NCBI GenBank assembly: GCA_947649225.1 | Contig: CANSQX010000011.1 | Coordinates: 1-35,679 of the forward strand | Source of the DNA: an uncultured Flavonifractor sp. | GTDB lineage: Bacteria; Bacillota; Clostridia; Oscillospirales; Oscillospiraceae | Length of the DNA stretch: 35,679 nt | Reading direction: 5' to 3' | Shown: in pieces, positions 1 to 35,679 of the stretch | Layout: each line of letters opens with the position of its first letter | Numbering within the stretch: the first letter of the stretch is position 1 | The notes under the pieces: model-generated | What the model saw: the letters and a program-made list of their open reading frames with translations, nothing else | What the model was told of the DNA's origin: nothing | Databases searched by the model: none | Position numbers and translations under genes: made by a program

Positions 1-2
1 TG

Positions 3-1202
3 CTGGTGGCCTTGGTGGCCATGCTGGCGGTGAACGGCGCGGCCACCCACGCCATCGGCCGCTACTATCAGCAGCAGGCCGAGAAGCTGTTCCAAGAAAT
101 GCGGGAGGGGCAGGCTCCGGAGGACCAGGCCCTCTGGACCGGCCGGGGAGAGGGCGATCCGGCGTTCGCCGGCGCGGCGGCGCAGCCCCGCCCAGAGTTT
201 TTCGGCCGTCCCCGGCCCCAGCTGGAGGCCATGATGCTCTCCCTGCTCCTCAGCGGCGGGGCGGCCATTGCGGTGATTCTTCTGCTCAACGCATTCTTTA
301 CCCGCTACCAGGTCCGAAAGCTGCTCCAGCCGATCGACGTCCTGACTCAGGCCGCCGGGCGCATCGAGGCCGGAGACTTCACCCGGCCCATTGCGTATCC
401 GGGCCGGGACGAGTTCGCCCCGGTGTGCGCCGCCTTCAACCAGATGCAGGAGCATCTGCTGGAGGAGCAGGAGAAGAACGCCGCCTATGAACAGGCCCGC
501 ACCAGCCTGGTGGCTGGCATCTCCCACGATCTGCGCACCCCGCTGACCAGCGTCAAAGGGTACATCAAGGGCCTGCGGGACGGGGTAGCCCAGACCCCGG
601 AGCGGCGGCGGCAGTATCTGGACATCGCCTACCGCAGGGCCTGCGACATGGACGCGCTGCTCCAGCGGCTGTTCTTCTTCTCCCGCCTGGAGACGGGCAA
701 TCTCCCCCTATTCCGGGAAACGGCCGATCTGGGGGCGTTCGTCAGCCGGTTTGCGGCAGAGGCCGGGCCGGAGCTGGAGCAGGCGGGCGGGCGCATTGAG
801 CTGGCCGCCGTCCCCGGTCCCCACCCCGTGTCTATCGACCCGGAGCAGCTGTACCGGGTGCTGAACAATCTGAAGGACAACGCCCTGCACTATGCCAAGG
901 CCGATCCGCTGGTGATCACCCTGACCGTGGAGCGGCAAGGGGCGTGGGCGTGCATTCGGTTTGCCGACAACGGTTGCGGGGTCTCGGAGGCCTCTCTGCC
1001 CCGCCTCTTCGAGCAGTTCTGGCGGGAGGACCAGGCCCGGAGCGCCAAAAATGGCGAGGGCGCCGGTCTGGGGCTCTATGTGGCCAAATACGTCGTGGAG
1101 GCCCATGGCGGGACCATCCGGGCGGAGAACAGCGGGGGGCTGGCATTTATCATTCAGCTTCCATGGGAGGAGGATGGCCATGACCCGGCTTCTGATTGCT
1201 GA
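3..1202 (+). CDS. Sensor histidine kinase (5' end cut by window edge)
   Basis: Membrane sensor kinase of a two-component system that phosphorylates the response regulator encoded just downstream. The frame is open to the window edge, so the true start and probably part of the first membrane segment lie outside. Numbering from the first in-window GTG (position 6): short extracytoplasmic region to about residue 72, membrane segment about 75-98, HAMP linker about 99-150, HisKA box with phospho-acceptor His174 (GISHDLRTPL), N box about 286-297 (LNNLKDNALHYA), then DNGCGV and GAGLGLYVAK ATP-lid motifs. All catalytic motifs look intact. Its stop lies inside the next gene (23-base overlap), so the pair is translationally coupled. 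The kinase-first order is less common than regulator-first. The signal is unknown; the downstream efflux genes suggest envelope stress or an antimicrobial compound, which is inference. Confidence 0.93.
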   Translation: MVALVAMLAVNGAATHAIGRYYQQQAEKLFQEMREGQAPEDQALWTGRGEGDPAFAGAAAQPRPEFFGRPRPQLEAMMLSLLLSGGAAIAVILLLNAFFTRYQVRKLLQPIDVLTQAAGRIEAGDFTRPIAYPGRDEFAPVCAAFNQMQEHLLEEQEKNAAYEQARTSLVAGISHDLRTPLTSVKGYIKGLRDGVAQTPERRRQYLDIAYRRACDMDALLQRLFFFSRLETGNLPLFRETADLGAFVSRFAAEAGPELEQAGGRIELAAVPGPHPVSIDPEQLYRVLNNLKDNALHYAKADPLVITLTVERQGAWACIRFADNGCGVSEASLPRLFEQFWREDQARSAKNGEGAGLGLYVAKYVVEAHGGTIRAENSGGLAFIIQLPWEEDGHDPASDC

Positions 1203-1872
1203 GGACGACCCGGAAATCGCCATGCTGGAGCGGGACTACCTGGAGACGGCGGGCTACGAGGTGTCCATTGTGGACAACGGACAGCAGGCGGTTACCCAGG
1301 CGCTGAAGGGGGGCTACGGCCTGATCCTGCTGGATCTGATGCTGCCGGGGTGCAGCGGCTGCGACGTGTGCCGCCTGATCCGGGACCGGATCGACGTGCC
1401 CATTCTGATGGTCACCGCCCGTAGCGAGTCGGTAGACAAGATCCGGGGACTTGGCCTGGGGGCGGACGACTACATTCCCAAGCCCTTCGACCCGGCGGAG
1501 CTGGTGGCCCGGGTAAAGGCCCATCTGAGCCGGTATGCCCGCCTCACCGGGGGCGCGCAGGCGGAGCCGGAGGCCATTGTGCTGGGCGGCCTTCAAATCC
1601 TGCCGCAGAGTTGGCAGGTGTTCAAAAACGGGCGGGAGATCAAAATGCCCAACCGGGAGTTTGCCCTGCTGAAGTTTCTGGCGGAGCACCCCAACACCGT
1701 CTTTTCCAAGGAGAAGCTCTTCGAGGCCATCTGGGGCTGCGGCTACATGGGGGACAGCGCCACCGTCACCGTCCACATCGGCCGTATCCGGGAAAAAGTG
1801 GAGGACGATCCCGCGCGGCCCAGTCTCATTCAGACCGTCTGGGGCGCAGGCTACCGGCTCAACCGTCCATAG
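1180..1872 (+). CDS. OmpR/PhoB-family response regulator
   Basis: Cytoplasmic DNA-binding response regulator of 230 residues. The receiver domain (1-120) has acidic pocket EDD at 8-10, phospho-acceptor Asp52 (LLDLMLPG), Thr79 and Lys101 (YIPKPFDP). The C-terminal winged helix (about 135-230) carries the usual OmpR-type wing ending WGAGYRLNRP. Two ATGs are possible, 1174 and 1180; 1180 was chosen because GGGAGGAGG at 1165-1173 sits six bases before it and the protein then begins MTRLLIAEDD, typical of the family. The 1174 start would add two residues. It overlaps the kinase gene and is followed by a strong terminator, so the pair is its own transcript. Likely target: the efflux operon starting at 2026, which carries 11-bp phased repeats upstream. 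Confidence 0.95.
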   Translation: MTRLLIAEDDPEIAMLERDYLETAGYEVSIVDNGQQAVTQALKGGYGLILLDLMLPGCSGCDVCRLIRDRIDVPILMVTARSESVDKIRGLGLGADDYIPKPFDPAELVARVKAHLSRYARLTGGAQAEPEAIVLGGLQILPQSWQVFKNGREIKMPNREFALLKFLAEHPNTVFSKEKLFEAIWGCGYMGDSATVTVHIGRIREKVEDDPARPSLIQTVWGAGYRLNRP

Positions 1873-1875
1873 GCG

Positions 1876-1921
1876 CAAACCGCCGCTGAAAGGATTCTCT
1901 CCCTTCGGCGGCGGTTTGTTC
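1876..1921 (+). terminator. Intrinsic terminator after the two-component pair
   Basis: Arms 1876-1890 and 1904-1918 form a 15-bp stem with one G-U pair around a 13-base loop, followed by a short T-rich tail (TTCTGTTT). It lies four bases after the response-regulator stop and separates the regulatory pair from the efflux operon. Confidence 0.85.
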
Positions 1922-1950
1922 TGTTTGGAGAGTGTTTAGGTTTTGTTTCG
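1922..1950 (+). promoter_or_regulatory. Three 11-bp phased TGTTTNG direct repeats, probable response-regulator site
   Basis: Heptamers TGTTTGG (1922-1928), TGTTTAG (1933-1939) and TGTTTCG (1944-1950) occur exactly 11 bases apart; TGTTCAA at 1966-1972 falls in the same phase two steps on. OmpR/PhoB-family regulators characteristically bind tandem direct repeats with this spacing, and such a regulator is encoded immediately upstream. A -10-like TAGGAT lies at 1983-1988 without a good -35, as expected of an activated promoter. Assignment to this regulator is inference. Confidence 0.5.
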
Positions 1951-2025
1951 ATTTCCTCCTCCGGCTGTTCAAATTTACCTGGTAGGATAGGGCCAGTTTT
2001 CAAGTGAGAAAGGACGGTTCCAGCC

Positions 2026-3732
2026 ATGAAGCTTCCCCAATTGGAACAACCGGATACCGCGCAGGCGCAATCAGCCGGCGGGACAAGGCCGGGCGCGCCG
2101 GTAACTAAACCGCTCCGAAAAAAGGTCCTTCTTCCAATCCTGGCCTGCGTGCTGCTTGGGGCCGTGGCGCTGTATGCGGTGCGGAAAAGCCAGCCGGCCC
2201 CCGCCGCCGGTTCGGCCTATACCACCGCTGCGGTGGAGCGGCGGGACATCACCGCCCAAATCACCGGCAGCGGCTCCCTGGAGGCGGCCAACGCCTATTC
2301 GGTCACCACTCTGGTGGAGGGCAGCATCCTCACCGCTGGGTTCGAGGAGGGCGACCAGGTGGAGGAGGGGACGGTGCTCTACACCCTGGACGCCTCGGAC
2401 CTGGCCAGCACGCTGGAGCAGGCCCAGCTCTCTCTGGATCAGGCCCGGCGCAGCTATGACAGCCGCCTGAGGGACCTGGAAAAGCTGTCTGTCACCGCGC
2501 CCCGGGCGGGGCGGATTCTCTCCCTGGAGGTGGAGGCGGGGGACGTGGTGTCCGCCGGGCAGCGCCTCGCCACCCTGCGCAACGCGGACACCATGACCCT
2601 GGAGGTCCCCTTCCTCTCAGAGGAGGCGGCGGGGTTCTATGTGGGGCAGAGCGCCTCCGTTACGCTGGAGCGCACCTTTGAGACGCTGGAGGGCTCGGTC
2701 TCCCGCATCGACCAGGCGGACACCGCCTTAGAGGGCGGACGCCTGGTCCGCTATGTGACCGTCCAGGTGGCCAACCCGGGGGCGCTGTCAGCGGAGCAGA
2801 CCGGGTCTGCGTCCGTGGGCGGCTGTTCCAGCGCCGGGAGCGCCTCCTTCGCCTATGCCGCAGAAGAAACGATTACGGCAGAGATCTCCGGCGAGGTGGC
2901 GGCGGTTCAGGCCCCGGAGGGCAGCTGGGTGGATAAGGGGAGCGTGATCCTGACTCTGACCAGCGACAATCTGACCAGCGAGGTGCAGAATGCCGCCGAC
3001 GCCCTGCGCAATGCAGAGCTCTCCCTGGAGAGCCGGCAGGACCAGCTGGACAACTATACCATCGCCTCCCCCATCCGGGGGACGGTCATTGACAAGAACT
3101 ACAAGGCGGGCGAGACCAGCGAGGCGGGCAAGGTCCTGTGCTCCATCTACGACCTGTCCTATCTGACCATGACCCTCAGCGTGGACGAGCTGGACATCTC
3201 GGACCTCGAGGTGGGCCAGGAGGTGACGATTACCGCCGACGCCGCGGCGGGCAGGTCCTATACCGGCGTAGTCACAAAGGTGAGCGTGGCGGGGACCGCC
3301 TCCGGGGGGACCACCACCTACCCGGTCACCGTCCGCATCGACGAGACGGAGGGTCTGCTGCCGGGGATGAACGTGGACGCGGCCATCACCCTGCGCAGCG
3401 CCAGCGGTGTGCTGGCCATCCCTGCCGGGGCGCTGAACCGGGGCGGCACCGTCCTGGTCACCGCCGGTTCCCCCAGCGCCGCCAACGGGACGGCCGTGGA
3501 ATACGGACAGGAGACGTATTACTCAGTCCCGGTGGAGATTGGGACCAGCGACAGCAGCTACATCGAGATCATCTCCGGCCTTCAGGAGGGGGATATGGTG
3601 GCCTATCTCCCCACCACGGGCTCCGGCGGCTTTGACAGCATGATGCCGGGCGGGATGGGCGGCGGGATGCCGGGCGGAGGAATGCCGTCAGGGGGCCCCG
3701 GCGGCATGGGCGGCGGCCCGGGAGGGTTCTGA
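2026..3732 (+). CDS. Efflux adaptor (HlyD/MacA-like) with duplicated adaptor unit
   Basis: Membrane-anchored adaptor subunit (568 residues) of a MacAB-like ABC exporter. An N-terminal membrane anchor or signal segment spans about 33-51 after a basic stretch. Residues about 66-195 form a lipoyl-like / coiled-coil / lipoyl-like unit; a second similar unit starts near 282 (ETITAEISGEVAAVQ) and runs to about 470, including a 'SPIRGTVI' half-motif and a beta-barrel region. Such adaptors usually have one unit and about 350-450 residues, so this looks like an internal duplication. The C-terminus (about 535-568) is a low-complexity Gly/Met/Pro tail. AAAGGA at 2009-2014 precedes the ATG by 11 bases. 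The ATPase gene starts two bases after the stop. The exported substrate is unknown. Confidence 0.88.
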   Translation: MKLPQLEQPDTAQAQSAGGTRPGAPVTKPLRKKVLLPILACVLLGAVALYAVRKSQPAPAAGSAYTTAAVERRDITAQITGSGSLEAANAYSVTTLVEGSILTAGFEEGDQVEEGTVLYTLDASDLASTLEQAQLSLDQARRSYDSRLRDLEKLSVTAPRAGRILSLEVEAGDVVSAGQRLATLRNADTMTLEVPFLSEEAAGFYVGQSASVTLERTFETLEGSVSRIDQADTALEGGRLVRYVTVQVANPGALSAEQTGSASVGGCSSAGSASFAYAAEETITAEISGEVAAVQAPEGSWVDKGSVILTLTSDNLTSEVQNAADALRNAELSLESRQDQLDNYTIASPIRGTVIDKNYKAGETSEAGKVLCSIYDLSYLTMTLSVDELDISDLEVGQEVTITADAAAGRSYTGVVTKVSVAGTASGGTTTYPVTVRIDETEGLLPGMNVDAAITLRSASGVLAIPAGALNRGGTVLVTAGSPSAANGTAVEYGQETYYSVPVEIGTSDSSYIEIISGLQEGDMVAYLPTTGSGGFDSMMPGGMGGGMPGGGMPSGGPGGMGGGPGGF

Positions 3733-3733
3733 T

Positions 3734-4477
3734 ATGGCAGCACTGATCGCCTTTCAAGACGTGTGCAAGTATTACCGCATGGGGGACGGCACGGTGACGG
3801 CCGCTGACCACATCTCCTTCGCGATCACCCGGGGCGAGTTTACAGCCATTGTGGGGTCCTCCGGTTCGGGCAAGTCCACCTGTATGAACATCATCGGCTG
3901 TCTGGACGTGCCCTCGGCGGGGACCTACCGCCTCAACGGCCGGGACGTGGGGCAGATGAACCGGAACCAGCTGGCAGAGATTCGAAACGAGCTGCTGGGC
4001 TTTATCTTTCAGCAGTACAACCTGCTGCCCAAACTGAATCTGCTGGAAAACGTGGAGGTCCCCCTGATGTACGCCGGCGTCCCCAGGGGGGAGCGGCGGG
4101 AGCGGGCCCGGGCCGCCCTGGAGCAGTTGGGGCTGGGGGACAAGTGGCGTCACAAGCCCATGGAGCTGTCCGGGGGCCAGCAGCAGCGGGTATCCATCGC
4201 CCGGGCCCTGGTGGGAAAGCCCTCGGTCATCCTGGCCGACGAGCCCACCGGCGCGCTGGACTCCCGCACCGGCCGGGAGGTGCTGGCCATACTCCAGGAT
4301 CTCCATGCCCAGGGGCACACGGTGGTCCTGATCACCCACGACAACACCATCGCCGTCCAGGCCCAGCGGATCATCCGCCTGGAGGACGGCCGGGTGGTCT
4401 ACGACGGCCCCGCCAGTGCGCCGGAGGCGGTGGTCACCCCCAGGGCCGCAGGCCTGCCGGGAGGGGGCGGCGTATGA
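3734..4477 (+). CDS. ABC transporter ATP-binding protein (MacB/LolD type)
   Basis: Cytoplasmic ATPase (247 residues) powering the exporter formed with the adjacent adaptor and permease. Walker A at 41-49 (GSSGSGKST), Q-loop in FIFQQYN about 90-96, signature LSGGQQQR at 145-152, Walker B VILADEP with catalytic Glu170, D-loop ALDS, and H-loop His202 (THD). This set matches the MacB/LolD/FtsE group of ATPases serving FtsX-like permeases. The C-terminal 25 residues are a Gly/Pro-rich extension. It starts two bases after the adaptor stop, and its own stop overlaps the permease ATG (ATGA), so the three genes are coupled in one operon. Confidence 0.95.
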   Translation: MAALIAFQDVCKYYRMGDGTVTAADHISFAITRGEFTAIVGSSGSGKSTCMNIIGCLDVPSAGTYRLNGRDVGQMNRNQLAEIRNELLGFIFQQYNLLPKLNLLENVEVPLMYAGVPRGERRERARAALEQLGLGDKWRHKPMELSGGQQQRVSIARALVGKPSVILADEPTGALDSRTGREVLAILQDLHAQGHTVVLITHDNTIAVQAQRIIRLEDGRVVYDGPASAPEAVVTPRAAGLPGGGGV

Positions 4478-5664
4478 GCATCGCCGAATCACTCGCCCTG
4501 GCCCTGAAAAATATCGTCTCCAGCAAGGTCCGCACCCTGCTCACCATGCTGGGCATTATCATCGGCGTGGCGGCGGTGATCGTCATTGTGGGCCTGGGCA
4601 ACGGCCTGGAGAACTATGTCGCCGGCAGCTTTTCCAGCATGGGCGCCAATACCCTGACCGTCACGGTGATGCCCCGGGGGGCCACCCGCACCCTGGAGAC
4701 CGAGGATATGTACGCCATCGTGGCGGAGCACCCGGAGGAGCTGGCACTGTGCTCCCCCACGGTCTCCCTGGCGGGCGGCGTGAAGATCGGCGCCGGTACC
4801 ACCTCCACCTCCGCCGCCGGAGTAAGCGAGGACTACAGCAGCATCTACCATTCTCTCGTTTCCCAGGGCCGGGATCTTCAATACAGCGATATCGCCACCC
4901 GGGCCAAGGTGTGCGTGGTGGGGGCCTATGTGAATCAGGCCTACTTTGGCGGGAATGCGGTCGGCCAGACCCTGCGGGTGGGGGGCCAGGCCCTGACCAT
5001 CGTGGGAGTATTGGAGCAGCAGGAGAGCCCGATGGAGGAGGGGGGCAGCGACGACTGCCTCTACCTCCCCTACTCCACCGCCGCCCGGCTGGGGGGCAGC
5101 CGGGTATCCAGCTATGTGGTCACTATGGTGGATGAGGCGCGCCTCGAGCAGAGCAAGCAGGTCCTGGAGTCCGCCCTCAGCGGCTTTTTTGGCAGCGATG
5201 ATTACTATACCATTATATCCATGTCAGAGCTGCTGGACGCCATGACCGGGACGATCAGCCTCCTGGTGGGGGTGCTGGCGGGTATCGCCGCCATCTCCCT
5301 GGTGGTCGGCGGGATCGGAATTATGAATATCATGCTGGTATCGGTCACGGAGCGCACCCGGGAAATCGGCGTCCGCAAATCCCTGGGGGCAAAGGAGCGC
5401 TCCATTATGGCGCAGTTCGTCATGGAGGCGGCGGTCACAAGCGCCCTGGGAGGCGTCATTGGGATCGGTCTTGGGTATCTTCTCTCGGCCGTGGCCGCCA
5501 CGGTGGCGGCCCGTCTCATGGGAGAGGCGCTTACGGTGTCTCCCGGCCTGTTCGCCGTGCTGGCGGCGTTCGGCATCTCGGCGGGCATCGGGGTCCTCTT
5601 CGGCTACCTCCCGGCCACAAAGGCGGCGCGGCTCAACCCCATCGACGCCCTGCACTACGACTAG
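4474..5664 (+). CDS. ABC transporter permease (MacB/FtsX family)
   Basis: Integral membrane permease of 396 residues with the classic MacB layout: first membrane helix about 20-45 (TMLGIIIGVAAVIVIVGLG), a large extracytoplasmic MacB-PCD-like domain about 50-255, then three C-terminal helices about 270-385 with the conserved ERTREIGVRKSLGA cytoplasmic loop typical of FtsX permeases. Start ATG 4474 overlaps the ATPase stop. Together with the preceding two genes it would export peptides, lipids or antimicrobials, probably under control of the upstream two-component system. The last two bases of its stop codon (TAG, 5662-5664) coincide with the first bases of a dispersed repeat, suggesting the repeat lies right at the gene end. 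Confidence 0.94.
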   Translation: MSIAESLALALKNIVSSKVRTLLTMLGIIIGVAAVIVIVGLGNGLENYVAGSFSSMGANTLTVTVMPRGATRTLETEDMYAIVAEHPEELALCSPTVSLAGGVKIGAGTTSTSAAGVSEDYSSIYHSLVSQGRDLQYSDIATRAKVCVVGAYVNQAYFGGNAVGQTLRVGGQALTIVGVLEQQESPMEEGGSDDCLYLPYSTAARLGGSRVSSYVVTMVDEARLEQSKQVLESALSGFFGSDDYYTIISMSELLDAMTGTISLLVGVLAGIAAISLVVGGIGIMNIMLVSVTERTREIGVRKSLGAKERSIMAQFVMEAAVTSALGGVIGIGLGYLLSAVAATVAARLMGEALTVSPGLFAVLAAFGISAGIGVLFGYLPATKAARLNPIDALHYD

Positions 5665-5873
5665 GCCTTGCTTGTATATGGGCGGAATACCCACCAGCGG
5701 GAGTTTTTTCGCTGCATTCTATTGGTACCCCCCGGCCAGGACGGCAGGCCGGGCCCACGCTTCGCCGCCGGCAAGTTCCCTTCACGCTGCGGTGCAGTTC
5801 AAGAATGTTTAACGCAGTATGGCGAAAAGAGATTTGCCTGCTTGGGCGTCTTGACCCGGTCCAGGCAAGGCCT
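5663..5873 (+). repeat. Dispersed structured repeat, copy A
   Basis: About 211 bp, bounded by AGGCCTTGC at the left and its inverted counterpart GCAAGGCCT at the right. The right half closely matches the copies at 12343 and 15406; the left half is diverged but keeps hairpin positions. Stems seen: TGGG/CCCA (5679-5682 with 5690-5693), CCCGGCC/GGCCGGG (5731-5737 with 5747-5753) and GGCGAA/TTTGCC (5821-5826 with 5833-5838). It fills most of the gap between the efflux permease and the SLH gene. No coding sequence is credible inside. The GC-rich middle hairpin might also end the efflux transcript, though it lacks a T tract. Confidence 0.75.
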
Positions 5874-5914
5874 GGGCGCCGCCCGGCGGGCGGCGCCGGA
5901 AGAAAGGAAGCGCT

Positions 5915-8185
5915 ATGATGAAAAAACGCATGATCACTGCGGCCCTGCTCCTCTGCCTCGCCCTGTCCCTGCCGGGCAGCGGCGCGGCGGCGGCCGGTTC
6001 GGACAACAAGCTGGAGACCTTGCAGGTTCTGGGCATTCTCGACGGCAGCGGCAGCACGGCCGCTCAGGTCACAAGGGCCCAGTTCGCACAGCTGCTGGTG
6101 GCCGCCTCTGTCTACAAGGATACGGCGGAGGGCTATGGCAGCTCCTTGTTCAAGGACTTGAGGGGGGACCACTGGGCCAGCGGTTCGGTACGGATTGCTG
6201 TCGAACAGGGGTGGATGAGCGGCTATATGGACGGCTCCTTCCGCCCCGATCAGGCCGTTACCCTGGAGGAGGGCTGCGCCGCCCTGCTCCAGCTCCTGGG
6301 CTACGACGCCAGCGCCTTGACGGGGGCCTACCCGGCTGCCCAGCTGGCCAAGGCCGGCTCCATCGGACTGCTGGACGGCGTGTCCGCCCGTCAGGGCGCG
6401 AAGCTGACGGGGCAGGACTGTGTGGACCTGTTCTATCAGCTGCTCACCACCCAGACGGCCGCCGGAACGGTATACGGGACGGCGATCGGCTGCACCGTCA
6501 CCGACGGGCAGGTGGACTACTCCGCGCTGGTGGCCGCCGGGCTGAAGGGGCCCTATACGGCGGAGGCGGACGGGGTGCTGGAGCTGCCGTTCCCGCTGGA
6601 CCAGAACGCCGTTTTGTTCTGCGGCGGCGCAGCCTCCACGCTCCGTGCGGTCAAGCAGTACGACGTCTACTACTACAACGAGGCGGTCCGCACGGTGTGG
6701 GTCTATCAGGACCGGGTTATTGGCGCGCTTACCGGGGTCTCCCCCAACCGCATTGCGCCGGAGTCCGTTACCGTGGCGGGCCAGTCCTACCAGCTGGAGA
6801 ACCGGGCGGCTGTCCAGACGCTTTCCGGTCTGGAGGAGGACGCGGCCGTCACCCTGCTGTTGGGGATGAACGGGCAGGTGGCGGATATTCTCCCAGGGGT
6901 CCACGGCGAGCTGGACAGCGACGCCTATCTTGCGGCGGTGAATACCGGGACCAAGGGCCCGTATGTGGCGGACTCCCATACGCTGGAGCTTCCTTTCGAC
7001 GGTGCGTCCGCCGCAGTGTACCGCAACGGCGCTCCGTCCGATCTGTCGTCCGTGCAGCCATATGACGTCTATTATTACAACACGGCCCTTCAGACGGTGT
7101 GGCTCTACAGCAATTCTGTGACAGGCACGCTGACGGCGGTTTCGCCCAACCAGGCCGCGCCCACTGCCGTTACGGTGGCCGGCGTAACCTACCAGATTGG
7201 CGCCTCCGAGGCGGCCCGCCAGCTCTCCGCCCAGGGCAGCTTCCGGGAGGGGGATCTGATCACGCTGCTGCTTGGCATGAACGGCGAGGTGGTTCGGGTC
7301 CTGGACGCCCAGGAGAGCGAGGTCCTCGCCTACGGCCTGGTGGTGTCCAGCGCCAGGGCCGCGTCCACGCCGTCCACCGCCAGCTCCGCCGCCGCCTCTG
7401 CCCAGACCGTCACCCAGATCGCCTGTACGGACGGGGTGGTGCGCACCTTCTACCACGATGGGGCCGCGCTGTCTGCCGGACGGCTGGCGGCCGTCTCCGT
7501 GACCCAGTCGGGAGCAGCCGTAAAGGGCCTGCCCGTTAAGACGCTGGAGGGGACGGTCAGCAAGGACGGGACCAGCTTTGCAGGGTATGACTTCGCCGCC
7601 GGCGTTCAGATCCTGGACACCGACGAAAACGGCGGATATGTCCGCATTTATCCCGCCCGTCTGGCGGGGGCCAGGCTGTCCGGGGACGATGTGCGCTACT
7701 ACACCCTGGACGCGAACGGAGACATCGACCGCATGGTTCTCCGGACGGTCACCGGCGATACCCGGCCGTATGTCTATGTCAGCGGAATCGCGGACAGCTC
7801 CGCGGATATGGGAATGAACATTTCCGTCAGCTATACCTACCTGCTGGACGGTCAGACCCAGAGCCTGCACAGCAGTGCAAAGTATGCCGTCCAAACCGGC
7901 GGCGCCGTCATGCTCTATGAGAAGGGCAGCTTGAAGAGCATCCGCCAGCTCACCCCGGTGGCGCTGGACAGCGTATCCGCCCTCAGCGCCATGGGGGAGG
8001 AACGGGCGTACAAGCTGGCAGAGAACGTCCAGGTCCTGCTCCGGGACAGCACGGACGGTCAGAGCTATTACCTGACCAGCCTGTCCCAGGTGAACGGCGA
8101 GGATTACCGGCTCACCGGGTGGTACGACGATCTGGGATATTCCGCCGGCGGCCGTATCCGCCTGATTGTGGCGGCGCCCAGATGA
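5915..8185 (+). CDS. Secreted SLH-domain surface protein with tandem repeat domain
   Basis: Exported cell-surface protein of 756 residues. A signal peptide spans 1-27 (basic MMKKR, hydrophobic core, small residues GAAAA before the cut). Residues about 31-150 resemble S-layer homology domains that bind cell-wall polymers (FKDLRGDHWASGSVRIAVEQG and GYMDGSFRPDQAVTLEE). Two copies of a roughly 130-residue unit follow, starting near 204 and 338; each has KGPY, YDVYYYN, TVW and SPN followed by VTVAG, then LLLGMNG. The remaining 300 residues are beta-rich with no motif I recognise. AGGAAG lies just before tandem ATGs at 5915/5918; the first is used. The long opposite-strand frames here are composition artefacts. 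Ligand or enzymatic role unknown. Confidence 0.87.
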   Translation: MMKKRMITAALLLCLALSLPGSGAAAAGSDNKLETLQVLGILDGSGSTAAQVTRAQFAQLLVAASVYKDTAEGYGSSLFKDLRGDHWASGSVRIAVEQGWMSGYMDGSFRPDQAVTLEEGCAALLQLLGYDASALTGAYPAAQLAKAGSIGLLDGVSARQGAKLTGQDCVDLFYQLLTTQTAAGTVYGTAIGCTVTDGQVDYSALVAAGLKGPYTAEADGVLELPFPLDQNAVLFCGGAASTLRAVKQYDVYYYNEAVRTVWVYQDRVIGALTGVSPNRIAPESVTVAGQSYQLENRAAVQTLSGLEEDAAVTLLLGMNGQVADILPGVHGELDSDAYLAAVNTGTKGPYVADSHTLELPFDGASAAVYRNGAPSDLSSVQPYDVYYYNTALQTVWLYSNSVTGTLTAVSPNQAAPTAVTVAGVTYQIGASEAARQLSAQGSFREGDLITLLLGMNGEVVRVLDAQESEVLAYGLVVSSARAASTPSTASSAAASAQTVTQIACTDGVVRTFYHDGAALSAGRLAAVSVTQSGAAVKGLPVKTLEGTVSKDGTSFAGYDFAAGVQILDTDENGGYVRIYPARLAGARLSGDDVRYYTLDANGDIDRMVLRTVTGDTRPYVYVSGIADSSADMGMNISVSYTYLLDGQTQSLHSSAKYAVQTGGAVMLYEKGSLKSIRQLTPVALDSVSALSAMGEERAYKLAENVQVLLRDSTDGQSYYLTSLSQVNGEDYRLTGWYDDLGYSAGGRIRLIVAAPR

Positions 8186-8379
8186 GCGGCCGCGAATGCT
8201 CCCGGCGCGAGCTGGTCCGGCGTGGGGAGACGATGAAGGGACTGAACGACCGCCGCCGGACGCTGAATATGCGGCGGCTGCTGGCGATACAAAACCACGA
8301 CAAGGCCCTACAGGCAGAGCTGGAGCTACATCTGGAAGAAGTTTTGGAGCAAATTCGCTGCCTGGGGTCCCATTCGTAG
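8182..8379 (+). CDS. Small charged helical protein, translationally coupled
   Basis: Hypothetical protein of 65 residues starting with an ATG that overlaps the SLH gene stop (ATGA), implying coupling. It is rich in Arg, Glu and Leu; the C-terminal half (LNMRRLLAIQ, then ELELHLEEVLEQI) would form an amphipathic helix or short coiled coil. No signal peptide or membrane segment. An internal ATG at 8233 preceded by GGGGAG would give a 48-residue form and is an alternative start. It ends just before a perfect long hairpin at 8389-8441, which fits a gene boundary. I do not recognise a family; it may be spurious. Confidence 0.42.
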   Translation: MSGRECSRRELVRRGETMKGLNDRRRTLNMRRLLAIQNHDKALQAELELHLEEVLEQIRCLGSHS

Positions 8380-8388
8380 ATCGGTACT

Positions 8389-8441
8389 GCAAATCAAACG
8401 TCACAGGCGGCTGAGAAGCCCGCCTGTGACGTTTGATTTGC
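8389..8441 (+). terminator. Perfect 22-bp hairpin, probable transcript end
   Basis: Arms 8389-8410 and 8420-8441 are perfect inverted complements around a 9-base loop. There is no T tract on either side, so it is not a textbook intrinsic terminator, but its position between the SLH/small-ORF transcript and the next promoter suggests a 3' end, RNA-stabilising structure or double-strand processing site. Confidence 0.6.
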
Positions 8442-8451
8442 GGCGCGGCCG

Positions 8452-8470
8452 TTTGTGCCATATGCACAAA
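8452..8470. promoter_or_regulatory. Palindromic operator-like site TTTGTGC-N5-GCACAAA
   Basis: A perfect 7+7 inverted repeat with 5-base spacer lies about 50 bp upstream of the -10 element of the hydrolase gene, in a position suited to an activator. The same heptamer occurs twice in tandem and once inverted in the promoter region of the PucR-type regulator at 27178. The PucR-type regulator next to this hydrolase is a candidate binder; this is inference. Confidence 0.4.
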
Positions 8471-8521
8471 AGAGCCCGGCTTTTCGTGCCGGTTTCAGTA
8501 GGCGGCGCAGGGATACCCCGC

Positions 8522-8527
8522 TATAAT
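8522..8527 (+). promoter_or_regulatory. Perfect -10 element for the hydrolase gene
   Basis: TATAAT at 8522-8527 lies 110 bases before the hydrolase ATG. No good -35 is seen 16-18 bases upstream (TTTCAG at 8493 is too far), which fits activation by a regulator bound near 8452-8470. The leader of about 100 bases shows no recognised riboswitch. Confidence 0.5.
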
Positions 8528-8636
8528 ACAAACCATCCGGATCGGCAGGAGCGGGAGCTGCGCCCCGGAACGCCCGAGCGGGTTCCAGCACCGGCGGGCT
8601 GCGTCCGCTGGACCAACCATGAGGAAAGGAAGTGCA

Positions 8637-10430
8637 ATGATGCAAACCTACCAGCCATTTCAGGACTACGATCCGCCCGCCCAGTACCAAGGGATGCGGC
8701 GAATGAAGGACGTCTATGTGGAGATGCGGGACGGCGTCAAGCTCTGCATCGACATCAACCTGCCCGACGGAGCAGGTCCCTTCCCGGCCCTGCTCTCCTT
8801 CGGGGAGCACAACAAAGACCTGCTGGATGCGGACTATACCGCCTCCATGCCCGCCCAGCCCAGCTGGTCCCACTTCTGGTTTGGCTGCATTGAGTGCGGC
8901 GACACCAAATATTTTACCTCCCACGGCTATGTCCATGTAGTGGCCCAGGCCCGGGGGGCCGGAAAATCCGGCGGGGGGACGCCGCTGGCCGCCTTCACCG
9001 ATCACTATGATCTCATTGAGTGGATGGCGGCTCAGGACTGGTGCGACGGCAATATCGGCATGGTGGGGCTCTCCAATTTCAGTGCTAACCAGCTCATGGC
9101 CGCCGCCGCACAGCCCCCCCATCTGAAAGCCATCTTCCCCCAGGACCCCGGCTGGTGCTACGGCTTTTTCCGGGAGATGAACCTGGGCGGCGTGATGAAC
9201 ACCCTGTTCTACCACCTGGACCACCTGAGCGTGGGCCATATGTCCCGCGGCATTCCGCCGGAGCTGTCCGGTGAGCAGAAGGCGCTGTGGGAAAAGGCCA
9301 TGGCGAATCCGGACTATCAGATGTATAAAAACATCTACAACATCCTCACCCAACGGGGGGAGAACGACCCAGGCGGCATGTTCTATCCCCTCCTGCTCTA
9401 CCCCTACGACAGGCCGGAGGAGTACGGACCCATGGCGCAGAAAAAGATCGACAGCATCCAAATCCCGGTCTACACAGGCTCGGGCCAGTATGCCATCGAC
9501 TACCACTTCCACTGGCAGGGCTGCCAGAACTGGTGGAAGGAGCTCCACGATGTGCCCAAAAAGCTGCTGCTTACCGGCCCGGCCCACCAGGAGCGGCCCT
9601 ACCACAGCATGGATATGCACCACGAGATCCTCAAGTGGTACGACTACTGGCTCAAGGGCATCGACACAGGGGTTATGGACGAGCCGCCGGTCCGCTACTG
9701 GGTAACCGGGGAAAACCGGTGGCGAACCGCCAGCGACTGGCCCGTCCCGGAGACGCAATGGACCCCGCTGTACTTCGACTGCTGGGAGCGGCTGCGGCCC
9801 ACGCCCATCAACCCGGATGCCTTCGACGGCTCCAACGAGCCGGACAGCTTTGTCCAGATGCCGCCCACCCTGACCAATCAGATCCAGAAGCTCCGCTATG
9901 TCACCGACCCGCTGCCCGAGGACGTGACCATCGCCGGACCCATCGCCGCCACATTCTACGCCTCGCTGGACAGCGAGGACACCAACTGGTTCGTCACCCT
10001 GAAGGACCTGGGCCCCGACTGCTCCGACCGCACCGGCCGCAAGGGGGAGTGGGAGATCCCCGCGCTGCCGGAGAAGTATCTGACCAAGGGGATGCTGAAG
10101 GCCTCCATGCGGGCGCTGGACGAGGAGAAATCGCTGCCCTACAGGCCCTGGCACAAGCTGACCCCGGAGGCCCAAAAACCCGTGGTGCCCGGCGAGATCA
10201 ACGAGTATAACGTGGAGGTCCTGTCGGTATGCCACACCTTCAAGGCCCAGCACCGCATCTGTGTGGAGATCTCCTGCCTGGATCTGCCCGACGGGGCCAA
10301 CTGTGTCTGCGACACCGAGTACGTCCCCTATCACATCTGCCGCAACGCCACGGTGCTCCATAAGATCTACCGCGACGGGACGCACCCTTCTCATATCCTG
10401 CTTCCCGTCATCCCCAAAACAGCAGAATAA
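8637..10430 (+). CDS. CocE/NonD-type hydrolase (X-Pro dipeptidyl-peptidase S15 family)
   Basis: Serine hydrolase of 597 residues related to cocaine esterase and S15 peptidases: an alpha/beta-hydrolase core with a C-terminal jelly-roll (from about 400; a family feature such as 'LDSEDTNWFVTLKDLGPD'). Family marks include VEMRDGVKL near 30, ARGAGKS (105-111), and IEWMAAQDWCDGNIGM before the nucleophile elbow. The elbow reads GLSNF (144-148) instead of the usual GxSYxG: Ser146 is present but the following Gly is replaced. An Asp in QYAIDYH (near 286) and His in GPAHQER (near 316) could complete the triad. AAAGGAAG at 8625-8632 selects ATG 8637 over the upstream in-frame ATG at 8619. No signal peptide, so probably cytoplasmic. 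Substrate (ester or amide) unknown. Convergent with a PucR-type regulator. Confidence 0.88.
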   Translation: MMQTYQPFQDYDPPAQYQGMRRMKDVYVEMRDGVKLCIDINLPDGAGPFPALLSFGEHNKDLLDADYTASMPAQPSWSHFWFGCIECGDTKYFTSHGYVHVVAQARGAGKSGGGTPLAAFTDHYDLIEWMAAQDWCDGNIGMVGLSNFSANQLMAAAAQPPHLKAIFPQDPGWCYGFFREMNLGGVMNTLFYHLDHLSVGHMSRGIPPELSGEQKALWEKAMANPDYQMYKNIYNILTQRGENDPGGMFYPLLLYPYDRPEEYGPMAQKKIDSIQIPVYTGSGQYAIDYHFHWQGCQNWWKELHDVPKKLLLTGPAHQERPYHSMDMHHEILKWYDYWLKGIDTGVMDEPPVRYWVTGENRWRTASDWPVPETQWTPLYFDCWERLRPTPINPDAFDGSNEPDSFVQMPPTLTNQIQKLRYVTDPLPEDVTIAGPIAATFYASLDSEDTNWFVTLKDLGPDCSDRTGRKGEWEIPALPEKYLTKGMLKASMRALDEEKSLPYRPWHKLTPEAQKPVVPGEINEYNVEVLSVCHTFKAQHRICVEISCLDLPDGANCVCDTEYVPYHICRNATVLHKIYRDGTHPSHILLPVIPKTAE

Positions 10431-10448
10431 CGGGCGGGGCGCTTGGGA

Positions 10449-12002
10449 TCAGGCGTCCGGGTCCTCCGCCCGGCGCGGTTGACGCCGGCGGAATTGCTCC
10501 ATCTGGTAGGACAGAATCAGGTAGAGCCGCAGATTGGCGTCGGTGTAGTCGATCTCCAGCAGGTCGTTCATGAGGTTCAGCCGGTAGAGCAGGGTGTTGC
10601 GGTGAATGTGGAGGGCTGCGGACGTACGGGCGGCGGTTCCGAAGAGCAGGTAGGTATACAGGGTCTCCGCCAGATTTTTTCCGTTTTTCCGGTCGTGATC
10701 CAGCAGGGCCCGCATGATGGGGTGGCAGAAGTCCCGGGGGTCCTCATGCCGGGCGAACTGGGCGATCAGATGGTCCGGGGCGTAGTCCGCATAGCGGAAC
10801 AGCCCGGCGGAGCCTGTCCGCTCTGCGCCCAGCGCTACCGCCCGCAGGGCCTGCTTATAGTGGGCTTGCAGGGACAGGATGTCCGGAAAGGCGTTGCTGA
10901 GACCACAGTAGAGGCCGTTGGTCCGGCAGTAGGCCGACAGCTTCCCGATGGTCTCATTTGGCAGGGAGAGGTGCGGACAGCCGGACAGCACGGCCACAAT
11001 CTGGCCCTGATAGATGAGGACGGCGGCGGCGGGCAGGATGGCCTCCAGGCCGGTCCGGATGCCGTCCAGCAGAAGGGGGTAGGGAGTCCGGGCCGCCTCC
11101 ACCGCCAGACAGAAGAGCCGGGGCTGAAAGGCGCGGGTCAGGCCGTCCAGCCGGTGGCGGGGGGCGGCTCCGGGCCCATACCGCCCGTCCAGCAGGTCCT
11201 TGATGAAATACTCGCCGTGGAGCCCCTTGGCATTCCGAGAAAACTCATCCCGGGCAAAGAGCTGGGCCAAGGCGTCCCGCAGGATGGCCGCGTACTCGAA
11301 ATCCAGCGGCGTAAAGGGACGGCTGTCCTCGACGACGACAAAGTGCCCGATGTCCCGCTCCGGGTGGATCATGCAGACAATCCGGTCGTGCTCCAAAAAT
11401 TTGTTCTTGATCAGGACGGGCTTTCCGCTCTGCTTGACCATGTCGTGGTTGTGATTCAGGTTCACCAGCTTCATGGTCTCCATGTCCAGATCGGTCCCCG
11501 AGACAATCCGCCCCTCTGACCCGGCGCCCTGTACGGCGGCCAGCCGCTTAAAACCGGCGTCAAACACATCGATGCTGTTTTGCAGGTACTCAAAGGCGAT
11601 AAGCAGCAGCTTTTGGAGTGTCGCGGCGTGGTTCAGGGCCTCGAACAGCTTCCGGACTATGGACGCGGTCTGCCCAGAGGCCCGGACCGCCGCCGCCAGC
11701 ACGGCGTATACCTGCTCCGGTGGGGCGGGGCGGTTCAGAAAGATGGCCTGGCAGCCCGCCGGGAGCGGCGGCTCAGAGGGCTCCGGGCAGGGGAAGCAGC
11801 AGACCAGACAGCACTCCGCCTCCCCGGACAGCAGGCGCAGCCCGGCGCGATCCTCCACCAGATACACCGTATCCGGGAAAAAGGCTCCGCCCGCATATTG
11901 CAGCGGCGAAACCGCACGGATTTCAGTGGTTTCCCGCAGCGTTCTGTGGTCCGGCTCAAATTCCAAAAGCAACTGGCAGAGCTTGTACATATCCAGCGTC
12001 AC
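10449..12002 (-). CDS. PucR/CdaR-type transcriptional regulator
   Basis: DNA-binding regulator of 517 residues. The C-terminal helix-turn-helix typical of PucR/CdaR regulators (RTSAALHIHRNTLLYRLN) is clear, preceded by a central GGDEF-like degenerate region seen in this family. The N-terminal half has Cys-rich strands (CCLVCCFPCP) and is not a recognised ligand domain; such regulators often sense a catabolic substrate. Start GTG 12002 was chosen because GGAGAGGAGG lies six bases upstream and the open frame further upstream lacks a ribosome site. Its stop is 18 bases from the stop of the convergent hydrolase. A near-consensus promoter at 12266-12293 leaves a leader of about 255 bases. A second family member is encoded at 27178. 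Confidence 0.85.
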   Translation of the reverse strand: MTLDMYKLCQLLLEFEPDHRTLRETTEIRAVSPLQYAGGAFFPDTVYLVEDRAGLRLLSGEAECCLVCCFPCPEPSEPPLPAGCQAIFLNRPAPPEQVYAVLAAAVRASGQTASIVRKLFEALNHAATLQKLLLIAFEYLQNSIDVFDAGFKRLAAVQGAGSEGRIVSGTDLDMETMKLVNLNHNHDMVKQSGKPVLIKNKFLEHDRIVCMIHPERDIGHFVVVEDSRPFTPLDFEYAAILRDALAQLFARDEFSRNAKGLHGEYFIKDLLDGRYGPGAAPRHRLDGLTRAFQPRLFCLAVEAARTPYPLLLDGIRTGLEAILPAAAVLIYQGQIVAVLSGCPHLSLPNETIGKLSAYCRTNGLYCGLSNAFPDILSLQAHYKQALRAVALGAERTGSAGLFRYADYAPDHLIAQFARHEDPRDFCHPIMRALLDHDRKNGKNLAETLYTYLLFGTAARTSAALHIHRNTLLYRLNLMNDLLEIDYTDANLRLYLILSYQMEQFRRRQPRRAEDPDA

Positions 12003-12265
12003 AGGCGTCCTCCTCTCCGGCCCGGCGGGGGCTGCAGCGGTCCCGGCAGAAAAGGCCCCGCGGCGATTGGCCGGATGGTCGAAACCGCGTAAAGGGTACG
12101 GCATACCCCCTGCTCGGATTGGCGCTGCTGAAAGCCGACCGTTCCATGTGCAAAGGCTGTGCCCCTGCAAGAAGCATGGCGCCCATTCCGAACGCAATGA
12201 AGCGAAACGGCCCAAGCAGCGCCGCTGTTTTCCTGCGCTCCTCCAAATTCCGGTCTGTTTCTCTG

Positions 12266-12293
12266 ATTATATATCAGCGCGGAAGCAAGTCAA
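12266..12293 (-). promoter_or_regulatory. Sigma-A promoter for the PucR-type regulator, long leader
   Basis: On the minus strand TTGACT (12288-12293) and TATAAT (12266-12271) are separated by 16 bases, close to consensus. Transcription would start near 12259, giving a leader of about 255 bases before GTG 12002. The leader contains a small GGGTA/TACCC hairpin but nothing I can name; no alternative coding start with a ribosome site was found in it. Confidence 0.72.
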
Positions 12294-12342
12294 GCGGGCT
12301 TTTTGAAATTGCCGGTGTTTTTGGGGTTCCGCATATTTCGCT

Positions 12343-12559
12343 AGGTCTTGTTTGAACCTTGGCAGAATGCCAAACGGCGAGAGATTTTACCCCGAGGGTA
12401 TGTGATATCCGCAAGACAGCAAAGCTGTGAACGGCTATCCGATTCCGTCAGACAGGGCAAAAAGTCTCAGGGATACTTGGTGTCTTTCCAGAATGATTCA
12501 CGCCGTATGGCGGAACAAGGTCTGCCGCTTGGGCGTTTTGACACGGTCCAGGCAAGGCC
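12343..12559 (+). repeat. Dispersed structured repeat, copy B
   Basis: About 217 bp running from AGGTCTTG to CAAGGC, in the same orientation as the other two copies and closely similar to copy C over its whole length (shared segments include GGTATGTGATATCC and ACGGCTATCCGATTCCG). Hairpins: TTGGCA/TGCCAA (12359-12364 with 12368-12373), ACAGC/GCTGT (12416-12420 with 12424-12428) and GGCGGA/TCTGCC (12509-12514 with 12521-12526). It lies between the divergent PucR-type and TetR genes. Open frames through it are not credible genes. Confidence 0.85.
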
Positions 12560-12586
12560 CGGAAGGGACGCACAGCAGTCCCCCTC

Positions 12587-12615
12587 TTGCGCGTTCCCCG
12601 CAGATGTGCTAAAAT
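12587..12615 (+). promoter_or_regulatory. Probable promoter for the TetR gene
   Basis: TAAAAT at 12610-12615 is 17 bases after a weak TTGCGC at 12587-12592; the TetR ATG follows about 46 bases later. No clear palindromic operator was seen in this short region. Confidence 0.42.
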
Positions 12616-12661
12616 AAAGCCGGTTTGCAGAATTTGTTTTTATTTCCGGGGAGGTGAGGGC

Positions 12662-13273
12662 ATGCCAAAAGTCGCTTATTCGGAGGAGGACCGGGCGCGT
12701 ATCCGGCGTGAGCTGGTGGCCGCCGCGCTGGCGCTGATGGGAAAAAACGGGATTCAGCGCACTACGGTGGAGCAAATCTACAAAAAAGTAGGCATCTCAC
12801 GCACCTTCTTCTACACCTTCTTTCCCACGAAAGAGGATTTGATCGTTGAGGCTCTCTACCTGCAGCAGCCCAAAATCCTCGCCTATGTGAAGCGCCTGAT
12901 GGACGACCCGGCGCTGAGCTGGAGGGAGGCAGTCCGGCAGTTCCTTCACGCCTGCTGCTACGGCGAGGAGAGCGGTATCGCCATCCTGACCATCGAGGAG
13001 CAGCAGCTGATTTTCCGTCATCTGTCCCCGGAGAGCTACCAGGTCTTCCGGGACAAGCAGCTGCGCCTGTTCGGGCAGATCCTGGAGGGGTTTGGGGTCA
13101 AGGCGGACAAGGCCCGGATCGGGCTGTTCACCAATTTGAGCCTGATGATTGTGGTGGTGCGCAAGGCCATCCCCGGCGCCCTCCCGCTGTTCGTCCCCGA
13201 AGCCGCCGACGCGACGGTGGAATTTCAGATCAACGCGATTGTGGACGCCCTGGAGAAGCAAAAAGAGTCATAA
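12662..13273 (+). CDS. TetR-family transcriptional regulator
   Basis: DNA-binding repressor-type protein of 203 residues. The N-terminal TetR helix-turn-helix spans about 20-65, with the typical ALALMGKNGIQRTTVEQIYK, then VGISRTFFYTFFPTKEDLI. The C-terminal domain is helical and should bind an effector; its specificity cannot be read. GGGGAGGTGAGGG directly precedes ATG 12662, which is therefore preferred to the upstream in-frame codon at 12587. It is followed by its own terminator, so it is probably monocistronic. Its target could be itself or the DUF1266 module just downstream; nothing in the sequence decides this. Confidence 0.92.
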   Translation: MPKVAYSEEDRARIRRELVAAALALMGKNGIQRTTVEQIYKKVGISRTFFYTFFPTKEDLIVEALYLQQPKILAYVKRLMDDPALSWREAVRQFLHACCYGEESGIAILTIEEQQLIFRHLSPESYQVFRDKQLRLFGQILEGFGVKADKARIGLFTNLSLMIVVVRKAIPGALPLFVPEAADATVEFQINAIVDALEKQKES

Positions 13274-13322
13274 ATTCCGTCCAAATATCCTGTTTTGCGC
13301 CTGTTTGGACGGAATCTATTTT
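13274..13322 (+). terminator. Intrinsic terminator after the TetR gene
   Basis: Perfect 12-bp arms 13274-13285 (ATTCCGTCCAAA) and 13304-13315 surround an 18-base loop and are followed by CTATTTTG. The stem begins at the base after the TetR stop codon. Confidence 0.82.
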
Positions 13323-13386
13323 GCTCCGAATAAAAACAACAAGCGAACTTTATCTTTATTTGATCAAGCTGAGGAGGAAAACAACC

Positions 13387-13872
13387 ATGGGTCTGTTCAA
13401 AAAGCTATGGAAGGGTCCGGAGATCGATATGGAGAAGAGCGATGTGAACAAGAAGAAAATGCGCGCGCTGTTCCGTCAGGCTGTAGAGGAGGACGAGCGC
13501 TACCGGCTCATCTTTGGGTACACCGAGGACGTAAGCCGGTTTAACTACGGCTTTGTCCACGGCAGCAAGACCAGGATCGGGAATCTGATCGTCGGCTGGA
13601 ACGAGGACAGCGAGACCATCGTGGTGGTCCCCACGGTCCCGGACCTGTCCGGCTGCGGCGAACCCGCCTACTACCGCCGCGCGGAGATCGCCAAGGCCTA
13701 TCGGAACAAATATCCCACCGATGCGTTCGTCATCTACCCGGACAGAAGGGGGTACATCGGGATCAACGCCTATGACTGGCTGGAGGACGAATCGCTGTAT
13801 GTCTATGTGTCCCAGGAGGAGGAGCTGGAGGCCTTTACCAGCTTCTTTATGAACCGGTTTGCCAAGAAGTGA
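13387..13872 (+). CDS. Uncharacterised protein of the DUF1266-linked module
   Basis: Soluble protein of 161 residues with no signal peptide or membrane segment. The N-terminus is basic (MGLFKKLWKGPEIDMEKSDVNKKK); the middle (about 65-115) is beta-rich (TRIGNLIVGW, IVVVPTVPDLSGCGEPAYY); the C-terminus is acidic and aromatic (YDWLEDESLYVYVSQEEE). GAGGAGG nine bases before ATG 13387 selects this start over one 66 bases upstream. The stop overlaps the start of the next small gene, so it is the first of three coupled genes. I do not recognise the family. Its linkage to a DUF1266-like protein suggests a common, possibly intracellular, role. Confidence 0.78.
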   Translation: MGLFKKLWKGPEIDMEKSDVNKKKMRALFRQAVEEDERYRLIFGYTEDVSRFNYGFVHGSKTRIGNLIVGWNEDSETIVVVPTVPDLSGCGEPAYYRRAEIAKAYRNKYPTDAFVIYPDRRGYIGINAYDWLEDESLYVYVSQEEELEAFTSFFMNRFAKK

Positions 13873-14060
13873 GGGGAGTCGTGCTCTTTGGAGAAATCGG
13901 AGCGCTCCTGCTGGGTCTTGCGGCTGCCGCGCTCTTTGGCAACCTGTGGTTTCATGGGGTGGAGGCCGTGCTGCGCCGTATCAAACCGCTGGTGCTCCGC
14001 CGCAGGAATCCCCCGGTATGGCGTCCGCTCACCCCGGACGAGGAGGAGAGACATGTTTGA
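13869..14060 (+). CDS. Small single-pass membrane protein
   Basis: Predicted membrane protein of 63 residues. A hydrophobic helix (GEIGALLLGLAAAALFGNLWF, about residues 8-28) is followed by a basic stretch (VLRRIKPLVLRRRNPPVW) that would stay in the cytoplasm. GTG 13869 overlaps the preceding stop (GTGA); GTG 13881 is an alternative. The end overlaps the ATG of the DUF1266-like gene by eight bases, which, with both overlaps in phase for coupling, argues it is real despite its size. It may anchor the neighbouring soluble proteins at the membrane; that is inference. Confidence 0.6.
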   Translation: MRGVVLFGEIGALLLGLAAAALFGNLWFHGVEAVLRRIKPLVLRRRNPPVWRPLTPDEEERHV

Positions 14061-15234
14061 CATCAATGAGATCAGAAAACGGGCCCAGCAGGCCAGCGGG
14101 CAGGCGGCCGCCTACATGGAGCAGGCCCTGGAAAAGAGCGGGGAGCTGACCAGCAGGGCCCAGATATCCGCTGCGGAACCGGCTCCGGCGGCGTCCGCCG
14201 CCGAAGCGGAGGCGCAGATCAACGCCAACCGCCGGCGGCAGGTGGAGATTCTCGGCCAGCTCTTTGACCCCGCGTGCATGGCCCATATGGAGTCCGGCCA
14301 GGCGCTTCTGCACGGCATGGTCCAGGAGCAGGCGGCCGCCGCAGCCGCAGCCGCTACGGAGCAGGTGCTGGGCCGGCTGCTCGGGGAGGACATGGGCGTA
14401 ATCGCGGCGGCGCTGGAGACGCTGGACCTGGAGGACGGCGGCGAGGAGGAGGACCCCGCCCTTGATCCGGCGTGGGAGCAGCGCCTCTATGCCGTGCTGG
14501 AGGCGGCCATGGCCCGGCTGGAGGCCCTGCCGGAGCCGGAGCCGGTCCCCTATCCCAAGGACGGCAGGAACTGGGCGCGGTTCGGCATTCTGCTGTCCGG
14601 AATCGTCTCCAAGCTGAACGGGCACAGCCTGGACGGCATGGATGTGGAGGAGCACGTCCCTGTTCTGGAGCAGCAGGTGGTCTCCATCGTGCGCCGCTCC
14701 TGGGGGATCGGCGGCCGCAGCGATCTGCTGGATACGATCCGCTATTTGGCGCAGGAGGGCTATATCCTGCGGTATCAGCGCTATGCCGGGGCGGCCGCGC
14801 CGGAGGAGCTGATGGACGGGGACATGGACGGAGAGGACCGCGCGTCCGCCGCACGGGCGTGGCGCTTTGCCCAGCGGTACAAGGGGCGGTACGCCCCCGG
14901 CTTCATGGCCGGGTGGGACATCGGCAGGGCGGCCATGCTGGCGCGCTGGGGCTGCTATCTGGGCTGGATCACCGAGGGCGAGGCGTCCGGCATCCTCTGG
15001 GACCTCTCCCAAAAGGCGGCGGGCGAGCTGCACAGCTGGCGGGAATTCGCCCAGTCCTATCTCTTCGGTGGTCTGATGTGGAAGCTGCTGTGCGGCGGAA
15101 GCTCCGCCGAAAGCTACCTCGGCTACCTGGCGGACGCGGCCACAGATCTGCTGACCGGCACGCCGGAGCAGGAGGGTGGGCAGTGGCGCGCCTGTCCCTG
15201 GCCCGCACCGAGGAAAATCGGGTTTGCGGGGTGA
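14053..15234 (+). CDS. DUF1266-like protein
   Basis: Protein of 393 residues. The N-terminal third is Ala/Glu-rich and probably helical (IRKRAQQASGQAAAYMEQAL; a run of nine alanines near 97-105). The C-terminal half (about 215-370) has the tryptophan pattern I associate with DUF1266: WGIGGRSDLLDTIRYL, then GWDIGRAAMLARWGCYLGWI and SWREFAQSYLFGGLMW. No signal peptide. AGGAGGAGAG immediately precedes ATG 14053. Function of DUF1266 is not established; family members are often next to phage-like, secretion-related or housekeeping genes of unknown role. Third gene of the 13387-15234 module. About 170 bases after its stop are featureless before repeat copy C. Confidence 0.72.
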   Translation: MFDINEIRKRAQQASGQAAAYMEQALEKSGELTSRAQISAAEPAPAASAAEAEAQINANRRRQVEILGQLFDPACMAHMESGQALLHGMVQEQAAAAAAAATEQVLGRLLGEDMGVIAAALETLDLEDGGEEEDPALDPAWEQRLYAVLEAAMARLEALPEPEPVPYPKDGRNWARFGILLSGIVSKLNGHSLDGMDVEEHVPVLEQQVVSIVRRSWGIGGRSDLLDTIRYLAQEGYILRYQRYAGAAAPEELMDGDMDGEDRASAARAWRFAQRYKGRYAPGFMAGWDIGRAAMLARWGCYLGWITEGEASGILWDLSQKAAGELHSWREFAQSYLFGGLMWKLLCGGSSAESYLGYLADAATDLLTGTPEQEGGQWRACPWPAPRKIGFAG

Positions 15235-15405
15235 ACGGCCTGCGTGAGGGCGCCGGGTCAGAAGCCGGCGTCGGGGGCAAGGCGGCCATAACCCGCTTCG
15301 CCGGGGGCAGCGATGGCCGCAGCCGCGCGCGTTATCCCGGAGCCGTTTTCGAAAATAATGAGAAAAGAGGAAGCGGAAGCAGGCGGACGGGCATCAAACA
15401 TTTTT

Positions 15406-15625
15406 AGGTCTTGTTCGAAAATTGGCGGAATGGCCAACGGTGAGAGATTTTACCCCAAGGGTATGTGATATCCTAAATAGGCAGCAAAGCTGCCAACGGC
15501 TATCCGATTCCGCCGGACAAGGCAAACATTCGCAGGAACACTTGGTGTATTTCCAGCATTTTTCACGCCGTATGGCGGAAAAAGATCCGCCGTTTGGGCG
15601 TTTTGACATGTTTCAAACAAGGCCC
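15406..15625 (+). repeat. Dispersed structured repeat, copy C
   Basis: About 220 bp from AGGTCTTGTTCGAAA to the inverted TTTCAAACAAGGCCC, the clearest terminal inverted repeat of the three copies. Hairpins: TTGGC/GCCAA (15422-15426 with 15433-15437), GGCAGC/GCTGCC (15480-15485 with 15489-15494) and GGCGGA/TCCGCC (15574-15579 with 15586-15591). It lies between the convergent DUF1266 module and anion permease genes. The ends are not flanked by an obvious target-site duplication. Confidence 0.85.
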
Positions 15626-15701
15626 AACACGGCAGACAAAAATTTGCCGGGAAGATGTGCGTCTGGGCTTATGGGAGCAGGCCCCGGAGCATGCGTTTGT
15701 T

Positions 15702-15738
15702 CCAAAAAAGCAGGAGGGAAGGGGCAGCCCTTCCCTCC
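15702..15738 (-). terminator. Intrinsic terminator of the nine-gene catabolic operon
   Basis: Perfect 11-bp arms 15713-15723 and 15728-15738 enclose a 4-base loop; on the minus strand the stem is followed by TGCTTTTTTGG. It lies 52 bases after the permease stop and closes the long minus-strand operon. Confidence 0.9.
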
Positions 15739-15790
15739 CGGTATGATCGCTTGATCAAGGAAAACGAACGGACCTGTCGAGAGCACCGGC

Positions 15791-17269
15791 TCATGTCCGG
15801 GGCAATATCGCGTCCAGCAGCGGAAACAGGATACATCCGATGACGGTATACAGCACGACGGCCGTGCCGGTATGCTTGATGATCGCTCCCTTAGTCAGAT
15901 CCGCATTGCTGTACATCAGCGGACTGACGGCCGCCGAGCCGGGCAGGACAAAGCCGAAGCAGGAGGAGTAGATGCACACGATGGCCGCGACATTCATATT
16001 GCAGCCCGCCGCCATACAGATGGGCGCGGCGATGGGGATCATCATCATGCCGATGCCGGTATTGGAGGCCACGTTGGTCAGCACCACCGCTGTGATCAGG
16101 ATGAACATATAAACCAGGGCGGCGGGCTTGCCCTCCATGACAGGCAGCAGGGTCCGGGCAAAGAAGGCCGTAAAGCCGGCCTCCTCCGCCGTCAGCGCGG
16201 AGGACAGGCAGGTGGCGATGCCCACCAGCAGGATAGGCCCCCAGACCATCCCGCCCATCACTTTGCCGAAGGCCAGGATTGGCGTGCCTTCCCGGGTCCG
16301 GATGACACAGAGGAGCACCACCGCAATCCCAAAGATCCCGGGCAGGGACAGCGTGGTTATGACCCGGGCAAGGAGCCCTTCCCCCCGCAGGTAGTTGACG
16401 GCGATGGACAACAGCAGGCTGATCGCCAGCGCGGCGATGATGACCTTCTGACTGGGATTGAGCCGGTAGTCCTCCTGGGCCGGCGCTGCGGAGCGGTAGT
16501 TCCGGACGGGGGTCATGTCCACATGAAACAGCGGCTTCATCAGCAGCACCAGGACCGCCAAAATCAGAACGCCCACCAAAAACGTGACGGCAATATACAG
16601 CCCGAAGCGGATCGGGACTCCGCCGGCGTGGTTCATAAAGGCGCTGCACAGGGCGTACTGCCAGCTCTTCATCGGGATCACAAACTCCCCCAGGCTGGTG
16701 GCCACCACGGAGTAGACGGTCATGGCGGTGAAATAGGGATGGCGCATGGACACGCCCATCTCCTTGGCCATACGGCGCAGCACCGTCCAGCAGATGAATA
16801 TCATGGCAAAGGCGAAGGTAACTGAGGAAATCAGGAAAAAGGCCAGCAGGAACATAAACGTGAACAGGTAGGGCCTGCCCTCCCATATGTTCCGGCTGAT
16901 CAGCCACTTGGCCATTTTCTCATCGGCCCCGGTGGCCGACAGGCCGGAGGTCATGGCGGTGACGCAGATCATATTAAAGACCATGAAGCTGCCCAAAGAG
17001 GCGGACACGGCGCCGGCTACCGTGGTGTAGCCGGTACAGCCCAGCGCCACAATGGCCAGAATGCTGGGCCATATGGTCCCGCCCACCGTGGACCACAGGA
17101 TGACAACCCCCACGAACACGCCCAGGACCCCCATGCCTGCCGGGGTAATCTCAGGCGCAAACGGCGGAAGATACCGTCCAAGGAACATCAGCGCCATACA
17201 GGCGGTGATGACGCCGTAATAGAGGGGCGGCGAGTGCCGCTTCCCCTGCGCGCGCGTTTTCTCCGACAT
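15791..17269 (-). CDS. DASS/SLC13-type anion permease
   Basis: Integral membrane transporter of 492 residues with about 11-12 hydrophobic helices. The C-terminal half contains the SNT signature of divalent-anion:sodium symporters (NVASNTGIG, near 398); the corresponding first-half motif is diverged (ATSLGEF). The family moves dicarboxylates, tricarboxylates, sulfate or similar anions. Start ATG 17267-17269 has GGGAGGG seven bases upstream and removes an implausible 86-residue upstream extension. It is the last gene of the operon, 40 bases after the Fe-S protein gene. It probably imports the pathway substrate or exports an acidic product; the exact anion cannot be inferred. Confidence 0.82.
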   Translation of the reverse strand: MSEKTRAQGKRHSPPLYYGVITACMALMFLGRYLPPFAPEITPAGMGVLGVFVGVVILWSTVGGTIWPSILAIVALGCTGYTTVAGAVSASLGSFMVFNMICVTAMTSGLSATGADEKMAKWLISRNIWEGRPYLFTFMFLLAFFLISSVTFAFAMIFICWTVLRRMAKEMGVSMRHPYFTAMTVYSVVATSLGEFVIPMKSWQYALCSAFMNHAGGVPIRFGLYIAVTFLVGVLILAVLVLLMKPLFHVDMTPVRNYRSAAPAQEDYRLNPSQKVIIAALAISLLLSIAVNYLRGEGLLARVITTLSLPGIFGIAVVLLCVIRTREGTPILAFGKVMGGMVWGPILLVGIATCLSSALTAEEAGFTAFFARTLLPVMEGKPAALVYMFILITAVVLTNVASNTGIGMMMIPIAAPICMAAGCNMNVAAIVCIYSSCFGFVLPGSAAVSPLMYSNADLTKGAIIKHTGTAVVLYTVIGCILFPLLDAILPRT

Positions 17270-17309
17270 ACCAATTCCCTCCCTGCAAAGTTTGGCGGGC
17301 GGCGTCTCT

Positions 17310-18158
17310 CTATCGCCAGGCGCCGCAGGCGACCGGCTTGGCGGGCAGCCGCGGCAGCCCCTCGGAGACCGCCTTGATCGCCCCCTGGGGGCACGCGGCG
17401 CGGCACTGCCCGCAGGCCTCGCACAGGGTGCGGTCCAGGACGTGGATAAAGCCCTTCCGGCCCGCAATGGCCTCCTCCCCGCAGCTGTCCGCACAGGCCT
17501 GACAGCCGGTGCACAGCGCCGGATCAATATAATAGCTGATAAAGGGCCTGCACACCAGCGCAGGGCAGATCTTTTTTGTGATATGGGCCTCGATCTCCGG
17601 CCGGAACAGGGCGAGGGCGCTGAGAAGGGAGCCGCCCGCCGCCTGCCCCAGCGTACAGGCGCACTGGGTCCTCATCGCCCCGCCCAGCTCCGTCAGACGG
17701 TCCAGATCGGCGCTCCGGCCCTTTTTGGCCGCGATGTCGGAGAGGATGAGGTGGAGCTGGTAGGCGCCCTCCCGGCCGAACACACACCGGCCGCAGGCGG
17801 CGGTCCGCATGTCGAGGGCCAGCCGGGCCAGCAGATCCACCATACACGCCTCCCGTCCGGCGAGGCAGACGGTCTCGCAGTCCAGCTCCAGCTCCCGGTC
17901 CGGCTCGCAGGGGAAGAACTGTCCCGCCGGCCAGCCCAGATACACGGCCCTGATCCGGTCCGGCTGTACACCGTAGCGGTCCAGCAGCTCCGACAGCTTC
18001 AGGCGGCCGGGCAGCTTGTGTACGGCCTCGCCGCCGGGACCGGACACCAGAATCTGACGGCGCTGCCCCGGGTCAAAGGCGGGGCGCTCCGGCGCCGCCG
18101 GGGAGCTGCCTATGGGGCCGGCGCGGGCCGGTGATATCAGGCGGATGGTCCCACTCAT
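17310..18158 (-). CDS. NuoF-like Fe-S subunit (SLBB + 4Fe-4S) fused to a 2[4Fe-4S] ferredoxin
   Basis: Electron-transfer protein of 282 residues. Residues about 35-100 resemble the SLBB domain of NuoF; about 115-200 resemble the NuoF Fe-S-binding helical bundle; the C-terminus holds two ferredoxin motifs (CTGCQACADSC and CEACGQCRAACP). The FMN/NADH-binding domain of true NuoF is absent. In the NuoF cluster motif the third cysteine is replaced: the sequence reads CGRCVFGREG where CxxCxxC is usual, so that cluster may be lost, altered or use another cysteine (CAC follows at the usual fourth position). The ATG overlaps the stop of the NuoG-GltD fusion gene (TGATG), so the two are very likely partner subunits carrying electrons to or from ferredoxin. 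Confidence 0.85.
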   Translation of the reverse strand: MSGTIRLISPARAGPIGSSPAAPERPAFDPGQRRQILVSGPGGEAVHKLPGRLKLSELLDRYGVQPDRIRAVYLGWPAGQFFPCEPDRELELDCETVCLAGREACMVDLLARLALDMRTAACGRCVFGREGAYQLHLILSDIAAKKGRSADLDRLTELGGAMRTQCACTLGQAAGGSLLSALALFRPEIEAHITKKICPALVCRPFISYYIDPALCTGCQACADSCGEEAIAGRKGFIHVLDRTLCEACGQCRAACPQGAIKAVSEGLPRLPAKPVACGAWR

Positions 18159-20269
18159 CACACGCCCTCCCTTCCGTTGGGGTATTCATTCCAGAATTTG
18201 TTGCGGCCCAGCCGGAGGCGCAGATCGCACTGGAGGCACCGGGCAGCCTCGCAGGCGCCCGCTCCGGCGCCGGGCATCCGCTCCACCGGGGCAAAATCCC
18301 ATCGCCGGTCCTGGGCCGGGCGGCGCTCCGCCGCCAGCCGCTTCCGCCCGGCGAAGCCCTCCGTCCGGCCAAGATACGGATCCGGCTCCGACGGGGCCCG
18401 CAGCGGCTCGGTCAGGTCGCCGTCCCCGCCCAGCCAGCGGTCCATGGACTGGGCGCACCGGCGGCCGGCGGCGGCGGCCTCGATGACGGACCGGGTGCCC
18501 GTCACCACGTCTCCCGCCGCAAAGACTCCGGGAACGGAGGCGCCGCCGTCCTCCCCGGTCTGGAGGTACGCGCCGCGGCACAGGGCGAGGCCCATATCTG
18601 CGGCGCCGTCGGGGCTCTGCCCCACCGCAAAGATCACCGTGTCCGCCGGCAGAAGCCGCTCCGTCCCCTCCCGGGGGGTGATCACCGCCCGGCGGTTCTC
18701 GTCAAAGTGGAAGGCGGCCACCTCCTGGACCTGGACGCCGGAGACCCGCTCCTCTCCCTCGATGGACAGGAAGGTCACGCCGCTGCACAGCCCGACGCCC
18801 TCGTCCAGGGCTTCGTCAATTTCCTCCGGAGAGGCGGTCATTTCGTCCCGGCGCTCCAGGCAGGCGACGGTCACCTGCTTCGCTCCGCAGCGCAGCGCGG
18901 TGCGGGCGCAGTCCATGGCCACGTTGCCGCCGCCCAGCACCACCACCCGCTCGCCCACCGCAGGAATGGGGCCCAGCCGCGCCTCCCGCAGGAAGGCGGT
19001 ATTGACCAGCACGCCGGGCAGATCCCGCCCCTTCAGCGGCAGAACCGTCCCCTTATGGGTACCGGCGGCCACCAGCACCGCGTCAAAGCCCTGCTCCAGC
19101 AGCTCGGCGGGCCGCTCGATCCGCACGCCGGTGCGCAGCGCGACGCCGCCCTCCAGGATCGCCGCGATTTCCCCGTCCAGCAGCGCGTCCGGCAGGCGGT
19201 AGGCCGGAATGCCCACCCGCAGCTGGCCTCCGGGCTTGGGCAGGGCCTCGAATACCGTGACGTCGTGCCCCTTCATCGCCAGATAGTAGGCGGCCGTTAG
19301 CCCCGCCGGGCCGCTGCCCACCACGGCGGCCCTCCGGCCGGTGGCCGGGTCCCGGCGGCGGCGGGTTTTCCACTGCTCGCCCCCGGCCTCCGCCGCCGTG
19401 CGCTTGAGGCGGCAGATGGAGAGGGGCTCATTGACCGCGCCCCGGCGGCAGCGATCCTCGCAGGGGTGCGGGCAAATACTGCCCAGCACGGCGGGGAAGG
19501 GCGTCCGCTCCCGGATGACGGCGGCGGCGGCGGCCCAATCGCCCCTGGCCGCGCTGCGCAGATAGGCCGGGATGTCGATCTCGCCGGGGCAGGCGCTCCG
19601 GCAGGGCACCAGCGCCTTGATCCTTGGCAGGGCCGGGTCCAGGAGGCCGGCCGCGTCGGTAATGGCCCCGGTGGGGCACACCTCCACGCACGCGCCGCAG
19701 AAGCGGCACCCCGCCTCCGCCAGGGATACGCCGCCCTCCGTCCCGATCCGCACGCCCTGCCTGTCCCGGCGGTAGTCCAGGACCTTGACCCCCCGCAGCT
19801 CGTTGCAGGCCCGGACACAGCGCCCACAGCGGATGCACCGGACAAACAGGTGGCGGATCAGCGGATTGGAGGCGTCCTCGGGCATCGGACGGCCCTTGGT
19901 GCGCCAGCGCTCGGCCGAGGCGTCGAGATACTGGTAGAGGGATTGTAATTCACAGTTCCCGTATTTGGGGCAGTCCGTACACTCCGAGGGGTGGCTGGCC
20001 AGCATGAGCTCCATGGACATCCGGCGGATGTGGAGGGCCTCCTCCGTGGCGGTGAGGACCTCCATCCCGTCCTCCGCCGGGGTCTCACAGGCCGGGACCA
20101 CGCCGTCCCGGCCCTTGACCTGAACCACACACAGGCGGCACCCTCCGGCGGCCTCCAGATCGGGGTGCTTGCACAGGTGGGGGATGTAGATATCGTGGGC
20201 CAGAGCGGCCTGAAGGACGGTCTGCCCCTCCGCCGCCTCAATGGTACGGCCGTCAATGGTAAGCCTCAT
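18158..20269 (-). CDS. NuoG N-terminus / GltD-like flavoprotein fusion oxidoreductase
   Basis: Multi-cluster NAD(P)H oxidoreductase of 703 residues. Residues 1-80: 2Fe-2S domain (HLCKHPD, GGCRLC, ACET). About 93-107: HxxxCxxCxxxxxC cluster (HPSECTDCPKYGNC). About 143-205: two 4Fe-4S motifs (CIRCGRCVRAC and CRFCGACVEVC). About 225-295: GltD/DPD-type Fe-S domain (CPHPCEDRCRRG). The rest is a GltD-like flavoprotein: FAD site VVGSGPAG, NAD(P)H site VVVLGGGNVAMDC, and C-terminal FAD motif GVFAAGDVV. Such fusions link NAD(P)H with low-potential carriers, and the architecture recalls Nfn/Stn-type transhydrogenases; bifurcation cannot be shown from sequence. AGGA precedes ATG 20269. Overlaps the next subunit gene. 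Confidence 0.9.
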   Translation of the reverse strand: MRLTIDGRTIEAAEGQTVLQAALAHDIYIPHLCKHPDLEAAGGCRLCVVQVKGRDGVVPACETPAEDGMEVLTATEEALHIRRMSMELMLASHPSECTDCPKYGNCELQSLYQYLDASAERWRTKGRPMPEDASNPLIRHLFVRCIRCGRCVRACNELRGVKVLDYRRDRQGVRIGTEGGVSLAEAGCRFCGACVEVCPTGAITDAAGLLDPALPRIKALVPCRSACPGEIDIPAYLRSAARGDWAAAAAVIRERTPFPAVLGSICPHPCEDRCRRGAVNEPLSICRLKRTAAEAGGEQWKTRRRRDPATGRRAAVVGSGPAGLTAAYYLAMKGHDVTVFEALPKPGGQLRVGIPAYRLPDALLDGEIAAILEGGVALRTGVRIERPAELLEQGFDAVLVAAGTHKGTVLPLKGRDLPGVLVNTAFLREARLGPIPAVGERVVVLGGGNVAMDCARTALRCGAKQVTVACLERRDEMTASPEEIDEALDEGVGLCSGVTFLSIEGEERVSGVQVQEVAAFHFDENRRAVITPREGTERLLPADTVIFAVGQSPDGAADMGLALCRGAYLQTGEDGGASVPGVFAAGDVVTGTRSVIEAAAAGRRCAQSMDRWLGGDGDLTEPLRAPSEPDPYLGRTEGFAGRKRLAAERRPAQDRRWDFAPVERMPGAGAGACEAARCLQCDLRLRLGRNKFWNEYPNGREGV

Positions 20270-20286
20270 AGATGCGTCCTCCCAGG

Positions 20287-21267
20287 TCAGAATGAAAAGG
20301 CCGCCGTATCCCGCAGGCCGGACGCGGCCAGCCAGGCGGCCGCCACATCCTGAACCGCCAGGCCGCAGCTCTCAAACAGCGTGACGGTCTCCCGGTCGCC
20401 CGCCGCCCGCCCGGCGCACCGTCCGGCAAAGACCGCGCCGATCTCGCCCGCGATCTGCTCCCGGGAGAAGGCTCCCTCCCGCATGGGGATCGCCAGATCG
20501 CCGGTGGCGCCCAGGGTGGCCTCGATCTGGTCCAGATAGACCCGGGCGCGGTCCAGCACCGAGCAATCCAGCTCCCGGGCGAAGGGGCTGCACGCGCCGA
20601 CGGCGTTCACATGGGCCCCGGGTGAGAGCCACGGGCCGAACAGGATGGGCTCCGACGCCTTGGTCACGGTACAGATCACATCCGCGCCAATGACCGCGCC
20701 CTCCGCCGTATCGTGCCGGAGCACGGCCGTGCCGGGGTGCTCCTCCCGCAGCCGGGCGCAGGCGCTCTCCGCCCGCGCGCAGTCGATGTCCCAGACCTGG
20801 ATCTCCCGGATGGGGCGGATTGCGCTGATCGCGGCGGCGTGGGCCATCGCCTGGGCCCCCGCGCCCAGCAGGCAGAGCACCGAGGCATCGGGCCGGGCCA
20901 GGACCTGGGTGGCTGCGGCGCTGGCGGCCGCTGTCCGCGCCGTGGTAATGAATTCGGCGGAGACGATGCTCCGCAGCGCGCCTGTCTCAATGTCGAAGAG
21001 CAGCACCGCGCTCTGGGCGGTGCCCGCCCCGGCGGCGGCCGGACCGGGGAAGATGGCCGTCTTGCAGCCGCAGACGCCATAGCGCGGCAGGGACGCCGCC
21101 ATCACGGCCAGAATATTCCGGTTCTCCTGGAACAGGGCGCTTCGGGGCAGCAGCCTGCCGCGCCCGGCGGCCAGGTCCTCGAACGCCTGCCGCATCACAG
21201 GGATCAGGGCGGGAATGGTCACCGCACTCCGAACCTGCGCGTCGGAGATCAGCTGGGTCTGATTCAT
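20287..21267 (-). CDS. Ornithine cyclodeaminase / mu-crystallin family protein
   Basis: NAD(P)-dependent cytoplasmic enzyme of 326 residues. The Rossmann motif LLGAGAQAMAHAAA sits near 132-145; flanking family features include SAEFITTARTAAASAAAT, a KTAIFPGP segment and the ATGDLAIP loop. The family includes ornithine cyclodeaminase, ketimine reductases and alanine/opine-type dehydrogenases, so the reaction could be amino-acid deamination or imine reduction. The ATG overlaps the stop of the upstream M20 gene (ATGA), indicating the two are co-expressed; deamidation followed by processing of the released amino compound would be one reading. Exact substrate not deducible. Confidence 0.88.
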   Translation of the reverse strand: MNQTQLISDAQVRSAVTIPALIPVMRQAFEDLAAGRGRLLPRSALFQENRNILAVMAASLPRYGVCGCKTAIFPGPAAAGAGTAQSAVLLFDIETGALRSIVSAEFITTARTAAASAAATQVLARPDASVLCLLGAGAQAMAHAAAISAIRPIREIQVWDIDCARAESACARLREEHPGTAVLRHDTAEGAVIGADVICTVTKASEPILFGPWLSPGAHVNAVGACSPFARELDCSVLDRARVYLDQIEATLGATGDLAIPMREGAFSREQIAGEIGAVFAGRCAGRAAGDRETVTLFESCGLAVQDVAAAWLAASGLRDTAAFSF

Positions 21268-22433
21268 ACGGGTCCCTCCGCGGACAGCAGGTCCAGCGCG
21301 GTCTGCACCAGCATAGCGCAGCCATAGGGCATGGCGTTCTCGTCAATGACCAGCTTGGGGCTGTGGCCGGGGTAGCGGCCGCCCACGCCCACCGTGAGGA
21401 AGCACGCCCTGCCGCACTTGGCGTAAGCGCCGAAATCCTCCGCTCCGGTGGTGCCGCGGACGGTGATCACCTTTCCGGGGTCTCCGGTGACCTTCTCCGC
21501 CGCCCGGAAGGCCACGGCGGTCATCCACGCATCGTTGACGACCGGCGGGATATTCTGCCCCCAGACCACCCCGGCGACGGCCCCGTGGGCCGCGGCGATC
21601 CCCTGGGCCAGCCTGACCATCTGCTCCTTGATCAGCGTCCGGACCTCCTCGGACTGATACCGCAGGGTGCCCTCCATCACGGCCTCGCCGGAGATGATGT
21701 TGCCCTTGGTACCCGAGTGCAGGCAGCCCACCGACACCACCGCCGTGTCCAGAGGGTTGATCCGGCGGGAGACGATGGTCTGGAGGGCCAGCACGATCTC
21801 GCCGGCGATGACCGTCGCGTCCACCCCCCCGGCCATCTGGGGCATCCCGGCGTGGTGGGCGGCGCCGGTGACCCGCAGGGTGAAGGACTCCGCCCCGGCC
21901 ATCTGGGGGCCGGGACGCCCGGAGATGGCCCCCACCTCGGTAAACTCCTTCACGTGCAGGCCGAAGAAGTAATCCACCCCCACGGCGGCCCCCTGCCGGA
22001 TGATGGTCTCCGCCCCGGTGCCGATCTCCTCGGCGGGCTGGAAGAGCAGCCGGACGGTTCCGGAAATCTGGTCCCGGTGCTCATTCAGCAGCCGGGCGGC
22101 CCCCAGCAGCATGGCGGTATGTACGTCGTGGCCGCAGGCGTGCATGACGCCTGCCCGTTCGGACGAAAAGTCCACGCCGGACGCCTCGTCCATGGGCAGC
22201 GCGTCGATGTCCGCCCGCAGGGCTACGGTGCGGCCGGGACGGTCCCCCCTGATCTCCGTCATCAGGCCGGTGGGCTGAAAGCGCGTGCAGGCCAGCCCCA
22301 GCTTGTTCAGCTCCCGCTCAATGCGGTCTGTGGTGTCGAATTCCTGCATACTCAGCTCCGGGTGCCGGTGGAGCTCCCGGCGGAATGCGATCATATCGTC
22401 CAAAATTTGGGTTGCCAATGCGCGGTAGTCCAT
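21264..22433 (-). CDS. M20D-family amidohydrolase / aminoacylase
   Basis: Metal-dependent amidohydrolase of 389 residues. Family marks: RRELHRHPELS near 18-28, RADIDALPM (73-81), metal site HACGHDVHTAM (98-108) with Cys100 and His102, the QPAEEIGTGAE glutamate pair near 136, the dimerisation-domain HHAGMPQMAGGVD, and the C-terminal HSPKLVIDE. M20D enzymes hydrolyse N-acyl amino acids, hippurate-like conjugates or indole-acetyl amino acids. In this operon it may release an amino acid from an acylated substrate before the cyclodeaminase-family enzyme acts; this is inference. Start ATG 22433; gap of 29 bases to the upstream hydrolase gene. Confidence 0.92.
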   Translation of the reverse strand: MDYRALATQILDDMIAFRRELHRHPELSMQEFDTTDRIERELNKLGLACTRFQPTGLMTEIRGDRPGRTVALRADIDALPMDEASGVDFSSERAGVMHACGHDVHTAMLLGAARLLNEHRDQISGTVRLLFQPAEEIGTGAETIIRQGAAVGVDYFFGLHVKEFTEVGAISGRPGPQMAGAESFTLRVTGAAHHAGMPQMAGGVDATVIAGEIVLALQTIVSRRINPLDTAVVSVGCLHSGTKGNIISGEAVMEGTLRYQSEEVRTLIKEQMVRLAQGIAAAHGAVAGVVWGQNIPPVVNDAWMTAVAFRAAEKVTGDPGKVITVRGTTGAEDFGAYAKCGRACFLTVGVGGRYPGHSPKLVIDENAMPYGCAMLVQTALDLLSAEGPV

Positions 22434-22462
22434 GCGTTTCCTCCGTTCTCTCGCGCCCGGGC

Positions 22463-23251
22463 TCAGAAGTTATCCCTCTCCTCCGGGAATATCCGGGGCA
22501 GCAGGCGGGCCAGGTTGGTAAACTCCTTGATGTTGTGCAGCAGCAGGGCGCGTGGCAGCTGCTCGGGCAGGCGTTCGCTGTCGAAGCGCCGGGGCTTCCC
22601 GCCGCTCAGGCACCAGCCGAACCAGAAGCGGGAGCGCAGCTCCACGCCGCCCTCCGCCGGGCGGACGAAGTGACAGGATATGGTGCGGCAGTCCTCCCCC
22701 GCCATGGCGATGATGGTGCCGCCGAAATCCCGCAGCTTTTCGGGGGAAAAGCCCATCTCCTGGGGCGGGATGAAGGGCACCGCCACATCCTTGGGCTCCG
22801 GCCCGAAGGCCTCGGTGATGTCGTGGGTGGTGTGCCAGTACTTCTCCCGGTAGGAGAGGGCGGGATTGCGCACCTGCTCCGGGTTGCGGGTCCGGCAGTA
22901 CAGGTGGTCCTCCCGATCCCAGATCTTGTAGCGCAGGCTGTCCAGACTGTGCCAGGCAAACCACCAGTCGAACATCTCGGGGGTGACGTCGGGCAGAAAC
23001 AGCAGATTGGCCATGTAGGCCGAGCCGTCCGGCAGGGCGCAGTAGCCCCGCTCGGCGGGCAGGTATCCGGGCTCAAACAGCAGGTCCACCTGATCGGGCG
23101 GGAGCACCTGCTCCGGCGTCAGCCGGGCGGCGGCCGCCCCGGCGTACACCTGGGGATCCACTGGGGCCATCTCCTCCAGGAAATATTTGTAGTAGCGCTT
23201 CTGCTTGTCCGCCTCGGTAACGGGGACAAGCCGGACCGGCGTCTCAGACAT
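22463..23251 (-). CDS. PhlG / phloretin-hydrolase-like C-C bond hydrolase
   Basis: Protein of 262 residues assigned to the DAPG hydrolase family, which contains 2,4-diacetylphloroglucinol hydrolase (PhlG) and the phloretin hydrolase of flavonoid-degrading gut bacteria. These zinc enzymes cleave a C-C bond next to a ketone on a polyhydroxylated ring. The supporting pattern is the Trp-rich FDWWFAWHSLDSLRYKIW segment (His101), then HTTHDITEAFG, and near the C-terminus LLHNIKEF (His239 and Glu243, spaced as the H-x3-E zinc pair). PhlG uses two His and two Glu; the second Glu here could be Glu136 or Glu147. GAGGAGG six bases before ATG 23251 removes a 40-residue upstream extension. The best clue to the operon substrate, but specificity cannot be read. 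Confidence 0.78.
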   Translation of the reverse strand: MSETPVRLVPVTEADKQKRYYKYFLEEMAPVDPQVYAGAAAARLTPEQVLPPDQVDLLFEPGYLPAERGYCALPDGSAYMANLLFLPDVTPEMFDWWFAWHSLDSLRYKIWDREDHLYCRTRNPEQVRNPALSYREKYWHTTHDITEAFGPEPKDVAVPFIPPQEMGFSPEKLRDFGGTIIAMAGEDCRTISCHFVRPAEGGVELRSRFWFGWCLSGGKPRRFDSERLPEQLPRALLLHNIKEFTNLARLLPRIFPEERDNF

Positions 23252-23312
23252 CAGAATCCTCCTCTCGCGGTATGCGCGGTGAATTTCATCCCCCTCTGCC
23301 GCCGGAACGCGG

Positions 23313-24542
23313 CTATTGGATCTCCTTGGCGAAGAACCAGCAGATCGCTGCAACCAGCGCCATAGGCGCAATCACATAGATGGTGCCGGTATAGCCCAGG
23401 AATTGAATCAGATAGCCCACCAGGGTGCTGCCGATCAGCATGGAGAGCCGGGCCGTGGTCTGGACCACGCCGTGGGCCACAGGGGTGTAGGAGGCGTCGC
23501 CGAAGATATCGGGGTAGCAGGAGTAGCTGGAGACGGTGACGGACGCGGGGGCCACGGCGTTCAGAACGATGAAGACCATAATCAGGTTACCGGGCAGGAT
23601 GGCCAGCAGCAGGTACATGACGGTAATGCCCACAAAGGAGGCGATGGCGGGTTTGCGTTTGGACTGGATGCGATCGGCCAGGATGCCGATGCCGATCATG
23701 ACAAAGGTGCGGATGGAGCTGGCCACGCTGGTCAGGCCGGCGGCGGCCACCGGGTCAATCCCCTTGGCCTCGGTGAGGAAGGTGGGGACATAGTTGTTGA
23801 AGCTGATCATCACAATGTTGAAAATGAACATTCCGATTGCGACCATCCACAGGGAGCGGCTGCGCAGCACCTCGGCCTTTTTGGTGCGCTGAAGCTCTGT
23901 GTTCCCCTGGGGCGCCCGGGGCGCAAAGGCGGCCAGGCTGGGCTCCCGCCACAGGAAGATCAGCATCACGGCGGCCATGATCACAAAGGCGGCGATGATA
24001 TAGGTATAGACGCCGCTCAGGCTGCCGGTGCGCTCTGCGATGCGGACGGACAGGTTGTAGTGGAGGACCTGCCCGGCGGTCATGCCGGCATTGACAATGG
24101 CGGTGGCGGTGGCGCGGGCGCCCTTGAAATAGGCCACAACCAGCGCGATGGTCAGGTTGGACAGGATGCCCATGCCGGCCCCCTCAATGACGCGGGAGAC
24201 GATGAGCACCATGAAGCTGCTGGTGTTGGCGGCGATGATATTGGCAAAGGCCATGATGAGAAAGCCGATCATGCCGGTCCATTTGGGCTTCCAGCTGCGG
24301 TTCATGTAGCCGATGGCGATGGCGAAGACAAAGCCGATGATATTGGTGGACGACATGAGCAGCCCCATCAGGCCGGTGTTGACGTCGTAGGAGGTCATCA
24401 CAAACTTCATGATCGGCGGGAACTTGAACATGCACAGGGAGGTGGCCGCCGTGGCGATGGTCATGACCACCATCATGGCGATGGGGTGGCAGTATCGCCT
24501 GGGCAGGCTGCTGTTTTCTGTGGAGACGGCTGCGGTTGTCAT
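23313..24542 (-). CDS. Major facilitator superfamily transporter
   Basis: Membrane transporter of 409 residues with about 12 predicted helices in two halves and the usual central cytoplasmic loop (about 195-225, ELQRTKKAEVLRSRS). The loop between helices 2 and 3 carries a diverged MFS motif (AIGYMNRSWKPKW), and its repeat in the second half reads GILADRIQSKRKP, a good match. GAGGGGG five bases before ATG 24542 selects this start and removes 20 upstream residues. Placed between the FAD reductase and PhlG-like hydrolase genes, it probably imports the neutral or conjugated substrate of the pathway. A second transporter of another family ends the operon. Confidence 0.92.
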   Translation of the reverse strand: MTTAAVSTENSSLPRRYCHPIAMMVVMTIATAATSLCMFKFPPIMKFVMTSYDVNTGLMGLLMSSTNIIGFVFAIAIGYMNRSWKPKWTGMIGFLIMAFANIIAANTSSFMVLIVSRVIEGAGMGILSNLTIALVVAYFKGARATATAIVNAGMTAGQVLHYNLSVRIAERTGSLSGVYTYIIAAFVIMAAVMLIFLWREPSLAAFAPRAPQGNTELQRTKKAEVLRSRSLWMVAIGMFIFNIVMISFNNYVPTFLTEAKGIDPVAAAGLTSVASSIRTFVMIGIGILADRIQSKRKPAIASFVGITVMYLLLAILPGNLIMVFIVLNAVAPASVTVSSYSCYPDIFGDASYTPVAHGVVQTTARLSMLIGSTLVGYLIQFLGYTGTIYVIAPMALVAAICWFFAKEIQ

Positions 24543-24594
24543 GGTTTCCCCCTCTTTCCTTTGTCGCAGGATTGGAAGGTACCCGCCGCCCTTC

Positions 24595-26079
24595 TTACCC
24601 AAGGGAGCGGAGATAGGCGGCGGCGTTCTCCGCAGCCATCCGGCCGCTGTTCAGGCAGAAGGCCATGGTATTGCCGCCCAAAATAAAGGGATAGGTATCG
24701 CCGTAGATGTCGCAGGCGTCGGTTCCGACGGCATACAGGCCCTTGATGGGGTAGCCGTCCTCGTTCACCGCCTCGGTCTTGTAGTTGATCTTGATGCCGC
24801 CGAAGGAGCCGTAGGCCCCGGGGAAGGACTGAAGGGAGTAGAACGGGCCCTTGCGGATGGGGCGCATAAACTGCCGGTCCTTGTTGAAGACGCTGTCAAA
24901 GCCGCCGTTGTCGCAGTCCGCATTGTACTGCTCCAGCGTCGCCCGGAGGCCGGGCAGGTCGATGCCCGCCTTTTCGCACAGCTCCTCGATGGTGTCCGCC
25001 TTGACGAAGTAGGGGTAGCCGGTCTCCAGGGCCTGCCCGGCCTCCTCGTCAAAGTGGTCGAACACGTCGGGGCCCTGGATGCCGAAGATGTCAATGCCGC
25101 GCTTTTTGTAGTGCTTCAGCAGTGCGGTGTCCATGATGGCGAAGCAGGTGTGGCCGGGCTGGCGGTTGATGGCGTTTCCGGTGGTGCAGGTATTGGCCAG
25201 GCAGTCCTCCGGCATGAACCGCTCCCCCAGCTTGTTGACCCAGAGCATGGGCTGGCGGAAGGCGCCCTCCAGGTTGAAGTGGTTGGTGTTGTCGGGGATC
25301 TGGTACATGAGATCCAGCCGGATGTCCCCGTGGGCCGCGCCCACCTCCCAGGCCATTTTGATGCCGTCCCCCACATTGCCGGGAATCCGGAAGGAGAAGA
25401 GATCCTTCCCCCAGGTCAGGCCGGTGAACTCTTTGATCATCTCGGGGTTGTCGCCAAAGCCGCCCGTGGCGAGGATCACCGCGCCGGCGCGCACCTCCAG
25501 CTCCTCGCCGTCCGCCGCCGCGGCCAGGACACCGGCAATGCGGCCGTCCTCCATGATGAGCTTTTTCCCCGGCGTCTCGGTCAGGATATTGACGCCCAGC
25601 TCCACGGCGCGCTCCGTCATGGCCTTGGTCATGCGGGCCGCCACCCGGGGGCCCAGCCGCCCGCCGTCCGCCGGTTTAACGGCGTGGCAGGTGCGCTCGG
25701 GCTCGGCATAGCTGCGCATACGGCTCGGGGTGTACAGCGTCGTGTTCCGGTAGACGAACTCCACGCCCATGTCCTCCAGCCACTCGATGGTGCTGGCGCT
25801 CTTACGGTAGTAGTCGTACACCAGCCGGGCGTCCACCATCCAGTGGGACCAGTGCATATGCTTGAGGAAGGCGTCGTCCGGGGTGAGGTTGTAGCCCACA
25901 TTGGCCTGGTGCCGGGTGCCGATGGCCAGGGGGCCCATTCCCATGCTGGCGGCGCCGCCGGTGACCTTGGACTTCTCCAGCGTGATGACCCGCAGTCCCT
26001 CCTCTGCGGCGGCGATGCTGGCGGCCAGGCCGGACAGCCCCGCCGCTACGACGGCGACGTCACATTCCATCTTTTTCAT
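24595..26079 (-). CDS. FAD-binding reductase of the fumarate reductase / FAD_binding_2 group
   Basis: Flavoprotein of 494 residues. N-terminal FAD site VVAAGLSGLAASIAAAEEG followed by LEKSKVTGGAASMG, an internal GAVILATGGFGDNPEM motif, and a C-terminal GLYAVGTDACDIYGDTYPF followed by ILGGNTMAF. The fold is that of fumarate reductase, urocanate reductase and ketosteroid dehydrogenases. Where fumarate reductases have catalytic His and Arg (PGVHHTMGG and HGANRLGGNA in the Shewanella enzyme, from memory), this protein reads PGAYGSFGG and YGDTYPFILGGN, so it is unlikely to use fumarate. A C=C reduction or desaturation of another, probably aromatic-conjugated, substrate is likely. No signal peptide; no attached haem or FMN domain, so electrons must come from a partner such as the Fe-S flavodoxin-like protein. 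GAGGTGAGAAC precedes ATG 26079. Confidence 0.87.
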   Translation of the reverse strand: MKKMECDVAVVAAGLSGLAASIAAAEEGLRVITLEKSKVTGGAASMGMGPLAIGTRHQANVGYNLTPDDAFLKHMHWSHWMVDARLVYDYYRKSASTIEWLEDMGVEFVYRNTTLYTPSRMRSYAEPERTCHAVKPADGGRLGPRVAARMTKAMTERAVELGVNILTETPGKKLIMEDGRIAGVLAAAADGEELEVRAGAVILATGGFGDNPEMIKEFTGLTWGKDLFSFRIPGNVGDGIKMAWEVGAAHGDIRLDLMYQIPDNTNHFNLEGAFRQPMLWVNKLGERFMPEDCLANTCTTGNAINRQPGHTCFAIMDTALLKHYKKRGIDIFGIQGPDVFDHFDEEAGQALETGYPYFVKADTIEELCEKAGIDLPGLRATLEQYNADCDNGGFDSVFNKDRQFMRPIRKGPFYSLQSFPGAYGSFGGIKINYKTEAVNEDGYPIKGLYAVGTDACDIYGDTYPFILGGNTMAFCLNSGRMAAENAAAYLRSLG

Positions 26080-26116
26080 GTTCTCACCTCAAATAGTTGA
26101 TAAATGGGGGCATACC

Positions 26117-27019
26117 TTACGGTCCGACCGGGGTAAATGCGCCGCGCAGGGGCTCCAGCGCCGCCTGCACCTGTTCCCGGTGCTCCCTCAGCCTGCCGTG
26201 GCCCCGGCGGATGGCGTCCAGGTGGCGCTTGTCGCCGTACTCCGACCAGCGGCACAGGTCGTAGCCCTGCTCCCAGGTGATCCGAAGGGCACCGTCCTCC
26301 TCCGTCACACGGGCCGCAATGTCGCAGGTGGGGCAGATCAGCCTGCCGTGCCGCAGCTGGAGATGGCTGCCGTGGCAGATGGGGCACACCTCCTCGGCGT
26401 CTCCCAGGTAGCAGTCCCGGCCCTGGTCCGCAAGCATGGCCTGGGCCAGATTCCGGCCCAGCCGGAAGGCCCGGTCCGTGAGCCCCTCCTCCAGGACCAC
26501 AGTGCCGGGGGCCGGGTGGAACTCGGCCAGCAGCTGGTCGGCCAGGTGCATCCGGCTGCCGCACAGCTCGGTGGCGGCAAAGTTGAGGATGGGCATCAAA
26601 AAGTTGGTCCAGTCCGAGCCCCCCACGCCGATGGTGGCCGCATAGCGGGCCTTTTCCCGGCATTTCTGCTTCAGCTGGCTCAGGAACCGGTGCTGGCGGT
26701 TGAGCATGTCCAGCATCCGCCCCGCCGCCGTCAGGTTGTAGCAGGGGGCCGCCAGGAGATAGCCGTCCGCCTCCAGGGCCAGCTTCACATAGGCGGAATA
26801 GCCGTCCGCCGACTCTGGAATGGCGCAGACGGAATCCCCTCCGTCCAGCACCTTTTTGGTGATGCAGACCTCACAGCCCAGGCAGGGCTTGATCTCGAAG
26901 TCCTGGAGCCGGATCAGCTGCACCTCGCAGCCCGCCTCCGCGGCCCCCCGCATGGCGTGCCGGAGGAGAACCTCGCAGTTCCCCATGCGGCGTCCGGCGC
27001 TTACCGCAAGAACCTTCAT
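26117..27019 (-). CDS. Fe-S flavodoxin-like protein with C-terminal zinc-ribbon / rubredoxin-like motif
   Basis: Electron-transfer protein of 300 residues, first gene of the operon. The N-terminal flavodoxin/NADPH-FMN-reductase fold opens MKVLAVSAGRRMGNCEVLL and continues with a cysteine cluster Cys46, Cys49, Cys52 and Cys65 (PCLGCEVC then SVC), like the motif of archaeal/clostridial iron-sulfur flavoproteins. Near 212-232 a CPIC...CPTC pair, about 17 residues apart, could bind iron or zinc. A Trp/charged tail follows. Start ATG 27019 has GGGAGG nine bases upstream; the earlier in-frame start lies within the promoter. It likely relays electrons between the NuoG-GltD complex and the FAD reductase encoded 37 bases downstream; this pairing is inferred from context. 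Confidence 0.85.
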   Translation of the reverse strand: MKVLAVSAGRRMGNCEVLLRHAMRGAAEAGCEVQLIRLQDFEIKPCLGCEVCITKKVLDGGDSVCAIPESADGYSAYVKLALEADGYLLAAPCYNLTAAGRMLDMLNRQHRFLSQLKQKCREKARYAATIGVGGSDWTNFLMPILNFAATELCGSRMHLADQLLAEFHPAPGTVVLEEGLTDRAFRLGRNLAQAMLADQGRDCYLGDAEEVCPICHGSHLQLRHGRLICPTCDIAARVTEEDGALRITWEQGYDLCRWSEYGDKRHLDAIRRGHGRLREHREQVQAALEPLRGAFTPVGP

Positions 27020-27068
27020 GTCTGTCAACCTCCCTCTCTGTCCATTCGCGTTCCTCAGATGATAAACC

Positions 27069-27126
27069 ATTATACCGGTGAATGCACAAAAAAGCATTGG
27101 CGCTGCGCCCCTTTTTGGTGTAATAT
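27069..27126. promoter_or_regulatory. Divergent promoter region between the catabolic operon and PucR-type gene
   Basis: For the minus-strand operon a perfect TATAAT (complement of 27069-27074) lies 50 bases before ATG 27019, without a good -35, suggesting regulated use. For the plus-strand regulator TTGGCG (27097-27102) and TAATAT (27121-27126) are 18 bases apart. A GCACAAA heptamer (27084-27090) lies just upstream of the minus -10, where a bound regulator would affect polymerase. Confidence 0.55.
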
Positions 27127-27137
27127 CTACATAGGGC

Positions 27138-27153
27138 TTTGTGCACTTTGTGC
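27138..27153 (+). promoter_or_regulatory. Tandem TTTGTGC repeats in the regulator leader
   Basis: TTTGTGC at 27138-27144 and again at 27147-27153, nine bases apart, lie just after the expected plus-strand start and before the GAGGAG ribosome site. The same heptamer forms a perfect dyad at 8452-8470. It may be the binding site of a PucR-type regulator (autoregulation), which is inference. Confidence 0.4.
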
Positions 27154-27177
27154 GATTTTATTTGAGGAGCGGTCAAA

Positions 27178-28698
27178 ATGAACGTTACCTGCGGTATGCT
27201 GGAAGATTTTTTCTCCGATCAGGGGTGGACCGCCCGGGGCAATCCCGCCGCCCGGGGGCGGTCCTACCGGGGTGTCCGCCTCTGGTACGGCGGGTGCAGT
27301 CCGGAGGCGGATATCTTGTATGTCGCGGACGGGTCGGATACCCCGGAAGGCCTCCCGCCGCTGAACCTCTGCCTGCTGGGGAGCGGCCCAGTCCCTGCGG
27401 CCTGGCTGGTGGAGGCCCCCTGCGGCCTCCTGGCGTTCTACGCTGCCCTCCAGGCCTTTTTTGAGGGGCTGGCCGAATGGGACAGGAGGCTCTCCGAGCT
27501 GCTGCTGGCCAACGGCTCCATGCAGGAGATCCTGGATTGCAGCGGCCCGATCTTGCGGAACCCCTGTTTTTTTCAAAATGAGCAGTTCGTCGTACTTGCC
27601 CAGTATGGCACGGTTACGCAGGAGGAAAACTCCTACTTCTATGAGACGCTCCAGAATGGCCGTGCGCCCCTGCGCCTGTTTGAGGCCCTGCTGGCCATCC
27701 CCGCCCCCCTTCGGGACAGCTACACGCCGTCGCGCAGCGTCCAAACGGTGCAGGTGCTCTCCAAATACAACGAGCTGCTCGGCAACTGCTTTGTCGACGG
27801 GCAGCCGGTGCTGCGCCTGTGTATGCTGTGTACGGTGCGCTTCGGCACCGGCATACAGGATCTGGTCGCCCACCTGATGGGGCGCATGGAAAACAGCCCC
27901 AGTATGCAGCGTTGGGTTGTCCACCATACCGCCGCCAGCGATCTGCTGTTCAGCCATATCATCGAAAATCCCACGGCGTCCGATATCGCAGAGACCGCCA
28001 GGAGCCTGGGCCTGCACCTGTATGACCGGTTCTGCGTGGTGGAGATCTCCTTTGGCCTTCAGCCCGCCAACGCCTCCTCCACGCTGAGCAAGCTCCGAAT
28101 GCTCCACCCAGGTATCCATTTCTTCCTGTACAGCGACCAGCCCTACGCCCTGCTTGGCATCGCCCAAAACCGTTCTGGCGGACGCACGCTCCAGAATCTC
28201 CGGCAATTCCTCTACTCCAGATTGAACCCCCTGGGCGCATCCTACGGATGCAGCGACGACTTCTCCGAGATCGCCGCCCTTGGGGCGGGCTGCACACAGG
28301 CCGGATATGTCCTAAAAATGTCCGGCCTGGCCGGCGCCTTCTCCAACTACATCACCGTACAGGAAAAGGAGTCGCTGACCTATCGGGATGTGATGGCCGC
28401 CCATATCCTCCAGACCTTTTTTGAGCGCTATGAATTTGAGCGCTACTGCCCGGATTCCTTTCTCCGTATCATCGTGGACGACAGAAATACAGGGGGGAAT
28501 AATCTGGAGCTGCTCTACACCTATCTGTGCCACGAATGCAATGCTACAGCCACAGCCCGTATCCTGCATATGCACCGGAACAATGTCATCTACCGCATCA
28601 ACAAGCTGGAGGAGCGCTATCATCTGGATCTGTCTTCCAGCGGGCAGCGCCTCCTTCTCCAGCTGATCTGCCTGGCGGTGGGATACCGGAACCATTAG
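27178..28698 (+). CDS. PucR/CdaR-type regulator divergent from the catabolic operon
   Basis: DNA-binding regulator of 506 residues, transcribed away from the nine-gene operon and very likely its controller. The C-terminal helix-turn-helix matches the PucR family (ATARILHMHRNNVIYRINKLEERYHL). The central region (about 270-400) resembles the GGDEF-like domain of CdaR-type regulators; the N-terminal 250 residues are unrecognised and presumably sense the substrate. It has the same layout and near-equal length as the regulator at 10449-12002 but is clearly diverged from it. GAGGAG eight bases upstream supports ATG 27178. Followed by an intrinsic terminator. Confidence 0.88.
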   Translation: MNVTCGMLEDFFSDQGWTARGNPAARGRSYRGVRLWYGGCSPEADILYVADGSDTPEGLPPLNLCLLGSGPVPAAWLVEAPCGLLAFYAALQAFFEGLAEWDRRLSELLLANGSMQEILDCSGPILRNPCFFQNEQFVVLAQYGTVTQEENSYFYETLQNGRAPLRLFEALLAIPAPLRDSYTPSRSVQTVQVLSKYNELLGNCFVDGQPVLRLCMLCTVRFGTGIQDLVAHLMGRMENSPSMQRWVVHHTAASDLLFSHIIENPTASDIAETARSLGLHLYDRFCVVEISFGLQPANASSTLSKLRMLHPGIHFFLYSDQPYALLGIAQNRSGGRTLQNLRQFLYSRLNPLGASYGCSDDFSEIAALGAGCTQAGYVLKMSGLAGAFSNYITVQEKESLTYRDVMAAHILQTFFERYEFERYCPDSFLRIIVDDRNTGGNNLELLYTYLCHECNATATARILHMHRNNVIYRINKLEERYHLDLSSSGQRLLLQLICLAVGYRNH

Positions 28699-28766
28699 AC
28701 CAATTTCCCCCCCACCATGAGAACGGTCCGGCGGATTTCCCGTCGAAGCAGCCCGGTCCTGACGGA

Positions 28767-28799
28767 AAAAGGCGCCGGTAAAAACCGGTGCCTTTTATG
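28767..28799 (+). terminator. Intrinsic terminator after the PucR-type gene
   Basis: Arms 28767-28778 and 28785-28796 form a 12-bp stem with one G-U pair and a 6-base A-rich loop; the 3' arm itself ends in TTTT followed by ATGC. A-rich 5' arm makes it potentially bidirectional. Confidence 0.82.
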
Positions 28800-28885
28800 C
28801 TGCGAATCGACCTATTTCCGGCACCGGCCACGGCTTTTCTTCCCGTTTTCAGGCCAGCTCCGCCTTTTCTCTCTTTTCACAGTTT

Positions 28886-28917
28886 GGTCCTCTCCCCCAT
28901 GGACGGGGGAGAGGACC
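28886..28917 (-). terminator. Perfect 13-bp hairpin downstream of the acyl-CoA synthetase gene
   Basis: Arms 28886-28898 and 28905-28917 are perfect complements around a 6-base loop, 56 bases after the minus-strand synthetase stop. There is no T tract, so termination efficiency is uncertain; it could instead protect the mRNA 3' end. The rest of 28699-28973 shows no gene. Confidence 0.55.
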
Positions 28918-28973
28918 TCCTGCCTGCGCCGGTATTGCCGTGGGAAGCGTCCGGCGGAAACTACCGCCGCTGT

Positions 28974-30533
28974 TCAGCCGGAGTGGAAGCGGCTGCTCCA
29001 ATCTGTCTTTAAGCGCCGCAGGTCCAATTTCCCGTTGGCAGACAGCGGGAACCGCTCCATACGGCAGAGGACGGCAGGAATTTTGAAGGCAGCCAGATTT
29101 TTTTGCATCCATGCGCGCAGATCGGCTTCCCGATATGCCGCGCCTTCCCGGACCACTACACAGGCAATTACCTGCTCTCCCAGGACCTCGTGCGGGACGC
29201 CAAACACCTTGACATCCAAGATGGGCTCGTAAGCCTGGATCACCGACTCAATTTCCAGCGGAGTGATATCCTCTCCGCCTCGTATGATAATATCCTTTTT
29301 CCGGCCGGTCAGCGTAATGGAGCCGTCCGGATTGCGCCGTCCCAGGTCGTCTGTGTGGAGCCACCCCTGCCCGTCTATTGCCGCAGGCCGGCAGCCCGGG
29401 GGATAAAATCCCTGCATGACGTTATAGCCGCGAACCACCAGTTCCCCCGCCTCCCCGGTGTCCAGCCGCCGGCCGGTATCGGGGGATACGATCTCAACCT
29501 GGATGTGGGGCAGGGGGCGTCCCACCGTGCCGGCGAGCTGGGTGAGCGTACTGTTATGGTCCGTGTTGCAGATGCAGGCGCCCTCTGTCTGACCGTAATT
29601 GATCATAAATTCCGTCTGTGGAAGAACACGCTGCAATTCCGCCATCTGACGCTCCAGCACCGGCGCGCCGCCCAGGACGCCGAGCCGGACACCGGCCATA
29701 CGGTCGGCATCAAAAGCTCCGCTGCGGATCAATGCCAGGTAACTGGTGGGAACCCCATTCAAAATGCTGCAGCCGTGCCGGCTGATGCATTGGAGGAGCT
29801 GGGCGCTCCGCAGGCCCTCCGGAATTACCAGAGAGGCCCCGGCATACAGGGCCGGCAGAAAGCTGCCGCATAGGCAGAAGATATGAAAGAGCGGCGTGGA
29901 GAGGCAGATCCTGTCCTCCATACGGATGCCGAGCGTTTCCGCCATACTAACAGCGTTGTTTACCATGCTGTAGTGGGTCATCATCACGCATTTCGGCTGC
30001 TTGGTGCTGCCCGATGTAAAGAGCAGGCAGCAGACCTCACAGCAGTTTCCGGCAAGCTGTGCCGGCCGGAAGCGCCCTTCGGTACATCTGCGGCGGCGGA
30101 CCGCCGGCTCCGTCCGCATGTCCACCGCCCGCCGCGCTCCGGCGCCAACCGCCCGCATGGCATATACCGGAAGATCCGGCCGGTGTTCCAGCTCCGGACA
30201 GTCCCCAAACAGCAGCCAATCCACGCGGCCGGTCCTCAGAACCTCAGAGAGCTCCCGCTCGGTATAGTGGTTATTGATCAGGACTGCCACCGCCCCCAGC
30301 TTGACCACCGCCAAAAAAGCCAGTATCCAATCCAAGCTGTTTCCGCCCCAGATTCCGACATGATCGCCCCGGCCGATCCCCCGGCCGGCAAGGGATTCTG
30401 CTGCGGCGTCGGAGAGCAGTCCGATTTCCCTCCAGGAATACCGCTCCTGAGTGGTCTCCACCGCACAGCACATGCCGAAACGCAAAACGGCCCGGTCCAG
30501 AAGGGAAGGAATCGTTTCCCTGCATAGCGTCAT
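28974..30533 (-). CDS. Acyl-CoA synthetase (AMP-forming)
   Basis: Cytoplasmic ligase of 519 residues in the ANL superfamily that activates a carboxylic acid as acyl-AMP and then acyl-CoA. Motifs: phosphate loop LLFTSGSTKQPK near 170-181, NYGQTEG (A5) near 318, GWLHTDDLG (A7), then TGRKKDIIIRGGEDITP (A8 hinge), and the C-terminal lysine in SANGKLDLRRL near 505. The specificity pocket cannot be assigned from sequence alone; aromatic, medium-chain and short-chain acids are all possible. GGGGACAGG lies just before ATG 30533. Last gene of the TRAP/CoA-transferase operon, 37 bases after the UroD-like gene. Confidence 0.92.
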   Translation of the reverse strand: MTLCRETIPSLLDRAVLRFGMCCAVETTQERYSWREIGLLSDAAAESLAGRGIGRGDHVGIWGGNSLDWILAFLAVVKLGAVAVLINNHYTERELSEVLRTGRVDWLLFGDCPELEHRPDLPVYAMRAVGAGARRAVDMRTEPAVRRRRCTEGRFRPAQLAGNCCEVCCLLFTSGSTKQPKCVMMTHYSMVNNAVSMAETLGIRMEDRICLSTPLFHIFCLCGSFLPALYAGASLVIPEGLRSAQLLQCISRHGCSILNGVPTSYLALIRSGAFDADRMAGVRLGVLGGAPVLERQMAELQRVLPQTEFMINYGQTEGACICNTDHNSTLTQLAGTVGRPLPHIQVEIVSPDTGRRLDTGEAGELVVRGYNVMQGFYPPGCRPAAIDGQGWLHTDDLGRRNPDGSITLTGRKKDIIIRGGEDITPLEIESVIQAYEPILDVKVFGVPHEVLGEQVIACVVVREGAAYREADLRAWMQKNLAAFKIPAVLCRMERFPLSANGKLDLRRLKTDWSSRFHSG

Positions 30534-30570
30534 CGCCTGTCCCCTTTCATGGCGTCAATCCTGTTGGCGG

Positions 30571-31599
30571 TCATAGATTTTCGTAACATTTCAGGCTGTA
30601 GTGGTAGAGCTCATCCTCAAAGGCATAGTAGCTGGCCGGATAGCTGCCCACAAGCCGCACCGCAATTCCGGCTCCCTGGTTGCGGTGAGCGCCGAACTGG
30701 TCAACCAGACTGCGGGCATAGGCCCTCGCCTCCTCCTCGGTGGTCCTGGGATTGTACATGATGTTGTAATCCGGGCAATACTCGACGGTCAGCCTGTCTC
30801 CGTAGGTATCCAGAATGTACTGTGTGTCGTTTATACTCTGGATCTCAATCAGATCTGCCTTGATATCATTGACAATGTAGGGCAGCCAGGCCTCCATCCG
30901 GCCGCAGGTGTGGAACATATAGCGGCACCCTGCGCCGCGCACCGCCTCGGCCAGCCGGACCGCCGGCTCCAGCAGCGTCTTTTCAAAGGTTTCGCAGGAG
31001 AAAAACGGCGCCTTTGCGGTAGACCAGTCGTCGTTATGGCAGGCATAATCGTAGTGGTATACTGCATGTTGAAGCTGAAACAGCTCGATTTTGAAGTCGG
31101 TCAGCCGCTCGAAAAAGGCCCGGCACTCCTCCGGTTCAATCAGCATATCGACCAGGCACTGCTCAAAGCCCTCCAGAAAGTGCAGCTGCTCAAAGGTGCC
31201 GTTGCCAAAGCAGCGGCAGGCCAGCGCCAGCCCCTTCTCCCGCTGAAAGCCGGGCAGATCGGACGCCCAGTCCATGCGCTTGATGTCCGGCCAGGTCACC
31301 TTGTCCCGCCACCCCTCAATCCCGTCCATCACGAAGGGAGGCACCGGTGTGACGCCCTGCTGAAGCGGCTCATGCTTGTAGCGTGTGCCGAACCAATCCA
31401 CACAGTCGCCGGATCGCGTCTGCGTTCCCTCTGCACACGCAGAGGGAACGACAAATTGCGTCGCCTGGTAGAGGCACGGCATATAGCGCGGCTTTTCATG
31501 CCGGAACGCCCGGAGCAGATTTTCCCCCTCCGGGATGGGGTAGTCGTGCCGCGCCTTTCCCATGGGGGGCGGCGTGACAGGTATGGTAAACTGTCCCAT
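30571..31599 (-). CDS. Uroporphyrinogen decarboxylase-like / cobamide methyltransferase-like protein
   Basis: Protein of 342 residues with the URO-D superfamily barrel pattern. Instead of haem-synthesis features it has a zinc-site-like H-x-C (FHTCGRMEAWLPYI) and a later Cys (VEYCPDYN), the arrangement used by methylcobamide methyltransferases (MtaA/MtbA-like). GGAGG seven bases before ATG 31599 removes a 39-residue upstream extension. No corrinoid protein or corrinoid-activating ATPase is present in the window, so a methyl-transfer role is not proven. In its operon it sits between a CoA-transferase and an acyl-CoA synthetase; possibilities are demethylation or decarboxylation of the imported acid. 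Function open. Confidence 0.78.
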   Translation of the reverse strand: MGQFTIPVTPPPMGKARHDYPIPEGENLLRAFRHEKPRYMPCLYQATQFVVPSACAEGTQTRSGDCVDWFGTRYKHEPLQQGVTPVPPFVMDGIEGWRDKVTWPDIKRMDWASDLPGFQREKGLALACRCFGNGTFEQLHFLEGFEQCLVDMLIEPEECRAFFERLTDFKIELFQLQHAVYHYDYACHNDDWSTAKAPFFSCETFEKTLLEPAVRLAEAVRGAGCRYMFHTCGRMEAWLPYIVNDIKADLIEIQSINDTQYILDTYGDRLTVEYCPDYNIMYNPRTTEEEARAYARSLVDQFGAHRNQGAGIAVRLVGSYPASYYAFEDELYHYSLKCYENL

Positions 31600-31615
31600 T
31601 TCTAATCCTCCGAAC

Positions 31616-33181
31616 TCAATCAAAACAGCCCATGCGGCCAGGTACAAAGATGTGGGCATCCATGACTTTAAGGTTTTTACTGATGAGGGGCCGGAACTCC
31701 ATGTGATCCAAAACATCCCGCTGCAAATCCACGCCGGGGGCCAGCTCGGTCAGCAGCACCCCCTCCCGCACCAGGCGGAAAACTGCGCGCTCCGTACAGA
31801 TAACGACCTCCTGCCCCTTTTCGCGGGCCAGAGAGCCATTGAAGGTAATCTGATCCACGGCTTTTACAAATTTGCAGACCGCGCCGTCCCGCTCGATGTG
31901 CAGGCGGCCGCCGGCAACGCTGCCAGAAAAGCCTTTGGCCGTAAAATACGTGCAGAATACGGCTTTTCCGGCAGTCTGGCTGATATCAATGAAACCGCCC
32001 TGTCCCGCCGCGTGACCGGCATAACGGCTGACGTTGACATTTCCCGCCCCGTCAATCTGCGCGGCGCCCAGGAAGGTGATATCCAGTCCTCCGCCGTGGT
32101 AAAAATCGAACATAGACGGGTGGGACAGGTAGGCGTCCGCGTTGAGGGAGGCCCCAAAGTCCAGTTTGGGCTGCGGGGTTCCGCCCATCGCGCCGAGCTC
32201 CAGTGTAAAGGTAATCTGTCCGCTGATCCCCTCTGCGGCGGCCGCCGGGCCTACGCCTGACCCCACTCCCTTGCCTACATTGACCACCGCGCCCGGGTAC
32301 AGCTCGAACACCGCCCTGCGGCAGATGATATCTTCAGCGGCAAGCGCTTTTTCTCCGGCCGCCGCAGCTTCCGCCGGCCGGCGCAGTTCGCCGCTCAGGA
32401 AGGGGCTGTACACCGTGCCCGCTGTCTGGCTGTGGTAGAGCTCGGGATTTTCGCAGACTACGACCGCGTCCACCAGGGCGCCGGGGACGGCGACCTCCTT
32501 GGCATTTAGCGTTCCCTTCTCCACCACCTGCCTCACCTGGACAATCACCTTGCCGCGGCTGGCCTTGGCCGCCAGGGCGGTTTCCAAGATCTCCAGCCGC
32601 AGCGCCTCCTCTTCAATGGTGACGTTTCCGGCGGTATCCGCCGTTGTGCCGCGGAACAAGGCGGCATGGATCGGACAGCTCCGGTAAAATAAGTATTCCT
32701 CCCCGTCCACTTCTGTCAGCGACACGATGTCCTCTGTGGTACGGCTGTTGAGCTTTCCTCCCTCTTGGCGCGGATCGACATAGGTTCCCATGCCGATTTT
32801 GCTGAGAAGCCCCGGCTGCTTGGCCGCGCTGCACCGGTAGAGCTGATTCAGCACCCCCTGGGGCAGCGCGTACGCCTCAATCTCGCCCCGTTCAATGAGA
32901 GCCCGCAGGGCCGGAACCACATCCGGATGAGAGCAGATGGTCCGCTTGAGAAAGCCGGGATGGGCGAAACGGTCGTCCCCGCTGTACCGGTTGGGAATGC
33001 CGTGGCCGCAGCCCGCCAGGAGGGTCAGCCCCGCCGGATGGCCGGTTTCCACAAAGCGGTCCTCCAAGACCTTGACCAGATAATCGGGATAACCGACCAT
33101 CCCGGCGGAAGAAATTGCGACAGCATCCCCGTCGTTGATCAGACGCACTGCGTCCTGGGCGCACATGACTTTTTTGTTCAT
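31616..33181 (-). CDS. Family I CoA-transferase (YdiF / propionate CoA-transferase type)
   Basis: Single-chain CoA-transferase of 521 residues with fused alpha and beta halves. N-terminal half starts MNKKVMCAQDAVRLINDGDAVAISSAG; the second half has PGAVVNVGKGVGSGV and the catalytic glutamate region TLELGAMGGTP with Glu328 as probable thioester residue. DFGASLNADA and FDFYHGGGLDITFLGAAQID are typical of the YdiF group. It would transfer CoA from acetyl-CoA or another donor to a carboxylate, in parallel with or opposite to the synthetase in the same operon. GGAGGGGG just before ATG 33181 removes a 95-residue upstream extension. The UroD-like gene starts 16 bases after its stop. Confidence 0.9.
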   Translation of the reverse strand: MNKKVMCAQDAVRLINDGDAVAISSAGMVGYPDYLVKVLEDRFVETGHPAGLTLLAGCGHGIPNRYSGDDRFAHPGFLKRTICSHPDVVPALRALIERGEIEAYALPQGVLNQLYRCSAAKQPGLLSKIGMGTYVDPRQEGGKLNSRTTEDIVSLTEVDGEEYLFYRSCPIHAALFRGTTADTAGNVTIEEEALRLEILETALAAKASRGKVIVQVRQVVEKGTLNAKEVAVPGALVDAVVVCENPELYHSQTAGTVYSPFLSGELRRPAEAAAAGEKALAAEDIICRRAVFELYPGAVVNVGKGVGSGVGPAAAAEGISGQITFTLELGAMGGTPQPKLDFGASLNADAYLSHPSMFDFYHGGGLDITFLGAAQIDGAGNVNVSRYAGHAAGQGGFIDISQTAGKAVFCTYFTAKGFSGSVAGGRLHIERDGAVCKFVKAVDQITFNGSLAREKGQEVVICTERAVFRLVREGVLLTELAPGVDLQRDVLDHMEFRPLISKNLKVMDAHIFVPGRMGCFD

Positions 33182-33225
33182 AGGTCCCCCTCCACAACCA
33201 AATTTACCCACCGCAGGAGCAGGCC

Positions 33226-34563
33226 CTAAAGCGGCGCCCCGTAAATCACATGCGGGAGCCACGTAATAATCTGCGGGAATAGAATCAGGACCACGATGGC
33301 CACCATACGGTTGCTCACCCATGGCCAGATACAGGAGAACAGCCGCCCCACGGTAACATCCGGATCGTACTGCTGAATAAAGCCCTTCTCGAAGAATACT
33401 GATGTGCCCACCGGGGGCGTCATGCTGCCAACGGACATCATCAGGGTCAAAATAATGCCGAACCACAGGGGAGAGTAACCGCAGTAGTCCACAATGATGG
33501 GGAAGAACATGGGGATGGTCACCAAAATCATGGCATTCAAATCGGTGAACATACCGATGACAAAATAGATCAGCAGGATAACCAGCATGACCAGGAAGTG
33601 GGGGAGCCCCAGGCCGGCCACCCAGTTCCCCAGCTTCATGGGGATGGTAGAGACCGAAAACATTTTGGCCAGGACATTGGCGCAGGCCAGCAGCAGATAG
33701 ATGGTCACCTGGAGGCGGACGCCGGAATAGAGCGCCTTCAGGAATTTTTTCAGCGTGAGCTGGCGGGAAAAAGCCGCGACAACCGCCATACCGAATACAC
33801 CGACTGCACCGGCCTCGGTGGGCGTAAAGAATCCGGCGAACATGCCGCCCATCGCCAGCACAAAGACGACGGCCACTTCAATGATGCCGCCCTTTTTCAC
33901 GCTTTGCAGGCGTTCCTTCACGCTATACCGCTTGCCGACGGAGACCCAGTCCGGGTGCCGCCGCGCAATGACGGCGATGGTAAAGATGTTGACCACTGTC
34001 AGGACAAGGCCGGGCAGAATACCGGCCATAAAGAGCTGGCTGATCGAGGTCTCGGTGGCGATGCCATAGATGATGAAATTGTTGCTGGGCGGAATGAGCA
34101 CCGACAGTGTGCCGCCGCCGCAGATGCAGAGCGCGGCCAGCTCGGGCGCATAGCCGCTTTTGCGCATCTCCGGGTAGGCGACCGAGGTCATGGTTGCACA
34201 GCAGGCCACCGGGTTTCCGCAGATAGCGCCAAAGCCGGCGCTGGCTACCTGGACGGCGGAGGCCAGTCCGCCCCTCCGGTGGCCCAAAAAGGTTTTCAGG
34301 CAGTTAAAGAGCTTTTCTCCAATTCCGGTAAAGCTGGCCAGATAACCCATCAGTCCGAACATGGGGCCTACGGTCAGCGAATAGCTGGAAAAAGTGTTGA
34401 CAAATTCCGATGCAATCATGGTTCCGGCCACTGCCGGCCCCTTGATCAGCATGATGCCGATGGCGCCGCCGAACAGCATGGCAAAGGGAATGTTGATGCC
34501 GGCAAACATAACAACCAAAAAGATCACCATCGCGAGGATTCCAATCATGACATTCTGACTCAA
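33226..34563 (-). CDS. dctM: TRAP transporter large membrane subunit
   Basis: Membrane subunit of 445 residues of a tripartite ATP-independent periplasmic (TRAP) transporter, about 12 helices. Typical features are IPFAMLFGGAIGIML, SGYAPELAALCICGGGTLSVLIPPS, FTPTEAGAVGVFG and MSVGSMTPPVGTSVFF. It uses an ion gradient to import the carboxylate captured by the extracellular binding protein. The best start is TTG 34563 with GGGAGGTG ten bases upstream; the first in-frame ATG (34548) is too far from any ribosome site. Gene order binding protein, small subunit, large subunit is standard. Confidence 0.94.
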   Translation of the reverse strand: MSQNVMIGILAMVIFLVVMFAGINIPFAMLFGGAIGIMLIKGPAVAGTMIASEFVNTFSSYSLTVGPMFGLMGYLASFTGIGEKLFNCLKTFLGHRRGGLASAVQVASAGFGAICGNPVACCATMTSVAYPEMRKSGYAPELAALCICGGGTLSVLIPPSNNFIIYGIATETSISQLFMAGILPGLVLTVVNIFTIAVIARRHPDWVSVGKRYSVKERLQSVKKGGIIEVAVVFVLAMGGMFAGFFTPTEAGAVGVFGMAVVAAFSRQLTLKKFLKALYSGVRLQVTIYLLLACANVLAKMFSVSTIPMKLGNWVAGLGLPHFLVMLVILLIYFVIGMFTDLNAMILVTIPMFFPIIVDYCGYSPLWFGIILTLMMSVGSMTPPVGTSVFFEKGFIQQYDPDVTVGRLFSCIWPWVSNRMVAIVVLILFPQIITWLPHVIYGAPL

Positions 34564-34589
34564 CGCGTTTACACCTCCCCATCCCTCTC

Positions 34590-35117
34590 TTATTCAATGC
34601 GTCCGATCGCATTGAAGTCGATCTCCTTCCCCGTCTTCACTGCCCCCAGGTAGATTACCGCCTTAATCACCAGCACCGCGGTCAGCAGGATAAAACCTGC
34701 CGCAATGACCAGAGAGGGAATCCATTTGGGGAACTTCAAATCGGAGGTCAGGTTTCCGCCGGAAAACTTAGTGAGCACATCCCTGAACAAAAGCCAGTCT
34801 ATCACTGTGAAAATAACCGCTTCAATCAGCAGCTCCACAGCGTTCAAAAGATAGCGGGCCTTTCTGCTGCGGATCATATCCACGAAAAGAGCCATGGTGA
34901 TATTGCCGTCCCCCCACTCGTTCTGAACGACGGCAAAGCTCGATATGGCGAGGCCCAAATACTGCACCATCTCGGTGGAGCCGTAGATCGGCAGATTAAA
35001 AAACCGGCGGAGGACGATATTCAGAATGATAATCGCGGCGCTGATAGCCATGAAAATACCGGCGATCAGCGTGCAGGCGTGCCACACCTTTCCGCTTTTG
35101 TCAATGAGCCGTTCCAA
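34590..35117 (-). CDS. dctQ: TRAP transporter small membrane subunit
   Basis: Membrane subunit of 175 residues with four predicted helices: about 15-36, 50-66, 90-112 and 133-155. The RRFFNLPIYGSTEMVQYLG segment between the first two is the family hallmark (EE/EMVQYL). It pairs with the large subunit encoded 26 bases downstream. The start is TTG 35117, with AAAGGAG six bases upstream and the sequence MERLIDKSGK; no ATG is better placed. Using TTG for both membrane subunits may keep them low relative to the binding protein. Confidence 0.92.
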   Translation of the reverse strand: MERLIDKSGKVWHACTLIAGIFMAISAAIIILNIVLRRFFNLPIYGSTEMVQYLGLAISSFAVVQNEWGDGNITMALFVDMIRSRKARYLLNAVELLIEAVIFTVIDWLLFRDVLTKFSGGNLTSDLKFPKWIPSLVIAAGFILLTAVLVIKAVIYLGAVKTGKEIDFNAIGRIE

Positions 35118-35137
35118 AACCTACTCCTTTCCTGTTC

Positions 35138-35173
35138 CGCGGCGGCGGGATGGCCTCCATCACCGCCGCCGCG
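35138..35173 (-). promoter_or_regulatory. Long stem-loop between TRAP binding-protein and membrane-subunit genes
   Basis: Perfect 11-bp GC arms 35138-35148 and 35163-35173 enclose a second 5-bp stem (35149-35153 with 35157-35161). There is no T tract. Such structures between a binding-protein gene and its permease genes commonly stabilise the upstream mRNA or reduce read-through, raising binding protein over permease. Role here is inferred. Confidence 0.55.
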
Positions 35174-35203
35174 CCGTCGGCAAAGCGTTACGCGCAGGAT
35201 GGG

Positions 35204-35679
35204 TTATCCAGCCCGATCCGCCAGCGGAATATAGTTCGTGATTTCAGGGGAGGGATCCACGTGGAAGTCGGCCAGGCCGGCCATATATTCGTCCTTACGC
35301 CCTGCGGCCGCTTCAAAGAACCCCTCCTGATATTTGCTGATGGGGTACCAGTTGTTCCATTTTTCCACCATCTGATCCAGCAGATCGGCCGCCTCCTGGG
35401 CGTTGCTGTAGCCGCGGGACTCCAGCATAGCGATATAATCCGCGCGGATACCGGCGGTCGCCGCAAACATCTCCTCGTAAGTCTCGTCGCTCAGGGCCTT
35501 GACCTTGAGATCGCCGTCCTCAATGGCCTGAAGGCAGGGCTCATAGATGTCCATGACCACCGGAATTTGCGGGATAATGAGCTCCCAGAACGCCTGCCGG
35601 AACGCCTCCATGAAAAAGACCTGCTGGCTCTCGGGCATCTGCTCAAAGACATCCTGGTTCATCACGTAGGCATAGGCGG
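35204..35679 (-). CDS. dctP: TRAP transporter substrate-binding protein (5' end cut by window edge)
   Basis: C-terminal 157 or so residues of a TRAP solute-binding protein; the frame is open to the window edge, so signal peptide and ligand-binding N-terminal domain are missing. The visible part shows the usual QDVFEQMPESQQVFFMEAF helix region that follows the binding cleft in DctP proteins, then Glu/Ala-rich helices and the ending YIPLADRAG. Identity rests partly on its position directly upstream of the small and large TRAP subunits. Operon promoter lies outside the window. Ligand cannot be inferred without the missing half. Confidence 0.82.
   Translation of the reverse strand, partial: AYAYVMNQDVFEQMPESQQVFFMEAFRQAFWELIIPQIPVVMDIYEPCLQAIEDGDLKVKALSDETYEEMFAATAGIRADYIAMLESRGYSNAQEAADLLDQMVEKWNNWYPISKYQEGFFEAAAGRKDEYMAGLADFHVDPSPEITNYIPLADRAG

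Follow-up and report, generated by a model that had tools for sequence, protein, structure and literature searches.

A candidate operon for reductive and hydrolytic polyphenol catabolism in an uncultured Flavonifractor sp.

An operon of nine minus-strand genes (A-I) from an uncultured, anaerobic Flavonifractor sp. (Oscillospiraceae) is best read as a polyphenol operon of a variant reductive and hydrolytic kind, in which known machinery for the breakdown of plant polyphenols seems to be arranged in a new way. Under PucR control, the operon probably allows a plant polyphenol, or an aryl ketone related to one, to be catabolized anaerobically; its reactions, direction of electron flow and substrate class are all predicted from homologies, intact zinc ligands and gene linkage seen elsewhere. 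The initial annotation proposed one catabolic unit in which reduction, supplied with electrons through NAD(P)H and Fe-S proteins, is combined with C-C hydrolysis of the PhlG type, and this is supported by the linkage of genes A, B and D and by a rearranged locus, G402:C4. The operon holds both an FLR-family protein and a PHY/PhlG-family hydrolase, as follows from flavone reductase FLR being the only solved relative of gene A.

Gene order and transcription unit

The DNA analyzed, here called the window, comprises positions 1-35,679 of contig CANSQX010000011.1 (assembly GCA_947649225.1), from a genome that is 80.7% complete. Genes A to I run in a uniform direction from the ATG at 27019 to the stop at 15791, and with the best starts (ATG 17269 for gene I) the successive gaps are 37, 52, 61, 29, -4, 17, -4 and 40 bases. 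Purine-rich ribosome-binding sites precede the gene starts. Starts, gaps and shared direction bear out the annotated nine-gene operon with gaps of at most 61 bases. Three stop/start overlaps had been claimed; two, of 4 bases each, are secure (E/F, M20D and OCD; G/H, NuoG-GltD and NuoF-like), but the third needs TTG 24602 as the start of the MFS gene. The intrinsic terminator, first placed at 15702-15738, is real and consists of a 13-pair stem and loop on the minus strand at 15740-15711, followed by CTTTTTT. The divergent PucR-type regulator (HTH_30) was confirmed at 27178-28698 on the plus strand, across an intergenic region of 158 bases, and homologues (39-40%) occupy the equivalent position at the orthologous loci L090 and L091. 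A promoter scan gave no site clearly above chance, which neither proves nor disproves a single transcript, and Rfam returned zero matches across the whole 35,679-nt window.

Redox proteins and electron supply

Gene A (26117-27019, minus strand, 300 aa) was assigned as an FLR-family FMN ene-reductase-like protein from its PDB match, Pfam FMN_red, an alignment and a tree. Its sole PDB match is flavone reductase FLR (7d38, E 6e-23, phmmer), and it carries a C-terminal zinc-ribbon-like domain and an H-x3-I motif. The earlier label of Fe-S flavodoxin was rejected on this match; homology places the product in the FLR family of FMN proteins, not among electron carriers. It matches FLR of Flavonifractor plautii (7d38, PMC7862272) in architecture over the full length, in the GGSDW flavin loop and in the H-x3-I motif on the substrate side; GGSDW is aligned in gene A, and H-x3-I is conserved throughout the FLR-family alignment. 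Equivalents of the FLR flavin and substrate residues G146, S147, W149, H271 and I275 are kept, the correspondence in the H271 region resting on the 54.5% orthologue L212 and not on the letters of FLR itself.

Gene A differs from F. plautii FLR in several respects. Identity is 26% over 265 residues, short of the 30% minimum (with 80% coverage) that PMC7862272 set for counting a protein as FLR by comparison with the F. plautii enzyme, although the E value is 6e-23, and gene A falls in a separate, well-supported clade. Four FLR pocket positions are altered (G106 to H, D103 to N, E91 to N and K92 to L). G106 is important for FLR activity; the position is histidine in gene A and glycine in L212, which belongs to the true FLR clade. 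An AlphaFold model of gene A from a four-row alignment had a mean pLDDT of 42 and was unusable. It is unlikely that A acts as an electron-carrier flavoprotein feeding B rather than as a reducer of the substrate: the low identity, the histidine in place of G106 and the frequent adjacency of A to B point that way, but the FLR architecture is full-length, including the C-terminal domain and the H-x3-I motif, PDB gives no further family and Pfam finds no ferredoxin-type domain in A.

Gene B (24595-26079, minus strand, 494 aa) is a FAD_binding_2 flavoprotein according to Pfam, NCBIfam and PDB comparison, and is 84-87% identical across three orthologous loci. It shares the FAD_binding_2 fold and fumarate-reductase relatives with the flavocytochrome-c-type FAD reductases, but compared with 1qo8 lacks the arginine at the position of the fumarate reductase TTRDK motif. 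Among NCBIfam models it came closest to vinyl phenol reductase VprA (NF053717), with 312 bits against a cut-off of 600. Gene G (18158-20269, minus strand, 703 aa) encodes a NuoG-type Fe-S N-terminus fused to a GltD-type NAD(P)H/FAD domain, and gene H (17310-18161, minus strand, 283 aa) a NuoF C-terminal 4Fe-4S domain with two ferredoxin clusters. The NuoG-type clusters and GltD-type domain of G resemble the NfnA, HydA-type and NuoG-type multi-cluster NAD(P)H oxidoreductases, from which G and H differ in the absence of hydrogenase and formate dehydrogenase domains. H also lacks the Nuo51 FMN domain, whereas the homologue at L275 has it.

Flavone breakdown in the gut begins with flavone reductase (PMC7862272). 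FLR makes no direct use of NAD(P)H and its electron chain was stated to be unknown (PMC7862272); since the chain is unassigned and B, G and H recur beside FLR-family genes, these three are good candidates for it. The linkage of B, G and H is found at 13 of the 20 loci with a B homologue and at C19 of the same genome; the block recurs in the family, often with an FLR-family gene and mostly without PhlG. A gene of the true FLR clade lies beside B, G and H at two loci, L250 and L261, so that the recurring neighbourhood names concrete donor candidates for flavone reductase itself. A search of a limited literature collection for a described electron donor of FLR found none. We tentatively suggest that B, G and H may form a dedicated NAD(P)H-to-flavin chain for FLR-family ene-reductases, coupled here to a PHY-family hydrolase that would act on a polyphenol or aryl ketone outside the assigned pathways.

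The C-C hydrolase and its neighbourhoods

Gene D (22463-23251, minus strand, 262 aa) encodes a zinc C-C hydrolase of the PhlG/phloretin hydrolase family, as judged from Pfam DAPG_hydrolase (PF18089, 210.6 bits, gathering score 22.7) and alignments to PDB 5xe5 and 3hwp. All four predicted zinc ligands, H116, E147, H240 and E244, are intact; we take them to be the counterparts of PhlG H129, E160, H270 and E274. Equivalents of Y121 and H214 of PhlG (DAPG hydrolase) and phloretin hydrolase are retained. Gene D differs in that Y229 of PhlG is F, and in scoring 81.4 bits against the PhlG equivalog model NF047887, below the cut-off of 600. A loss of PhlG substrate residues specific to the window was rejected because the change of Y229 to F is common to all intact clostridial relatives examined. 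The operon partners of gene D are unlike those at other PhlG loci: the relatives lie mostly beside, or are fused to, a fumarate-reductase-type flavoprotein, and 17 of the 93 related PhlG copies examined are close to phloroglucinol-pathway genes. No described PhlG/flavoprotein fusion was found in the same limited literature collection.

The whole nine-gene order is absent from every other genome or locus examined, and its orthology and conservation were rejected; L090 and L091 locally lack the MFS, M20D, NuoG-GltD and NuoF genes. The initial annotation knew of no described pathway with this gene set; full novelty is unsupported, since FLR-type enzymes combined with PHY-type ones already form a flavonoid toolkit that is known (PMC7862272). 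The linkage of hydrolase and redox genes, on which the single-pathway reading was said to depend, is mostly favourable. Genes A, B and D occur together at three orthologous loci (L089, L090 and L091), M20D being kept in L089, which ends at a contig edge, and OCD in L090 and L091. NuoG-GltD and NuoF-like genes are added to this block at G402:C4 (L276/L279), which contains H, G, a permease, A, a weak PhlG-like gene, PucR, MFS, PhlG, B and OYE, with all redox genes, PhlG, MFS and PucR inside about 12 kb. At G116:C16 (L253), A, H, G and B lie on one strand with a divergent PhlG whose zinc ligands are intact, surrounded by GH3, Gfo/Idh/MocA and sugar-isomerase-like genes. The order in genus g23 is FLR-like, OYE-type reductase and PhlG. 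That the operon merely packs together separate functions, with the redox module A/B/G/H, PhlG and the amino-acid enzymes E/F each for a different substrate, is quite improbable: many genomes have the redox module without PhlG, most PhlG occurrences lack the module and MFS, E, F, G and H are variably present among the orthologues, but A, B and D stay together in all three, are regrouped with G/H in a different order at G402:C4 and G116:C16, and lie here among genes of one direction that are separated by short gaps, overlap twice and share a single terminator.

Proposed pathway

The substrate or an acidic product would be transported by the MFS transporter (gene C, 23313-24542, minus strand; domain search, 81% identical orthologue in L089) and/or the DASS/CitMHS-type anion transporter (gene I, 15791-17269, minus strand; 65% orthologues in L090 and L091). 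Electrons of NAD(P)H would enter G and H at the GltD domain and travel along the Fe-S clusters to B and/or A. As the FMN enzyme of the FLR family, A would reduce C=C bonds in the substrate, as would the FAD enzyme B. The zinc hydrolase D would then cleave the C-C bond next to an aryl ketone to give a ring of the phloroglucinol type together with an acid of the arylpropionate type, and the ring would probably feed the phloroglucinol pathway, partly encoded elsewhere in the genome. In the least certain step, the M20D amidohydrolase of the aminoacylase type (gene E, 21264-22433, minus strand; 77% orthologue in L089) and the ornithine cyclodeaminase/mu-crystallin family protein (gene F, 20287-21267, minus strand; 56-57% orthologues in L090 and L091), probably an imine reductase, may handle an amide or imine part of the substrate. 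Such a PHY-type hydrolase operon would extend the range of plant compounds that anaerobic bacteria are known to open.

Several observations stand against this reading: the 26% identity and changed pocket of gene A, the local absence of G, H, MFS and M20D from the L090 and L091 operons, and the lack of a convincing phloroglucinol reductase (PGR) in the incomplete genome (best SDR 32%). The nitrogen-type enzymes E and F are also ill-suited to ordinary flavonoids. The substrate could instead be a nitrogen-containing aromatic conjugate, such as a hydroxycinnamoyl amide or an N-acyl aromatic amino acid derivative, with M20D cutting the amide, F taking the amino part, A and B reducing the cinnamoyl C=C bond and D cleaving a beta-diketone or aryl ketone. 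M20D and OCD come directly after PhlG, with different orthologues keeping one or the other, the best NCBIfam model of B is vinyl phenol reductase, and in the FrdA/PhlG/phloroglucinol and B-G-H loci E and F have only one match, a 31% M20 at L095. We nevertheless consider such a conjugate a rather unlikely substrate, as E and F occur together in none of the orthologues examined (L089 being cut by the contig end), PhlG is tied to amides in no known pathway and family names do not fix substrates.

For the preferred polyphenol or aryl-ketone substrate, the anaerobic phloroglucinol gene cluster (PMC10470551) lies outside the operon, and part of the set is found elsewhere in the genome: the DPGCH C-terminus (a fragment, 84%) and TAL (62%) at C107, and HOHDH (54%) at C60. 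The canonical flavonoid cluster consists of FLR, CHI, enoate reductase and PHY; in this genome, OYE-type reductases lie beside a PhlG at C100.

Operon layout and predicted route

The nine genes, named A to I in order of transcription, run in one direction on the minus strand from 27019 to 15791 with every gap at most 61 bases, as the initial annotation had it, and are followed 3' by a strong intrinsic terminator at 15740-15711. A PucR-type gene starts divergently at 27178. Three gene overlaps had also been claimed; two, of 4 bases each, are secure, but the third needs a TTG start of the MFS gene. The products are a protein of the FLR family, named after the flavone reductase (FLR) of Flavonifractor plautii, with FMN as cofactor (A), a FAD_binding_2 flavoprotein (B), an MFS carrier (C), a PhlG/phloretin-hydrolase-family enzyme (D), an M20D amidohydrolase (E), a member of the ornithine cyclodeaminase (OCD)/mu-crystallin family (F), a fusion of a NuoG-type Fe-S N-terminal part with a GltD-type NAD(P)H/FAD domain (G), a protein that has a NuoF 4Fe-4S domain plus two ferredoxin clusters and lacks the Nuo51 FMN domain (H), and a DASS-type carrier (I).

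In the best-supported reading, A and B would reduce polyphenol C=C bonds with electrons that we infer to reach either of them from G/H, and D would then carry out zinc-dependent C-C hydrolysis. Genes E and F may point to a substrate with an amide or imine part, or may serve a side task. The operon had been called undescribed, but its enzyme classes are already known from flavonoid catabolism; what stands is that the literature searched gave no description of these classes joined to electron-input genes in the same operon and to amide/imine enzymes.

A second co-directional set (28974-35117, minus strand) encodes an acyl-CoA ligase, a UroD/MtaA-like protein, a CoA transferase and TRAP transporter subunits; UroD-like genes are common PhlG neighbours among relatives. 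A DUF1266 protein is encoded convergently with the operon (13888-15234, plus strand).

Gene A and the redox module

The assignment of gene A as an Fe-S flavodoxin was not borne out. Its sole solved-structure relative is FLR (PDB 7d38, E 6e-23), the match covering the flavodoxin-like domain at the N-terminus and reaching some way into the C-terminal extension. In the alignment FLR residues G146, S147 and W149 have counterparts, as has the H271-x3-I275 motif, where the comparison was made through the 54.5% orthologue L212 and not with FLR's own letters; G106, D103, E91 and K92 have none. Identity to FLR is 26%, under the 30% cut-off of PMC7862272, and in the tree gene A groups with the PhlG-linked orthologues L089, L090, L091 and L276 (100/99), separate from the true FLR clade (100/100). 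Gene A is therefore, judged by its sequence, a member of the FLR family whose pocket is altered, and flavone reductase activity is not implied. A true-FLR-clade gene (54.5%) lies on contig C5 of the same genome.

The module is repeated on contig C19 (A' 28%, B' 56%, G' 49%, H' 40%). Among 20 fetched loci with B homologues, not independent as genomes are related and some contigs cut short, G is nearby in 13 and an FLR-family gene in about 11. Two loci have a true-FLR-clade member as their FLR-family gene: L250, where the order is A-B-G-H (47% to FLR), and L261, where A, H, G and B are adjacent (53% to FLR). Because the module adjoins such genes and FLR is reported to make no direct use of NAD(P)H, its electron chain being yet to be explored (PMC7862272), B-G-H is a concrete, testable candidate electron chain for FLR.

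Hydrolase D and its relatives

D has the same zinc ligands as PhlG and phloretin hydrolase (at H116, E147, H240 and E244); in the profile search it falls under the NCBIfam PhlG equivalog cut-off. With the PhlG sites taken to be Y121, H214 and Y229, D retains the equivalent tyrosine and histidine of the first two, and at the third it has F, as do the intact clostridial relatives examined. The genome holds three PhlG-family genes. On contig C100 one accompanies a PucR gene, two OYE-type reductases, an MFS carrier and a FAD_binding_2-ferredoxin protein; on C59 (L053) the third adjoins a gene whose product combines molybdopterin oxidoreductase with iron-only hydrogenase domains.

A PhlG relative is present in 69 of 400 same-family genomes. 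At most loci examined PhlG is partnered by a succinate dehydrogenase/fumarate-reductase-type flavoprotein, either encoded next to it or fused to the PhlG N-terminus (one tally gives 67 of 93 copies, with 23 of these fused). Many gut and rumen genomes carry such fusions, of 816-928 aa with PhlG as the C-terminal domain (L034, L038, L039, L042, L043, L046, L047, L054, L056, L059-L062, L067, L070), of which no account was found in the literature searched. Second copies that have lost several or most of the zinc ligands to substitution (L148:5162, L152:4920, L158:5157, L163:30, L168:4890) adjoin an intact copy and the flavoprotein, and are possibly non-catalytic partners.

Phloroglucinol-pathway genes (gene set of PMC10470551) lie near 17 of the 93 PhlG copies. 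In the present genome C107 bears a DPGCH fragment together with TAL, and C60 a HOHDH homologue; the top phloroglucinol reductase (PGR) candidate of this genome reaches just 32% and the search for the partner flavoprotein gave weak matches only, absences that are weak evidence since the genome is 80.7% complete.

Orthologous and rearranged loci

Close relatives of the operon occur on three MAG contigs. L089 carries A, B, MFS, PhlG and M20D up to the contig end; L090 and L091 carry a divergent PucR, then A, B, PhlG, OCD and DASS, with MFS, M20D, G and H absent locally. Homologues of G (49-53%) lie elsewhere in all three genomes, and B is the most conserved operon protein (84-87%).

The L091 genome has a further locus (G402:C4, L276/L279). 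Its minus strand encodes H, G, a permease of the GntP type, A, a weakly PhlG-like protein and PucR; MFS, PhlG and B run divergently, and beyond them come another PucR gene and one of the OYE type. On G116:C16 (L253) a single strand holds A, H, G, B and a divergent PhlG sequence with intact zinc ligands; GH3, Gfo/Idh/MocA and xylose-isomerase-like genes are also present, a set that, by analogy with PMC11170127, is reminiscent of polyphenol-glycoside breakdown. Genus g23 shows the order FLR-like, OYE-type reductase, PhlG. At L275, in the L089 genome, an FLR-like gene, CoA transferase subunits, G and H stand together with PGR, HOHDH and DPGCH.
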